Source: Thioalkalivibrio versutus (GTDB lineage Bacteria; Pseudomonadota; Gammaproteobacteria; Ectothiorhodospirales; Ectothiorhodospiraceae). From it: 64,000 nt of DNA. Every line of letters starts with the position of its first letter. Within the stretch, counting starts at the first letter, position 1. Location: positions 1 through 64,000 of the forward strand of contig NZ_MVAR01000031.1 of NCBI RefSeq assembly GCF_001999325.1. Direction: 5' to 3'. The notes under the pieces were generated by a model, which worked only from the letters and a program-made list of their open reading frames with translations, was not told the origin of the DNA and did not search any database. The position numbers were made by a program, and so were the translations under genes. Shown one piece after another: positions 1-64,000 of this stretch.

Positions 1-197
1 CGCCGCGCGCGGCGCTCGCGTACACTTGAAGGCGTAATCGTATCCGTCCTCCGAGCACCGAATCGTTGCCGAAAAAGGGGTTCACACCCCGGTAGAGTGG
101 TGCGGACGAGGGCGGGTCGCAGATCCCGAACGAATCGCAGTACCGCCGCCGGCGAATCGCCTGGCGGCCCCGACCCAGACCACCTGGAGGTCCCCCT
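1..197. other. Upstream region of carA, no gene seen
   Basis: This stretch holds no convincing reading frame. A TACACT hexamer at 21-26 could be a -10 box, but its -35 would fall at or beyond the window edge, so I cannot confirm a promoter. A GGAGG just before the carA GTG codon is the only clear signal. Confidence 0.4.
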
Positions 198-1331
198 GTG
201 TCCGCGCCTGCTCTGCTCGTCCTGGAAGATGGCACTGTGTTTCATGGTCAGGCGATTGGCGCCCTGGGCCAGACGGTTGGCGAGGTGGTGTTCAACACCG
301 CGATGACCGGGTACCAGGAGATCCTCACCGATCCGTCCTATCACCGGCAGATGGTCACGCTGACCTATCCGCATATCGGCAACACCGGAACGAACCCGGA
401 GGACGACGAGTCCTCGCGGGCCCATGCCGCGGGCTTGATTATCCGTGATCTGCCGCCGCTGGTGTCCAACTGGCGCTCGCGCGAGTCGCTGCCGGACTAC
501 CTGCTGCGTCATGGCATTGTGGCGATCAGCGGGATCGATACCCGCAAGCTGACCCGCATCCTGCGCGAGAAGGGCGCGCTGAACGGCTGCATTCAGGCCG
601 GCGACGTGGACGAGGCCTCGGCCCTGGCGGCCGCGCGCGAGTTCCCCGGGATCAAGGGCATGGATCTGGCGCGCGAGGTGACCACGCGCAGCCGCTACGA
701 GTGGCTGGAAGGGACTTGGCAGCTGGGCGAGGAGCCGGCGCGGGTCGATGCGAAGGCCGCCGACTATCACGTGGTGGCTTACGACTTTGGCATGAAGCAG
801 AACATCCTGCGCATGCTGGCCGATCGCGGCTGCCGCGTGACCGTGGTCCCGGCCGAGACGCCGGTGGACGAGGTGATGGAGCTGAAGCCCGACGGGGTGT
901 TCCTGTCCAACGGGCCGGGCGATCCCGAGCCCTGCACCTATGCGATCGAGGCGATCCGGGATTTCTGCGAGCGCAAGCTGCCGCTGTTCGGGATCTGCCT
1001 GGGGCATCAGTTGCTGGGTATCGCCAGTGGCGGCAAGAGCGTGAAGATGAAGTTCGGCCACCACGGGGCGAACCACCCGATCCGGCACGAGGCCAGTGGG
1101 CGAGTGATGATCTCGTCGCAGAACCACGGCTTCGCGATCGACGAGGACAACCTGCCGGAGACGCTGACGCCGACGTACCGGTCGCTGTTCGACGGCACGC
1201 TGCAGGGCATCGCCCGCACCGACTGCCCGGCGTTCAGCCTGCAGGGCCACCCCGAGGCGAGCCCGGGGCCGCATGACGTGTCCCCGGCGTTCGACGACTT
1301 TGTCGAGATGATGCGCACGGCGCGCAGCTAA
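198..1331 (+). CDS. carA: Carbamoyl-phosphate synthase small (glutaminase) subunit
   Basis: This subunit hydrolyses glutamine and passes ammonia to CarB for carbamoyl phosphate synthesis, feeding arginine and pyrimidine pathways. The 377-residue product has the usual length: an N-terminal CarA domain (about 1-150) and a class I glutamine amidotransferase domain (about 190-375). The nucleophile is Cys267 in [10 protein letters not shown], and His351/Glu353 lie in the GHPEAS motif. The start is a GTG with GGAGG seven bases upstream; no nearby ATG fits the conserved N-terminus. carB follows after a 60-base gap, so the two are very likely one transcript. Assignment is secure. Confidence 0.97.
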
Positions 1332-1391
1332 CGCCTTCCCCCCGATTTTCCGACCGAATTTCCGATTTCGACAGCCTGCGAGAGCCGTCAC

Positions 1392-4621
<3,230 letters not shown>

Positions 4622-4625
<4 letters not shown>

Positions 4626-5101
4626 ACAAGACGCCCTTGACCGTGACTGGCGCGGAAAAGATGAAGGAAGAGCTGAAGAAGCTGAAGGGCGAGGATCGCC
4701 CGCGCGTGGTCAACGCGATCTCCGATGCGCGCGAGCACGGCGACCTCAAGGAGAATGCCGAGTACCACGCGGCACGCGAACAGCAGAGCTTCATCGAGGG
4801 CCGCATCCGCGAGCTGGAGTCGAAGCTCTCCAACGCCCAGATCATCGACGTGGCCACCCTGCCGCAGACCGGCAAGGTGGTGTTCGGGACCACCGTGGTG
4901 CTGGAGGCGACTGCGGACGGGCGCCAGGTCACCTACAAGATCGTTGGTGACGACGAGGCCGATATCAAGAACAACATGATCTCGGTGTCTTCGCCGATTG
5001 CGCGGGCGCTGATCGGCAAGGAAGAAGGCGACGTCGTGACCGTGCAGGCCCCGGGCGGGGAGACGGAATACGAGATCCTGGAGGTTCGCTACGTCAACTG
5101 A
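4622..5101 (+). CDS. greA: Transcription elongation factor GreA
   Basis: GreA rescues backtracked RNA polymerase by stimulating cleavage of the extruded 3' end of the transcript. The 159-residue protein has the typical two parts: an N-terminal antiparallel coiled coil (about 1-75) carrying acidic tip residues in the DLKENAEY region, and a C-terminal FKBP-like domain with [14 protein letters not shown]. The start overlaps the carB stop by four bases, so expression is probably coupled to carAB. The order carA-carB-greA followed by convergent yhbY is common in gammaproteobacteria. A hairpin follows the stop codon. Confidence 0.97.
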
Positions 5102-5114
5102 TGACGCGGCGGGT

Positions 5115-5142
5115 CCCGGTCGCGCTCAGGGGCGCAACCGGG
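5115..5142. terminator. Hairpin between convergent greA and yhbY
   Basis: CCCGGT at 5115-5120 pairs with ACCGGG at 5137-5142, and inner GCGC arms extend the stem with one mismatch. It lies between the greA stop and the yhbY stop, so it could end transcripts from both sides. No T-run follows, so Rho-independent action is uncertain. Confidence 0.45.
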
Positions 5143-5150
5143 CGGTGGGG

Positions 5151-5450
5151 TCAGGCCGGGTCCAGGGAGACCTTCGGGTCATCCGGGTTGCGGCGGAACA
5201 GGGTGGCGACATAGCCGACGCGTTGCACTCGCGCGGCGCCGGTGCGTTCACAGAGCTCTTCCACGGTGCCGTTGCGGACCTCGCGGTCGCCGATGTTCAC
5301 CTTGATCTTGACCAGCTCGTGGTGGGTCAGCGCCAGCTCCAGCTCCGCCAGTACGGCATCAGTCAGCCCATTGCGGCCAATGGTCACGATGGGCTTGCGC
5401 GGATGGGCGAGGCTGCGCAGATGGCGGCGTTGCGCGTCGGTCAGATTCAC
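5151..5450 (-). CDS. yhbY: Ribosome assembly RNA-binding protein YhbY (CRM/KH-like)
   Basis: This 99-residue protein belongs to the CRM-domain family, which binds pre-50S ribosomal RNA. The sequence has the family pattern: the start [16 protein letters not shown] resembles E. coli YhbY, then a glycine-containing GRNGLT loop, HHELVKIKV, and a final GYVATLFR strand. The start is a GTG; no Shine-Dalgarno sequence is visible upstream on the coding strand, and the nearest ATG (5458-5460) is out of frame. The gene is divergent from rlmE, with an AT-richer gap between them that probably carries promoters, though I could not pick them cleanly. Confidence 0.9.
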
Positions 5451-5518
5451 AGGAGGCCATTTTTCAGTGTTTAAACATCAAAATTGTAGCATGCCGTCCG
5501 CAGCTGCGAGGCCGCTCA

Positions 5519-6145
5519 ATGCCCAAGCGTAGCCGCTCCAGTCAGCGCTGGTTGAAGGAGCATTTCGACGATCCCTACGTCCAGCGGGCCCAGCAGGAGG
5601 GTTACCGCGGGCGGGCGGTGTACAAGCTGCAGGAGATCGATGAGCGCGACCGGTTGCTGAAACCCGGCATGCGCGTGGTGGACCTCGGCGCGGCACCGGG
5701 CGGCTGGACGCAGTACGCCGCTCGGAAGATTGGCCGCAAGGGCGTGCTGATTGCCACGGACATCTTGCCGATGGACCCGGTGCCGGGCGCGGAGATCGTC
5801 ACCGGCGACTTCCGCGAGGACGCCGTGCTGGACGCGATACTTGCCCTGGTGGGCGATGAGCGTGCCGATCTTGTGCTTTCCGACATGGCCCCCAACCTGA
5901 CCGGGACGGGTGCGGTGGATCTGCCGCGTTCGATCCATCTTTGTGAACTGGCGCTGGACTTGGCGACACGCATTCTGAACCCCGGGGGCGCATTTCTGGT
6001 CAAGCTGTTTCAGGGTGAAGGTTCTGATGCCTATCTGGCCGAGGTGCGTCGGCGGTTCGGCTCGGTAAAGGTGCGCAAGCCGAAGGCATCGCGGCCACGG
6101 TCACGCGAAGTGTACGTATTGGCGCGTGAGCCCCGGGATGTGTAA
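5519..6145 (+). CDS. rlmE: 23S rRNA (uridine-2'-O-)-methyltransferase RlmE (FtsJ/RrmJ)
   Basis: RlmE 2'-O-methylates the conserved uridine in the A-loop of 23S rRNA (U2552 in E. coli) late in 50S assembly. The 208-residue protein has the SAM-binding motif [11 protein letters not shown] and the K-D-K-E catalytic tetrad contexts: the lysine in AVYKLQEID, the aspartate in SDMAPNLTG, the lysine in [10 protein letters not shown] and the glutamate in [16 protein letters not shown] lies about 10 bases before the ATG. ftsH follows 43 bases downstream, the usual heat-shock pairing in this class. Confidence 0.96.
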
Positions 6146-6188
6146 AGCTGCCAAAAGCTAACGATTAAATGTTCTTCGAGGTGTCGTT

Positions 6189-8168
<1,980 letters not shown>

Positions 8169-8211
8169 TCCGTCCACTTCGTGACCGGGCTTGGGTCCGG
8201 TCGCCGCCACT

Positions 8212-8243
8212 GGCCGCCAGGCCCTCGTCCTGGCGGCCTTTTT
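8212..8243 (+). terminator. Rho-independent terminator after ftsH
   Basis: A perfect 10-bp stem (8212-8221 with 8229-8238, GGCCGCCAGG/CCTGGCGGCC) with a 7-base loop is followed directly by five T's. It separates ftsH from folP, so folP-glmM may depend on read-through or on a promoter I could not identify. Confidence 0.88.
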
Positions 8244-8272
8244 CGTTGGGTACTCACAGGAGAACGCCGATC

Positions 8273-9160
8273 GTGCCGACTGACGCACCGGTACTGCAAT
8301 GCGGGGGGCACGCCCTAGACCTTGGGCAGCCGCGGATCATGGGGATTCTGAACGTCACCCCGGACTCGTTCTCCGACGGTGGCCAGTACGCGCGGGTGGA
8401 AGATGCGCTGACGCGGGCCCGCGCCATGGTCGCGGAGGGGGCCGAGATCCTTGACGTGGGCGGTGAATCCACTCGCCCCGGTGCGGCGCCAGTGGCGCTG
8501 GAGGATGAGCGTCAGCGGGTGCTTCCGGTCATCGAAGCCCTGCGCGCGGAACTGGATGTTCCGCTGTCCGTGGACACCATGAAGCCGGAGATGATGCGCG
8601 AGGCGGTTGCCGTCGGTGCCGGGATGCTGAATGACGTGAACGGCTTTCGCGCCGAAGGGGCGCTGGCGGTCGCGATGGGGGCGGCCCGCGAGCGTGGCGT
8701 AGCGCTTTGCGCGATGCACATGCAGGGCGATCCGCAGTCGATGCAGCGGGAGCCGCATTACGACGATGTGGTGGACGAGGTGCGCGCCTTCCTCGAGCAG
8801 CGGGTGGCGGAGTTGTTGCGTGGCGGCGTGCCGCGCGGCCAGATCCTGCTGGATCCGGGCTTCGGCTTCGGCAAGACCCTGGAGCACAACGTCGCGCTGT
8901 TTCGCGGCCTGCCGCGCCTGGCGGCCTCCGGCTTGCCGCTGCTGGTGGGCGTCTCGCGCAAGTCGATGATCGGTCAGCTGCTGGATGACCGTCCGGTCGC
9001 TGAGCGGGATCCCGGCAGTGCCGTGGCGGCCCTGTTGGCGGCACAGGCCGGTGCGCGTGTCCTGCGTGTGCACGATGTCTCGGCGACCCGTGATGCCCTG
9101 GCGCTATACTCAGCGTTGCGACCGGATGGTGGCGACGGACAGGACAATCGAGGGAACTGA
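8273..9160 (+). CDS. folP: Dihydropteroate synthase
   Basis: This enzyme condenses dihydropterin pyrophosphate with p-aminobenzoate to give dihydropteroate in folate synthesis; it is the sulfonamide target. The family signatures are present: [15 protein letters not shown] near residue 23, [11 protein letters not shown], and a C-terminal [13 protein letters not shown] chose the GTG at 8273 (295 residues) because AGGAGAA lies eight bases upstream; an in-frame TTG at 8246 falls just after the ftsH terminator T-run and has no ribosome site. The stop overlaps the glmM ATG by one base (TGATG), implying coupling. Confidence 0.95.
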
Positions 9161-10500
9161 TGGGCAAGTATTTCGGAACCGACGGCATCCGTGGGCGCAC
9201 CGGCGACTGGCCGATGACGCCGGAGTTTGCGCTGCGCCTCGGGTATGCCGTGGGCGAGGTGCTGGGCGAGAACGGCCACCGCCAGGGGCCGGTCCTGGTG
9301 GGCAAGGACACGCGCGTGTCCGGCTACATGTTCGAGTCGGCACTGGAGGCCGGGTTGTCCGCCGCCGGGCTGGACGTTGCGTTGCTGGGACCGATGCCGA
9401 CCCCGGCCATCGCCTACTTGACGCATACCTTCCGTGCCACTGCGGGCGTCGTGATCAGTGCCTCGCACAACCCATTCCACGACAACGGGTTCAAGTTCTT
9501 CACCCCCGAGGGCGACAAGCTGCCGGATGCGACCGAGGCGGCTATCGAGGCGCGTCTCGATCAGCCGGCACAGCCCATCAACAGTGCGCGTCTGGGCAAG
9601 GCCGTGCGCATCCAGGATGCCGCTGGACGCTACGTCGAGTTCTGCAAGAGCGCGATCCCGGCGCGTTCCGAGCTGCGCGGGATGAAGATCGTCATCGATT
9701 GTGCCCACGGTGCGACCTACAACGTCTCCCCGCACGTGTTCGAGGAGCTGGGGGCACAGGTCGAGATCCTCGGCGCCAGTCCGGACGGCTACAACATCAA
9801 CGACGGGGTCGGCGCCCTGCACCCGGAGAACGTCGCCGAACAGGTGCGGGCGACCGGGGCGGATCTCGGCATCGCGCTGGACGGCGACGGCGACCGGGTG
9901 ATCTTGGCCGATGCCGACGGCACCGTGGTCGACGGGGACCAGATCCTCGGTATCCTGGCGCTGGCGCGGCAACAGGCCGGGGGCTTCGACGGCGGTGTGG
10001 TCGGGACCCTGATGACCAACCTGGGGCTGGAGCAGGCCCTGGGGGGCGCCGGCATCCCGTTCGTGCGCGCGAAGGTCGGGGATCGCTATGTCCTGGAGGA
10101 GCTCCGCCGTCGCGACTGGACCCTGGGCGGCGAGGGGTCGGGTCATATTGTCTGTCTGGAGCACACCACGACCGGCGACGGTACGGTGGCGGCGTTGCAG
10201 GTTGCACACCTGATGCACCGTACCGGTCAGCCGCTCTCGGCGCTCGCAGCGGCCATTCCCAAGCTGCCGCAGTGCCTGATCAACGTGCCCGTCAGCGGTG
10301 CCGCGGCCGGCTGCCTGGAGGCCGAGCCAGTGCGCGCCGAGGTCGCCGCGGTGGAGGATCAGCTCGGCCAGCGTGGCCGGGTCCTGCTGCGTCCCTCCGG
10401 TACCGAGCCCCTGGTGCGGGTGATGGTTGAGGGCGAAGATGTCGACGAGACCCGCTCGGCCGCCGAGCGCATCGCGGACAGCATCCGGGCGGCGATCTGA
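9160..10500 (+). CDS. glmM: Phosphoglucosamine mutase
   Basis: GlmM converts glucosamine-6-phosphate to glucosamine-1-phosphate, a step towards UDP-GlcNAc for peptidoglycan and LPS; here UDP-GlcNAc would also feed the pga operon 41 kb away. The 446-residue protein has the phosphorylated serine Ser102 in [11 protein letters not shown], the metal loop DGDGDR near residue 242, and the C-terminal phosphate-binding [11 protein letters not shown]. The order folP-glmM-tpiA-secG is conserved in pseudomonads and relatives. The start overlaps the folP stop. Confidence 0.97.
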
Positions 10501-10506
10501 TTGCCG

Positions 10507-10546
10507 CAACCAAGCCTCGCCTGCGCGCCCCGCGACGGCTTGGTTG
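10507..10546 (+). terminator. Hairpin after glmM
   Basis: A perfect 10-bp stem, CAACCAAGCC (10507-10516) with GGCTTGGTTG (10537-10546), extends inward through TCGC/GCGA past a one-base bulge. It is followed by ATTTG rather than a real T-run, so it may be a weak terminator or a 3'-end stabiliser. Its right arm overlaps the putative tpiA -35 box. Confidence 0.5.
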
Positions 10547-10572
10547 ATTTGCTACCGGTGCGCCGGTAACAT
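10544..10572 (+). promoter_or_regulatory. Putative sigma70 promoter for tpiA-secG-tRNA-Leu
   Basis: TTGATT (10544-10549) and TAACAT (10567-10572) are separated by 17 bases, 74 bases before the tpiA ATG. Each box matches 4 of 6 consensus positions. A small TACCGG/CCGGTA hairpin occupies the spacer. Confidence 0.45.
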
Positions 10573-10645
10573 CCCGCCGCTCTAATCATCATGATCGGAC
10601 CCCGTGTATCTGCGGGGTTCGGCCGATCGCAGGAGGAAGATCCGC

Positions 10646-11413
10646 ATGCGCACGCCGCTGGTCGCCGGAAACTGGAAGATGAACGGTTCGCGGGACGCGA
10701 ACCGCGCGCTCCTGTCCGCCCTGAAGGGCAGCCTGGGCGACATCCGGGGCGTGGACGTGGCGGTCTGCCCGCCCGCGGTCTACCTCGCCGAAATCGCGAA
10801 TGACCTGTCCGGTGGCCCCATCGCCGTCGGCGCGCAGGATTGTTCCGACCAGGAAAAGGGTGCCTACACCGGCGAACTGGCCGGCTCCATGCTGGCCGAG
10901 GTGGGCTGCCGCTATGTGATCGTCGGGCATTCCGAGCGCCGCGAGCGGCAGAACGAGGACAATGCCTGGGTAGCAGCCAAGTTCGTTGCGGCGCAGGCCG
11001 CCGGGCTGACGCCGATCCTGTGTGTGGGCGAGCAGAAGGCCGACCGCGAAGGCGGGCGCACCGAGACTGTGGTCGCCGAGCAACTCGATGCGGTCCTGGA
11101 TGCGGCCGGAGTCGAGGCGTTCGACCGCGCCGTGATCGCCTACGAGCCGGTTTGGGCGATTGGCACCGGTCTGACCGCCACGCCGGAACAGGCCCAGGAA
11201 GTGCATGCATTCATCCGCAATCGTGTTGCGGGTCGCGACCCGCAGGTCGCAGCCGATCTGCGCATCCTCTACGGGGGCAGCATGAAGGCCGATAATGCGG
11301 CCGGCCTCCTGGCGCTCGAGGACATCGACGGCGGTTTGATCGGCGGTGCCTCGCTGGATGCCGACGCATTTTCCGCCATTGCCCGCGCCGCGGGCGAGCA
11401 GGTCGCGGCATGA
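10646..11413 (+). CDS. tpiA: Triosephosphate isomerase
   Basis: TpiA interconverts dihydroxyacetone phosphate and glyceraldehyde-3-phosphate, in glycolysis, gluconeogenesis and regeneration of the Calvin cycle. The 255-residue protein has the full catalytic set: Lys11 in GNWKMN, His95 in VGHSERR, Glu167 in AYEPVWAIGTG, and the phosphate loop YGGSMKADNA. I chose the ATG at 10646, preceded by AGGAGGA; an upstream in-frame GTG at 10604 would add 14 residues outside the conserved domain. The stop overlaps the secG start (ATGA). Confidence 0.97.
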   Translation: MRTPLVAGNWKMNGSRDANRALLSALKGSLGDIRGVDVAVCPPAVYLAEIANDLSGGPIAVGAQDCSDQEKGAYTGELAGSMLAEVGCRYVIVGHSERRERQNEDNAWVAAKFVAAQAAGLTPILCVGEQKADREGGRTETVVAEQLDAVLDAAGVEAFDRAVIAYEPVWAIGTGLTATPEQAQEVHAFIRNRVAGRDPQVAADLRILYGGSMKADNAAGLLALEDIDGGLIGGASLDADAFSAIARAAGEQVAA

Positions 11414-11793
11414 TTTACGGCCTGCTCCTGGTGGTCCAGGTCGCGGTATCGCTTGGCCTGATCGCGCTGATCCTGATGCAGCACGGCAAGGGCGCCGATG
11501 CCGGCGCGGCCTTCGGCAGCGGCGCATCGGCGACGGTGTTCGGTGCGGCCGGGTCGGCGAACTTCCTGAGCCGCTCGACGGCCGTGCTGGCGGTGGTCTT
11601 TTTCCTCAACAGCCTGACGCTTGCGTATCTGGCGGCATCCAGCCCGGAGGCCGAGAGCCTGCTGGACCAGATGGAGGCAATGGAAGAAGAGGGCGATGGT
11701 CCGCCGGACCTCCCGCCCGAAGTGCTCCCGGGGCAAGAGCCCCCGGGTGGCAGCGGCCCGCAATCCGGCCGGCCGGCCGATGTGCCCGATTGA
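11410..11793 (+). CDS. secG: Preprotein translocase subunit SecG
   Basis: SecG is the small accessory subunit of the SecYEG channel. The 127-residue protein has two membrane helices (about 2-22 and 50-72) joined by a Gly/Ala-rich loop with the family motif FGSGASATVFGAAGSANFL. The C-terminal ~40 residues are Pro/Glu-rich and look disordered, a common variable tail. Its start overlaps the tpiA stop by four bases. The tRNA-Leu gene lies 22 bases after the stop, as in E. coli (secG-leuU) and Pseudomonas. Confidence 0.93.
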   Translation: MIYGLLLVVQVAVSLGLIALILMQHGKGADAGAAFGSGASATVFGAAGSANFLSRSTAVLAVVFFLNSLTLAYLAASSPEAESLLDQMEAMEEEGDGPPDLPPEVLPGQEPPGGSGPQSGRPADVPD

Positions 11794-11815
11794 GATCCGG
11801 TACCTGTACGAATTG

Positions 11816-11900
11816 GCAGATGTGGTGGAATTGGTAGACACGCTATCTTGAGGGGGTAGTGGCGCAAGCCGTGTGGGTTCGAGTCCCACCATCTGCACCA
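11816..11900 (+). tRNA. leuU: tRNA-Leu(GAG)
   Basis: The 85-base gene folds as a class II tRNA: acceptor GCAGATG with CATCTGC, discriminator A, encoded CCA, D-loop TTGGTAGA, anticodon stem CTATC/GGTAG around TTGAGGG (anticodon GAG), a long variable arm, and GTTCGAGTC in the T-arm. It sits directly after secG, the position of leuU in E. coli. Confidence 0.96.
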
Positions 11901-11911
11901 AATACTCGTTG

Positions 11912-11945
11912 CCCCGGGCCGCTGAATATCTGTCGGCGCCCGGGG
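11912..11945 (+). terminator. Hairpin after tRNA-Leu
   Basis: CCCCGGGC (11912-11919) pairs perfectly with GCCCGGGG (11938-11945), followed by TAATTAAC. There is no continuous T-run, so it may be a weak terminator or a processing/3'-end structure separating tpiA-secG-leuU from nuo. Confidence 0.5.
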
Positions 11946-11986
11946 TAATTAACAATAAAAACAGCATCTTATAAAATTACGAATAC

Positions 11987-12016
11987 TTGACACCGTTTTT
12001 GGGCATCACCTAGACT
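11987..12016 (+). promoter_or_regulatory. Sigma70-type promoter of the nuo operon
   Basis: A perfect TTGACA (11987-11992) is followed after 18 bases by TAGACT (12011-12016). It lies in the AT-richest stretch of this region and about 150 bases before the nuoA ATG, leaving a long untranslated leader in which I see no recognised riboswitch. Confidence 0.72.
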
Positions 12017-12165
12017 CCGTGCCCGGTGTACGGCTCTGCCGCGTCTGTGCGGGACCGAGTCGTACCCGCGCTTTCAACCAGCAACGCTGAACGGCTCGCC
12101 GGCGCGCTCGATCCACGCGACGCCTCGCGAACCTGCCCGCCTGAGGCGGCGTACGGGAGAGAGAA

Positions 12166-12522
12166 ATGCTGGAAGGTTATTTACCCATCCTGCTGTTCAT
12201 CGCAGTAGGCATCGTGATCGGCGTCGTGCCGCTGGTGGTCGGTATGGCCGTGGGTCCGCACAAGCCGGACGCGGCGAAAAATTCGCCCTACGAGTGCGGC
12301 TTCGAGGCCTTCGAGGATTCGCGGCTGAAGTTCGATGTCCGCTTCTACCTGGTCGCGATCCTGTTCATCATCTTTGATCTCGAGATCGCGTTTCTCTTCC
12401 CGTGGGCCGTGTCGCTAGACACCATTGGCCTGTTCGGGCTTCTTGCGATGGCCCTGTTTCTTGTCATTCTGGTCGTCGGTTTCATCTACGAGTGGAAGAA
12501 GGGGGCGCTGGAATGGGAATAG
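12166..12522 (+). CDS. nuoA: NADH-quinone oxidoreductase subunit A
   Basis: NuoA is a small membrane subunit of complex I near the junction with the peripheral arm. The 118-residue protein has three predicted membrane helices (about 6-30, 62-84, 90-112) and the conserved loop [13 protein letters not shown], followed by [15 protein letters not shown]. It opens a complete 14-gene nuo operon. GAGAGAG lies before the ATG. Its 3' end overlaps the nuoB start by 10 bases. Confidence 0.97.
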
Positions 12523-12989
12523 AAGGCGTTCTTGAGAAGGGCTTCGTCACCACCTCGGCGGACAAGCTCATCAACTGGGCCCGCACCGGGTCGCTCTGGC
12601 CGATGACCTTCGGTCTCGCGTGCTGCGCGGTGGAGATGATGCATGCCGGTGCCGCGCGCTACGACCTCGACCGCTTCGGGATCATCTTTCGGCCGAGCCC
12701 GCGCCAGTCGGACGTGATGATTGTGGCCGGCACCCTAGTCAACAAGATGGCGCCGGCTCTGCGCAAGGTCTACGACCAGATGCCCGAGCCGCGCTGGGTG
12801 ATCTCCATGGGCTCCTGCGCCAACGGGGGCGGGTACTACCACTACTCCTATGCGGTGGTGCGCGGTTGCGACCGCATCGTGCCGGTGGATGTCTACGTGC
12901 CGGGGTGCCCGCCGACGGCGGAGGCGCTGCTCTACGGCATTATCCAGCTGCAGAACAAGATCCGGCGCACGAACACGATCGCGCGCTGA
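12513..12989 (+). CDS. nuoB: NADH-quinone oxidoreductase subunit B
   Basis: NuoB carries the terminal iron-sulfur cluster N2, which hands electrons to quinone. The 158-residue protein has the tandem cysteines Cys37-Cys38 in ACCAVEMM, Cys102 in [10 protein letters not shown] and Cys132 in [12 protein letters not shown] start it at the ATG inside the nuoA 3' end ([11 protein letters not shown]), giving normal family length; the frame is open further upstream but that part has no NuoB similarity. Confidence 0.97.
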
Positions 12990-13006
12990 CGCACCCGGGG
13001 TAGCAG

Positions 13007-13726
13007 ATGGCTGAACAAGACAACTGGACCGACGCCCTGCGGGCGGAACTGGGCGATGCCCTGGAAAGCCTGCACGAGGCGAACGGCGAGATTACTGTCG
13101 ATATCGCACCGGGCTCCTGGCGCGAGGCGGGCGAGAAGCTGCGCGACGCCCTGGGCTTCGAGATCCTGATCGACCTGTGCGGGGTGGACTACCTCGAATA
13201 CGGGCAGGACGAATGGGGCACCGACTCCGCCACCAATACGGGCTTTTCCCGCGGTGTCGAAGCGGCGACCTCCGGGCGTTTCACCTTCGATGATGCTCCG
13301 GAAGATTCCAACTGGGACGGCCCGCGGTTCACCGTGGTGGCCCACCTGCTGTCGCTCGAGCATAACCGCCGCGTGCGGATGCGCGCCTGGCTCAGTGACG
13401 AGGAGTTCCCCGAGGTCGAATCCCTCGTGGACGTCTGGGCCTCGGCCAACTGGTTCGAGCGCGAGGCCTTCGATCTGTTCGGCATCCTGTTCTCCGGGCA
13501 TCCGGACCTGCGCCGCATCCTCACGGACTACGGCTTTGTGGGGCATCCGTTCCGCAAGGACTTCCCGCTGATCGGGCATGTCGAGATGCGTTATGACGCC
13601 GAGCAGGCCCGTGTGGTGTACCAGCCGGTGACGATCGAGCCGCGCGTGCTGGTGCCCAAGGTGATCCGCGCCGACCATCGCTACAGCGAGGGCGAGAAGC
13701 CGGGCGAAGGAGCCGAGAATGCCTGA
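13007..13726 (+). CDS. nuoC: NADH-quinone oxidoreductase subunit C
   Basis: NuoC is a peripheral-arm subunit of complex I without cofactors. The 239-residue protein contains the 30-kDa subunit domain, with the signature ERE(A)[27 protein letters not shown] near residues 150-182 split across conserved stretches such as REAFDLFGI and [10 protein letters not shown]. It is separate from nuoD, unlike the fused NuoCD of E. coli. It overlaps nuoD by eight bases. An acidic insert around residues 65-100 is variable in the family. Confidence 0.95.
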
Positions 13727-14972
13727 GATTCGCAACTTCACCCTGAACTTCGGGCCGCAGCATCCCTCCGCCCACGGCGTATTGCGCCTGGTGCTGGAGA
13801 TGGATGGCGAGGTGGTGCAGCGGGCCGACCCGCACATCGGCCTGCTGCACCGCGGCACCGAGAAGCTCGCGGAGAGCAAGCCGTACAACCAGTCGATCGG
13901 CTACATGGACCGTCTGGACTACGTGTCCATGATGGCTAACGAGCACGGCTATGTGCTCGCGATGGAAAAGCTGCTGGGCATCGAGGCCCCGCTGCGCGCG
14001 CAGTACATCCGGGTGATGTTCGACGAGATCACCCGCATCCTGAACCACCTGATGTGGCTGGGGGCGCATGCGCTGGATATCGGCGCCATGGCGGTGTTCC
14101 TGTACGCCTTCCGTGAGCGCGAGGACCTGATGGACTGCTACGAGGCGGTCTCGGGTGCGCGCATGCACGCGACCTATTACCGCCCTGGCGGTGTCGCGCG
14201 GGACCTGCCCGGCACGATGCCGAAGTATCAACCGTCCTCCTGGAAGTCGCAGGAGGTGGTGGATGACCTGAACAAGATCCGTCAGGGCTCGTTGCTGGAC
14301 TTCATCGAGGCGTTTACCGAGCGCTTCCCCGGCTGCGTGGACGAGTACGAGACCCTGCTGACCGATAACCGGATCTGGAAGCAGCGCACCGTCGGGATCG
14401 GCGTGGTCGACCCGGATCGTGCGAAGCAGCTGGGCTTCACCGGCCCGATGCTGCGCGGCTCGGGAATCGAGTGGGACCTGCGCAAGAAGCAGCCCTACGA
14501 GGTCTACGACCGTCTCGATTTCGACATCCCGGTGGGCACCAACGGCGATTGTTACGACCGCTACCTGGTGCGCATCGAGGAGATGCGCCAGTCGAACCGC
14601 ATCATTCGTCAGTGTGTGGACTGGCTGCGCCAGAATCCGGGCCCGGTGCTCCTCGAGGATCACAAGATCACCCCGCCAAAGCGCGAGGAGATGAAGGCCG
14701 ACATGGAGGCCCTGATCCACCACTTCAAGCTGTTCACCGAGGGCATGTGCCTGCCGGAAGGCGAGGCCTACGCGGCGATCGAGCATCCGAAGGGCGAGTT
14801 CGGGGTCTACCTGGTCTCGGATGGTTCCAACAAACCGTATCGTCTGAAGGTCCGTCCGCCGGGCTTTGTGCACCTGTCCGCGCTGGACGAGATGGCGCGC
14901 GGCCACATGCTGGCCGATGTGGTCGCCATCATCGGGACTCAGGACATCGTATTCGGGGAGATCGACCGCTGA
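13719..14972 (+). CDS. nuoD: NADH-quinone oxidoreductase subunit D
   Basis: NuoD is the 49-kDa-type subunit forming the quinone pocket with NuoB. The 417-residue protein shows [14 protein letters not shown] at the N-terminus (the quinone-site histidine region), HRGTEKLAE, and the C-terminal [18 protein letters not shown] and [13 protein letters not shown]. Length and motifs match stand-alone bacterial NuoD. Its stop overlaps the nuoE start (TGATG). Confidence 0.97.
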
Positions 14973-15502
14973 TGGCTGCCGAACAGAAAACTGTCGCCTT
15001 CCACAAGCACGCCGCGAAGAAGGTCGAGCTGAGCGCGCACGAGCGCGAAGAAATCGACGCCTGGCTGGCGCGCTATCCCGAGGATCAAAAGCGCTCGGCC
15101 GTTCTGGGGGCTCTGCGTGCGGTGCAGCACGAGGATGGCTATCTCTCCACCGCGAAGATGGATGCCGTGGCCGACTATCTCGGGTTGCCGGCGATCGCGG
15201 TGTACGAGGTGGGTTCGTTCTACTCCATGTACGAACTGGAGCCGGTGGGCAAGCACACCATCATGGTGTGCGACAACATCTCCTGCATGCTGCGCGGCGC
15301 CGAGCCGATCATCGAGCATCTCGAGAAGCGTCTGGGCATCAAGCGCGGCGAGAGTACACCGGACGGCAAGTTCTACCTGAAGCTGGAAGAGGAGTGCCTT
15401 GCAGCCTGTTGCGGCGCCCCGATGATGCAGGTGGACCACAAGTACTACGAGAATCTCACCCCCGAGCGGGTCGACGAGATCCTCGACGGTCTGGAGAAGT
15501 AG
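14972..15502 (+). CDS. nuoE: NADH-quinone oxidoreductase subunit E
   Basis: NuoE holds the [2Fe-2S] cluster N1a in the NADH-dehydrogenase module. The 176-residue protein has a thioredoxin-like fold with cluster ligands Cys100 and Cys105 (CDNISC) and Cys142 and Cys146 (CLAAC). I start it at the ATG overlapping the nuoD stop, which yields normal length; the open frame runs upstream inside nuoD but is not NuoE sequence. nuoF begins one base after its stop. Confidence 0.96.
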
Positions 15503-15503
15503 C

Positions 15504-16784
15504 ATGGCCAACCAGATCTGCTTTGCGACGCGTTACCTGGACAACGCCGCCGCGCTCGAGACCTACAAGAGCGTCGGCGGCTATCAGGCGCTGGAGAAGG
15601 TCTACAAGGGCAAGATGGCCCCCGAGGACGTGATCGAGGAGGTCAAGACCTCCAACCTCCGCGGCCGCGGAGGTGCGGGTTTCCCAACCGGTCTCAAGTG
15701 GTCGTTCATGCCGCGCAACAGCCCGGGGCAGAAGTACATCGTCTGCAACTCGGATGAATCCGAGCCGGGTACCTGCAAGGATCGCGAGATCCTGATGTAC
15801 AACCCGCATGCGCTGATCGAGGGGATGGCGATCGCTGGGTACGCGATCGGCGCGACGGTGGGCTACAACTACATGCGCGGCGAGTTCATGGACGAAGTGA
15901 ACACGCGCTTTACGGCCGCGCTGCAGGAGGCCTACGAAGCCGGCTACCTCGGCAAGGACATCTTCGGCTCGGGGGTGGACTTCGATCTGCATCCGTCGCT
16001 GGGGGCGGGCGCCTATATCTGTGGCGAAGAGACGGCGCTGCTGGAATCGCTGGAAGGCAAGAAGGGCCAGCCGCGCTTCAAGCCCCCGTTTCCGGCCAAC
16101 TACGGCCTGTACGGCAAGCCGACCACGATCAATAACACCGAGTCGCTCGCCTCGATCCCGTCGATCATCCGCAACGGCGGCCAGTGGTTCGCGGATCTGG
16201 GTGTGCCCAAGTCCGGGGGCGAGAAGCTGTTCTCGGTGTCCGGGCACGTGAACAAGCCGGGCAACTTCGAGATCCCACTGGGCACTCCGTTCAAGGATCT
16301 GCTGGAAATGGCTGGCGGTGTGCTGAACGGGCGCAAGCTGAAGGCGGTGGTCCCGGGCGGATCATCGGTGCCGGTGGTACCGGGCGACGTGATGCTGAAG
16401 GCCAACATGGACTTCGATTCCATCGCGCATGCCGGTTCCATGCTGGGTTCCGGGGCGGTGATCGTGATGGACGAGACCGCCGACATGGTGAAGTCCCTGC
16501 AGCGGATCTCTCGCTTCTATTTCTCCGAGTCCTGTGGCCAGTGCACGCCCTGCCGCGAGGGGACCGGCTGGCTCTACCGCATGCTTACTCGCATCGTCGA
16601 GGGCCAGGGCCGACCCGAGGACCTGGAACGGCTGGACGACGTGGCCAGCAAGATCGAGGGCCATACCATCTGCGCCCTGGGCGACGCCGCCGCCATGCCG
16701 GTGCGCAGCTTCGTCAAGCATTTCCGCCACGAATTCGAATACTACATCCAGCACGGCCGGAGCCCGGTGGCAGACGCCGCCTGA
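15504..16784 (+). CDS. nuoF: NADH-quinone oxidoreductase subunit F (NADH- and FMN-binding)
   Basis: NuoF oxidises NADH, binding FMN and one [4Fe-4S] cluster. The 426-residue protein has the glycine-rich NADH/FMN loop [13 protein letters not shown] near residues 54-66, the second FMN/NADH region [16 protein letters not shown], and the cluster ligands in [11 protein letters not shown] plus the cysteine of HTICALGD. All features are typical of the family and of its place between nuoE and nuoG. Confidence 0.97.
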
Positions 16785-16817
16785 CGCTCTACCGCGCCAT
16801 CGCATCAGGAATCGAGC

Positions 16818-19217
16818 ATGAGTCAGGATCAGAAACAAGATCTGGTCAGCATCGAGATTGACGGCCGTACGGTGGAGGCGCCCAAGGGCGCCATGCTCAT
16901 CGATGTCGCCGATGATGCCGATATCCGCATTCCGCGGTTCTGCTACCACAAGAAGCTGTCGGTGGCGGCCAACTGCCGTATGTGTCTGGTCGAGGTGGAA
17001 AAGGCACCCAAGCCGCTGCCGGCCTGCGCCACGCCGGTGATGGACGGCATGAAGGTGTACACCCAGTCCCCGCTGGCGCTACGCGCGCAGAAGGGGACCA
17101 TGGAGTTCCTGCTGATCAACCATCCGCTGGACTGCCCGATCTGTGACCAGGGCGGCGAGTGCGAGCTGCAGGACGTGGCCATGGGCTACGGCGAGAGCGT
17201 GTCCACCTATACCGAAGCCAAGCGCGTGGTGAAGGACAAGGACATCGGTCCGCTGATCGAGACCGAGATGACCCGCTGCATCCACTGCACTCGTTGTGTG
17301 CGCTTCGGCGAGGAGATCGCCGGGGTGCGCGAGCTGGGCGCGACCGGACGCGGCGAGCACATGCGCATCGGCACCTACGTCGAGAAGACCGTGGCCCACG
17401 AGCTCTCCGGCAACGTGATCGACCTGTGTCCGGTTGGGGCGCTGACCGCCAAGCCGTCGCGCTACAGCGCGCGTGCCTGGGAATACGCGCAGGCGGCGAC
17501 GATTGCCCCGCATGATGCGGTCGGCTCCAATCTGTTCCTGCATACCGACGACGGCCGTGCGATGCGGGTCGTCCCGCGCGAGAACGACGCGGTCAACGAG
17601 ACCTGGATCTCCGACCGCGATCGCTTCAGCTACACCGGTCTGTATGCGGAGGATCGACTGACCCGCCCACGGATCAAGGTCGACGGCCAGTGGCAGGAGG
17701 TCTCCTGGGAGACCGCATTGAGCTACGCCGTCGAGGGCCTGAAGGAAGTGGCCCCGGCGCGCGTGGGCGCGTTGCTCTCGCCTGCACTCTCGCTGGAGGA
17801 ACACTACCTGGCGCAAAAAGTGCTGCGGGGCATGGGTGTCACCGACATCGATCACCGCGTGAATCAGCGCGATTTCCGTGACGAGGCGGCGGCTCCGCTG
17901 TTCCCGTATCTGGGGGTCGCGATTGGCGAGCTCGAAAACGCGGATGCCGTTCTGCTGGTGGGCAGCAACCCGCGCCGCGAGCAGCCGTTGCTGGCACACC
18001 GCCTGCGCAAGGCGGCCTCGCGCGGTGCACATGTGAGCCTGATCAACGACATGCTGCTGGACCTGACCTATCCGGTTCAGGCCCAGCTGGTCGGCGACGA
18101 GCATGACCAGGTCCTGGCGCTCGCCGGAATCGCCGGGCAGCTCGCCGCGGCCGGCAAGTCGCTGCCGAAAAAGCTGGAAAAGATCGTCAAGGCGGCCGCG
18201 ACAGACGACGGCGAGACGCGGGAAGCCTTCGAACGCGCAGCCCGTGCGCTGCTGGACGGGAAGCGGGGCCATGTGCTGCTGGGCGCCGCTGCAATCAACG
18301 GGCCAGCCTTTGCCACGTTGCGGGCCCTTGCAGGCTGGATCGCCAAACATACCGGTGCCAGCCTTGGCTACCTGCCGCAGGGCGGGAATGCCGCGGGTGC
18401 CTGGCTGGCTGGCGTCCTGCCGCATCGTGGCCCGGGTGGGGCGGAGCTGGATGTCGCCGGTACGAATGCCGCTGAGATGATCGAGCAGGGACGCGATGCA
18501 TTCGTGATCGCCGGGCTGGAGCCGGGCCGCGATGGGGTCGATCCGGCGGCCTTCCAGGCAGCCCTGGAGCGTGCCGGTCTGGTGGTGGCCCTGAACAGCT
18601 TCGCCACGCCTGAACTGGAGGCTGTGGCGGATGTGCTGCTGCCGATCGCCACAAGCTTTGAGCAATCCGGGACCTTCGTGAACGCCGAGGGCCGCTGGCA
18701 GAGTTTCCGCGCCGCCTCGCGCGCCCCGGATGACGCCCGGCCGGGCTGGAAGGTCTGGCGCGTGCTGGGCAATCTGCTCGACCAGAGCGGCTTCGATTAC
18801 CTGGATTCGCCCGCAGTGCGGGACGAGCTGAAGGGCCAGCTGGCGGAAGCCAGCTTCGATACCGGTGTCAACCTCAACAAGGTGCAGGTGGAGGTGCCCG
18901 AGGCCGGCGCGGGCGACGGGCTGTACCGTGTGCAGGCGGCCGCACTCTACAGCGGCGATCCGCTGGTGCGCCGTGCCGAGCCGCTGCAGACCAGCCCCGA
19001 AGGGCTGCTGGCCGAGAGCGTGCTGGTGCATCCCGAGTCTGCCGGCGAGCACGCCCATGGCAGCCGCGTGCGACTGCGTCAGGGCAAGGCCGAAACGGAA
19101 TTGACCCTGTTGCTGGACGATTCGGTGCCGCCGGGTCTGGCCGTGACCTTTGCGGGTTCCGCGGCCATGGGGGCCCTCGGCCTGCCGAACACCACGGTCA
19201 CGCTGGCGCGGGCCTGA
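16818..19217 (+). CDS. nuoG: NADH-quinone oxidoreductase subunit G
   Basis: NuoG is the largest peripheral-arm subunit of complex I. The 799-residue protein has an N-terminal [2Fe-2S] ferredoxin domain (FCYHKK, CRMCLVEVE), the His/Cys cluster region HPLDCPICDQGGECELQD, and a 4Fe-4S motif RCIHCTRCVRF near residue 155. The remainder is the molybdopterin-oxidoreductase-like fold without a functional molybdenum site. The C-terminal half is more divergent, as usual. nuoH follows 12 bases later. Confidence 0.96.
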   Translation: MSQDQKQDLVSIEIDGRTVEAPKGAMLIDVADDADIRIPRFCYHKKLSVAANCRMCLVEVEKAPKPLPACATPVMDGMKVYTQSPLALRAQKGTMEFLLINHPLDCPICDQGGECELQDVAMGYGESVSTYTEAKRVVKDKDIGPLIETEMTRCIHCTRCVRFGEEIAGVRELGATGRGEHMRIGTYVEKTVAHELSGNVIDLCPVGALTAKPSRYSARAWEYAQAATIAPHDAVGSNLFLHTDDGRAMRVVPRENDAVNETWISDRDRFSYTGLYAEDRLTRPRIKVDGQWQEVSWETALSYAVEGLKEVAPARVGALLSPALSLEEHYLAQKVLRGMGVTDIDHRVNQRDFRDEAAAPLFPYLGVAIGELENADAVLLVGSNPRREQPLLAHRLRKAASRGAHVSLINDMLLDLTYPVQAQLVGDEHDQVLALAGIAGQLAAAGKSLPKKLEKIVKAAATDDGETREAFERAARALLDGKRGHVLLGAAAINGPAFATLRALAGWIAKHTGASLGYLPQGGNAAGAWLAGVLPHRGPGGAELDVAGTNAAEMIEQGRDAFVIAGLEPGRDGVDPAAFQAALERAGLVVALNSFATPELEAVADVLLPIATSFEQSGTFVNAEGRWQSFRAASRAPDDARPGWKVWRVLGNLLDQSGFDYLDSPAVRDELKGQLAEASFDTGVNLNKVQVEVPEAGAGDGLYRVQAAALYSGDPLVRRAEPLQTSPEGLLAESVLVHPESAGEHAHGSRVRLRQGKAETELTLLLDDSVPPGLAVTFAGSAAMGALGLPNTTVTLARA

Positions 19218-19229
19218 GGGACTTAAGAC

Positions 19230-20294
19230 ATGTTCGACTGGATGATGAACCTCTTCTACAGCCTTCCGACGGTCATGCAGATCCTGATCGGCATTCAGCT
19301 GATCGTGATTCCGCTGATGCTGGCCGTGGCCTACACGACCTTCGCCGAACGCAAGGTCATCGGTTACGCCCACGTGCGCATCGGCCCGAACCGGGTGGGC
19401 CCGCGCGGCTGGTTGCAGCCGATCGCGGACGCCCTGAAGCTGTTGACCAAGGAGGTCATCCTCCCGACCAACGCTAATCGCTTCCTGTTCCTCAGCGCCC
19501 CGGTGCTTACGATTGCGCCGGCTTTGGCGGCCTGGGCGGTGGTTCCGTTTTTCGACGGCGGGGCCCTGGCGGACGTGAACGCCGGCCTGCTGTATCTGCT
19601 GGCCCTGACCTCCCTCGGTGTGTACGGCATTATTATCGCGGGCTGGGCCTCGAACTCGAAGTACGCGCTGCTGGGCTCGCTGCGCTCGGCCGCGCAACTG
19701 GTCTCCTACGAGATCGCGATGGGCTTTGCCCTGGTGGGCGTGCTGATGGCTGCCGGCACCCTGAACGTGGGCGGGATTATCGAGGCGCAGTCCGGGAGCG
19801 TGTACCACTGGTTCCTGCTGCCGTTGCTGCCGATGTTCTTCGTGTACTTCATCTCCGGGATCGCGGAGACCAACCGTGCGCCCTTCGACGTCGCGGAGGG
19901 CGAGTCCGAGATCGTGGCCGGGTTCCATGTGGAATACTCCGGCATGGCGTTCGCGGTGTTCTTCCTGGCCGAATACGCCAACATGATCCTGATCTCGGCG
20001 CTGACCGCGATCCTGTTCCTGGGGGGGTGGCTGTCGCCGTTCCAGGGCATCCTGCCGGCCGCCGTGTTCGACTGGCCGGTGATCGGGGCACTGCTGGATC
20101 ACGGGATTCACTGGTTCCTGTTCAAGACGGCGGTGTTCCTGTTCGCCTTCCTGTGGTTCCGCGCCACCTTCCCGCGCTATCGCTATGACCAGATCATGCG
20201 CCTGGGCTGGAAGGTCCTGATCCCGGTGACCATCGTCTGGCTGTTTGTCGAGGGCGTGCTGGTCGCGTTCAACGTCGGCCCGTGGTTCGCCTGA
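19230..20294 (+). CDS. nuoH: NADH-quinone oxidoreductase subunit H
   Basis: NuoH is the membrane subunit that forms part of the quinone channel where the two arms meet. The 354-residue protein has about eight hydrophobic helices and the conserved motifs [39 protein letters not shown] (split by conserved acidic residues), and [11 protein letters not shown] near the C-terminus. Length is normal. The nuoI ribosome site overlaps its stop codon. Confidence 0.97.
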
Positions 20295-20304
20295 GGAGAT
20301 CGTG

Positions 20305-20793
20305 ATGAAAGCCGTGCGCCGTTTCTTCAAGAGTTTCCTGTTCTTCGAGCTGCTGCTGGGGCTGCGCCTGACCGGGCGTTACCTGTTGAGCCGCAAGTTC
20401 ACCGTGCAATACCCGGACGAGAAGACGCCGATGTCGCCGCGCTTCCGCGGACTGCACGCCCTGCGCCGTTATCCCAACGGCGAAGAGCGCTGCATCGCCT
20501 GCAAGCTGTGCGAGGCGGTGTGCCCGGCGCTGGCGATCACCATCGACTCCGAGGAGCGCGACGACGGCACGCGGCGGACCACGCGCTACGACATTGACCT
20601 GTTCAAGTGCATCTTCTGCGGCTTCTGCGAAGAGGCCTGTCCGGTGGATTCCATCGTCGAGACGCACCTGTTCGAGTACCACTTCGAGAACCGGGGCGAG
20701 CAGATCATGACCAAGGACAAGCTCCTGGCCATTGGTGACCGCTTCGAGAAAGAGATCGCGCAGGCCCGCGCGGTCGACGCCCCCTACCGGTAA
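20305..20793 (+). CDS. nuoI: NADH-quinone oxidoreductase subunit I
   Basis: NuoI carries clusters N6a and N6b between NuoG and NuoB. The 162-residue protein has two 8Fe-ferredoxin motifs, [12 protein letters not shown] and [13 protein letters not shown] chose the ATG at 20305 because AGGAG lies six bases upstream; an adjacent GTG at 20302 is less well spaced, and the frame upstream belongs to nuoH. The N-terminal helix [19 protein letters not shown] is typical of short NuoI proteins. Confidence 0.96.
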
Positions 20794-20808
20794 CGCAGGG
20801 AACGCCTC

Positions 20809-21465
20809 ATGACCTTCGAGCTTGTCCTTTTCTACCTGTTCGGTGCGATCCTGCTGGGAGGTGCGCTGGCGATGATCAGCGTGCGCAACCCGGTGCATGC
20901 GGCGCTGTTCCTGGTGCTTTGCTTTGTTGCCGCCGCGGCATTGTGGGTCATGGCGGAGGCCGAGTTCCTGGGCATCGTCCTGGTGCTGGTGTACGTCGGC
21001 GCGGTCATGGTGCTGTTCCTGTTCGTGGTGATGATGCTGGACATCAACCTCGCCAAACTGCGCGAGGGCTTCGCCGAGTATCTGCCGGCGGGGATCGTGG
21101 TCGCGCTGGCCATGGCCACTGTGCTGGTGCTGGTGATTACCCGCTACATCACCATGGACGCCCCCGAGCGCGCCGGCCCCGAGTACGCCAACACCGAGGC
21201 CCTGGGCGCGATCTTGTACACCGAGTACGTCTATCCGTTCGAGATCGCCGCGGTCATCCTGCTGGTCGCGATCATCGCCGCGATCTCGCTGACCATGCGC
21301 AAGCGGCCGGACAACAAGTCGATCGACCCGGGCAAGCAGATGGCGGTCTCCCGCGAAGGGCGGGTGCGCATGGTCGCCATGCCGTCGGAGAAGAAAGAAG
21401 CCCCGCGCCGGGGTGCGCAGGGGTCCGGGGCGAACGCCCCGGGCAGGGACGACGGCTCGAAGTAG
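20809..21465 (+). CDS. nuoJ: NADH-quinone oxidoreductase subunit J
   Basis: NuoJ is a membrane subunit with five helices; the third normally contains the pi-bulge important for proton pumping. The 218-residue protein shows YVGAVMVLFLFVVMMLD around residues 62-80, the characteristic region. Its last ~50 residues are hydrophilic and rich in Lys, Arg and Gly, beyond the final helix. A longer gap than elsewhere in the operon (89 bases with a GC-rich hairpin) separates it from nuoK. Confidence 0.94.
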   Translation: MTFELVLFYLFGAILLGGALAMISVRNPVHAALFLVLCFVAAAALWVMAEAEFLGIVLVLVYVGAVMVLFLFVVMMLDINLAKLREGFAEYLPAGIVVALAMATVLVLVITRYITMDAPERAGPEYANTEALGAILYTEYVYPFEIAAVILLVAIIAAISLTMRKRPDNKSIDPGKQMAVSREGRVRMVAMPSEKKEAPRRGAQGSGANAPGRDDGSK

Positions 21466-21485
21466 GCACACCGAGTACACAGGCA

Positions 21486-21504
21486 TCCCGGCCGCGCGCC
21501 GGGA
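21486..21504 (+). other. Stem-loop between nuoJ and nuoK
   Basis: TCCCGGC (21486-21492) pairs with GCCGGGA (21498-21504) around a CGCGC loop, in the only sizeable gap inside nuo. More GC-rich complementarity follows up to 21535. No T-run is present, so it is more likely an mRNA stability or processing element than a terminator. Confidence 0.45.
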
Positions 21505-21554
21505 CCCGGACACCGGGGGCGGGCAACGTCCCCGAAAGAACTCAGGGCTAGAAC

Positions 21555-21860
21555 ATGATTACGCTAGAGCACTACTTGGTGCTGGCCGCGCTTTTGTTTT
21601 CCATTAGCGTGGCCGGGATCTTCCTGAACCGGAAAAACGTGATCGTGCTGTTGATGTGCATCGAGCTGATGATGCTCGCGGTGAACATCAACTTCATTGC
21701 CTTCTCGTTCTTCCTGCAGGACCTCGCGGGCCAGGTGTTCGTGTTCTTCATCCTGACCGTCGCCGCGGCCGAGGCGGCCATCGGCCTCGCCATCCTGGTG
21801 TTGCTGTTCCGTAATCGCGGAACCATCAACGTCCAGGACATGGATGCAATGAAGGGATAA
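21555..21860 (+). CDS. nuoK: NADH-quinone oxidoreductase subunit K
   Basis: NuoK is a small three-helix subunit of complex I related to MrpC. The 101-residue protein has the conserved glutamates in [13 protein letters not shown] (helix 2) and [12 protein letters not shown] (helix 3) that take part in the proton path, preceded by [11 protein letters not shown]. Length is typical. nuoL starts six bases after the stop. Confidence 0.96.
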
Positions 21861-21866
21861 ACGGCC

Positions 21867-23876
21867 ATGGATACGATCTATCTGCTCATTGTTCTGGCGC
21901 CACTGTTCGGCGCGATCGCCGCCGGCCTGTTCGGTCGCCAGATTGGCCGTGCCGGGGCGCACACCGTCACCATCCTGGGGGTGGCGGTGTCGTTCATCCT
22001 GTCTGTGGTGGTCTTCTGGGCGCATGTCTTCGGGGATGCCGGGGTCTACAACGAGACCCTCTACACCTGGCTGGTGTCGGACGGCATCCAGTTCGAAGTC
22101 GGGTTCCTGGTCGACAACCTGACCGCCATGATGATGCTCGTGGTCACCTTCGTCTCCCTGATGGTGCACATCTACACCATCGGGTACATGAAGGACGATC
22201 CAGGCTATCAGCGCTTCTTTGCGTACATCTCGTTGTTCACCTTCTCCATGCTGATGCTGGTGATGGCGAACAACTTCATGCAGCTGTTCTTCGGCTGGGA
22301 GGCCGTGGGGCTGGTCTCCTATCTGCTGATTGGCTTCTGGTACAAGCGCCCGACCGCGACCTACGCGAACATGAAGGCGTTCATCGTGAACCGCGTCGGG
22401 GACTTCGGTTTCCTGATCGGCATCGCCGCGCTGGTGTTCTATACCGGCAGCCTGAACTACACCGAGGTGTTCGCCGAAGGCCAGGCGATGAGCGAGGCCA
22501 CGATCACCATCTGGCCGGGCTGGACCTTCGGCCTGCTGGACCTGGCGCTGATCTTCCTGTTCATCGGTGCGATGGGGAAATCCGCCCAGGTGCCGCTGCA
22601 CGTCTGGCTGCCGGACTCCATGGAAGGCCCGACGCCGATCTCCGCGCTGATCCACGCGGCCACCATGGTGACCGCGGGCATCTTCATGGTCGCGCGCATG
22701 TCGCCGCTGTACGAGTTCTCGGTCGCGGCGCTGTCGTTCATTCTCATCATCGGCGCGATCACTGCGTTCTTCATGGGCCTGATCGGGCTGGTGCAGAACG
22801 ACATCAAGCGCGTGGTCGCGTACTCGACGCTGTCCCAGCTGGGTTACATGACCGTGGCTCTGGGTGCGTCGGCGTACGCCGCGGGGCTGTTCCACCTGAT
22901 GACCCACGCCTTCTTCAAGGCGCTGCTGTTCCTGGCTGCCGGCTCGGTGATCATCGCCATGCACCACCTGCAGGACATGCGCGCGATGGGCGGCCTGCGT
23001 CGGTACATGCCGATCACCTACGTGACGGCGCTCATCGGGTCCCTGGCGTTGATCGGCTTCCCGTTCTTTTCCGGGTTCTTCTCCAAGGACGCGATCATCG
23101 AGGCGGTGGGCTATTCCGAAACCCCAGGGGCCACGTTCGCCTACTGGCTGGTGCTGGCCGGGGTGTTCGTCACCGCGCTATACACCTTCCGCATGTTCTT
23201 CATGGTGTTCCATGGCGAGGAGCGCTATGACCAGGCACACAAGTACATGCCGGACCACGGCGACGAACACGACGATGAGCATGGCGATGACCACCACCAC
23301 GGTCCGTTGCAGCCGAAGGAGTCGCCGTGGGTGGTGACCGTGCCGCTGATCCTGCTGGCGATCCCGTCGGTCGTGGCTGGCTACTTCATCGGTCCGATGT
23401 TGTTTGGCGACTTCTTCGCCAACAGCCTGTTCGTGTTGCCGGAGCAGGATGTGCTGGCGACCAAGGGCGAGACCTACACCGGGGTCATCGGCTTTGTACT
23501 GCACGGTCTGATGCTGCCGGCGTTCTGGCTGGCAATGGCCGGCCTGGCGACCGCCTGGTACCTGTACATGAAGCGCCCGGAACTGCCGGCGTTGATCGCC
23601 GAGCGCCTGAAGCTCGGGGTGCGCATCCTCGAGGACAAGTACGGCTTCGACCGCTTCAACGACTGGTTCTTTGCCGGCGGGTCGGTGCGTCTCGGGCGGG
23701 CGCTGTGGCGCTATGGTGACGCGCTGATCATCGACGGCTTGCTGGTCAATGGCACGGCGCGCTCGATCGGCTGGATCTCGTCGCGTGTCCGCCACATGCA
23801 GTCCGGCTTCCTCTACCACTACGCGTTCGTGATGATCATCGGCCTGCTGGTCCTGATGTTCGCCTTCGTGATCTGA
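21867..23876 (+). CDS. nuoL: NADH-quinone oxidoreductase subunit L
   Basis: NuoL is the distal antiporter-like subunit of complex I with the long lateral helix. The 669-residue protein has the expected ~16 helices, with the conserved MSAPLxVWLPDSMEGPTP-type motif seen as VPLHVWLPDSMEGPTPIS, the catalytic LIHAATMVTAGIF segment, and KALLFLAAGS. A His/Asp-rich soluble loop (HGDEHDDEHGDDHHH, about residue 465) precedes the C-terminal helices. It looks metal-binding but is a variable loop in the family. Confidence 0.96.
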   Translation: MDTIYLLIVLAPLFGAIAAGLFGRQIGRAGAHTVTILGVAVSFILSVVVFWAHVFGDAGVYNETLYTWLVSDGIQFEVGFLVDNLTAMMMLVVTFVSLMVHIYTIGYMKDDPGYQRFFAYISLFTFSMLMLVMANNFMQLFFGWEAVGLVSYLLIGFWYKRPTATYANMKAFIVNRVGDFGFLIGIAALVFYTGSLNYTEVFAEGQAMSEATITIWPGWTFGLLDLALIFLFIGAMGKSAQVPLHVWLPDSMEGPTPISALIHAATMVTAGIFMVARMSPLYEFSVAALSFILIIGAITAFFMGLIGLVQNDIKRVVAYSTLSQLGYMTVALGASAYAAGLFHLMTHAFFKALLFLAAGSVIIAMHHLQDMRAMGGLRRYMPITYVTALIGSLALIGFPFFSGFFSKDAIIEAVGYSETPGATFAYWLVLAGVFVTALYTFRMFFMVFHGEERYDQAHKYMPDHGDEHDDEHGDDHHHGPLQPKESPWVVTVPLILLAIPSVVAGYFIGPMLFGDFFANSLFVLPEQDVLATKGETYTGVIGFVLHGLMLPAFWLAMAGLATAWYLYMKRPELPALIAERLKLGVRILEDKYGFDRFNDWFFAGGSVRLGRALWRYGDALIIDGLLVNGTARSIGWISSRVRHMQSGFLYHYAFVMIIGLLVLMFAFVI

Positions 23877-23928
23877 GCGGCTTCGACACCCATGCGCTCG
23901 AAGCCCATCGCTGTTTCAAGGAACGACC

Positions 23929-25443
23929 ATGTTTGCTGACTGGCCTATCTTGAGTCTGTTGATCTGGCTGCCGATTCTCGGTGGCTTCCTGGTGCTCGCC
24001 GCCGGGCGCGACGCGCCCCATGTGGCGCGTCGGCTCGGGCTCGCGGTGGCCGTAGCGACCTTTGTCGTCAGCCTGCCGCTCTGGTTCGTGTTCGAGCGGG
24101 GGACCGCCGAGATGCAGTTCCAGGAGCTGGCCTCCTGGATCCCGGCGTTCAACGTGAACTACCACCTGGGTGTGGACGGCATCTCCATGCCGCTGATCCT
24201 GCTGACCACGCTGATCACCGTGGTCGTCGTGGTTGCCGCGTGGGAATCGGTGAAGGACCGCATCGCCTACTACATGGCCGCGATGCTGGTGATGGAAGGC
24301 CTGATGATCGGCATGTTCGCATCGATGGATGCGGTGCTGTTCTACGTGTTCTTCGAGGCGATGCTGATCCCGATGTTCCTGGTGATCGGGATCTGGGGCG
24401 GTCCGCGACGTGTCTACGCCACCCTCAAGTTCTTCCTCTACACCTTTCTCGGTTCGGTGTTCATGCTGGTCGCGCTGATCTGGATGTACATCCAGTCCGG
24501 CAGCTTCCTGATCCAGGATTTCCATGCCCTGCAGATCGGCCTGACCGCGCAGATCCTGATCTTCCTCGCGTTCTTCATGGCGTTCGCGGTGAAGATCCCG
24601 ATGTTCCCGGTGCATACCTGGCTGCCGGATGCCCACGTGGAAGCGCCCACTGGCGGCTCGGTGATCCTGGCCGCGATCATGCTGAAGATCGGGGGCTATG
24701 GCTTCCTGCGCTTCTCGCTGCCGATCACCCCGGATGCCAGCGCCGTGCTCGACACCATGATGATCGTGCTGTCGCTGATCGCCATCGTCTACATCGGCCT
24801 GGTGGCGCTGATCCAGAGCGACATGAAGAAGCTGATCGCGTATTCGTCGATCGCGCACATGGGCTTCGTGACCCTGGGCTTCTTCCTGGCCTTCTACATC
24901 TACTCCAACACCGGTGACTGGGAAGGCGCCTCGCTGGGTATCGCCGGCGGCATGGTGCAGATGATCTCGCACGGCTTCATCTCGGCGGCGATGTTCCTCG
25001 CGGTGGGGGTGCTGTACGACCGCCTGCACAGCCGGCAGATCGCCGACTACGGCGGTGTGGTGAACACCATGCCGTGGTTCGCCGCGTTCTTCGTGCTGTT
25101 CGCCATGGCCAACACTGGCCTGCCGGGCACGTCCGGATTCGTCGGCGAGTTCATGGTCATCCTGGCCGCGTTCAAGGCGGATTTCTGGATCGCGTTCCTC
25201 GCCGCGACCACCCTGATCCTGGCCGCTGGCTACACCCTGTGGCTGGTCAAGCGCGTGATCTTCGGCGCGGTGGCCAACGAGAACGTGGCCGGTCTTTCCG
25301 ACATGAATCGCCGCGAGTTCTTCCTGATGGGCGTGCTGGCCTTCTTCACGCTGCTTCTGGGCGTATGGCCGGCCCCGCTGCTGGATGTGATGAACGCGAC
25401 CATCGACCACCTCGTGGCGCATATCGCGCAGTCGAAGCTCTGA
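23929..25443 (+). CDS. nuoM: NADH-quinone oxidoreductase subunit M
   Basis: NuoM is the second antiporter-like proton-pumping subunit. The 504-residue protein has about 14 helices, with the glutamate helix [14 protein letters not shown], the discontinuous-helix lysine region [20 protein letters not shown], and [13 protein letters not shown]. All are diagnostic of NuoM. The spacing from nuoL (52 bases) and to nuoN (13 bases) fits the same transcript. Confidence 0.96.
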
Positions 25444-25456
25444 AGGGGCGCCTGAC

Positions 25457-26905
25457 ATGAATTTCGAGATCCCCAATTTCCTCCCCGCCGTGCCCGAGAT
25501 GTTCGTGCTCGGGATGGCGTGCCTGATCCTGGTGATCGACGCGTTCCTGCCGGATTCGCGGCGTGATGTCACCTACGGCCTGGTGCAGGCGACCCTGGTC
25601 GCGGCGGCGGGTCTGACACTGTGGATGATGGGGCCGGAGACGGTCCTGACCTTCTCGGATACCTTCGTGAAGGACCCGATGGCCGACATCCTGAAGGTGG
25701 CGGTGTACGTGACCAGCTTCCTGGTCTTCCTGTATGCCCGTCCGTACCTGATGGAGCGCGGTATCCACAAGGGCGAGTTCTACGTGCTGGGCCTGTTCGC
25801 GGTGCTCGGCATGATGATCATGATCTCGGGGCACAACCTGCTGACCCTGTACCTGGGCCTGGAGTTGCTGTCGCTGTCGTCCTACGCGCTGGTCGCGTTC
25901 TGGCGCGACAACTCGCGCGCCACCGAGGCGGCCATGAAGTACTTCGTGCTGGGTGCGCTGGCATCTGGTTTGCTGCTCTACGGCATGTCCATGATCTATG
26001 GCATGACCGGTTCGCTGGATATTGCCGTGATCGCCGCCGAATTGGTGGCTGCGGACGAGAGCATGAACGTCCCGCTGGTCTTCGGCCTGGTGTTCCTGGT
26101 GGTCGCCATCGCGTTCAAGCTGGGGGCAGTCCCGTTCCACATGTGGGTGCCGGACGTCTACGACGGCGCGCCCACGGCGGTCACGCTGTTCATCGCCACG
26201 GCGCCGAAGATTGCGGCTTTCGCCTTCCTGATGCGGCTGCTGGTGGAAGGCATGGGGCCACTGCACGCTGACTGGCAGGGCATGCTGATTATCCTCGCGG
26301 TCCTGTCGCTCGCAGTGGGCAACGTGATCGCGATCGCCCAGACCAGCATCAAGCGCATGCTGGCCTATTCGACGATTGCCCATATCGGGTTCCTGTTCAT
26401 GGGGATCTTGGCGGGCACCGACAGCGGGTACGCCTCGGCCATGTTCTACGTGATCGTCTACGCGATCACGGCCGCCGGTGGTTTCGGGATGATCGTGTTC
26501 CTGTCGCGCAAGGGGTACGAAGCGGACCAGATCGATGATTTCAAGGGGCTCGCCAAGCGCAACCCCTGGTTTGCGTTCATCATGCTGCTCCTGTTGTTCT
26601 CCATGGCCGGTGTACCGCCGACCGTCGGCTTCTACGCCAAGCTGGCGGTGATCCAGGCCGCCGTGGGCGCGGAACTGGTCTGGCTGGCGATCGTCGCGGT
26701 GATCTTCTCGATCATTGGCGCCTTCTACTACCTGCGTGTGGTCAAGATGATGTTCTTCGACGACCCCCAGGAAGGTGCCGAGGAGCCGGTCCAGCCGTCC
26801 GGTGCGCTGGCCGCTGCGCTTAGCATTAATGGGCTTGCGGTGCTGCTGTTGGGAATTTTCCCGGGTCTGCTGCTGTCTTTAACCCACTACGCAATTATCG
26901 GGTAA
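25457..26905 (+). CDS. nuoN: NADH-quinone oxidoreductase subunit N
   Basis: NuoN is the third antiporter-like subunit. The 482-residue protein has about 14 helices, including [18 protein letters not shown] with the conserved glutamate, [20 protein letters not shown], and [14 protein letters not shown]. It closes the complex I set; a DUF2818 gene follows three bases later. Confidence 0.96.
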
Positions 26906-26908
26906 CTC

Positions 26909-27253
26909 GTGACACAGTGGATTCCGTTTGATGTTCTAGTCTGGGGGTTTGTGGTGGTGGCGTTTATCAGCGCCAACCTGCCCTGGCTCAGTGATCGTAT
27001 CGGCCTGATGGTGGTGCCGGAGAGTGGCATCAAGGGGCCGTGGACCCGCATTGGCGAATGGCTGGTGCTGTATATCGTGATCGGCGCCATCGGGAAGGGG
27101 CTGGAGTTCCAGGCGACCGGCGGTATCCATCCGCAGGGTTGGGAGTTCTACGTGATCACCCTGTCGCTGTTCGCGATGTTTGCCCTGCCCGGATACATCT
27201 GGCGCTACGACCTGCGTCCACACCTGCGGGCTGGCCAGCGCCGGGCACGGTAG
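26909..27253 (+). CDS. DUF2818 family membrane protein
   Basis: A 114-residue protein of unknown role found at the end of nuo operons in many beta- and some gammaproteobacteria. It has three likely membrane helices (about 7-24, 50-67 and 80-100) and the family-type sequence FISANLPWLSDR near the N-terminus. The start is a GTG four bases after the nuoN stop, so it is almost certainly cotranscribed with nuo. By position it may assist complex I assembly or stability; that is inference from context only. Confidence 0.85.
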   Translation: MTQWIPFDVLVWGFVVVAFISANLPWLSDRIGLMVVPESGIKGPWTRIGEWLVLYIVIGAIGKGLEFQATGGIHPQGWEFYVITLSLFAMFALPGYIWRYDLRPHLRAGQRRAR

Positions 27254-27261
27254 TAAATAAT

Positions 27262-27294
27262 CGGCGACAGCCCTTGCGGGGCGGGTCGCCGCTT
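27262..27294 (+). terminator. Hairpin after the nuo operon
   Basis: CGGCGAC (27262-27268) pairs with GTCGCCG (27285-27291), with inner GCCC/GGGC pairing, then CTTT. This probably ends nuo transcripts. The metY -35 box lies within its loop side. Confidence 0.6.
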
Positions 27295-27303
27295 TGGTAT
27301 AGT
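27274..27303 (+). promoter_or_regulatory. Putative promoter of metY-rimP-nusA
   Basis: TTGCGG (27274-27279) and TATAGT (27298-27303) are 18 bases apart. The -10 box ends 13 bases before the first base of the initiator tRNA, a spacing expected for a tRNA promoter. The -35 overlaps the nuo terminator hairpin. Confidence 0.6.
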
Positions 27304-27316
27304 TCTGCGTCTCGGA

Positions 27317-27393
27317 TGCGGGGTGGAGCAGTCTGGCAGCTCGTCGGGCTCATAACCCGAAGGTCGCAGGTTCAAATCCTGCCCCCGCTACCA
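27317..27393 (+). tRNA. metY: Initiator tRNA-fMet(CAT)
   Basis: The 77-base gene has anticodon CAT in a stem with the three consecutive G:C pairs (GGG/CCC) that mark initiators, T-loop TTCAAAT, and encoded CCA. Position 1 is T opposite T at position 72, so the first acceptor pair is mismatched, as required for formylation and initiation, though C1:A72 is the common form. It sits just upstream of rimP-nusA-infB, exactly the metY position in E. coli. Confidence 0.96.
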
Positions 27394-27403
27394 ATTGTCA
27401 GAG

Positions 27404-27425
27404 AGGCCCCGTACGGGGCCTTTTT
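27404..27425 (+). terminator. Rho-independent terminator after metY
   Basis: AGGCCCC (27404-27410) and GGGGCCT (27415-27421) form a perfect stem with a GTAC loop, followed by TTTTT. It is 11 bases after the tRNA CCA end. rimP-nusA transcription from the metY promoter would have to read through it. Confidence 0.85.
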
Positions 27426-27525
27426 GTTAAGGGTCTTCGCCCGGTGTGGTGAATCGCCCTTGGGCCGCGCTCCCGCGCGCCTCGCAGCACCCAAGGTGTT
27501 GCTGTCATCTGGAGAGGTGTACGAG

Positions 27526-27547
27526 GGGCGTTCGGCGCCCTTTTTTT
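27526..27547 (+). terminator. Second terminator, in the rimP leader
   Basis: GGGCG (27526-27530) and CGCCC (27536-27540) around TTCGG are followed by seven T's. It lies 44 bases before the rimP start. Together with the hairpin at 27404 it makes a leader with two intrinsic terminators, suggestive of attenuation or antitermination control of the nusA operon. Confidence 0.7.
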
Positions 27548-27590
27548 GTTTCCGGGTCCCGCCAAAGGGACGGAGTCGATCGAGACGCCC

Positions 27591-28046
27591 TTGTCGCAGA
27601 AGGCTGAACAACTGAAAACACTGCTGACCCCGGTTGTCGAGGGGGAAGGCATGCAGCTGTGGGGGCTGGAGTATCACTCCGGTTCCACGCCGCCTGTCGT
27701 GCGGATCTATATCGATGGCGAGAATGGCGTCACGGTGGACGATTGCGCGCGCGTCAGCGATCAGGCCGGTGCGGTCATCGAGGTCGAGGAGGCTCTGAAG
27801 GGGAACTACACCCTGGAGGTGTCCAGCCCCGGTATCGAACGCCCTCTGTTTACCCCCGAGCAGTTCCGGACCTACATCGGTCATCCGGTGAAGGTGCGTC
27901 TGGCATGGCCGGAGCATGACCGCCGCAATTTCCGTGGCGTACTGCTGTCGGTGGAAGATCCGATGATCGAGGTGGAAGTGGACGGCATGGCCTACGAGCT
28001 GCCGCTGGCCGCGATCCACAACGCGCGTGTCCTTGAGCAGCTATAA
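27591..28046 (+). CDS. rimP: Ribosome maturation factor RimP
   Basis: RimP assists 30S subunit maturation. The predicted 151-residue protein has the conserved IYID segment, VTVDDCARVSDQAGA, LEVSSPGIERPLF (diagnostic) and a C-terminal SH3-like domain. I chose the TTG at 27591 because the encoded MSQKAEQL matches the length of known RimP; an in-frame TTG at 27546 is inside the terminator T-run. The ribosome site is weak (GAGA), so the exact start is uncertain. rimP-nusA-infB is a conserved operon. Confidence 0.92.
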   Translation: MSQKAEQLKTLLTPVVEGEGMQLWGLEYHSGSTPPVVRIYIDGENGVTVDDCARVSDQAGAVIEVEEALKGNYTLEVSSPGIERPLFTPEQFRTYIGHPVKVRLAWPEHDRRNFRGVLLSVEDPMIEVEVDGMAYELPLAAIHNARVLEQL

Positions 28047-28056
28047 AAAATAGCTG
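28038..28056 (+). other. Short hairpin at the rimP stop
   Basis: CAGCTAT (28038-28044) pairs with ATAGCTG (28050-28056) across five A's, overlapping the rimP stop codon. A second small hairpin (CGGCAG/CTGCCG, 28090-28105) precedes the nusA ribosome site. These may pace expression of nusA, but no function is shown. Confidence 0.35.
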
Positions 28057-28123
28057 TAGTCCAGGGCGCTGCTACGCTTTTTGTTGAATCGGCAGGCAAC
28101 TGCCGAGTGCGGAGAGGCAAGAC

Positions 28124-29617
28124 ATGAACAAGGAGATCCTGCTGGTCGCTGATGCCGTGGCGAACGAGAAGGGAGTGGAGAAGGACATCATCTTCGAAGC
28201 CCTGGAATCGGCCCTGGCGATGGCGACCCGCAAGTACCACGGCGGCAAGATGGACGTGCGCGTGAGCATCGACCGCGAGGAGGGTGATTACGAGGCCTTC
28301 CGGCGCTGGACCGTGGTGGACGACGAGGACCCCGAGTTCGAATCCCCGGAATACCAGACGCTGCTGTCCTATGCCCAGCAGAAGAATCCGGATGCCCAGG
28401 TCGGCGACGTGATCGAGGAGCCGGTCGAGGCCGTGGACTTCGGTCGCATTGCGGCCCAGGCCGCGAAGCAGGTCATCGTGCAGAAAGTACGCGAAGCCGA
28501 GCGAGCCAAGGTCGTCGCGGAGTACCAGGATCGCGTTGGCACGCTGGTCATGGGGATCGTCAAGCGTACGGATCGCAATGGCACCTATGTGGACCTCGGG
28601 AGCAACGCCGAGGCCCTGATCCCGCGCGAACACATGATCCCGCGCGAGACCGTGCGTACCAATGACCGGCTGCGCGGCTATCTCAAGGAGATCCGCCCCG
28701 AGGCCCGTGGCCCGCAGTTGATCCTCAGCCGCACCGCGCCGGAGTTCCTGATGGAGCTGTTCAAGCTCGAGGTGCCCGAGGTCGGCCAGAACATTATCGA
28801 CATCATGGGCGCGGCCCGTGACCCGGGTATGCGTGCCAAGATTGCGGTGCGCTCCAACGACCCGCGTCTGGATCCGGTCGGCGCCTGCGTCGGCATGCGC
28901 GGCTCGCGTGTGCAGTCGGTGTCCAACGAGCTGGCCGGCGAGCGCATCGACATCATTGTCTGGGACGAGAATCCGGCTCAGTTCGTGATCAATGCGATGT
29001 CGCCGGCGGAGGTCCTGTCGATCGTGGTCGACGAGGACAAGCAGTCGATGGATATCGCGGTCGAGGAAGACAAGCTGTCGCTGGCCATCGGCCGTGGCGG
29101 CCAGAACATCCGCCTGGCCTCCCAGCTGACCGGCTGGGAACTGAACGTGATGACCGAGGAACAGGCGGCCGAAAAGAGCGACGCCGAGGCCCAGCAGTTG
29201 GTCGCGTTCTTCATGGAGGCCCTGGATGTCGACGAGGAAGTTGCCAGCATCCTGGTTCAGGAAGGCTTTACGACCCTGGACGAAGTGGCCTATGTGGAAG
29301 AGGCAGAACTGCTGGCGATCGAGGAGTTCGACGAGGCCATGGTCGAGGAGCTGCGCAATCGTGCGAGCGACGCGCTCCTGACCAAGGCCATCGCGGCCGA
29401 GGGTGGCGATGGCTATCAGCCCGCGGAGGATCTCCTCGGCATGGAAGGCATGAGCCCGGCGCTGGCGAACAAGCTGGCGTCACATGGCGTGTGCACCATG
29501 GAGGACCTGGCGGAGCAGGCATCCGACGACGTGGTCGAGATGACCGGCCTGGATACGGAAGAGGCGTCGGCGCTGATTATGACGGCGCGCGCCCCGTGGT
29601 TCGAAACCGGGGAGTAA
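28124..29617 (+). CDS. nusA: Transcription termination/antitermination factor NusA
   Basis: NusA binds RNA polymerase and modulates pausing, termination and antitermination. The 497-residue protein has the N-terminal polymerase-binding domain (1-130), an S1 domain (about 135-200, [17 protein letters not shown]), two KH domains (about 200-345, with VGMRGSRVQ and [12 protein letters not shown]), and two C-terminal acidic helix-hairpin-helix repeats (about 365-490) like the E. coli protein. AGGCAAG lies before the ATG. infB follows. Confidence 0.97.
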
Positions 29618-29696
29618 GCCCCGGTCGCTCGTCTCGCGGACGCGTATCACAGGCTGTCGGTTGGCCTGAAAAGAATCTGGAATGGAGGTAGGCGCC

Positions 29697-32447
29697 ATGG
29701 CGCAAATGACAGTGCAGCAATTCGCGGAATCGGTGGGAACACCGGTTGACCGCCTCATGGTTCAGCTCAAGGAGGCGGGCGTCGAGGTCGATGGTCCGGA
29801 AGCGGCGATCACCGATGCCGAAAAGCGCAAGCTGCTCGATCACCTCCGTCAGGCGCATGGCGAGGGCGACGCAGGGCGCGTGACCCTGAAGCGCCGGACC
29901 CAGGCGCAGACCCTCAAGGTCAGCTCCGGCCAGGGGCGCTCCAAGACGGTTAACGTCGAGGTGCGCAAGAAGCGGACCCTGAAGCCCAAGCCCGCCGAGG
30001 CACAGCCCGAGGCCCCGGTGGAAGAGCCGCCGGTAGCCGAGGAGCAACAGGCCCCGGCGCCCGAGGCCCCGGAAGAAATCCGTGCCGCCGGCCCGGCGGA
30101 AGAAGCGGCCCCCGAGGCCCCGGTCGAGGACGAGACCTCGGTCGCCGAAGAGGTGCCGGTCGAGGAGCCCAAGGCCGAAGAGCCGGTCGTCGAGACCCCG
30201 GCCGAGCCGGAACCCGAGCTGGCCGAAGAGGCCCCAGTCGAGGAGCCCGCTGCCGAACCGGAGCCCGTGCCCGAGAAGCCGAAACGTCCGCTTAGCCGTA
30301 CCGAGCAGCTGGCGCTGCAGGTGGAGGCCGAGCGCGAAGCCCAGCGCAAGGCGTCCGACGCGCGCAAGCAGGAAGCCGTTGAACGCGAAGAACGCCAGAA
30401 GCGTCGGGCGAAAGAGCTCGAGGCCCAGGAGGCCAAGCGCGAGAAGGAAGAACAGACACGGTTGGAGCGCGAAGCCGCAGCCCGGCAGGCCGCTCCGGCG
30501 GCTGCTGCCCCGGCAGCCGATGCCAAGGCCGGCAAGGGCGCCCGCAAGGGTGGTCGCAAAGACGAGCGCAAGGAACTGCATGTCGCCGGGGACCGCCGCG
30601 GTCGCCGCAAGAAGGGCGAGAGCCGCAAGGCCCAGTCCGCAGCGGCTCAGGCCGTGACCAGCAAGCACGGCTTTGCCAAGCCGACCGCGCCGGTGGTGCG
30701 GGATGTCGAGGTGCCGGAAACCATTACCGTGGCCGACTTGGCCCAGGCGATGGCGATCAAGGCGCCGCAGCTGATCAAGGCCCTGATGGGCATGGGCGTG
30801 ATGGCGACCATCAATCAGTCGATTGATCAGGACACCGCGATGCTGGTGGTCGAGGAGATGGGGCATAACCCGATCGCCGCGAAGGAAACCTCGGTCGAGG
30901 ACGAGATCGATACCGGTCTCGAGCAGAATGCCGAGGCCCGTCCGCGGCCGCCGGTGGTGACCGTGATGGGTCACGTCGACCACGGGAAGACCTCGCTGCT
31001 GGACTATATCCGCAAGGAGAAGGTCGCCTCTGGCGAGGCAGGCGGGATTACCCAGCACATCGGCGCCTACCACGTGAAGAACAACCACGATGGCGTGACC
31101 TTCCTGGATACCCCGGGGCATGCCGCGTTTACCGCAATGCGTGCCCGCGGCGCCCAATCCACCGACATTGTGATCCTGGTGGTTGCGGCGGATGACGGCG
31201 TGATGCCGCAGACCATCGAGGCGATCCAGCATGCGAAGGCTGCGGGCGTGCCGATGGTCGTGGCGGTCAACAAGGTCGACAAGCCCGAGGCCGAACCGGA
31301 TCGGGTCATGAACGAACTGGCCCAGCACGAGGTCATCCCCGAGTCCTGGGGCGGCGATACCCAGTTCATTCAGGTCTCCGCCCATACCGGCCAGGGGATC
31401 GACGATCTGCTGGAGTCCCTGGGGCTGCAGGCCGAGGTGATGGAGCTGAAGGCCCCGGACGAGGGTCCGGCGCGTGGTGTGGTCATCGAATCGCGCCTGG
31501 AGAAAGGCCGCGGTCCGGTGGCGACCATTCTGGTCCAGTCCGGCAAGCTCAAGCACGGCGACATCGTGCTCTCGGGCAAGGAATACGGCCGCGTGCGGGC
31601 GATGTTCGACGACACTGGTGTGGCCGTGAAGGAAGTCGGCCCGTCGATGCCGGTCGAGGTCCTGGGCCTGTCCGGGGTGCCGGACGCTGGCGACGAGGTG
31701 TTGGTGGTGGCCGATGACAAGACGGCCCGCGAGGTCGCAGAACATCGCGACACCAAGCAGCGCGAGCGCAAGCTGGCCGCGCAACAGGCGTCGAAGCTGG
31801 AGAACATCTTCAACCAGATGCAGGACGGCCAGATCGCGACCGTGAACATCCTGATCAAGGCGGATGTGCAGGGCTCGGCCGAGGCCCTGCGCGAGTCGCT
31901 GATCAAGCTGTCCACCGACGAGGTCCGCGTGAAGGTGGTCTCCGCCGGGGTGGGCGGGATCTCCGAGTCCGACATGAACCTGGCGATGGCCTCCGAGGCG
32001 ATCGTGATCGCGTTCAACGTGCGTGCCGATGCGGGCGCGAAGCGCCTCGCGGCGGAGAACGAGATCGACGTGCGCTACTACTCGGTGATCTACGAGGCGA
32101 TCGACGACGTGAAGCAGGCGCTGTCCGGTCTGCTGTCGGCCGAGATCCGCGAAGAGATCGTCGGCCTGGCGCAGGTGCGCGACGTGTTCAAGGCCTCGGG
32201 CTTTGGTCAGGTGGCCGGCTGTCTGGTGATGGAGGGCGCGGTCAAGCGGGGCAACCCGATCCGCGTGCTGCGCGACAACGTCGTAATCTACGAGGGCGAG
32301 CTGGAGAGCCTGCGTCGCTTCAAGGACGATGTGAACGAGGTCAAGGCCGGTACCGAATGTGGTATCGCGGTGAAGAACTACAACGACGTGAAGGCGGGTG
32401 ACCAGATCGAGGTCTTCCAGCGCGTCGAGGTGGCCCGGACGCTCTGA
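29697..32447 (+). CDS. infB: Translation initiation factor IF-2
   Basis: IF-2 is the GTPase that delivers initiator tRNA to the 30S subunit and promotes subunit joining. The 916-residue protein has an N-terminal IF2_N domain (1-50), a long Glu/Pro/Ala-rich then Lys/Arg-rich charged linker (about 90-320), a second IF2_N motif, and the G domain with [16 protein letters not shown] and NKVDK, followed by domains II-IV. I chose the ATG at 29697, which has GGAGGT seven bases upstream; an earlier in-frame ATG at 29682 contains that ribosome site within its own reading frame. Its stop overlaps the rbfA ATG. Confidence 0.97.
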
Positions 32448-32914
32448 TGCCCGGTAACCGCGACTTCCATCGTTCCGACCGTGTCGGGGAGCAGATCCAG
32501 CGCGAGCTGGCCGAGCTCATCCGCATGGAGGTCAAGGACCCGCGGGTCGGCATGATCACGCTGGCCGGGGTCGAGGTGTCGCGCGATCTGGCGTATGCCC
32601 GAGTGTATTTCACCCAGCTCGGCGGGGCCGAGAAGGGTCAGGAGGCGCAGAAGGGCTTGAACAGCGCCGCCGGTTTTCTGCGTCGGGCCCTGGGGCAGCG
32701 CATGCGTCTGCGCTCGGTGCCGCAACTGCGCTTCATCTATGACGATACGCCGGAGCGCGGTGCGCACCTGTCGTCACTGATCAACCAGGCGCTGGCCGAG
32801 GATCGGGCGCATCATGCGGACGATCCCGAGGCCCCGGATGGGGACGGCGCGGCAGATGACGGTGGCTCCGACGAGCGACGCGATCCGGACGAGGGACCGG
32901 AACGCGGGGCCTGA
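32447..32914 (+). CDS. rbfA: Ribosome-binding factor A
   Basis: RbfA is a KH-fold protein needed for late 16S rRNA 5'-end processing and cold growth. The first ~110 of 155 residues are the conserved domain (RVGEQIQRELAELIRMEVKDPR in separated motifs, then RSVPQLRFIYDDT). The last ~40 residues are Asp/Glu-rich and probably disordered, longer than in E. coli; such acidic tails fit a salt-adapted organism. It overlaps infB by one base (TGATG) and is followed by truB. Confidence 0.95.
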   Translation: MPGNRDFHRSDRVGEQIQRELAELIRMEVKDPRVGMITLAGVEVSRDLAYARVYFTQLGGAEKGQEAQKGLNSAAGFLRRALGQRMRLRSVPQLRFIYDDTPERGAHLSSLINQALAEDRAHHADDPEAPDGDGAADDGGSDERRDPDEGPERGA

Positions 32915-32945
32915 GCCCGGGCGTTTTCGGCCGGGCGTTTCATCC

Positions 32946-33917
32946 ATGGCGAGCAAGCGGCGCGAGGTCGACGGCATCCTGTTGCTGGACAAGCCGCGGG
33001 GGCGCAGCTCCAACCAGGCGCTGGGCCGGGTCAAGTATCTGTTGCAGGCGAAGAAGGCCGGTCATACCGGGGCACTGGACCCGCGGGCGACGGGCCTTTT
33101 GCCGTTGTGCTTCGGGCAGGCCACCAAGGTCTCTGGCTGGCTGCTGGATGCGGACAAGCGCTATGTCGCCGAGGCGCGCCTGGGGGTTGAGACGGACAGC
33201 GCGGACCTCGATGGCGCAGTGATCCGCGAGGCGGCGGTGCCGCCCATCGAGCCGGCCACCCTGCGCGAGCTGGAGCGGCGGTTCAGTGGCGACCAGGCGC
33301 AAGTCCCGCCAATGGTCTCGGCCCTAAAGCATCAGGGCAAGCGCCTGTATGAGCTCGCGCGTCAGGGTGTGGAGGTGGATCGCCCCCCGCGTCCGGTGCA
33401 GATACATTCCCTGGAGATCGAGCAGATCGCGGCGGACGGCCTGCGTTTGACGGTGCATTGCTCCAAGGGGACCTATATCCGTTCGCTGGTTGCCGACATC
33501 GGGCATGCGCTCGGTTGTGGAGCGGCGGTGGATACGTTGCACCGGGTCGGGCACGGCCACTTCGACGCCGCCGCGATGGTCTCGCTGGATGCCATTGAGG
33601 CGGCCTTCGAGGCGGGCGGGGTCGCCGCCATCGAGGCCTTGCTGCAACCGGCGGAGGCGGCGCTGGCGCACTGGCCGTCGGTCACGCTCGACGCCGCCGC
33701 CAGCGCCGCCATGCGCCATGGCAACCCGGCCGCGCCGACCGCCGTGGTCGGGCAGGCCCCAGGGGCGGCGGATGCGCCGTACGAAGGGGATACTGGCTGG
33801 CCCCTGGTGCGGATTTTTGATGATGGTGGCCGCTTCCTGGCGGTCGGTGTTCGCGACCCCGACGGGCAGATCCGGGCGCGCCGTTTGTTCGTGCCGGCGG
33901 CGCACGCGCCGGCCTGA
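32946..33917 (+). CDS. truB: tRNA pseudouridine(55) synthase TruB
   Basis: TruB makes the pseudouridine at position 55 in the T-loop of tRNAs. The 323-residue protein has the catalytic aspartate in GHTGALDPRATGLLPLC near residue 45, the YVAEARLG and CSKGTYIRSLVADIG motifs, and a C-terminal PUA-like domain. I start at the ATG encoding MASKRREVDGILLLDKP; the frame is open upstream through the rbfA end, but that is not TruB sequence. Confidence 0.96.
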   Translation: MASKRREVDGILLLDKPRGRSSNQALGRVKYLLQAKKAGHTGALDPRATGLLPLCFGQATKVSGWLLDADKRYVAEARLGVETDSADLDGAVIREAAVPPIEPATLRELERRFSGDQAQVPPMVSALKHQGKRLYELARQGVEVDRPPRPVQIHSLEIEQIAADGLRLTVHCSKGTYIRSLVADIGHALGCGAAVDTLHRVGHGHFDAAAMVSLDAIEAAFEAGGVAAIEALLQPAEAALAHWPSVTLDAAASAAMRHGNPAAPTAVVGQAPGAADAPYEGDTGWPLVRIFDDGGRFLAVGVRDPDGQIRARRLFVPAAHAPA

Positions 33918-33937
33918 GCGTGCCCGGTCTCTTTCTG

Positions 33938-33965
33938 TTCACGTCGTCGTGCGTCGTGCTACCAT
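33938..33965 (+). promoter_or_regulatory. Possible rpsO promoter
   Basis: TTCACG (33938-33943) and TACCAT (33960-33965) are 16 bases apart, about 66 bases before the rpsO ATG. Both boxes match 4 of 6 consensus bases. rpsO has its own promoter in E. coli, which makes this reasonable but not certain. Confidence 0.35.
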
Positions 33966-34031
33966 TGCCCGCCTATCGCCAGCGCCACTGGTCGGTTAAC
34001 GGTTTAGAAATTTTTCAGGAGTCAGGTTTTC

Positions 34032-34301
34032 ATGTCGCTCACCACCGAAGAAAAATCGGCCATCGTCGAGAAGCACAAGCGCGATCCCAACGACACCGGT
34101 TCGCCGGAAGTCCAGGTCGCGCTGCTGACGGCCCGCATCCAGCATCTGATGGGGCACTTCGACAAGCACAAGCAGGATCATCACTCGCGCCGCGGCCTGT
34201 TGAAGATGGTCAGCACGCGCCGCAAGTTGCTGACCTATCTCAAGCGTCATGACCAGGAGCGCTATCAGGCCCTGGTTCAGGAGCTTGGGCTGCGCCGCTA
34301 A
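34032..34301 (+). CDS. rpsO: 30S ribosomal protein S15
   Basis: S15 is a primary 16S rRNA-binding protein of the small-subunit platform. The 89-residue length and the all-helical sequence with [31 protein letters not shown] and LLTYLKRHD are typical. CAGGAG lies 10 bases before the ATG. pnp follows after a hairpin, as in E. coli. Confidence 0.98.
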
Positions 34302-34311
34302 GGCCGGCATG

Positions 34312-34340
34312 ACGGGCCCGCGCCATTGGTGCGGGCCCGT
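34312..34340 (+). terminator. rpsO-pnp intergenic hairpin
   Basis: ACGGGCCCGC (34312-34321) and GCGGGCCCGT (34331-34340) form a perfect 10-bp stem with a nine-base loop, followed by TCGCTTTC. In E. coli the equivalent region has an rpsO terminator and an RNase III site controlling pnp; a comparable role here is likely by analogy. Confidence 0.7.
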
Positions 34341-34423
34341 TCGCTTTCGGGCCGGCACCAATGGGTCGCGAGAGCGAGAATTCAGGCATCAAAGTCGCAA
34401 GAACACGGGAAACGGGAAATAAC

Positions 34424-36511
34424 GTGGCATACAAGAAGTCATTCCAGTACGGAAACCATACGGTCACCTTCGAAACCGGTGACATCGCTCGTCAGGCCAG
34501 TGGCGCCGTCATCGTCAATATGGCCGAGACCGTGGTGCTGGTCACCGTGGTGGCTCGCAAGGAAGCCGACCCGGGCCGAGACTTCTTCCCCCTGACCGTG
34601 AACTACCAGGAGCGCACCTACGCGGCCGGCAAGATCCCGGGTGGATTCTTCAAGCGCGAGGGGCGCCCGAGCGAGAAGGAAACCCTGACTTGCCGCCTGA
34701 TCGACCGACCGATCCGTCCGCTGTTCCCGGAAGGCTTCAAGAACGAGACCCAGGTGGTCGCGACGGTTATGTCGATCAACCCCGAGGTGGATCCCGATAT
34801 CCCCGCGATGCTCGGGACCTCGGCCGCGCTGGCGCTCTCCGGCGTGCCCTTTGCCGGGCCGATTGGCGCCGCGCGAGTCGGTTACCGCGCCGGTGAATAT
34901 CTTCTGAACCCGACCTACAGCGCCCTGGCGGATTCCGACCTTGATCTTGTCGTGGCGGGTACCGAGAACGCCGTGCTGATGGTCGAATCCGAGGCCAACC
35001 AGCTCTCCGAAGAGGTGATGCTGGGTGCGGTGATGTACGGCCACGAGCAGATGCAGGCCGCGATCCAGGCGATCAAGGAACTGGCGGCCGAGGCCGGCAA
35101 GCCCGCGTGGGAGTGGCAGCCGGCAGCGTCGCTCGAATCGCTCGAGGAGCAGATCCAGGGGGTGGTCGGCGAGGAACTGGTGGAGGCGTACCAGATCGCC
35201 GAGAAGCAGGCGCGCACGCAGCGCATTGGCGAACTGCGCGGCAAGGCCGTGGAGGCCCTGGTCAGTGAAGACGAGTCCGGGCCCAGCCTGGATGACGTGA
35301 AGACGGCCTTCCACGACCTGGAGTACCGCCTGGTCCGTGATCGTATCCTCGACGGCAACCCGCGCATCGATGGCCGCGACACCAAGACGGTGCGCCCGAT
35401 CCACGTGGATACGGGCGTGCTGCCGCGCGCGCACGGCTCCGCCGTGTTTACCCGGGGCGAGACGCAGGCAATGGTGGTGGCCACCCTCGGCACCGATCGC
35501 GATGCCCAGATCATCGACGCCCTGGAAGGCGAGCGCCGCGACCGTTTCATGCTGCACTACAACTTTCCGCCTTACTGCACCGGCGAAACCGGCTTTGTCG
35601 GGACACCCAAGCGCCGCGAGATCGGGCACGGGCGCCTCGCCAAGCGTGGCGTGCAGGCGGTGATGCCGAACGAGGCGGACTTCCCCTATGTGCTTCGCGT
35701 GGTCTCCGAGATCACCGAATCCAACGGGTCCAGCTCCATGGCCTCTGTCTGCGGTACCTCGCTGGCGCTGATGGATGCCGGCGTGCCGCTGAAGGCCCCG
35801 GTTGCAGGTATTGCGATGGGCCTGATCAAGGAAGGCGATCGCTTCGCCGTGCTCTCCGACATCCTCGGCGACGAGGACCATCTGGGGGACATGGACTTCA
35901 AGGTGGCCGGCACCAACGACGGCGTGACCGCGTTGCAGATGGACATCAAGATCGACGGGATCACCCGCGAGATCATGGAGCGGGCGCTGGCCCAGGCCCG
36001 TGAGGGCCGCATGCATATCCTCGGATGCATGAACGAAGTACTGCCGCATCATCGTGACGAGATGTCCTCGCACGCGCCGCGCTTCATCACCATGAAGATC
36101 AACCCGGACAAGATCCGCGACGTGATCGGCAAGGGCGGGGCGACCATTCGCGCACTGACCGAAGAGACCGGCGCGACCATCGACATCCAGGACGACGGCA
36201 CGGTGAAGGTCGCCTCCACCGATCAGGCGGCGGGCCTCGAGGCCAAGCGCCGTATCGAAGAGCTGACCGCGGATATCGAGGTGGGGCGCCAGTACACCGG
36301 GAAGGTGGCGAAGATCATGGACTTCGGGGCGTTCGTCTCGATCCTGCCGGGCCGTGACGGTCTGGTCCACATCTCGCAGATCTCCGATGAACGTGTCGAG
36401 AGCGTCGGCGATTTCCTCGCGGAAGGGGATTCGGTGACGGTGCGGGTCCTGGAAGTGGACAAGCAGGGCCGCATCCGTCTGAGCATGAAGGCGGTCGAAC
36501 CCGAGTCCTGA
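34424..36511 (+). CDS. pnp: Polyribonucleotide nucleotidyltransferase (PNPase)
   Basis: PNPase degrades RNA phosphorolytically from the 3' end and is part of the degradosome. The 695-residue protein has two RNase PH domains (about 1-200 and 305-540) joined by a helical domain, then a KH domain ([18 protein letters not shown]) and an S1 domain ([26 protein letters not shown], in part). I chose the GTG at 34424 ([19 protein letters not shown]) because it matches homologue N-termini; an in-frame ATG at 34361 would add 21 unconserved residues. The ribosome site (GGGAAA) is weak. Confidence 0.95.
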
Positions 36512-36580
36512 TCGGACTCGCTTCGATCACGGGCGCTGCTTTTCCCGGCGTCCGGCCATTCAGATTCGGGACGCGTGGGC

Positions 36581-37198
36581 ATGGACCTCGTCAGTATTCG
36601 CAAAAGTTACCGGCGCTACGCTCGCCACTACGACGCCACCTTCGGTCGAGTGTTCGCGACCGGGCGCGCCAGCGCGCGGGAGACCCTGGCGCCGGTCTCG
36701 GGCAAGCGCATCCTGGAGGTCGGGGTCGGCACCGGGATCTCGCTGCCGGATTACCCGGATGACTGCGAGGTGGTGGGGATCGATGTATCCCGCGAGATGC
36801 TGGAGGTTGCGCGTGGGCGCCTGAACGGTGGTCTGCCGGCAGTATCTGGCCTGTGCGAGATGGATGCCGAAAAGCTCGGCTTCGCCGATAATAGCTTTGA
36901 CGCGGTGGTCGCGATGTATGTGGCAACCGTGGTGCCCAACCCCGATGCCCTGTTCGCCGAGATGTGGCGAGTCTGCCGCCCCGGGGGGCGCTTGCTGGTG
37001 GTCAACCACTTTGCCTCGCAGCAATGGTTGTTGCGCGGCGTCGAGCGCTGCCTGCGGCCGCTGTCGAAGGCCGTTGGGTTCCGGCCGGACATGGAATACG
37101 AGGACTTCGTGCGCGTGACCGGGCAGGAGCCCTGCATGGTCGCCCCGGCGAGCCTGTTCGGCTACTGGAAACAGGTCGAATTCCGCAAGCCTGTCTGA
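36581..37198 (+). CDS. PmtA-like SAM-dependent methyltransferase
   Basis: A 205-residue class I methyltransferase. It has motif I ILEVGVGTGISLP, the acidic VVGIDVSREML strand end, and a LGFADNSFDAVVAMYV motif. The N-terminal SIRKSYRRYARHYD resembles phosphatidylethanolamine N-methyltransferases of the PmtA family and related UbiE-like enzymes. A role in phospholipid methylation is therefore likely but not proven. The start could instead be a GTG six bases upstream. It stands alone after pnp; a weak TGATCG/CGATCA hairpin separates them. Confidence 0.7.
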   Translation: MDLVSIRKSYRRYARHYDATFGRVFATGRASARETLAPVSGKRILEVGVGTGISLPDYPDDCEVVGIDVSREMLEVARGRLNGGLPAVSGLCEMDAEKLGFADNSFDAVVAMYVATVVPNPDALFAEMWRVCRPGGRLLVVNHFASQQWLLRGVERCLRPLSKAVGFRPDMEYEDFVRVTGQEPCMVAPASLFGYWKQVEFRKPV

Positions 37199-37230
37199 AC
37201 GTTCGTCCTCGCATGGCGCCGCCACGAGCC

Positions 37231-37276
37231 CCGTGATGGCGAGGAGCGCAGCGACGAAGGAAGCAACCTCCGTCCG
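37231..37276. repeat. Dispersed GC-rich repeat, copy 1
   Basis: The stretch GTGATGGCGAGGAGCGCAGC followed by GACGAAGGAAGCAACCTCCG resembles the widespread bacterial interspersed repeat with a CATTGCGAG...GAAGCAATC core. Related copies occur at 51577-51662 and 58301-58331. It lies in an otherwise featureless gap (37199-37380) between two convergent genes. Confidence 0.5.
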
Positions 37277-37380
37277 CACCCCCCTGCGTTTTGTTCGGTT
37301 CGGTTGCCTGGCCGCCCAGGAAGGCCGCCATGTCGCTACATTCCTTGCGATGGCAGGGCTTGTGACAAGGCCATGGTTGG

Positions 37381-37659
37381 TCAGCGGCGGGTGAACAACG
37401 GCAGCTCGTGGCGCCGCGCATTGGCGGCGAGAAACTGCCCGCGGCCATCCCGCTCGGCATCCAGCCCGGCCTGTTCCGTTGAAGGTTCCCCCAGGATTGT
37501 TGCCAGGAAGACCTCCAGTTCCCGCCCGTCCACCCGCAACCTGCCGAAGGGCGTGCCGTCGGCGGCCGCATACCAGAACAACCGTGGCTGCCAGTTGCAT
37601 CCCTGGATCTTTGGGTGGCGGTAGAGTTCGATCAGGCGCTGTTCGAGTGCGTCGGACAT
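37381..37659 (-). CDS. Small conserved-looking hypothetical protein
   Basis: A 92-residue soluble protein I do not recognise. The ATG at 37659 has GAGG about six bases upstream; the frame is open further upstream but has no better start. It begins SDALEQRLIELYRHPKIQG, contains an aromatic WQPRLFWYAAADG segment and an alternating RLRVDGRELEVFLATIL, and ends in a basic patch. There are no membrane helices or cysteine motifs beyond a single Cys. It is divergent from the ATP-grasp gene and may share its promoter region. Confidence 0.6.
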   Translation of the reverse strand: MSDALEQRLIELYRHPKIQGCNWQPRLFWYAAADGTPFGRLRVDGRELEVFLATILGEPSTEQAGLDAERDGRGQFLAANARRHELPLFTRR

Positions 37660-37770
37660 GGGAACCTCGGTCGGGGCGGGCCGGACGAAACGCTGTGGGC
37701 AGAAACGTCGACTGTCGCCAAAAGGCGTTACTGTAGAACAACACCATCCCCGCGTCAGAGGACCCGACGA

Positions 37771-39219
37771 ATGGCCATCGACTGGAAGCAATACGATTCC
37801 GCCCCGTTTTACGACGAACTGATCGAGAAACCTGGCCAGCCACGCCCTCCGGCTCGGGCACTCGCGGAATACCTGGCCTCGCTGGACGCGGGCGAGATCC
37901 ACAGCCGCAAGCAGGCCGCGGACAGCGCGATTCTCGAGATGGGTATCAGCTTCACGGTCTACACTGAAGGCGAGAACATCGACCGTGCCTGGCCGTTCGA
38001 CATCATCCCGCGGGTCATTGCGCGCAAGGAATGGGATCAGGTCACGGCCGGCCTGGAGCAGCGCCTGAATGCCCTGAATCTGTTCATTGACGATATCTAC
38101 AACGAGCAGCGGATCTTCCAGGACAAGGTGATTCCGCGCTACGTGCTGAACCAGTCAAAGAACTTCCGCGAACAGTGTGTTGGCATCAAGCCGCCGCAGG
38201 GCGTCTGGGCACACATCTGCGGCTCGGACCTGGTGCGCGACGGCTCGGGGCAGTTCTACGTGCTGGAGGACAACCTCCGCGTGCCCTCCGGCGTGTCGTA
38301 CATGCTGGAGAATCGGCAAGTCACCAAGCGGGTGTTCCCGGAGCTGTTCGAGAGTTCCAGCATCCTGCCGGTGGATGAATATCCCACCCAGCTGTTCGAC
38401 ATGCTCGCCTCGATCTCGCCGCGTCCGCAGGACTACCCGGAGATCGCGGTGCTGACGCCGGGGATCTACAACTCGGCCTACTTCGAACACTCCTTCCTCG
38501 CCCAGCGCATGGGCGCGGAGCTGGTGGAGGGCGCGGATCTGGTGGTCGGCGACGACGACTGCGTCTACATGCGCACCATCGATGGTCTGGAGCGCGTCGA
38601 CGTCATCTACCGGCGCATCGACGACGAGTTCCTGGATCCGGAGGTCTTCAATCCGGATTCGATGCTGGGCGTGCCCGGGCTGATGCGCGCCTGGCGCCAG
38701 GGCAACGTGGGGCTCGCCAACGCGCCGGGCGCGGGCGTGGCCGACGACAAGGTGATGTATGCCTTTGTGCCGGACATTATCCGCTATTACCTGGATCAGG
38801 AACCGATCATCCCCAATGTGCCGACCTATCTCTGCGTCAACGAGAAGGATCGTGCCTACGTGCTGGATCACCTTGACGAGCTGGTGGTGAAGCCGGCCAA
38901 CGAGTCTGGTGGCTACGGCATGCTGGTCGGCCCGCACGCAACCAAGAAGCAACGGGCCGAGTTCGCGCAGCTGATCAAGAAAGACCCGCGCAATTACATC
39001 GCCCAGCCGACGCTGGACCTTTCGGTGGCCCCGACGCTGTGCGGTGACGAGATCGAACCGCGGCACCTGGATCTGCGCCCGTTCGTCCTGCAGGGGGTGC
39101 GCACCGACGTGACCGCCGGCGGGCTGACCCGCGTGGCGATGCGCAAGGGCTCGCTGGTGGTGAACTCCTCGCAGGGCGGGGGCAGCAAGGACACCTGGAT
39201 CGTGGACGAGGAGAACTAA
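37771..39219 (+). CDS. Circularly permuted ATP-grasp protein (DUF404/DUF407 type)
   Basis: A 482-residue protein of the circularly permuted ATP-grasp family, predicted to form amide (peptide-like) bonds using ATP. Visible family stretches are SDLVRDGSGQFYVLEDNLRVPSG, NSAYFEHSFLAQ (in part), and the ATP-grasp region VVKPANESGGYGML near residue 375. The ATG has AGAGGA nine bases upstream. It is followed one base later by an alpha-E gene and then a convergent Anbu gene; this association is known from comparative genomics of amidoligases. The substrate is unknown. Confidence 0.88.
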   Translation: MAIDWKQYDSAPFYDELIEKPGQPRPPARALAEYLASLDAGEIHSRKQAADSAILEMGISFTVYTEGENIDRAWPFDIIPRVIARKEWDQVTAGLEQRLNALNLFIDDIYNEQRIFQDKVIPRYVLNQSKNFREQCVGIKPPQGVWAHICGSDLVRDGSGQFYVLEDNLRVPSGVSYMLENRQVTKRVFPELFESSSILPVDEYPTQLFDMLASISPRPQDYPEIAVLTPGIYNSAYFEHSFLAQRMGAELVEGADLVVGDDDCVYMRTIDGLERVDVIYRRIDDEFLDPEVFNPDSMLGVPGLMRAWRQGNVGLANAPGAGVADDKVMYAFVPDIIRYYLDQEPIIPNVPTYLCVNEKDRAYVLDHLDELVVKPANESGGYGMLVGPHATKKQRAEFAQLIKKDPRNYIAQPTLDLSVAPTLCGDEIEPRHLDLRPFVLQGVRTDVTAGGLTRVAMRKGSLVVNSSQGGGSKDTWIVDEEN

Positions 39220-39220
39220 G

Positions 39221-40180
39221 ATGCTCTCGAGAGTCGCAGAACGCGTGTACTGGATGGCGCGCTATGTGGAGCGTGCCGAGAACACGGCGCGCATGGTCAT
39301 GGCCTTCAATCTGCTGGCGCTGGACATGCCGAAATCGGTGCAGCTGTCCTGGAAGGGGCTGGTGGACGTCACCGGTAACGAGGCCCTGTTCGACAACCAC
39401 TACCAGCGCGAAGATGAACGTAACTGCGTGAAGTTCCTCTTGGCCGATGCCGACAACCCCAGCTCCATCCTCAACTCCCTGCGCGCCGCGCGCGAGAACG
39501 TTCGCACCACGCGCGATCTGGTGCCCTCCGAGGCCTGGGAGGTGATGAACGAACTCTATCTGTTCGCGCGCGACCATATCGACCAGGGTATCGGCAAGCG
39601 CGGGCGTTTCGAATTCCTCTCGGACGTCATCCAGCGCTGCCAGACCCTGACCGGGCTGCTGGCCGGAACCATGAGCCACGATGCCGCCTACGACTTTATC
39701 CGCCTGGGACGCAACCTGGAGCGGGCCGACATGGGGACGCGGCAGATCGACGTTGGCGCACTGCGTCACCTGAAGAAGGATGGCGAGGATCCGGGGCCCT
39801 ACGAGGGACTGCTGTGGACCAGCATCCTGCGTTCGGAGAGCGGCTTCCAGATGTATCGTCAGCATGTGAAGCGGCGTATCAACGGCGTGGATGTGGTTCG
39901 CTACCTGTTGCAGGACACCGCCTTCCCGCGGTCGGTTACCCACGCCCTGACCCAGGTACAGGACGCGCTGGAAAAACTGCCGAACAACGAACTGCCCCTG
40001 CGCCTGGTGATCCAGGGGCGCCGTCACGCGGCCGATGCGCACGTGGACGAATTGATCAAGGAAGAGGCCCTGCACGCCTTCATCGACGTGCTGCAGCGGG
40101 ATATCGGAGATATTCACGGCGCGAACGCCGAGACCTGGTTCCTGGCCTCGCCGGCGCAGGTGCAGACTCAGGCGGCGTAG
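39221..40180 (+). CDS. Alpha-E domain protein (DUF403)
   Basis: A 319-residue all-helical protein of the alpha-E family, named after the conserved Glu-Arg motif, seen here as RYVERAENTARM near residues 15-26 and again as LGRNLERADM near residue 165. It starts one base after the ATP-grasp stop, so the two are translationally coupled and probably act together in peptide-type modification. No catalytic activity is established for this family. A transglutaminase-like gene, often the third partner, is not present next to it. Confidence 0.87.
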   Translation: MLSRVAERVYWMARYVERAENTARMVMAFNLLALDMPKSVQLSWKGLVDVTGNEALFDNHYQREDERNCVKFLLADADNPSSILNSLRAARENVRTTRDLVPSEAWEVMNELYLFARDHIDQGIGKRGRFEFLSDVIQRCQTLTGLLAGTMSHDAAYDFIRLGRNLERADMGTRQIDVGALRHLKKDGEDPGPYEGLLWTSILRSESGFQMYRQHVKRRINGVDVVRYLLQDTAFPRSVTHALTQVQDALEKLPNNELPLRLVIQGRRHAADAHVDELIKEEALHAFIDVLQRDIGDIHGANAETWFLASPAQVQTQAA

Positions 40181-40184
40181 CGTC

Positions 40185-40217
40185 GCCGCGCTGCCGTGTT
40201 CAGCGCCGCGGCTTTTT
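40185..40217. terminator. Terminator between convergent alpha-E and Anbu genes
   Basis: GCCGCG (40185-40190) pairs with CGCGGC (40207-40212), with an alternative inner stem GCGCTG/CAGCGC, followed by TTTTT (40213-40217) in the + direction. It overlaps the end of the Anbu coding sequence, so it serves the + strand genes. Confidence 0.65.
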
Positions 40218-41024
40218 CGTCTTGGTCGAGGAAGACCCCGCCGTCTTGCCGGAGCCGCGGCTGACGCGCGTCCCGCGCAGCTTGCGTTCGTGGGCGGATT
40301 CCCAGTCGAAGCGCGGCAGGTCGGTGAAGGCCTTCTTGATGTTCATGTCCCAGGCCTGGGTGAGCGACCGCAGGTAGTCGTCGTCCGTCTCCAGGCACAG
40401 GTAATGGTCGAAGGTCAGGGTGCCGCGCTCATAGACCATCACCTCGATCGGTGGCCCCACGGTCAGGTTCGAACGGATCGTCGAGTCGATGGAGACCAGG
40501 GCACAGCGCGCGGCATCGCCCAGCGGGGTGGTCGGGTCGATGATGCGGTCCAGAATCGGCTTGCCGTATTTGCTCTCGCCGATCTGCAAGAAGCGTGTCT
40601 GCTGCGAGGTGGTGATGTAGTTGCCCTGCGGGTAAACCATGAAGATCGCCGGCGCGTCCTGGCCGATCTGGCCGCCGATGATCAGCGTGGCCTCGGCCTT
40701 GATGCCGGAGCGGGACAGTGCCTCGGAGTGCTTTTCCGCCTCTTCGCGGTTGAGCCGGCCCAGATAGTCGGCTGCATCCGACATGCGCTCCACGGTGGCC
40801 AGGCTCTCGTCGGCACCTTCTTCCATGTCCCGTTTGAGCTGCTGTACCACGGATTGCGTAGTGGCGAGGTTGCCGGCAGCGAGGACCACAAAGACCCGCT
40901 GACCCTCGATCTCGAAGGTGTGCATCTTGCTGTAGGTGCTGACCTGGTCGACGCCCGCATTGGTGCGGGAGTCGGAGGCGAAGACGAGACCGTCGTCCAG
41001 ATCGATGGCGACACAATAGGTCAT
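40200..41024 (-). CDS. Anbu proteasome-type peptidase (HslV/beta-subunit homologue)
   Basis: A 274-residue Ntn-hydrolase of the Anbu (bacterial proteasome homologue) family. The start MTYCVAIDLDDGLVFASDSR gives Thr2 as the candidate N-terminal nucleophile after Met removal, and TNAGVDQVST is the family signature. The C-terminal ~35 residues are basic (KKPRR end). The chosen ATG fits this N-terminus; in-frame codons upstream lack similarity. It faces the ATP-grasp and alpha-E genes tail to tail, a known partnership. Its own promoter is readable upstream. Confidence 0.9.
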   Translation of the reverse strand: MTYCVAIDLDDGLVFASDSRTNAGVDQVSTYSKMHTFEIEGQRVFVVLAAGNLATTQSVVQQLKRDMEEGADESLATVERMSDAADYLGRLNREEAEKHSEALSRSGIKAEATLIIGGQIGQDAPAIFMVYPQGNYITTSQQTRFLQIGESKYGKPILDRIIDPTTPLGDAARCALVSIDSTIRSNLTVGPPIEVMVYERGTLTFDHYLCLETDDDYLRSLTQAWDMNIKKAFTDLPRFDWESAHERKLRGTRVSRGSGKTAGSSSTKTKKPRR

Positions 41025-41058
41025 GGGGACGCGGGTTTCCGGGCAAGGGGGTGACGGC

Positions 41059-41087
41059 ATACTAGGGCTGGGGTCGGGGGGCGTCAA
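41059..41087 (-). promoter_or_regulatory. Sigma70-type promoter of the Anbu gene
   Basis: On the minus strand TTGACG (complement of 41082-41087) and TAGTAT (complement of 41059-41064) are 17 bases apart, about 35 bases before the Anbu ATG. Spacing and boxes (5/6 and 4/6) are good. Confidence 0.7.
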
Positions 41088-41186
41088 CGCGCCGGGCGGA
41101 TGGTTGCGCCCAGAATATGCATCGAACCGATGCCCTTGGATGACGGTCTCTTGCTTCGTTGAACCCCGTTCTCACTGGAGGTCCCG

Positions 41187-41783
41187 ATGCTTCGGCGCTG
41201 GTTCTTGTTCTTGATCATCCTTGGATTCTCCCCCGTAATCGCGAGCGCCGGCACACTGGCCCCGGATGCGCTGATCGAGCGCATGCAGGCGGGTGGGCTG
41301 GTGATCTACTGGCGGCATGCGGCCACCGACCGCAGCCAGCGGGACACCGACCTGTCCGACATGAGCCGTTGCGAGGGGCAGCGCAATCTCGACGACCGCG
41401 GGTACGAGCAGGCACGTCAGGTGGGCGAGGGCTTCGAACGCCACGCGATCCCGGTCGAGCGCATCCTGAGCTCGCCCTTCTGCCGCAATGTCGACAGTGC
41501 CCGGATTGCCTTCGGCGAGGACTCCTGGGAGGTCCGTGACGACCTGTTCAATGTGCCGCCAGTGCGTGACCGTCAACGCCAGCAGGAGCTGGTGGATGCA
41601 TTGCGGCGCTATCTGGTGACGGCGCCGGGGGATGCCGGGAAGAACGTGGTGATCGTGGGCCACAACATCAATCTTCAGCAGGCCGCCCGGGTTCGCATCG
41701 ACGAGGGTGAAATCGCCGTGTTCGAGCCCGGCAGCGACTCGCCCCGGGTACTCGGGGTGCTGACGCCCGACGACTTCGACTGA
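41187..41783 (+). CDS. Exported histidine-phosphatase family protein, copy 1
   Basis: A 198-residue protein with a signal peptide (about 1-21, cleaved after SAG or ASA) and a phosphoglycerate-mutase-like domain. The catalytic RHG motif appears as WRHAATDR, with Ala for Gly, as in other periplasmic members; the second catalytic histidine is in VIVGHNINLQ. GGAGG precedes the ATG. A close tandem paralogue begins 107 bases after the stop. The substrate is unknown; by topology it acts in the periplasm on a phosphorylated small molecule or is a degenerate phosphatase. Confidence 0.82.
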   Translation: MLRRWFLFLIILGFSPVIASAGTLAPDALIERMQAGGLVIYWRHAATDRSQRDTDLSDMSRCEGQRNLDDRGYEQARQVGEGFERHAIPVERILSSPFCRNVDSARIAFGEDSWEVRDDLFNVPPVRDRQRQQELVDALRRYLVTAPGDAGKNVVIVGHNINLQQAARVRIDEGEIAVFEPGSDSPRVLGVLTPDDFD

Positions 41784-41890
41784 GCCCCGGGAGACTGGGA
41801 GGCGCGGGCCCGGTGGGTGTCGGGTACCGCGGCCGCAGAGCGTCCGCACACAAGGGAAACACCGAATCCATCACTCGCGAGGAGGACGGC

Positions 41891-42490
41891 ATGCGAAATG
41901 GGATACTGAGCGCAATCCTGGCCCTGTTGCTGGTGGCGTTCGCTACCGCAAATGCGGGGACGCTGGCACCGGATGCGCTGATCGAGCGTATGCAGGCGGG
42001 TGGGCTGGTGGTGTACTGGCGGCATGCGGCGACCGATCGTTCGCATGACGACTACGACCTGTCCGACATGGACGATTGCGAAGGACAGCGCAATCTGAGT
42101 ACGCGCGGGCGCGAGCAGGCGCGCCAGGTGGGCAAGGGCTTCGATCATTACGCGATCCCGGTGGAGCAGGTATTGACCAGCGAGTTCTGCCGTAACTGGG
42201 AGACCGCGCACTATGCCTTCGGTGACTACGAGATTCGGACCGAGCTCTACAATCTGCCGATTATCCAGGACGATGAGCGCCGCGAGGACCTGATCGAAGG
42301 CCTTCGGGGGCATCTGAATACTCCGCCCAGGGATCCGAAGCAAAACATCGTCGTTGTGGGCCACGATCTCAACCTGCGCCACGCCGCGGATGTGGAAATC
42401 GAGGAGGCGGAAATGGCGGTGTTCGAGCCACACGCCGACGGCCCGCGCCTGCTGGGCACGCTGAAGCCGGACGATCTCGGCAAGCGATGA
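41891..42490 (+). CDS. Exported histidine-phosphatase family protein, copy 2
   Basis: A 199-residue paralogue of the preceding gene. The mature N-terminal segment GTLAPDALIERMQAGGLV is shared almost exactly, with WRHAATDR and VVVGHDLNLRHA as catalytic motifs and a signal peptide ending ANA. GGAGG lies just before the ATG at 41891. The high similarity near the N-terminus and divergence later suggest a tandem duplication with ongoing drift or partial gene conversion. Confidence 0.82.
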   Translation: MRNGILSAILALLLVAFATANAGTLAPDALIERMQAGGLVVYWRHAATDRSHDDYDLSDMDDCEGQRNLSTRGREQARQVGKGFDHYAIPVEQVLTSEFCRNWETAHYAFGDYEIRTELYNLPIIQDDERREDLIEGLRGHLNTPPRDPKQNIVVVGHDLNLRHAADVEIEEAEMAVFEPHADGPRLLGTLKPDDLGKR

Positions 42491-42514
42491 GGGGCGTTGG
42501 AGCCGACCGGTCGC

Positions 42515-42541
42515 CCCTGGCCCCGCTATGCGGGGCCAGGG
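42515..42541. terminator. Strong bidirectional hairpin between convergent genes
   Basis: CCCTGGCCCCGC (42515-42526) and GCGGGGCCAGGG (42530-42541) form a perfect 12-bp stem with a TAT loop. It lies between the phosphatase stop and the stop of the minus-strand attachment-family gene. No T-run follows on either side. Confidence 0.6.
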
Positions 42542-42553
42542 CTGGAATGGTGC

Positions 42554-43003
42554 CTAGTAGAGGAAGTCGGGCAGGTGCTTGCGCAGGGTGGTGGCGTCGG
42601 TCGACTTGGTGATGTTCTTGGCGACCTCGGCGGTGACGCTATGGGCGACGGTCGGGTCCAGCATTTCGCGCAGGGCGCCCAGGAACGAGGGTGCGGCGAC
42701 GATCACCAGTTTTTTGAAGGTGCCGTCGTTATGGGCGGACTTGAGGCGTTCGGCCACCTGACGGGCAAAGCGGTTGCGCTCGTTGGCGGCCGGGTCGGTG
42801 CTGTCCTGCATGGCGTGGCGGGCGTCCCCGCTGGCGCTGCTCCAGCTGCGCCCGGGACGATCCGAGACGAGATCCTGATTGTGGGCGCGGGATTCGCTGT
42901 GCGAGAGCGTCTCGCTCTCGTGCATCCCCTGGCAGGCACGGCCCTCGCAGGTGAAGATGCGGGCTCGTGCGGCGTCGGCGACAACGATCCAGACAGTATC
43001 CAT
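42554..43003 (-). CDS. Host-attachment protein family (baeRF-like)
   Basis: A 149-residue protein of the family annotated as required for attachment to host cells (first noted in Agrobacterium), structurally related to release-factor-like domains. It begins WIVVADAARARIF, typical of the family, and has LVIVAAPSFLGALREML near residue 100. AGGAGGA lies six bases before the ATG. The family name should not be read literally here: in free-living bacteria its role is unknown. It is divergent from the CNNM gene. Confidence 0.78.
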   Translation of the reverse strand: MDTVWIVVADAARARIFTCEGRACQGMHESETLSHSESRAHNQDLVSDRPGRSWSSASGDARHAMQDSTDPAANERNRFARQVAERLKSAHNDGTFKKLVIVAAPSFLGALREMLDPTVAHSVTAEVAKNITKSTDATTLRKHLPDFLY

Positions 43004-43238
43004 GCAGATCCTCCTGTAGCGTATTCGGTGGCCCGACCGGCCGTTTCCTGACGTACCGGGCCGCTGTGGTGCCGGCCCGACAGGCATCGGCCCCATCTCC
43101 AAGTGTAGATGTTTTGCCGGTTTGCGGGTGCGGCTTGGCACGACGAAACGAACGTTCCGTGCGGGCGCGCACGGCTTGCCACGCGGTACCCTGAAGCCTC
43201 TCCCGTTCGTGCGCCGTGTTGCCCAAGGAAAAGACCCC

Positions 43239-44276
43239 ATGAGCGTCCTCACCTGGCTGGGTATCCTCGTCTGCCTGTCCCAATCGGCGATTCTGTCCGG
43301 ACTCAATCTCGGACTGTTCTCGCGCAGCAAGCTGGAGCTGGAGGTCGAGGCGCAGAAGGGTGACCGGCGCGCGGAGCGCCTGCTGGCCCTGCGCGCCGAT
43401 GCCAACTTTGCCCTGGTGACCATTCTCTGGGGAAACGTCTCCGTCAACGTGCTGCTGGCGTTGTTGTCGGGTTCGGTGATGGGCGGCGTGGCGGCATTCC
43501 TGTTCTCTACCGTGGTGATCACGATCTTTGCCGAGATTCTGCCGCAGTCCTACTTTTCGCGGCATGCCCTGCGGGTCGCCGGGGCGCTGTATCCACTGCT
43601 GCGCTTCTACCAGATCCTGATGTACCCGGTGGCACGGCCCACTGCCTGGGTGCTGGACCGCTGGCTGGGGGGCGAGGAGATTCGCTTCTTCCCCGAGCGG
43701 GACCTGCATCACCTGATCGACCTGCACATGCAGGCCCACGGCAGCGAGATTACCCGGGTCGAGGGGCGGGGCGCGCGGAATTTCCTCGAGCTGGACGACA
43801 TCCTGGTGCAACACGAGGGCCAGGCGCTGGCCCCGGACAGCGTGATCACGCTGGGCTTCGAGGCCGGGCGTCCGGTGTTCCCGGCGATCGAGTCCCGTAC
43901 CGATGATGCGTTCCTGCGTCGACTCAATGGACCGGGTCGCAGCTGGATGGTGGTCATCGATCCCGAGGGCGAGCCGCGCACGGTGATCCGGGTCGCGGAT
44001 TTTACCCGCGAGGCGCTGTTTGCGCCGGAGCGGTTCGATCCCCACCATCACTGCCATCACCCGCTGGTCGTGCGTGATGGCAGCCACCGGCTGGGCAGCC
44101 TGGTACCCCATTTCCGGGTGCGCCCGGCCAGCAGCGGTGACACGGTGGTTGGGGACGACGTGATCCTGCTGTGGACCGATAGTCAGCGCCGGATATTGAG
44201 TGGGTCGGATATCCTTGGGCGCCTCTTGCGCGGTGTCGGCCGGGAGGCCCCTGCGGACACGCCGGCGCCGGTTTGA
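43239..44276 (+). CDS. CNNM/DUF21-type transmembrane protein
   Basis: A 345-residue membrane protein with a DUF21 (CNNM) domain: about four hydrophobic segments in the first 150 residues and family-type sequences SAILSGLNLGLFS and AEILPQSYFSRHAL. The cytoplasmic part (about 160-320) should be a CBS-pair but is divergent and contains a His-rich DPHHHCHHP segment. Relatives transport or sense Mg2+/Co2+. AAGGA lies before the ATG; earlier in-frame starts would add unconserved sequence. Confidence 0.78.
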   Translation: MSVLTWLGILVCLSQSAILSGLNLGLFSRSKLELEVEAQKGDRRAERLLALRADANFALVTILWGNVSVNVLLALLSGSVMGGVAAFLFSTVVITIFAEILPQSYFSRHALRVAGALYPLLRFYQILMYPVARPTAWVLDRWLGGEEIRFFPERDLHHLIDLHMQAHGSEITRVEGRGARNFLELDDILVQHEGQALAPDSVITLGFEAGRPVFPAIESRTDDAFLRRLNGPGRSWMVVIDPEGEPRTVIRVADFTREALFAPERFDPHHHCHHPLVVRDGSHRLGSLVPHFRVRPASSGDTVVGDDVILLWTDSQRRILSGSDILGRLLRGVGREAPADTPAPV

Positions 44277-44297
44277 TTGTGATACCGGGGGGGGCGA

Positions 44298-45178
44298 ATG
44301 GAGTTCAGGATCGTGGGAGGGGCGGGGATTGCCCCCTATCTGGAGGATGTTGCACGCCTGCGCATCGCAGTCTTCCGCGAGTGGCCATATCTCTACGACG
44401 GGAGCGCGGAGTACGAAGAGCGGTATCTGCAGGACTACGTCGGCTGCCCGGACAGTACGCTGGTACTCGCGCTGGAAGGTGATCGCGTCGTGGGGGCCTC
44501 CACTGCGCTGCCGCTGGCTGCGGCCGAGGCGGAATTCCAGGCCCCGTTCCTTGAGCAAGGACTGGACCCGGCGGCGTATTACTACCTGGCGGAATCGGTA
44601 CTGGAGCCGGACTTCCGCGGCCAGGGAGACGCTGATTGAATCGCGCGCTCGCGCTCGAGTCGCTTTTGCGTGCGAACAAGGCGCGGCGACTGCCGTGCAG
44701 TCATTCTGCACAAGGGAGCCGCAACGCTGTTCGCGCGCCCGTTCTCGTCAACAACGGGCGGCCGAGCCCCTGCATTCAATCGCTTGTGGGGTTGGTGCCC
44801 CCTGTTCCCCGATCCTGCGTTGCGCCGCTTGCGGGTAGAACCACTACCCGCTGCACGACGCGCCTTGTCTCGGAAAACAGGGGGCACCAACGCGAGAGCG
44901 CGATTCAATCAGCGTCTCCCTCGGGGGCGGGGCATCGGTTCTTCGACGAGCGCGAGGCGGCAGCGCGGCGCCTGGGCTTTGCCCATGCCACCTTCTGCGC
45001 GGTGGTGCGCCCGGAGGATCACCCGCGACGCCCGGCCGGTTACCGGTCCCTGGACGGGTTCTGGAAAAAGCGCGGCTACCGGCGCGCCGAGGGGCGGGTT
45101 GGCCACTTCCCGTGGCCGGATATCGGCGAGAGGCAGGAGAGCCTCAAGCCATTGCAGTTCTGGTGGCGCCGGCTCTGA
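44298..45178 (+). pseudogene. GNAT acetyltransferase gene split by an inserted element
   Basis: The first part (44298 to about 44623) encodes an N-terminal GNAT region ending AESVLEPDFRGQG, the start of the acetyl-CoA binding motif. Reading then stops at a TGA inside the inserted element. The rest of the protein resumes after the element: GHRFFDEREAAARRLGF to the stop at 45178, including WKKRGYRR. Joining the two parts gives about 195-200 residues, a normal size for the family. The gene is therefore inactivated unless the element is removed. A purine-rich run precedes the ATG. Confidence 0.85.
44624..44920. mobile_element. MITE-like element with 30-bp terminal inverted repeats
   Basis: The 297-base insert ends in inverted repeats 44624-44653 and 44891-44920, identical at 29 of 30 positions (outer part GGGAGACGCTGATTGAATCG). 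Nested inside are a perfect 16-bp inverted repeat (44791-44806 with 44876-44891) and a 7-bp stem (44831-44837 with 44845-44851), so the right half is one large palindrome. It has no transposase gene and splits a GNAT gene. I see no clean target-site duplication. It fits a non-autonomous miniature element mobilised in trans. Confidence 0.82.
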
Positions 45179-45208
45179 CCCGATGCCGACATCCAGCCCG
45201 CAGTCGTT

Positions 45209-45595
45209 TTACGTTTTCGGGTCGTCGCCGCCCCGGTTGTTGTCGTCAAGCAACCCGGCCAGTCCGGCAAAGGGGTTGTGGGTAGCCGAGGAGGTGCTCG
45301 CCGTATTCCCGCTGCCCGGAGTGGCGTCGGTGTAGCGCTGGTGTTCATTGTCGTGGCAGTACAGGCACAGCAGCTCCCAGTTGCTGCCGTCGGATGGATT
45401 GTTGTCGTGGTTGTGGTCGCGGTGGTGCACGGTTAGCTCGCGCAGATTGACGCGGGTGAATTCGCGCCCGCAGCGGCCGCATACCCACGGATACATCTTC
45501 AACGCTTGCTCGCGGTAGCCCTGTTCCCGTTCCGCCTGGTCGCGGCGGCTGCGGGCAACCAGGTCGTCGAGGCGGTTGGGGGTCGAGTGGCTCAT
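45209..45595 (-). CDS. YajD-type HNH nuclease family protein
   Basis: A 128-residue protein with an HNH fold: CGRCGREF supplies one CxxC pair, HHRDHNHDNNPSDGSNWELLC (in part) the histidine-asparagine core, and CLYCHDNEH the second CxxC and final histidine. This zinc-stabilised arrangement matches the YajD family, whose cellular role is unclear. The C-terminal 40 residues are Ser/Thr/Gly-rich and probably disordered. It is convergent with the broken GNAT gene. Confidence 0.82.
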   Translation of the reverse strand: MSHSTPNRLDDLVARSRRDQAEREQGYREQALKMYPWVCGRCGREFTRVNLRELTVHHRDHNHDNNPSDGSNWELLCLYCHDNEHQRYTDATPGSGNTASTSSATHNPFAGLAGLLDDNNRGGDDPKT

Positions 45596-45665
45596 AGGGC
45601 GTTCTCCGAAGGTTGGCTGGGTCCACCGTAGCGCCAGCGCGCGGTGGTGGCCAGAGAAACCCGAG

Positions 45666-46700
45666 TCAGTGCTTTTCGCGCAGGTACTGCGCCAGGGCGT
45701 CGGGCGAGCGTTCGTGGCCCGAGGGGAGGCTTCCCTCGGGGTCCCGCAGCCAGGCGGCGATGTCGTCGAACGTGGTCTCGGCCCCGGTATACCGGGTCAG
45801 CATGTGATAGCCCTCGGGGTAGAGCGCGGCCCGATGGTCATCGGATCCCTGGGCGGTCAGGGCCTCCAGCAGGCGCGCCAGGGGCAAGGATGGCACCAGA
45901 TCGTCGCGCGCTCCGTACAGCGTCAGGCTCGGTGGGGGCAGAGCCGGGCCCGCCTCCAGCGCGTGGGTCATCAGGGTGGTCAGGCCGTCCAGGGCATCGA
46001 TGCGGGCATCACGCAACACCAGCGGGTCGTCACGCATCTGTTGTAGCACCGCGGGATCATCGGTGGGATGGATGTCGAGGTCAGCGGCCATCTCGCCGTC
46101 CAGGCGCCAGCCGGGCGCCAGGCGCGCCCCGAGCCACAGGCCGAAGCGCTGATACCAGGGCATGTCGCCACGGCTCCAGACCGCCGGGGCGATCAGGACC
46201 GTGCCGGCGACCCGGGGCGATGCAGTGGCGGAATCGGTCGTTTCCTCCATGGCCAGAAGCGCGACAGCGCCGCCCATGCTCTTGCCGATGAGGTAGGGCG
46301 TCTGGTCGGGGTAGCGCTCTTGCAGCAGCCGGAGTGCGGTGCGGGCGTCCTCGGCCAGCAGTCGGTGACCGGACCAGTAGCCGGCGTTGCGCGTGGCTCC
46401 GAAGCCGCGCTGGTCATAGGCATACACCGCATTGGCGTGCCCGGCCAGCGCCTCGCCCAGCGCCTGCATGCTGCCACCGTGGTCGTTGAAGCCGTGCAGG
46501 GCCAGCACAACCCGCTCGGGGGTGTCCGGCCCCCAGCGGTGCAGCGGCAGCCGGTCGCCATCCGCCGTGTGGATCACCTCGGAGGCGATCAGCGGGGTGC
46601 GGGTCTCGTCACCGGACGGGCTGGGTACCGTCCCGGCACAGCCGGCGAGCGATAGCGCGAGTGTCGGCGCCAGCAGACGCAAGGCCCTGCTAACGAGCAT
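45666..46700 (-). CDS. Lipoprotein alpha/beta hydrolase (lysophospholipase-like)
   Basis: A 344-residue alpha/beta hydrolase with a lipoprotein signal: LSLAGC with the lipid-modified Cys21. The nucleophile elbow is GKSMGG, the oxyanion region LALHGFNDHGG, and the catalytic histidine is probably in EGYHMLTRY. It is most like monoacylglycerol lipase/lysophospholipase proteins; the substrate is unknown. The ATG at 46700 overlaps the 3' end of the Gcr-family gene by 11 bases, so the two are cotranscribed. Confidence 0.82.
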   Translation of the reverse strand: MLVSRALRLLAPTLALSLAGCAGTVPSPSGDETRTPLIASEVIHTADGDRLPLHRWGPDTPERVVLALHGFNDHGGSMQALGEALAGHANAVYAYDQRGFGATRNAGYWSGHRLLAEDARTALRLLQERYPDQTPYLIGKSMGGAVALLAMEETTDSATASPRVAGTVLIAPAVWSRGDMPWYQRFGLWLGARLAPGWRLDGEMAADLDIHPTDDPAVLQQMRDDPLVLRDARIDALDGLTTLMTHALEAGPALPPPSLTLYGARDDLVPSLPLARLLEALTAQGSDDHRAALYPEGYHMLTRYTGAETTFDDIAAWLRDPEGSLPSGHERSPDALAQYLREKH

Positions 46701-48711
46701 CGGACTCGTCGTCGCCTCCGTTGGTCGTGGTCTGCGCGCCGGGCGGGAACAGGAATTCGCCCGGACGTTCGCGCAGGTGGCGACCATAGGCGCGAACGAC
46801 GCGGCCAAAGGTCCCGATGCGCACGCCACGGGCGCGCAGCGCAACGTACAGCGCGAGCCCGAAGCTGACCCACAGGTTGACTGCCCCGATCAGCAGCACG
46901 AACACCAGAAACAGGACGAACATGCCCAGCCCGGGCGCTTCGCTGGCGGTGACATAGCCGAGGTTGGCCGAGGCAAAGGCGACGTGCTGGATGTCCAGTG
47001 GCAGGTTCAGCAGGTAGCCGACATATCCGGTCACTCCCAAAAGCACGCCGAACAGGAAGTTGCCGATCAGTGCACCGTAGTTGTGGCCGATCCAGTCGGC
47101 CAGGCGGTGGCGCGCCCCGGTCGGCAGCAACCGGCGCAGCAGCGGATGCTCGCGCAGGCGGCCGGGCAGGTCGAGGTAGGCGCAGCGGTTGTCGAAGAAG
47201 CCCGCAATCAGGCCGGAGACGAACAGCCAGACCCCGGCGATCGCGGCAAAGAATAGCGCCAGGCCCATGATCGGGTGCAGCCCGTCCACCAGGTAGTCGA
47301 CCTCGCGACCGGACAGGACCGGAGCGTTGAACAGACCCGCCGCAAACAGACCGATCAGGATGGCGGTCGGCAGCGCGATGCCCACGTTGCCGAGTACGGC
47401 GGCGAACTGCGAACGGCCCACCCGCATCAGGAGATCTGCCATGGTTCGTGGATCGGCTGTGCCGCGTTCGCTTTCTTCGATGGCGGCGGCCAGACGCGCG
47501 GCGGTCATTGCCGGCTGCTTGGTGGCCACGGTGAAATGCAGGATGTGGATCAGCACAAAGCCGAGGCCGTAGTTCAGGCTCACCCACAGGGTGTTGACCG
47601 CGTGGGACAGTCCCAGGGATTCGATCTGGATTTTGATCAGGGCCATGACCGCGATGATCAGCCCGGCGCCGGCTCCGGAGCGCAGCATCTGGAAGTATTC
47701 GCCGCGCGACTGCGTGATGTAGTGCTCGCCGGTGTCGCTGACTTGCTGGGTGATGCTGCGCGAGACCAGCTTGATGTTGTCCTGCCACAGCGCGCGTACG
47801 CCGTGCTGGCGGGCGCTGATGGTGATGAGTTCGCGGAACACCCCGACCGAGGCCGCGCGCGTGTCGCGGTCCGCGTCCGGCTCCAGCAGGTCCAGTAGCT
47901 TGTGAATGCGGCCGAGGGTCTGGTCCAGACGTTCCAGAAGGTGGGTGAGCGACAGGCTGTTGCCATGGGTGATGGCCAGCTGGCGCAGGCGCGCGATCTG
48001 CTCGCTGCACTGCTCCAGAAGCACCCGCGCGTGGCGGTCGTCCATGCGTTCGCGGTTGGGGTCCTCCAGGGTGGCGCGGTAGTCACGCACGTAGGCGGAG
48101 ATCTCGCGCTCCTGGGCGACAAAGGCCGAGTTGTGCTCGGCGATCGATGGGTCCAGGCGCAGCAGTTCCGGCTCCAGCTCCTCCGCGGCCACCCAGATCG
48201 ACAGCATCTCCAGGGCGTAGAGGATTTCTTCGCGTGCCCGTTGCAGGACCCCGGGGTGTTCCCCGGTCAGGCAGCCCAGGGCCTCCAGCAGGCGCCACCA
48301 GGCATCGTCCGGCAGGGCCGCAACCCAGGCGGCGTCATCGGTCTGGTGAAACACGTGATAAAGCACGTCTTTCAGGTCGCGCCGGTCCATCGGGCGCGGA
48401 TTGATCCGCTCGTAGATCAGCTCCGCGGCCTCGCGGAAGAAACCCTTGCGCGAGAACAGCCCGATCCCGGTGTACAGCGTCAGGTGCCGGGCGTCCTCCA
48501 GCCCGTCCTCCAGGCGCTCACGCAGCCGGTCCTGCAGGCGCGGGTTCTCGCCCAGGGCGAGGGTTAACTGCTCAATACGGGAGATCACCGGCGCGACATT
48601 GCGCGGGTCCTCCGGGCGCAGCCAGTCCACGAGCTGGCGCAGGGTCTCGGCCAGATCGAGATCGGCGTCTTCCACGCTGGCGAGGAGGTGTTCCGCATCC
48701 TTCTTCGGCAT
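46690..48711 (-). CDS. Gcr-family multi-pass membrane protein (annotated elsewhere as site-specific recombinase)
   Basis: A 673-residue protein of the Gcr/COG4389 family. The N-terminal ~330 residues are helical and soluble; the C-terminal half has about seven hydrophobic segments (starting AGAGLIIAVMALIKIQIE). No tyrosine or serine recombinase motif is visible, so the family's site-specific recombinase label is poorly supported by the sequence; a membrane function is more likely. The tail after the last helix is charged. It is cotranscribed with the lipoprotein hydrolase and divergent from csoS1D. Confidence 0.8.
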   Translation of the reverse strand: MPKKDAEHLLASVEDADLDLAETLRQLVDWLRPEDPRNVAPVISRIEQLTLALGENPRLQDRLRERLEDGLEDARHLTLYTGIGLFSRKGFFREAAELIYERINPRPMDRRDLKDVLYHVFHQTDDAAWVAALPDDAWWRLLEALGCLTGEHPGVLQRAREEILYALEMLSIWVAAEELEPELLRLDPSIAEHNSAFVAQEREISAYVRDYRATLEDPNRERMDDRHARVLLEQCSEQIARLRQLAITHGNSLSLTHLLERLDQTLGRIHKLLDLLEPDADRDTRAASVGVFRELITISARQHGVRALWQDNIKLVSRSITQQVSDTGEHYITQSRGEYFQMLRSGAGAGLIIAVMALIKIQIESLGLSHAVNTLWVSLNYGLGFVLIHILHFTVATKQPAMTAARLAAAIEESERGTADPRTMADLLMRVGRSQFAAVLGNVGIALPTAILIGLFAAGLFNAPVLSGREVDYLVDGLHPIMGLALFFAAIAGVWLFVSGLIAGFFDNRCAYLDLPGRLREHPLLRRLLPTGARHRLADWIGHNYGALIGNFLFGVLLGVTGYVGYLLNLPLDIQHVAFASANLGYVTASEAPGLGMFVLFLVFVLLIGAVNLWVSFGLALYVALRARGVRIGTFGRVVRAYGRHLRERPGEFLFPPGAQTTTNGGDDESDAR

Positions 48712-48743
48712 GACAATCCCTGTGGCTGCGGGGTTGGCGTTGC

Positions 48744-48749
48744 ATTATA
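48744..48749 (-). promoter_or_regulatory. Consensus -10 box for the Gcr-family gene
   Basis: A perfect TATAAT on the minus strand lies about 33 bases before the ATG at 48711. No good -35 is seen 16-18 bases upstream, so the promoter is tentative. Confidence 0.4.
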
Positions 48750-48800
48750 CGAGCGTCTTCCCGGGACGTGTGGCCGCCCGAAGGCCGGCCCGTGAAGGCA

Positions 48801-48836
48801 CTCAACGTTGAGCTTGGGGCGCGCTGCGTTCACAAT
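48801..48836 (+). promoter_or_regulatory. Possible csoS1D promoter with overlapping palindrome
   Basis: TTGAGC (48808-48813) and CACAAT (48831-48836) are 17 bases apart. The -35 overlaps a perfect 12-base palindrome CTCAACGTTGAG (48801-48812), a candidate operator. The rest of the gap (48837-48977) shows only GC-rich complementarity. Confidence 0.38.
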
Positions 48837-48977
48837 ACGTCCTCCAATTCTCCCGCGTGTGCACGCGAGCCCGCCCATTTCGGGGCGGCTTGCATGAGGC
48901 GTGCGCGGATTCCCGCGCGGGTTCGGGCCGCGACGTGCGGGAACCATGGGCCGCAGGCCCTGGCCCAGAGCGAATCG

Positions 48978-49592
48978 ATGATCCAGCTGCGCACCTACGT
49001 CTACATGGATTCCCTCCAGCCGCAGCTGGCGGAATACATGGCTACGGTCTCCCAGGGCTTCCTGCCCGTTCCGGGAGACTCCTGCCTGTGGGTGGAAGTG
49101 TCCCCGGGGATGGCGGTGCACCGCCTGACCGACGTCGCACTCAAGGCGACCAACGTGCACCTCGCGCAGCAGGTGGTGGAGCGCGAATTCGGCTCCATGG
49201 TGATCCACCACCGCGACCAGAGCGATGTGCAGGAGGCCGGCCGCGTGCTGCTGGCACGCCTGGGCGCCAGCCAGGACGATCGCCAGCCCTGCCGCATCCC
49301 GTGGCAGGAGACCATCCGCGGGATGACCCCGGATCACACCGTGCTGATCAACCGCCAGAACCGTCGCGGCAACATGATCCTGCCGGAACAGAGCATGTTC
49401 ATCCTCGAGGCGGAGCCGGCGGGGTACATCATCTATGCCGCGAACCAGGCCCTGAAGGCCGCCAACGTCTCGCTGATCGACGTGCGTGCGGTGGGGGCCT
49501 TTGGCCGACTGACCCTGGCCGGCAGAGAGGGCGATGTGGACGAGGCCGCGCGCGCGGCGATCCACGCGCTGCACAACCCCGCCGGGACCTGA
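48978..49592 (+). CDS. csoS1D: Alpha-carboxysome shell protein CsoS1D (tandem BMC domains)
   Basis: A 204-residue protein with two BMC domains that closely resembles CsoS1D, the trimeric pseudohexamer whose large gated pore is thought to let RuBP and PGA through the carboxysome shell. Diagnostic stretches are [34 protein letters not shown], and in the second domain [17 protein letters not shown]. The pore-gating Glu-Arg pair is Glu68-Arg69. The ATG at 48978 has a weak ribosome site; an in-frame ATG at 48894 would add 28 residues, and some homologues do have an N-terminal extension. A Nudix gene follows one base after the stop. No RuBisCO or other cso gene is in the window. Confidence 0.92.
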
Positions 49593-49593
49593 G

Positions 49594-50166
49594 ATGCATC
49601 GCGCCCAGCTGCTGGACCTGCTCGCCCGACACCAGACGACCTTCATCGAGGAGGCCGGCTACGTCCGCCGCGCCCTGGAGTTCGTCAGCGAGCACCCGGA
49701 CTGCTTCCACTGCGATCTCCTGCCCGCGCATGTAACCGGTTCCGCCTGGGTGGTCAGCCCCGATCGTGAGCAGGCCCTGTTGCTGCTGCACGGCAAGCAC
49801 CACCGCTGGTTCCAGCCCGGCGGGCATGCCGACGGCCAGGCCGACATCCTGCAGGTGGCGCTGCGCGAGACCCACGAAGAGACTGGCCTCGCCCCCGAGC
49901 AGATCCGCCTGGTGGAAGAGGATGTCTTCGATCTCGACATCCACACCATCCCGGCCAGCCCGCATTTCCCGATGCACGAGCACATCGACGTGCGCTTCCT
50001 GCTGGAGATCGACGACCGCCTGCCGGTGCCCGGCAGCGACGAGTCGAACGACATCCTCTGGGTGCCGCTGCAGCACGTCTCGCGCTACAACAACTGCCGT
50101 TCCCTCTGGCGCATGGTGGAGAAGACCCGACGCCTGCGTACCTACCAGCACACCCACCTGCGCTGA
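49594..50166 (+). CDS. Nudix hydrolase
   Basis: A 190-residue Nudix protein starting one base after the csoS1D stop, hence translationally coupled. The Nudix box is GHADGQADILQVALRETHEE followed by TGL: the catalytic RExxEExG core is intact, but the first conserved Glu of the classic box is Ala. Such GHxDG variants occur in a subgroup of uncertain substrate. The coupling suggests a metabolite house-cleaning or nucleotide-handling role tied to carbon fixation, which is inference only. Confidence 0.85.
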   Translation: MHRAQLLDLLARHQTTFIEEAGYVRRALEFVSEHPDCFHCDLLPAHVTGSAWVVSPDREQALLLLHGKHHRWFQPGGHADGQADILQVALRETHEETGLAPEQIRLVEEDVFDLDIHTIPASPHFPMHEHIDVRFLLEIDDRLPVPGSDESNDILWVPLQHVSRYNNCRSLWRMVEKTRRLRTYQHTHLR

Positions 50167-50244
50167 TCCTGCCCCGGCTTCGGCGCCTCCGTGCGCCGTT
50201 CCCGCGAACGCGAGTGGGCGCTATAGTCGCGGTCGGTTCCCTTG

Positions 50245-51534
50245 ATGGATGCCCGCGTGTCGATACGATCCCTGCCGCGTTTGGCCTTGCTGCTGTCTCT
50301 GCTTCTGCTGCTTCCGCCAGCGGGTGCCGGCGAGGTGGAATCGCACACCGTCACGGTGACCGATCCCGCTGGCGTGGACCTGGAGGTCACCGTGTACCCG
50401 GCCGCCGGCGATCGAGTCTACCTCTGGCTGCTGCCACAGGCGGGCGAACACGCCAACCATGCGCGCCTCGGCCGCGAGCTTGCTGCGATGGGTGTCGAGG
50501 TCTGGCAGGTCGATCTGCTGGATGCCCATTTCCTCCCGCGCACCAACGAGAGCATGCGCAGCCTGGATGGCGTCAGCGTAGCGGCGCTACTGCGCGCGGC
50601 GCACGAGCAGACCGGCAAGCAGGTGATGCTGGTGGCCTCGGGCCGCCCGGCGATCACCGCCCTGCGCGGCATGCGTCAGTGGCAGGAGGACGGCCCCGAA
50701 GAGGCTTACGTACTCGGTGCGGCGCTAGCCTTCCCCAACCTGATGGTCGACACGCCGGTGGCGGGTGCCCCCGCCGAGTTCGTCGATGTGGTGCGCGCCA
50801 CCAGTCTGCCGGTCTTCCTGCTGCAGCCCACCCAGGGCGTCTATCGCTGGCACCTGGACGACATCCTGGCCGACCTGCGCCGTGGTGGTAGTGCCGTGTT
50901 CGTGCAGACGGTCCCGCATGTGCGCGACTTTTATTACCTGCGCCGTTCCGATCCCGAGCCGGAGGAACAGGCCGCGGCCGAGCGCCTGCCTGCGCAACTG
51001 CTGCAGGCAGGCCGGCTACTGGCCAGCGTCCCGCGCCCGCTGGCGGCCGCGCCGCTGCCGGAGGCCATCCGTGCGATCGAAGTCGGCCGCGGGCTGGTGG
51101 AGCGTGATCGTCCACGGCCGGTCGCGGACTTCACGCTGACCGATCACCTGGGTGACGAGCAGTCGCTGTCCGATTACGACGGCCAGGTGGTGCTGCTGAA
51201 TTTCTGGGCCAGCTGGTGTCCGCCCTGCGTGCACGAGATCCCGTCGATGAACCGCATGGCCGAGACCCTGGGCGAGGGCTTCGCCATCGTATCGGTCAAT
51301 TATCAGGAAAGCGCCGAGCACATCACGGCCTTCATGCAAGAGGTGCAGGTGGATTTCCCGGTCCTGATGGACTTCGACGGACGAGTAGCTGCCGACTGGC
51401 GCGTTTTTGCCTTCCCCAGTTCGTTCATTCTCGACCGTGACGGCCGCGTCCGCTATTCGGTCAACAGCGCCATCGAATGGGACGACCCCGACGTCATTGC
51501 CACCGTCGAGGCCCTGATGGCGGAGCCGAAGTAG
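50245..51534 (+). CDS. Exported protein with hydrolase-like domain fused to TlpA-type thioredoxin domain, copy 1
   Basis: A 429-residue protein with a signal peptide (about 1-28) and two parts. Residues ~30-280 resemble a degenerate alpha/beta-hydrolase-like domain (VYLWLLPQAGEHANHARLG, then VMLVASGRPAIT where a serine elbow might be); residues ~290-425 are a TlpA/ResA thioredoxin domain with active site Cys325-Pro-Pro-Cys328 in WASWCPPC. It probably acts as a periplasmic thiol oxidoreductase. A paralogue lies at 59922-61226. The start may be this ATG or an adjacent TTG; the ribosome site is weak. Confidence 0.8.
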   Translation: MDARVSIRSLPRLALLLSLLLLLPPAGAGEVESHTVTVTDPAGVDLEVTVYPAAGDRVYLWLLPQAGEHANHARLGRELAAMGVEVWQVDLLDAHFLPRTNESMRSLDGVSVAALLRAAHEQTGKQVMLVASGRPAITALRGMRQWQEDGPEEAYVLGAALAFPNLMVDTPVAGAPAEFVDVVRATSLPVFLLQPTQGVYRWHLDDILADLRRGGSAVFVQTVPHVRDFYYLRRSDPEPEEQAAAERLPAQLLQAGRLLASVPRPLAAAPLPEAIRAIEVGRGLVERDRPRPVADFTLTDHLGDEQSLSDYDGQVVLLNFWASWCPPCVHEIPSMNRMAETLGEGFAIVSVNYQESAEHITAFMQEVQVDFPVLMDFDGRVAADWRVFAFPSSFILDRDGRVRYSVNSAIEWDDPDVIATVEALMAEPK

Positions 51535-51576
51535 CTGATTCGCTGCCTGGCGGAGTCACCGCCGATTCGCCACCCA

Positions 51577-51662
51577 TTCCGTCCTTGCGAGCACCGCGAA
51601 GTAATCGGGTGGGGCTGTGCCCTGGTCTGGCCGAGGGCTTCGCTGCGCTTGCAACGACGAGG
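51577..51662. repeat. Dispersed repeat, copy 2 (inverted pair)
   Basis: Two degenerate units of the interspersed repeat face each other: CGTCCTTGCGAGCACCGCG at about 51580 and, inverted, GCTTCGCTGCGCTTGCAACG at about 51638. Together they can form a long imperfect hairpin. The right unit continues into the direct repeat that flanks the pga operon. Confidence 0.55.
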
Positions 51663-51778
51663 CAGGCGTCCTCTCGGGTTAGCCGTCGGTCTCGCCCTCG
51701 ACCGTGGTCAGGCCGAAGGCGTGCCACATCTGCATGCCGCCGCGGTACCACTTGAGGCGCTCGGCCGGGTAGCCGAGG
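51631..51778. repeat. Left direct repeat flanking the pga operon
   Basis: This ~148-base segment matches 58301-58447 in the same orientation with a one-base length difference. The part 51688-51778 has only one mismatch in 91 bases. It joins a dispersed-repeat unit to a rhodanese gene 3' end. The matching right copy is the end of the intact rhodanese gene. Confidence 0.85.
51679..51778 (-). pseudogene. Rhodanese gene remnant (3' end only)
   Basis: On the minus strand this encodes the last ~33 residues of the rhodanese at 58348-59022: LGYPAERLKWYRGGMQMWHA and on to the stop TAA, with Leu for Ile at one position and a different last few residues. Everything upstream of this point (towards pgaA) is unrelated, so it is a truncated copy without start or catalytic cysteine. 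Confidence 0.88.
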
Positions 51779-51880
51779 AGGCCCCCGAATCGGCTTCCGG
51801 AAGGATTGTTAATATCCGGTCTCCTGCATGTTGTATGTGATAGCCTTCACAAAAATGAAAGGTCGCGGGTTAGGGGGCTG

Positions 51881-54358
51881 ATGGACAGGGGAGTGGAGTA
51901 TGACCGGGCGCGCATGCCCAGGGTCTTTGTCGGGAAGTGGGCACGGGTCACTTGCGGCGTTGTGCTGCCATGGATCCTGTCGGTCCCCGGCTACGCTGCA
52001 ACTCTGGACCAGGAGCGCGAACAGGCCGTTGCACTTGCCCAGGAAGGACGGGTGTTCGAGGCCGCCGAGCGCTTGCGTGCGCTGGAGGCCCGCTCCCCGA
52101 ATCAGCCCCGCCTGCAAGCGGACCTGATTGTTGTGTTGCGTCTGGTCGGGGATAACGCGGCGATCGTCTCTCGAACCCAGGACCTCGATCCCGAGTCCGT
52201 CCCGGACTATGCCCACATGAGCTGGGCCTTCGCCCTGCGTGACGAAGGCGAATTTGCGGCAGCGGCGGCTATCCTGCGCGACTCTAGGAAAAGGCTGGGT
52301 AGTTCCGCGCAGATCCTTTTCGCCGTGGCCAGCGCCGAGGCAGGTGATGCAGCAACGGCGCGCCAGGCCCTTGCGGAAATCGACCCCTTGCCCGAATCGG
52401 TTCAGGAGCTGGCTCTGATGGCGTATGGCTTGCGCCAGTCGGATACACCGCGTCAGGCCCTGGCAATGGCCAATCGTGCGCGCGCCCGCGATCCGCAGCA
52501 TCCTCTGGCTTTTCAGGAGCAGACACTGGCCTTGTGGACGCTTGGGGCCAGCAACCGGGCGTTTGCCGCGATGCAGGAACGCCCGGACCTGTTCGAGGTC
52601 GATGTTCGCTATCAGGCCGAGGCGGATGCGATCGCGGCGGATATCCGGCAGGCACTGGATATCCGCTCCAAGCTGGAGGCCGAAGGCCGCCACGAAGAGC
52701 GGGACCGGGAGCTGAATCGGGTCCTGGCCAGCGCGGACGAATTTCTTTCGCGCATCCCGGAGGCGCATCCGCAGCATTTGCGGGTCCGTTTCGATCGAAT
52801 CGCCTTGTTGCGGGAACTCGAGCGAATGCCGGAGACGGTTGCGGCGTTCGAGGCACTACCGGAGCGCACAATCGCCCCGGCCTATGTGCGTCGAGCGGCG
52901 GCCGATGCCTACCTGGCTGAAGAGCAGCCCGAAACGGCCCTGCCCCTGTACGAGTCCCTGGTTCCGGAGGACGAGCCGCCGGAGGTCTCGTTGCTGCTGG
53001 ACCTCTATTACACGCACATCGCGCTCGAGGAATATTCCGCGGCGGCGGATCTGCTTGAGCGCGCCCAGCGCCACACGCCGGTCTGGCTGGATATCGATCC
53101 GGATCGTGATCCGATCCCCAACTGGGAGCGGGTCGACGTCGATCAGCTTCGGGTGTATGACGCGGCCTATCGCCAGGATCTCGATCGAGCCTGGGAACGC
53201 AGTGGAGAACTGGTCCGCCAGGCTCCGGCCCACGCCGGCCTGCGGAACACCCAGGCGCGCATGGCTCGCTGGCGCGGCTGGCCGGCGCGCTCGCGGGACA
53301 TCACCGAAGTGGCGGAGCGCTGGGCGCCCGATGCACGGGATACGCGACTCAATCGGGCGGAGAATGCGCGCGACCTGGGCGAGCACGACACCTGGGTCCG
53401 GGAAGTCGAGTCCCTGCGGGCCGATTATCCCCGCAGTACGGATGTTCAGCGCCTGTCCGAAGAGCTGGAAGACCGTGGCCGCCCCTCCATCGAGAGCGAG
53501 GTCGTTTTTGGCCGGACATCGGGTGGCGAAGGGCTGGTAAGCGGTGATCGCGACCGGGAATGGCGTACCCGACTGAATTCGCCCTGGTCCGATCATCCAC
53601 TTCGGGCCTTTCTGGAACATCGCTACACCACGGCGTCATTCGGCGATATCGATGGACGCTATGACCGCATTGGTGCGGGCATCGAGTGGGACGCGCGGCG
53701 CCAGCAGGCCTGGTTGCGCTTCGATCGTGATCTCAAGGGGGATGCCAATCCCGGGATCGCGGCCGGATGGTCGCGGTGGCTCGGTGACCACTGGCGGATC
53801 GGCGTCGAAGCGGACAGCTACTCGATGGAGACGCCCTTGCGGGCGATCGATGCGGGTCTGAAAGGCTGGTCGGCCTCGGCTTCCGTGGACTGGCGGGCCC
53901 ACGAATCCCTTTCGGCGTATGCCAACGTGGGCCTGTTGTCGATTGATGACGGCAATCGCCGGAGCTCGCTGGGCGGGGGCGTCACACGACGAGTGTATGC
54001 CAGTGCCCACCACACGACCGATGTGGGCGCCGATTTCTTTTTCCAGAACAACAGCCAGCCGGGCGGACCCTATTTCAACCCGGAGCAGTCGGCCAGCACC
54101 TCCGTTCGGGTGGACCACGACTGGATTACCTGGCGTGACTACGACCGGGCCTTTACGCAACATTTTCACGCCGCGGTCGGTACGGGCTACCAGTCCGGGT
54201 TTGGCAGTGACCCGACGGTGGCGCTGCGCTACGAGCATCGCTGGGATCTGGATCGTCGCTGGTCCGTCGACTACGGCCTCGGCTGGGGTTCCACCACCTA
54301 CGATGGTGACCGGGAAGACCGGCTGTTCGGGCTTGTGCGCCTGCGAGGGACCTTCTGA
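51881..54358 (+). CDS. pgaA: Poly-beta-1,6-GlcNAc export porin PgaA
   Basis: PgaA is the outer-membrane porin that exports deacetylated poly-N-acetylglucosamine. The 825-residue protein has a signal peptide (about 12-40), an N-terminal TPR superhelix (about 45-500), and a C-terminal beta-barrel (about 540-825) of alternating strands that ends in Phe (RLRGTF), the usual outer-membrane signature. AGGGGG precedes the chosen ATG; ATG 51914 (MPRVFVGKW) is an alternative that begins directly at the signal peptide. The pgaB ATG overlaps the stop. Its upstream gap (51535-51880) holds the repeat and the rhodanese remnant. Confidence 0.87.
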   Translation: MDRGVEYDRARMPRVFVGKWARVTCGVVLPWILSVPGYAATLDQEREQAVALAQEGRVFEAAERLRALEARSPNQPRLQADLIVVLRLVGDNAAIVSRTQDLDPESVPDYAHMSWAFALRDEGEFAAAAAILRDSRKRLGSSAQILFAVASAEAGDAATARQALAEIDPLPESVQELALMAYGLRQSDTPRQALAMANRARARDPQHPLAFQEQTLALWTLGASNRAFAAMQERPDLFEVDVRYQAEADAIAADIRQALDIRSKLEAEGRHEERDRELNRVLASADEFLSRIPEAHPQHLRVRFDRIALLRELERMPETVAAFEALPERTIAPAYVRRAAADAYLAEEQPETALPLYESLVPEDEPPEVSLLLDLYYTHIALEEYSAAADLLERAQRHTPVWLDIDPDRDPIPNWERVDVDQLRVYDAAYRQDLDRAWERSGELVRQAPAHAGLRNTQARMARWRGWPARSRDITEVAERWAPDARDTRLNRAENARDLGEHDTWVREVESLRADYPRSTDVQRLSEELEDRGRPSIESEVVFGRTSGGEGLVSGDRDREWRTRLNSPWSDHPLRAFLEHRYTTASFGDIDGRYDRIGAGIEWDARRQQAWLRFDRDLKGDANPGIAAGWSRWLGDHWRIGVEADSYSMETPLRAIDAGLKGWSASASVDWRAHESLSAYANVGLLSIDDGNRRSSLGGGVTRRVYASAHHTTDVGADFFFQNNSQPGGPYFNPEQSASTSVRVDHDWITWRDYDRAFTQHFHAAVGTGYQSGFGSDPTVALRYEHRWDLDRRWSVDYGLGWGSTTYDGDREDRLFGLVRLRGTF

Positions 54359-56412
54359 TGCGTCGTCTTATGATCATCCTGCTGATGCTTGCGGGGGTAT
54401 CGCATGGCCTAGTGCATGCGCAGGACGCCTTCACCATCCCGGATGGGCACTTCCTCGCGCTTTCCTATCACGATGTACGCGACGACGTGCAGCCGGGGAG
54501 GGATGCGGACCCGTACGCCGTCAGCACGCAGCGGCTGGTGGAATGGTTTGACTGGATGGAGCGGCAGGGGTGGCGGCCGGTTTCGTTGCAGCAGATCGTT
54601 GATGCCCGCGAGGGAAGGGAGCCGCTGCCGGCCAATGCGGTGCTGCTGACCTTCGATGATGGTCTGGCCAGTGTCTACAGCCACGTGTTCCCGTTGTTGC
54701 AGGCCTATGAGTATCCGGCGCTGGTCGCGCTGCAGACCGGTTGGTTGGAGACCGTCTGGGCGGGCGAGGATGTCACCTACAACCCCGAGACATTCGCGGA
54801 TGTCGCGAGCCCCGAGCCGGCAGCGGATCAGCCCCCGCCCGGGACCGTCACGTACAACGAAGCGCCGCTCGGAGCCGAGGGCTTTCTGGCGCTGTCCGAG
54901 TTGCGCGAGATGCAGGCATCGGGGCTGGTGGAATTCGCCAGTCACAGTCACGACCTGCATCGCGGCATCCTGGCCAACCCGCAGGGGAACGAGCAGCCAG
55001 CGGCCATTACGCGTCGTTATGACCCGGAAATCGGCCGTTACGAGGACCACGACACATTCCGTCAGCGGATCCTCGATGACATGCGGGCCAGCAATGCCTC
55101 GCTGGAGGCGATGGTAGGTGTTGCGCCGCGCGCCATCGTCTGGCCCTACGGCGCTCACAGTGCGGAGGTGGACGCACTGGCGACGGAGGCCGGGATGCCC
55201 TGGTCGATCTCGCTAGGCGCGGACCCGGTCAACCACCCGGAACAAGCGCGGGTCAACCGCTTGCTGATCAGTGGAGATCCGCGGCCGGTACAGATTGCGC
55301 AGAGCGCGCGTCCCGAATCCGCGACACGTGCGACATCGCCGCAGCCACAGCGGGTGGTCCATGTGGATCTTGACTACGTCTACGATCCCGATCCGGAGCA
55401 GACCAATCGCAATCTCGGTGTACTCCTGGACCGCATCCAACGGATGCAGGTCCGCACGGTCTACCTGCAAGCCTTTGCCGACCCGAACGGTGATGGCAAC
55501 GCGGATGCGTTGTACTTTCCGAATCGGCACCTGCCCGTGCGTGCCGACCTGTTCAATCGCGTCGCCTGGCAGCTGCGGACGCGGGCCGGCGTGCGCGTGT
55601 ATGCCTGGATGCCACTGCTCTCCTTTGATCTGCCCGATCAGGACCTCCATGCCGAACTGTCGGTGCAGCGGCCCGGGCCCGAAGGTGCCCCCGTGCCGGC
55701 GGATCGTGACTATCGCCGCCTGAGTCCGTTTCTTCCTCAGTCCCTGGAGATTGTCGGCGAGATCTACGAGGACCTCGGGATGGCGGCAAGCGGTATTGCC
55801 GGGGTGTTGATCCACGACGACGCCTACCTGGCAGCCGACGAGGACCTGGCGGCCTGTCAGGACGGAGCGCGCTGGCCCGGAACGGACCGCCCGCTCTCGG
55901 ATTGCACTCTGCGGCCGGAGGAGAAGACCCAGGCCCTGATCGATTTCGGGGAAGAGGTGATCGGCCGGCTGCGCTATTTCACCAATCTGTCTCTCGAATT
56001 TCGCACCGCGCGCAACCTGTATGCGCGGGTGATTCTCGAACCGGAAGCCGAGGAGCGGTTCGCCCAGGCGCTGCCCGCTGCGGTCGAGGCATACGACGAG
56101 GTCGCCATCATGGCCATGCCCTGGCTGGACGGGACCGAGCTTCCGCCGGATGTCTGGCTGGCCCGACTCGCGGATGCGGTGGACGAGCAGATCGGGGGCT
56201 TCGAGGACGTTGTATTCGAGTTGCAGGCGCGTGACTGGCGAGGCGAAGGCCGCTGGCTGGAAGCGACGCTCTTGCGCGACTGGATGGAGCAGCTTGTGCG
56301 GCGCGGGGTGCTGAACTTCGGGTACTACCCGGACGACTTCCTGCGGGATCAGCCGGAATTCGGCCCCACGTTCGAGGGCATGTCTCTGAATGCCTTCCCT
56401 CATCCGCGATAG
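54358..56412 (+). CDS. pgaB: Poly-beta-1,6-GlcNAc N-deacetylase PgaB
   Basis: PgaB partly deacetylates the polymer in the periplasm and its C-terminal domain cleaves it. The 684-residue protein has a signal peptide (1-21, HAQDA end) without a lipobox cysteine, unlike lipoprotein E. coli PgaB. The deacetylase domain (about 30-310) has YHD, TFDDG (Asp100-Asp101) and SHSHDLH (His196, His201). The hydrolase-like domain (about 335-670) has HDDAYL, with Asp487 as the likely catalytic residue by analogy. It overlaps pgaA (TGATG). Confidence 0.92.
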   Translation: MRRLMIILLMLAGVSHGLVHAQDAFTIPDGHFLALSYHDVRDDVQPGRDADPYAVSTQRLVEWFDWMERQGWRPVSLQQIVDAREGREPLPANAVLLTFDDGLASVYSHVFPLLQAYEYPALVALQTGWLETVWAGEDVTYNPETFADVASPEPAADQPPPGTVTYNEAPLGAEGFLALSELREMQASGLVEFASHSHDLHRGILANPQGNEQPAAITRRYDPEIGRYEDHDTFRQRILDDMRASNASLEAMVGVAPRAIVWPYGAHSAEVDALATEAGMPWSISLGADPVNHPEQARVNRLLISGDPRPVQIAQSARPESATRATSPQPQRVVHVDLDYVYDPDPEQTNRNLGVLLDRIQRMQVRTVYLQAFADPNGDGNADALYFPNRHLPVRADLFNRVAWQLRTRAGVRVYAWMPLLSFDLPDQDLHAELSVQRPGPEGAPVPADRDYRRLSPFLPQSLEIVGEIYEDLGMAASGIAGVLIHDDAYLAADEDLAACQDGARWPGTDRPLSDCTLRPEEKTQALIDFGEEVIGRLRYFTNLSLEFRTARNLYARVILEPEAEERFAQALPAAVEAYDEVAIMAMPWLDGTELPPDVWLARLADAVDEQIGGFEDVVFELQARDWRGEGRWLEATLLRDWMEQLVRRGVLNFGYYPDDFLRDQPEFGPTFEGMSLNAFPHPR

Positions 56413-56421
56413 GGAGTCGGC

Positions 56422-57684
56422 ATGACCTTCAACGCCCTGACCAATTTTGCCTTCTTCTACCCGCTAATCATGGCCTGGGTCTGGATCATTGGGGGCGTCT
56501 GGTATTACCTCCGCTGGGAGCGCCGCAAGGGGGCCGATCCCGATCATCCGCCCGACAGTGGCAGTCTGGCTGCGTGCAGCATCATCATTCCTTGCTTCAA
56601 CGAGGCAGAGGTGATTCGCGACACGATCCATTACGCCCATGCGAGCGAGTACCACGACTTCGAGATCATCGCCGTCAACGATGGCAGCAGCGATGCAAGC
56701 CCCGAGATTCTCGAACAATTGACTCACGAGTATCCCCGTCTGCGCGTGGTGCACCTGGCCAGCAATCAGGGCAAGGCCGTTGCCCTGCGGACCGGGGCAC
56801 TGGCGGCGCAGAACGACTTTCTGATCTGCATCGACGGCGACGCGTTGCTGCATCCGAACGCCGTGGCCTGGATGATGTTCCACCTGACTTCGGGTCCCCG
56901 AGTGGGCGCCGTTACCGGTAACCCGCGCATCGTCAATCGCAGCAGCCTGCTGGGCAAGCTTCAGGTTGGGGAGTTCTCGGCCACTATCGGTCTGATCAAG
57001 CGCGCCCAGCGAGTCTACGGGCGCATATTCACCGTCTCGGGCGTGATCGCGGGTTTTCGTCGCACGGCCCTCGATCGGGTCGGGTACTGGAGCAGCGACA
57101 TGGTCACCGAGGACATCGATATCTCCTGGCGGCTCCAGCTCGACCACTGGGACATACGATACGAGCCCAATGCGCTGTCTTACATCTACATGCCGGAGAC
57201 TCTGGCAGGACTTTGGCGTCAGCGCCTGCGCTGGGCTCAAGGGGGGGTGGAGACGGTGCTCCGCCACGGCGCCAGTCTGTTCCATTGGCCCAAGCGGCGG
57301 CTATGGGGCGTGGCCCTCGAGTATGGGGTCAGTATCGTCTGGGCCTACGTCATGTTTGTCATCATCCTTGTGGCCTTTCTGGGTCTGGTGATCGAGCTTC
57401 CGGAAGGCTGGATCCAGCCGGGGCTGCTGCCGCAATGGGCGGGCGTAATTCTCGGACTGACCGCGCTGATGCAGTTCCTCGTCAGTTTGATGATTGATCG
57501 TCGCTACGAGGTCGATGGCCGGTTTTTCCGCAATTATTTCTGGGTGATCTGGTATCCACTGGCGTTCTGGCTGTTGTCCATGGTCACCACGGTCGTGGCG
57601 GTCCCGCGCGCCCTTCTCAAGCGTTCCGGAGAGCGTGCTCGATGGATCAGCCCGGATCGCGGGCTGCGGCCCCCGGAAGAATGA
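56422..57684 (+). CDS. pgaC: Poly-beta-1,6-GlcNAc synthase PgaC
   Basis: PgaC is the processive family 2 glycosyltransferase that polymerises UDP-GlcNAc and extrudes the chain. The 420-residue protein has an N-terminal membrane helix, a GT-A domain with NDGSSD, CIDGDA and TEDIDISW (catalytic base Asp231), the QRLRW motif (Gln267-Trp271) typical of processive synthases, and C-terminal membrane helices. In E. coli it is activated by c-di-GMP together with PgaD. pgaD begins five bases after the stop. Confidence 0.94.
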   Translation: MTFNALTNFAFFYPLIMAWVWIIGGVWYYLRWERRKGADPDHPPDSGSLAACSIIIPCFNEAEVIRDTIHYAHASEYHDFEIIAVNDGSSDASPEILEQLTHEYPRLRVVHLASNQGKAVALRTGALAAQNDFLICIDGDALLHPNAVAWMMFHLTSGPRVGAVTGNPRIVNRSSLLGKLQVGEFSATIGLIKRAQRVYGRIFTVSGVIAGFRRTALDRVGYWSSDMVTEDIDISWRLQLDHWDIRYEPNALSYIYMPETLAGLWRQRLRWAQGGVETVLRHGASLFHWPKRRLWGVALEYGVSIVWAYVMFVIILVAFLGLVIELPEGWIQPGLLPQWAGVILGLTALMQFLVSLMIDRRYEVDGRFFRNYFWVIWYPLAFWLLSMVTTVVAVPRALLKRSGERARWISPDRGLRPPEE

Positions 57685-57688
57685 GCCC

Positions 57689-58234
57689 ATGAAGCACTTG
57701 CGACCGCGTGTTCCCAAAATGATCGACCGCTCGGATCTGGAGCCGAGTAGAAAGCGCTATATCAGTCAGTTGGTCAGTCTTGTTGGATGGGGCATCTGGA
57801 TCTACCTGTTCACACCCCTGATCGCATTGGTCGGGTGGGCGCTGGGCGTGGAGTTGTTCGAGCGCTACATCCTGGATGACCCCATGGGCACGTTGCGGGC
57901 AATTCAAACGTACGCCATCGCGATTGTCTCGGCGGGCGCGATCTTCATAGGGTGGGCCGGTTACAACTGGTTCCGCTTTCACAACAAGGAACGTCGGCGC
58001 GCACCGGAACCGGTCGGGACCGAGGAGTTGGCCCGGCATTTCGGCATCGATCGTGACGAGGCCGAGATTATCGCAACGGCTCGCATTGTGACGGTTCATT
58101 TTGATGAGACCGCACGGATCGTCGATGTCCAGACCATGGTTCCGCGAGCTCCATCGGAGCTCGCAGGCGATTCCGACGAATCCAGTGACTCTGATCCGCC
58201 GGCGGACCCGAATGGGGAGCGCCGCTACGGCTGA
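57689..58234 (+). CDS. pgaD: Poly-beta-1,6-GlcNAc biosynthesis protein PgaD
   Basis: PgaD is the small inner-membrane partner of PgaC; in E. coli the pair binds c-di-GMP at their interface. The 181-residue protein has two membrane helices (about 38-60 and 80-103) and the WGIWIYLFTPLI sequence typical of the family. It is longer than E. coli PgaD, with a soluble C-terminal region and a Asp/Ser/Pro-rich acidic tail. GGAAGA precedes the ATG. It ends the operon. Confidence 0.85.
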   Translation: MKHLRPRVPKMIDRSDLEPSRKRYISQLVSLVGWGIWIYLFTPLIALVGWALGVELFERYILDDPMGTLRAIQTYAIAIVSAGAIFIGWAGYNWFRFHNKERRRAPEPVGTEELARHFGIDRDEAEIIATARIVTVHFDETARIVDVQTMVPRAPSELAGDSDESSDSDPPADPNGERRYG

Positions 58235-58300
58235 CTGGCGGTGGTTTCTTTGTACGCCCGTTATTGGTTGGCCTTGCCGCCCGCGGGGTTACCTACACGC

Positions 58301-58447
58301 CGGATTGCTTCGCAGCGCTCGCAATGACGAGATGGACGCCAAGCGGGCTAGTCGCTGGTCTCGCCCTCGACCGTGGTCAGGCCGAAGGCGTGCCACATCT
58401 GCATGCCGCCGCGGTACCACTTGATGCGCTCGGCCGGGTAGCCGAGG
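58301..58447. repeat. Right direct repeat flanking the pga operon, with dispersed repeat copy 3
   Basis: This is the partner of 51631-51778. It contains GGATTGCTTCGCAGCGCTCG then CAATGACGAG, a near-canonical unit of the dispersed repeat, followed by the last 100 bases of the intact rhodanese gene. Confidence 0.85.
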
Positions 58448-59022
58448 TTGGTCAGGGTGCGGATGTTGGTGGGTGACTGGCCGCACCAGGGGCCGTTGCA
58501 GAACAGCACCAGGGTCTTCGCCCGGCTGAAGTCGTAGAAGTCGCCGTCGAAGATTGCGCCGAAGTCTTCGGTCAGCACGTTGCGCACGTCGTCCGGGTCC
58601 GCGCCGGAGGCGAAGTGCAGGCGGTCCCAGGGGATGTTGACGGCGCCGGGGATGGTGCCGCGGCGGTATTCGCGCGGGGTGCGCGAATCGATGATCACCA
58701 GGTCGTCGCGCTCCGTGGTCTGCTGGAGGTAGTCGATGAACTCCAGTTCGCCCAGGGTCTCGACGCCGCGGCCAAGGCTCATCGGCTGGATGCAGAATGG
58801 CGGGCAGGGCCGCGCGATCTGTGCGTAGTCGAGGTCGATGGTCGCGAAGGTGTCCTGGTCGCGGGCTACCGTCACGGTCTCGTTGCCGTGGCGCACGTCG
58901 AATGCGGCCATGTCGGCGGTGATGCCGACCTCCGTTTCCGCGAATGCCGGAGCGGTCAGGAACAGGACCGCCGCTGCGAGCAGGCTCGATCGCACTTTTC
59001 GTGCGCTAAAGGGTGCTTTCAT
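58348..59022 (-). CDS. Exported rhodanese-like protein
   Basis: A 224-residue protein with a signal peptide (about 1-28, ending AFA) and one rhodanese domain (about 100-215). The active-site loop is CNGPWCGQ with Cys175 as the likely sulfur acceptor and Cys180 nearby. A CPPFC pair near residue 73 may form a disulfide or bind metal. Aspartate in IIDSRTPREYRRGT is the family CH2-type motif. It probably handles sulfane sulfur in the periplasm. The frame is open far upstream, but this ATG matches a signal peptide and has GGAG upstream. Its 3' end is duplicated at 51679-51778. Confidence 0.85.
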   Translation of the reverse strand: MKAPFSARKVRSSLLAAAVLFLTAPAFAETEVGITADMAAFDVRHGNETVTVARDQDTFATIDLDYAQIARPCPPFCIQPMSLGRGVETLGELEFIDYLQQTTERDDLVIIDSRTPREYRRGTIPGAVNIPWDRLHFASGADPDDVRNVLTEDFGAIFDGDFYDFSRAKTLVLFCNGPWCGQSPTNIRTLTNLGYPAERIKWYRGGMQMWHAFGLTTVEGETSD

Positions 59023-59283
59023 GGGGGGAGTCTCCGCTACGTCTCTCATACGTCGAACGTAGTCTCGAACTGCGGCGCTTGCGCGAAATAACGCCTGCCC
59101 GCGTGGGCATTTCCTGACCCGGCACGGTCCTGCACGAGGGGGCGCGCGATCCATCAGGCGGGGGGTGACCGATGATGTACGGACGCCTCGGTATTCGGGG
59201 AGTCGTGCAGGTCTGGTAGGGTGCGCGCTCGTTTGCGCGGGGCAGGTGCGCGCAGGATTGCGTCCAGAGGAAGGAAGGTGTTT

Positions 59284-59886
59284 GTGTTGCGAGGAATGCG
59301 TACGTTTTGGGTGGCCGGCATTGCGCTGGTGGCCACCGGATGTTCCATCACCCAGTCGATTGAGCCACTGGATGCGGTGGATGTCAGCCTGGTCTGCGTG
59401 CTCGACAACCCCGAGATCCACATGGCTGGATTTCAGCCCGAGATGCGCGAACTGATCGAGCAGCGAGGTATCCGCACGGACGTCTATTCCGGTTCCCGCC
59501 CTGCACGGTGTTCGCATTACCTGGAACACACCGCGAACTGGAAGTGGGATCTGGCAATGTACCTCTCGTACGCCGATCTTCGCGTCTATGACGCCCAGGG
59601 CCTGGCGGGGCAGGCCACCTACGATGCCCGCAGCGGTAGCGGGCGGATGGACAAGTTCGGGCCGACCCGAGAGAAGCTGGCGCCGCTCGTGGACGAGCTG
59701 TTCGCGCAAGTGAATGCCGTGGAGTTGATCCGCGGAGGTGAACAGGCGGATCAGGGACGCGATGAAGACTCCGACGGCCGTTCGGTCGAGGCGCGACTGG
59801 AAGAGCTGGATCGCTTGCACGACCGGGGGCTGATTACCGAAGCGGCCTACGAGGAGCGCCTGCGCGCCATCCTGGCGGATCTTTAG
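59284..59886 (+). CDS. Sbal_3080-family-like lipoprotein with C-terminal SHOCT domain
   Basis: A 200-residue putative lipoprotein: signal ending VATGC with lipid-modified Cys20 counted from the GTG start. The middle contains NWKWDLAMYLSYADLRVY, typical of Sbal_3080 family lipoproteins. The last 34 residues (RLEELDRLHDRGLITEAAY...) are a SHOCT-type short C-terminal domain. I chose the GTG at 59284 because AGAGGAAGGAAG lies just upstream; the ATG at 59296 (MRTFWVAG) is also possible. The function is unknown. Confidence 0.72.
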   Translation: MLRGMRTFWVAGIALVATGCSITQSIEPLDAVDVSLVCVLDNPEIHMAGFQPEMRELIEQRGIRTDVYSGSRPARCSHYLEHTANWKWDLAMYLSYADLRVYDAQGLAGQATYDARSGSGRMDKFGPTREKLAPLVDELFAQVNAVELIRGGEQADQGRDEDSDGRSVEARLEELDRLHDRGLITEAAYEERLRAILADL

Positions 59887-59921
59887 CACGCCCCGCGCGG
59901 CGCCGCGCCCTTTCCCGACCG

Positions 59922-61226
59922 CTACGCGTCTTCGTCCAGCAGGTCGCGGATCTGGTCGATCACGCCGGGTTCGGTCCATTCGATGGCGCCGAACAGGTAG
60001 TAGCGCAGGCGGCCCTTGCGGTCGACGACGTAGCTGGTGGGGTAGGCCATCGCGCGCCAGTCGTCGAGGGAGTCCTGTTCCGGATCGAGGAGGATGGTGA
60101 ACTCGGTCTGCACCTCGTCCTCGATGAAGCGTTGGATGGTGTCCTCGTCCTCGCCCAGGTTCACCGCCAGGATGCGAAAGCCTTCGTCGCGCAGTTCGTC
60201 CTCCAGCAGTTGCATGGACGGCATCTCGTGCACGCAGGGCGGGCACCAGCTGGCCCAGAAATTGATCAGCACCACCTCGCCGCGATAGTCCTCCAGTCGA
60301 TGGATATCCCCCGCCAGGTCGGGCCGCTCCAGCGGCGGGGCCGCCACGGGTTCATCCAGGGCGTTGAGCTGTGCGTCGGTGCCGCTTGGGGTGCGTACTG
60401 CCAGGTCCGTGTCCGGTCCGGCCACGGCGGGTGTGCGTTGATGAGGCAGCCGCGTCAGCAGTTCCAAGGCGAAGATGATTTCGCGGTGGAAGGTCTCGCT
60501 GGCGAGTCGCTCGGCTTCGGTCGCATCGGGGCGGAAGAAGAAGCGGTCGCGGATCCCGGGAAGCAGGCGCGCCCCCACTGCACTGCCGCCCTCGGTCAGC
60601 CCGCTGCGAATCCGCCCGAGATGCTGGCGCTGGGGCGACTGGGCCGGTTGCAGGATGTACACCGGCAGATTGGTCAGCCGGACGATGGGTTGTAGTTCGG
60701 CCTCATCGGTATCCACGCCGGTATGCAGGAAGGGGCTGGTCATCAGCAGTCCGGCCAGGTAGTCCGCCTCGGGGTGGGCTTGTTGCCACTGGTACAGGCC
60801 GGTGAGCAGCCAGGGCAGGGCACGGTCATGCCCGAAGGCATAGACCGGTCGTCCGGTATCGGTGTGGGTTGCCTCGATCAGGTCCGTCACCGTGGCGGTG
60901 GGCATGTCGTCGAAGCTGGATGCCGCCTCGGGCAGGAAGTGGCCGGTGAACGGATCGGCCAGCCAGGTCTCGACCCCGGCCGCCTGCAGCGCCAGCGCCT
61001 GTTGTCGATGGCCGTCCTGCAGGCCGTGTTCGGAGGGGAACCACAAAAGCACGGCGTCGCCATCGGCGCGATAGCGTTCCACCGGGATCTCGGCCCCGCC
61101 GGCCTCGATCGAAGCGGCGGCGTCGACTGCGCCCGTCGGGCCGTTCGCCTCCTGCGCCAGTGCGGCGAACGGGATCATCAGCAGGGCCGCGAGGGCAAAC
61201 AGGCGTACGAGAATACGGTGTGTCAT
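59922..61226 (-). CDS. Exported protein with hydrolase-like domain fused to TlpA-type thioredoxin domain, copy 2
   Basis: A 434-residue paralogue of the protein at 50245. It has a signal peptide (about 1-25), an alpha/beta-hydrolase-like region (VLLWFPSEHGLQDGHRQQA, VYAFGHDRALPWLL) and a C-terminal TlpA domain with Cys328-Pro-Pro-Cys331 in INFWASWCPPCVHEMPSM. It is likely a periplasmic thiol oxidoreductase. AAGG precedes the ATG. The two copies lie on either side of the pga island but in opposite orientations. Confidence 0.8.
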   Translation of the reverse strand: MTHRILVRLFALAALLMIPFAALAQEANGPTGAVDAAASIEAGGAEIPVERYRADGDAVLLWFPSEHGLQDGHRQQALALQAAGVETWLADPFTGHFLPEAASSFDDMPTATVTDLIEATHTDTGRPVYAFGHDRALPWLLTGLYQWQQAHPEADYLAGLLMTSPFLHTGVDTDEAELQPIVRLTNLPVYILQPAQSPQRQHLGRIRSGLTEGGSAVGARLLPGIRDRFFFRPDATEAERLASETFHREIIFALELLTRLPHQRTPAVAGPDTDLAVRTPSGTDAQLNALDEPVAAPPLERPDLAGDIHRLEDYRGEVVLINFWASWCPPCVHEMPSMQLLEDELRDEGFRILAVNLGEDEDTIQRFIEDEVQTEFTILLDPEQDSLDDWRAMAYPTSYVVDRKGRLRYYLFGAIEWTEPGVIDQIRDLLDEDA

Positions 61227-61334
61227 GGAAACCTTGGTGAAGGGGCTCGGGAATAGACGCGCGAGAGCTTGATATTGCTCCACGGATCTCCTGCAGGGTG
61301 TCAGGATTGTGTTCGCAGTCGGGGATTCCGGTCC

Positions 61335-62849
61335 CTACAACGCGGGCATGCCTGCAACGGGTATGGGTTCGGCGGGGGCGATCATGATGCGGTCACGTCC
61401 GCCGTCCTTCGCGGCGTACAGGGCCTGGTCGGCGCGTCCCAGCAGCGAGTCCATGGTGTCGCCGGGGTGGAAGCTGGCGATCCCGGCCGAGCAGGTCTGG
61501 CCGTTGGGCATCGCGGTGCGCAGGCGTTCCAGCACGCGGCGGGCCTGCTGCGCATCAATGTGCGGGAACACCACCACGAATTCCTCGCCGCCAAAACGTG
61601 CCAGCAGGTCCGTGGGCCGCAGGATGGGACGCCAGGCATCCACCATTTCCTGCAGCAGGGCATCGCCGGCTGCATGGCCGTGGGAATCGTTGAAGCGCTT
61701 GAAGTGGTCAATATCCAGGAATGCGAGGTTGAGCGGGCCCTGGGTGCGTTCGGCGCGGGCGATCTCGCGGGTTAACTGTTCTTCCAGGTGGCGACGATTG
61801 CCGGCCCCGGTCAGCGGGTCGGTACGCGAGAGGTTCTCCAGGCGCTTGGCCTGGTGCTGGGTCTCGCGCAGCAATCCAGCCATGCGGTACAACACCAGCA
61901 GGAACAGCAGGATGGAGGCGATCGCCGCAACGCGAATGATCTCCATCTCGCTGCCCGCCGTGAACAGGATCACCATCGGCACCAGGACGGACGCGGCGCC
62001 CAGCACGAGCAGACGCCGGCCGGAGAGCTCGGCGTGCGAGATGTGTGCGCGCGGTTCGGTCTTCGCGGAAGGATGCCATGCCGCCGCCACGATCAGGGAA
62101 TAGGCAATCAACCAGAAGGCATCGGTCAGTCCGCCCGCGGTGTACCAGCCGGTGGAGTTGCCGTGGGCGTAGAGCAGGTCGGCCGTCAGATAGGCGAGCA
62201 TCCCCAGGAGGAGGAAACTGTGGGCCGTGATGCCGGTTCGGTGGAGGAACACCAGGCGCAGGACCAGGGGCAGCAGGATCAGGTCCGCGACCGGATAGCC
62301 CGTGGATACCAGCAGTTGCAGCCAGGTCAGGTCGGGGTCGTAGGTGTAGGGTGCGATCAGCAGGGCCCACCCGAGCACCGCGGCCGAAATGCCCACGATC
62401 AGGGCATCCACAAACGCGCCGTCGTCGCGTGCGGTCTGGCTTCCCAGTTGCCACAGCGCGATGGCGAACAGCGGGTATACCGACAGGTAGAAGATATCCG
62501 CGGCTGAGGGGAAGGGTTCCAGGCCCTGCAGATCGAGCCAGTACCAGATGCCGTGGCCGATGGCCGCCAGCGTCAGTACGGTGGCGATCAGGCCCCAGGC
62601 GGTCGCGGCGAATGGCCTCGGCCGGCGCAGTGCGGCGATGCCGACAGCGAGGGCAGCGCTTGTGGTGCCCAGCACGTAGAGACTGCTGGCCAGCAGGCCA
62701 TAGGGCAGGGCGACATAGGTTGCGGTCAGCAGGAGGCCAATGCCCAGAAGAACCTGCCAGGTATCCGGCCGAACGGCCCGGGCGCCGCGATGGTTTCCCC
62801 CGTCAGCGCAGTGCGTGTCGTCGTGCTGGATACTGGCCCATTTCCCCAT
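61335..62849 (-). CDS. Membrane diguanylate cyclase
   Basis: A 504-residue protein that should make c-di-GMP from two GTP. The N-terminal ~335 residues hold about nine hydrophobic segments, an uncharacterised sensor region. The GGDEF domain (about 340-495) has an intact GGEEF (420-424), the GTP-binding FLDIDHFKRFND segment, and the product-inhibition I-site RPTD (411-414) spaced correctly. It probably responds to a membrane or redox cue, and its proximity to pgaCD makes it a candidate activator of PNAG synthesis. The ATG is at 62849. Confidence 0.9.
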   Translation of the reverse strand: MGKWASIQHDDTHCADGGNHRGARAVRPDTWQVLLGIGLLLTATYVALPYGLLASSLYVLGTTSAALAVGIAALRRPRPFAATAWGLIATVLTLAAIGHGIWYWLDLQGLEPFPSAADIFYLSVYPLFAIALWQLGSQTARDDGAFVDALIVGISAAVLGWALLIAPYTYDPDLTWLQLLVSTGYPVADLILLPLVLRLVFLHRTGITAHSFLLLGMLAYLTADLLYAHGNSTGWYTAGGLTDAFWLIAYSLIVAAAWHPSAKTEPRAHISHAELSGRRLLVLGAASVLVPMVILFTAGSEMEIIRVAAIASILLFLLVLYRMAGLLRETQHQAKRLENLSRTDPLTGAGNRRHLEEQLTREIARAERTQGPLNLAFLDIDHFKRFNDSHGHAAGDALLQEMVDAWRPILRPTDLLARFGGEEFVVVFPHIDAQQARRVLERLRTAMPNGQTCSAGIASFHPGDTMDSLLGRADQALYAAKDGGRDRIMIAPAEPIPVAGMPAL

Positions 62850-62912
62850 GGATAATATGGTGACAGACCGATTGCGGGTTGTCCCGTTTCGGCATGCCTC
62901 TTGAGCCGCTCA

Positions 62913-62952
62913 GCCGGGCGCCACGGGCTACAAATAGCCCGTGGCGCCCGGC
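62913..62952. terminator. Very strong 18-bp hairpin between two minus-strand genes
   Basis: Left arm 62913-62930 and right arm 62935-62952 pair perfectly over 18 bp with a four-base loop (CAAA). It lies nine bases after the stop of the small HMA-like gene and 64 bases upstream of the diguanylate cyclase ATG. No T-run follows on the minus strand, so it may block read-through, act as an attenuator or be a repeat unit. Confidence 0.7.
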
Positions 62953-62960
62953 AGGTTACG

Positions 62961-63194
62961 TTACAGGCCGATCAGTTCGGCGTGGACACCGGTCGCGGTT
63001 ACCGTGTCCAGCAGCTTGCGGCTGTCGACCCGTTCCGGATCGTACTCCACCACCATCAGGTGGGGCCGTTCGTCGTGACTGGAGGCGGCCATGACGCCGG
63101 GGAGTTCACGCAGGGTGTCCTGGATGCGCTCGCGGGCCGCGTGGTCGGTGTTTTCGTCGATGTGGATGGTGACATCCGCCATGTGATTGCTCAT
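62961..63194 (-). CDS. Small HMA-like protein without CxxC
   Basis: A 77-residue soluble protein with a ferredoxin-like heavy-metal-associated fold pattern: VTIHIDEN, then LRELPGVMAASSHDERPHLMVVEYDPE in a beta-alpha-beta arrangement and RKLLDTVTATG. The CxxC metal ligands of true HMA domains are absent, so it is unlikely to bind copper in the usual way. The ATG has AAGGAA upstream. It stands alone between a divergent rhodanese fusion gene and the strong hairpin. Confidence 0.68.
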   Translation of the reverse strand: MSNHMADVTIHIDENTDHAARERIQDTLRELPGVMAASSHDERPHLMVVEYDPERVDSRKLLDTVTATGVHAELIGL

Positions 63195-63331
63195 TGGGGG
63201 TTCCTTCGGCTGCTGGGCCGTGTGCCTTTACCCTGAATATAGACACTGTACGGGGTGGCTCAAGCGGAGGCCTGGCCGGCGGCGGAACAGGGGGCTATGG
63301 TGGAGGGATGGACGCCACAAGGAGAATCACG

Positions 63332-64000
63332 ATGCGAGCGATCTGGCTGGGACTGGCCCTTGCCGCGGTAGGTAGTACCGCGCAGGCCGAAGAACTGACG
63401 GGCGACACGCTGCTGGAGGCCGCCAACGCCGAGATCACCAACATCGACAAGGAGGGCCTGCAGGAGTGGATCGCCAGCGAGCCGGACCATGTCGTGATCG
63501 ACGTGCGCACCCGCACCGAGATCGAGCACACCGGCGGGCAGATCCGGTCCAGCGAGACGCTCAATATCCCGCGTGGCTGGATCGAGTTCGAGGTGCCCGG
63601 CGAGATCCCGGACAAGGACACCCCGATCGTCGTCTATTGCGGCCAGAACCTGCGCAGCGTGGCCGCCGCGCAGACCCTGCAGCAGATGGGCTACACCAAC
63701 GTGCAGAACTACCCCGGCGGCTTCTTCGAGTGGCAGGACGCGGGCCTGCCACTGTACGTGCTCGACAAGGCGCGCGACTCGTTCCTTTATGACCGGCCGC
63801 AGGAGGTGACCGATGGCGTGTGGTCGGCGATCGGCGCGACCCAGCCCTCCACCTACGAGAACTCCGGCCACAACAACAACCTGTCGTTCATCATTACCGA
63901 GGACGGCGTGGTGGTGATGAACGCCGGCGACAACTACCTGCTGGCGAAATCACTGCACGAGGAGATCCGGAAGCTCACCGACCAGCCAGTGAAATACGTG
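63332..64000 (+). CDS. Rhodanese/metallo-beta-lactamase fold fusion, partial (continues past window end)
   Basis: The open frame runs to the window edge with 223 residues and no stop. It has a signal peptide (about 1-20, AQA end), a rhodanese domain (about 35-155) with active-site Cys103 in VVYCGQNLRSV, and after residue 165 the beginning of a metallo-beta-lactamase fold (SFIITEDGVVVMNAGDNYLL). Rhodanese-MBL proteins of this type act in persulfide and sulfur metabolism; here it would be periplasmic. AAGGAGA lies before the ATG. Confidence 0.85.
   Translation, partial: MRAIWLGLALAAVGSTAQAEELTGDTLLEAANAEITNIDKEGLQEWIASEPDHVVIDVRTRTEIEHTGGQIRSSETLNIPRGWIEFEVPGEIPDKDTPIVVYCGQNLRSVAAAQTLQQMGYTNVQNYPGGFFEWQDAGLPLYVLDKARDSFLYDRPQEVTDGVWSAIGATQPSTYENSGHNNNLSFIITEDGVVVMNAGDNYLLAKSLHEEIRKLTDQPVKYV

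What the first reader, a model, noticed from the sequence alone, without database searches (positions are those of the whole stretch)
51631..58447. pga biofilm operon bracketed by direct repeats of a rhodanese 3' end
Two ~147-base direct repeats bound exactly pgaABCD. The left one is a rhodanese fragment, the right one belongs to an intact rhodanese gene. This is the signature expected if a circular DNA carrying pgaABCD and a rhodanese 3' end integrated by single crossover into the chromosomal rhodanese gene. It would also imply the island could excise by recombination between the repeats. The repeats and truncation are seen directly; the mechanism is inferred.
Basis: partly seen in the sequence, partly recalled or inferred. 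Interest (0 to 1): 0.7.

Follow-up and report, generated by a model that had tools for sequence, protein, structure and literature searches.

The report
Biofilm operon inserted by ordinary recombination
In a soda-lake sulfur bacterium, a four-gene biofilm operon sits inside a duplicated end of a neighbouring gene, the scar expected when DNA from a related bacterium is spliced in by the cell's ordinary recombination machinery; a neat natural example of a known process rather than a new kind of element.

Summary
A 100-base rhodanese 3' end (51679-51778) repeats the end of the intact rhodanese gene (58348-58447) at 95/100, plus a weaker non-coding part (35/50); pgaABCD lies between. The genus is Thioalkalivibrio. 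Four congeners (G002, G010, G004, G024) have the unoccupied site, rhodanese directly beside the same neighbour gene. Cutting pga and one repeat out of the window gives a contiguous match to three of them. The left fragment carries the site's native downstream DNA; the right copy's differs. So pga entered an existing rhodanese locus. New here: congener G021 has pga at the same place without the left repeat, so the donor was probably a congener in which pga already adjoined rhodanese, explaining the rhodanese end on the incoming DNA. One difference in 91 bases suggests a recent event. The closest precedent is single-crossover integration of recircularised linear DNA in E. coli, with 109-950 bp duplications (PMC3240628): a circle is plausible but need not be a plasmid. 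One-sided linear integration, and an older repeat-bounded island lost in several species, are not excluded. No mobility gene was seen between the repeats.

The parts
50242..51534 (+). left neighbour gene (thioredoxin/AhpC-TSA-fold protein, 'trxL'); directly beside the rhodanese 3' end in unoccupied sites
   Evidence: Pfam AhpC-TSA; synteny in G002, G010, G004, G024
51535..51678 (.). native rhodanese downstream region with degenerate REP-like halves, still attached to the left fragment
   Evidence: aligns to the downstream regions of G002 and G010: scores 125 and 133.5 against null maxima 42 and 49.5, 0 of 500 single-base shuffles each (sequences)
51679..51778 (-). left repeat: rhodanese 3' end fragment (last 32 codons and TAA stop), no 5' part
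51779..51880 (.). pgaA upstream region, about 82 nt of it shared with G021, ending at the left joint
   Evidence: score 53.5 against null maximum 37.5, 0 of 500 shuffles
51881..54358 (+). pgaA, PNAG export porin
   Evidence: PF21197 E 6.7e-49; TIGR03939 490.8 bits, cut-off 366.65
54358..56412 (+). pgaB, PNAG deacetylase / glycoside hydrolase
   Evidence: PF14883, PF01522; TIGR03938 709.2 bits, cut-off 321.9
56422..57684 (+). pgaC, PNAG synthase
   Evidence: TIGR03937 582.7 bits, cut-off 422.3
57689..58234 (+). pgaD
   Evidence: PF13994; TIGR03940 103.6 bits, cut-off 31.45
58235..58347 (.). region between pgaD and the rhodanese stop; inferred to be incoming DNA; starts (from the rhodanese side) with a diverged form of the rhodanese tail and one REP-like half
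   Evidence: 35/50 to the left tail; scores 66 to G010, 51.5 to G002 and 41 to G021 tails, each above its null maximum (43, 43, 36.5); REP pattern at 58303-58328
58348..58447 (-). right repeat: 3' end of the intact rhodanese gene
58348..59022 (-). intact rhodanese-domain gene
   Evidence: PF00581 E 5.2e-14; 92% identical protein in G002
59922..61283 (-). right neighbour gene 'trxR', a relative of trxL
   Evidence: same Pfam domains; trxL and trxR proteins hit each other's copies in relatives at about 35-39% over the long matches

Best explanation
pgaABCD entered this lineage recently by RecA-type homologous recombination anchored in the last ~100 bp of the rhodanese gene. The incoming DNA came from another Thioalkalivibrio in which pga already lay between rhodanese and trxL, as in G021, and so carried a rhodanese 3' end plus pgaDCBA. 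Its two ends became joined (circularised, by end-joining or at a short match), and one crossover with the resident rhodanese gene placed the whole segment. The crossover left the resident 3' end and its downstream DNA on the far side of pga as a fragment, and gave the intact gene the donor's last codons and downstream DNA. Shown: the repeats, the unoccupied sites, which tail is native, the G021 arrangement, and that the nearest sampled relative (G002) lacks pga. Inferred: the donor, the circular intermediate, RecA and the date.
For: Unoccupied sites with rhodanese beside trxL in G002, G010, G004 and G024. Joining the window's flanks at the repeat gives an intact 224-aa rhodanese frame and aligns to G002 at 1036/1169 with 34 gap columns; a control join that drops the left copy instead scores lower, by a modest margin, in 3 of 3 comparisons (G002 1825.5 against 1792.0; G010 1646.5 against 1618.5; G004 1383.5 against 1337.5; G024, with an element in the gap, was not compared). 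The left tail is native; the right tail is a different, diverged one. Informative sites follow G002 rather than G021 upstream of the rhodanese gene (95 against 3) and through gene positions 201-575 (35 against 4), less clearly at 1-200 (36 against 13), are mixed in the last 97 nt (6 against 4), and turn to G021 from about 50 nt after the stop (18 against 5) (on the alignment). G021 carries pga at the same place with about 82 nt of shared pgaA upstream DNA and no left repeat found by tblastn. G000 and G002 are sisters at 100/100 in rpoB and in the left-flank tree, and G021 is outside that pair. The 91-nt repeat has 1 difference, against 5 to G002 and 7 to G021 for the intact copy; a neutral fragment as old as the G000-G002 split would be expected to show about 9 (P(<=1) 0.001). 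Laboratory precedent: of 60 Lac- E. coli clones, 56 gave the PCR product diagnostic of a duplication, and 14 sequenced ones had duplications of 109-950 bp, ascribed to a single crossover of a circular molecule, most likely recircularised (PMC3240628, abstract and passages seen). ComEC and DprA homologues are present, weak support since most control genomes have matches too.
Against: No held genome has a pga closer to G000 than G021's; pga differs from G021 by dS 0.48-0.61, the same as the flanking genes (0.41-0.60), which vertical inheritance from a shared ancestor would also give. The right tail, inferred to be the donor's, scores higher against the native tails of G010 (66) and G002 (51.5) than against G021's (41), though this rests largely on a dispersed REP-like half. 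In a strict single crossover the two repeats compare donor with resident at every base, so species-level divergence (5-10 differences in 91) might be expected rather than 1; a short conversion tract has to be assumed. A faint collinear match to the fragment in G021 could mean the repeat is older. The left joint is seen in one draft assembly only.
Confidence: 0.5

Rival explanations
1. One-sided integration of linear DNA: homologous recombination at the rhodanese 3' end on one side and illegitimate joining at a short match (CCTCGG...TACCCGGC) on the other, without a circle.
For: The left joint lies at a short match that also stands in G021 upstream of pgaA at a collinear offset (102 and 105 nt from pgaA; 4 of 20000 shuffles reach the score of the joint 16-mer; chosen after seeing it). 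In most cases of homology-facilitated illegitimate recombination a 3-10 bp match is at the joint (PMC3240628, passage), and such a process was proposed for remnants in Vibrio T6SS arrays (PMC5361080, passages seen).
Against: That process generally deletes resident DNA of a size like the insert (PMC3240628); here resident DNA is duplicated and only small gaps (34 gap columns in 1169, both directions counted) separate the joined flanks from G002.
Confidence: 0.15
2. The repeat-bounded pga island is old, present in the ancestor of G000 and G021, and has been lost precisely by recombination between the repeats in G002, G010 and G004; G021 lost its left repeat and is locked in; the G000 repeats are kept alike by gene conversion.
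For: pga dS between G000 and G021 equals flank dS. The unoccupied sites of G002 and G010 carry the native tail, as excision would leave. Faint fragment trace in G021.
Against: Needs at least three losses on the left-flank tree against two gains, and conversion to keep 91 nt at 1 difference (about 23 expected if neutral since the G021 split).
Confidence: 0.22
3. Integrase-mediated island using the rhodanese 3' end as attachment site, with the integrase gene since lost.
For: Many islands replace a gene's 3' end and leave it as a repeat (recalled, no call).
Against: The genes between the repeats are the four pga genes (overlapping antisense ORFs not scanned). The PF10136 'site-specific recombinase' at 46690-48711 has relatives in 8 of the 16 fetched stretches, 7 of them without pga. 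The G021 insertion has no repeat pair.
Confidence: 0.03
4. In-place rearrangement: pga was already beside rhodanese, and recombination with a pga-less allele or a local duplication later copied the rhodanese end and native tail to the other side.
For: Would explain the near-identical coding repeat with ordinary species-level pga divergence.
Against: The two tails differ at 15 of 50 positions, so this is no simple tandem duplication; needs an extra step.
Confidence: 0.1

Closest known systems
Single-crossover (Campbell-type) integration of recircularised linear DNA, as in E. coli (Amarir-Bouhram et al. 2011, PMC3240628; abstract and passages seen)
   Same: Partial duplication of the anchoring gene's end flanks the insert; duplication size (100-150 bp) is at the low end of the 109-950 bp reported
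   Different: There it was selected in the laboratory with a marker; here it is a natural four-gene operon, inferred to be from a congener
Homology-facilitated illegitimate recombination (HFIR)
   Same: Homologous anchor at one side, possibly a short match at the other
   Different: HFIR generally deletes resident DNA; here there is a duplication
Displaced remnants of Vibrio T6SS effector modules (PMC5361080; passages seen)
   Same: A piece of the resident locus remains behind newly inserted genes
   Different: There the resident effector is replaced and arrays build up; here the gene stays intact
pgaABCD operons
   Same: All four genes, in the order A-B-C-D
   Different: Location only, as far as tested

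Membership tests
pgaABCD (PNAG) operon | PgaA, PgaB, PgaC and PgaD homologues in one operon over curated cut-offs | tested here: met
pgaABCD (PNAG) operon | makes PNAG | not testable with these tools
   sequence only
Single-crossover integration product | direct repeat of the homologous segment on both sides, one intact gene and one fragment | tested here: met
Single-crossover integration product | far-side fragment carries resident downstream DNA | tested here: met
   125 and 133.5 against null maxima 42 and 49.5, 0 of 500 each
Single-crossover integration product | reconstituted gene carries incoming downstream DNA | tested here: inconclusive
   the right tail differs from the resident one (35/50) and turns G021-like ~50 nt after the stop (18 sites against 5), but as a whole aligns better to G010 and G002 tails than to G021's
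Single-crossover integration product | unoccupied site in relatives | tested here: met
   G002, G010, G004, G024; joined flanks against three of them
Single-crossover integration product | circular intermediate | not testable with these tools
   no reads or PCR
Homology-facilitated illegitimate recombination | short match at the illegitimate joint | tested here: inconclusive
   G021 match collinear, 4 of 20000 shuffles for the joint 16-mer and 5 of 300 for any 16-mer, post hoc; over the whole region 14 of 500 shuffles do as well
Homology-facilitated illegitimate recombination | deletion of resident DNA at the insertion, of a size like the insert | tested here: not met
   joined flanks match G002 with 34 gap columns in 1169
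Integrase-type genomic island | integrase or transposase in the island | tested here: not met
   the four genes between the repeats are pga genes; overlapping antisense ORFs were not scanned

The most novel reading that the evidence does not exclude
The repeat-bounded pga segment is a cassette without a recombinase that moves among Thioalkalivibrio species: recombination between the rhodanese repeats releases a circle, and the same 100 bp re-inserts it at the rhodanese 3' end of another strain, so that biofilm capacity is gained and lost precisely at one place.
Probability: 0.12. Interest if true: 0.5.

Novelty: new member of a known kind. Interest (0 to 1): 0.27.

Why it matters
It is a clean natural case in which the unoccupied site, the inserted form with the repeat, and an inserted form without it are all present in sequenced congeners. 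It suggests how a complete operon can be added, without sizeable loss of resident DNA and without a mobile element, using only ~100 bp of homology at a gene end. If the segment excises, it would be a reversible biofilm trait.

Tried and rejected
Integrase island: the genes between the repeats are the four pga genes, and the nearby PF10136 'site-specific recombinase' has relatives in 8 of the 16 fetched stretches, 7 of them without pga. Base composition as evidence of foreignness: pga GC3 is 0.71-0.78 against 0.82-0.90 for most flanking genes, but the SHOCT-domain gene at 59221-59886, also present in pga-less G002, has 0.74, and pga in G021 is the same (0.72-0.78), so it does not date the insertion. 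Plasmid origin: PgaC in the plasmid collection is at best 62% identical (76 records at E <= 1e-40; the top three records are 3.7-4.1 Mb long and look like chromosomes); Thioalkalivibrio is not among the ten organism names shown, six further names were not shown, and records very near the window's genome may be left out. A remnant of the left repeat in G021 over its whole length: 14 of 500 shuffles do as well; only the 16-base stretch at the joint stands out. The first rpoB tree used wrong reading frames for some rows and was replaced, which uses 19 of the 28 genomes with an rpoB match (G003, G006, G008, G013, G014, G016, G017, G019 and G027 were left out; none of them has PgaB). A mismatch count against relatives was off by one base and was replaced. 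The rpoB tree does not resolve G021, G010, G004 and G024; the right-flank tree resolves only G000+G002. A direct comparison of the two trx proteins printed nothing and was not repeated. Literature: listings only; Thioalkalivibrio with pga/PNAG terms listed 6 of 1,041 papers, none of the six with Thioalkalivibrio; a find in PMC5345834 showed no 'pga' and no 'biofilm'. I saw no earlier account of this locus, which is no proof of absence.
Full report
WHAT IS THERE. The window lies on contig 31 (90,119 bp) of a 2.83 Mb genome and carries pgaABCD at 51881-58234 on the + strand, all four passing curated cut-offs. To its right, on the - strand, is an intact gene with a rhodanese domain (58348-59022). 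To its left is a fragment of that gene's 3' end (51679-51778, last 32 codons and stop): 95 of 100 bases identical, one difference in the 91 bases farthest from the stop, followed outwards by about 50 nt of non-coding DNA at 35/50. The alignment of the two regions is far beyond shuffled sequence (117.5 against at most 38 in 200 single-base shuffles). A search of the own genome with the rhodanese protein returned only the gene and this fragment at E <= 0.001.

THE GENUS. PgaB is found in 3 of 30 held genomes of the genus at E <= 1e-30 (own, G021, G007; 3 of the 23 that are at least 90% complete) and in 5 of 47 of the family at E <= 1e-60. G007's copy is distant (PgaB 59% identity), and of the window's neighbour genes only a GGDEF match lies near it. 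The two copies in another genus of the family (G031, G034) are at a third place, beside an aminotransferase gene. PgaC-like proteins at 63% and 51% also occur in two genomes of other families (G044, G043).

UNOCCUPIED SITES. I fetched 16 stretches and mapped the window's neighbour genes. In G002, G010, G004 and G024 the rhodanese gene lies directly beside trxL (the 50242-51534 orthologue), convergent, with no pga; in G024 a MITE-like element fills part of the gap. G026 and G001 have rhodanese without pga in altered neighbourhoods. In G021 pga lies between rhodanese and trxL as in the window, but tblastn found no left rhodanese fragment. Joining the window's flanks at the repeat gives an intact 224-codon rhodanese and a contiguous match to G002 (1036/1169, 34 gap columns), scoring modestly better than a control join in G002, G010 and G004.

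WHICH COPY IS NATIVE. The DNA after the left fragment's stop codon matches the DNA after the rhodanese stop in G002 and G010 (scores 125 and 133.5; null maxima 42 and 49.5; 0 of 500 single-base shuffles each) and leads into trxL. The DNA after the intact gene's stop is different: its first ~50 nt are a diverged version of the same kind of tail with one REP-like half (66 against G010, 51.5 against G002, 41 against G021; null maxima 43, 43, 36.5), and it then leads to pgaD. It resembles the G010 and G002 tails more than G021's, which does not favour G021 itself as source; much of this rests on the REP-like half, of which the genome has 8 copies with up to 3 mismatches. Informative sites: upstream of the rhodanese gene 95 follow G002 and 3 follow G021; positions 1-200, 36 and 13; 201-575, 35 and 4; 576-672, 6 and 4; the next 50 nt, 7 and 2; beyond, 18 follow G021 and 5 follow G002. 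So the far-side fragment kept the resident tail, and the intact gene is resident-like until near or just past its stop and then joins pga-linked DNA. This is the polarity that a crossover near the 3' end predicts.

SOURCE AND AGE. G000 and G002 are sisters (100/100 in rpoB and in the left flank; 99/99 in the right flank), and G021 falls outside that pair (its place is unresolved in rpoB, and with G004 at 91/95 in the left flank). The fewest changes of pga presence on the 19-row rpoB tree is 3. pga dS between G000 and G021 (0.48-0.61) equals flank dS (0.41-0.60), so G021 itself is not a recent donor; an unsampled congener of that radiation, or shared descent, both fit. The repeat's single difference in 91 nt argues for a recent event: about 9 neutral changes would be expected since the G000-G002 split (P(<=1) = 0.001) and about 23 since the G021 split, taking rounded dS values of 0.20 and 0.50 and ignoring gene conversion. 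The stretch is short and conserved, so this is suggestive only. Both G000 copies share ACGGTC near the end, where G002 and G010 have ATCGTT and ATTGTT; this is compatible with a short donor tract in both copies but weak.

THE LEFT JOINT. G000 and G021 share about 82 nt of pgaA upstream DNA (53.5 against a null maximum of 37.5, 0 of 500). At the G000 joint, and at a collinear place in G021 (102 and 105 nt from pgaA), stands TCCTCGG(C)TACCCGGC, the bracketed base missing in G021. Of 20000 approximately dinucleotide-preserving shuffles of the G021 region, 4 reach the score of the 16-mer at the joint; of 300, 5 reach it for some 16-mer of the fragment and tail (tested after noticing it). Over the whole fragment and tail, 14 of 500 shuffles do as well. 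It may be the short match at which ends were joined, or the last trace of an older repeat in G021. I cannot tell.

MECHANISM. I favour a single crossover by a circularised fragment of congener DNA. In E. coli, linear DNA with homology at one end mostly gave duplications of part of the anchor gene (56 of 60 clones by PCR; 109-950 bp in 14 sequenced), ascribed to a single crossover of a circular, most likely recircularised, molecule, while 4 of 60 appeared to be true HFIR (PMC3240628, abstract and passages seen). The Vibrio T6SS remnants for which an HFIR-like process was proposed (PMC5361080, passages seen) are a field analogue. ComEC and DprA homologues exist, but most control genomes have matches too. 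No integrase or transposase was seen among the genes between the repeats. Excision by the same repeats is possible in principle and untested.

VERDICT. This is an ordinary process with an unusually readable scar.

Noticed in passing
44624-44920: A ~300-nt MITE-like element with inverted ends (GGAGACGCTGATTGAATCGC); 15 end matches in the genome with up to 3 mismatches, 0 in reversed controls, among them five inverted pairs with starts 247-276 nt apart. Several relatives carry copies at other places, one within the rhodanese-trxL gap of G024.
   Followed up: partly
L062 16249-16541: In G021 the trxL gene is interrupted by a copy of the same MITE-like element (match 16265-16515).
   Followed up: partly
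58303-58328 and dispersed: REP-like element GTCATTGCGAGCG(N)AGCGAAGCAATC, 8 copies with up to 3 mismatches in the genome, 0 in reversed controls; a half of it follows the rhodanese stop in both G000 copies, degenerate on the left.
   Followed up: partly
50242-51534 and 59922-61283: Two related thioredoxin-fold proteins (about 35-39% identity between one protein and relatives' copies of the other), each with a long N-terminal part without Pfam match, stand on either side of the rhodanese gene in G002, G010, G004, G024 and here.
   Followed up: no
L076 7726-7824: In G029 only a C-terminal stretch of the rhodanese (residues 189-221, 61%) was found, beside the PF10136 gene, so this gene end is left behind in another lineage too.
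   Followed up: no
L072 10173-11434: pgaC of G034 (other genus) is split over two reading frames, while pgaA, pgaB and pgaD are each matched in one piece.
   Followed up: no
46690-48711: A protein matching PF10136 over nearly its whole length ('site-specific recombinase', 776 bits); relatives in 8 of 16 fetched stretches, 7 without pga. Its true role is uncertain.
   Followed up: no
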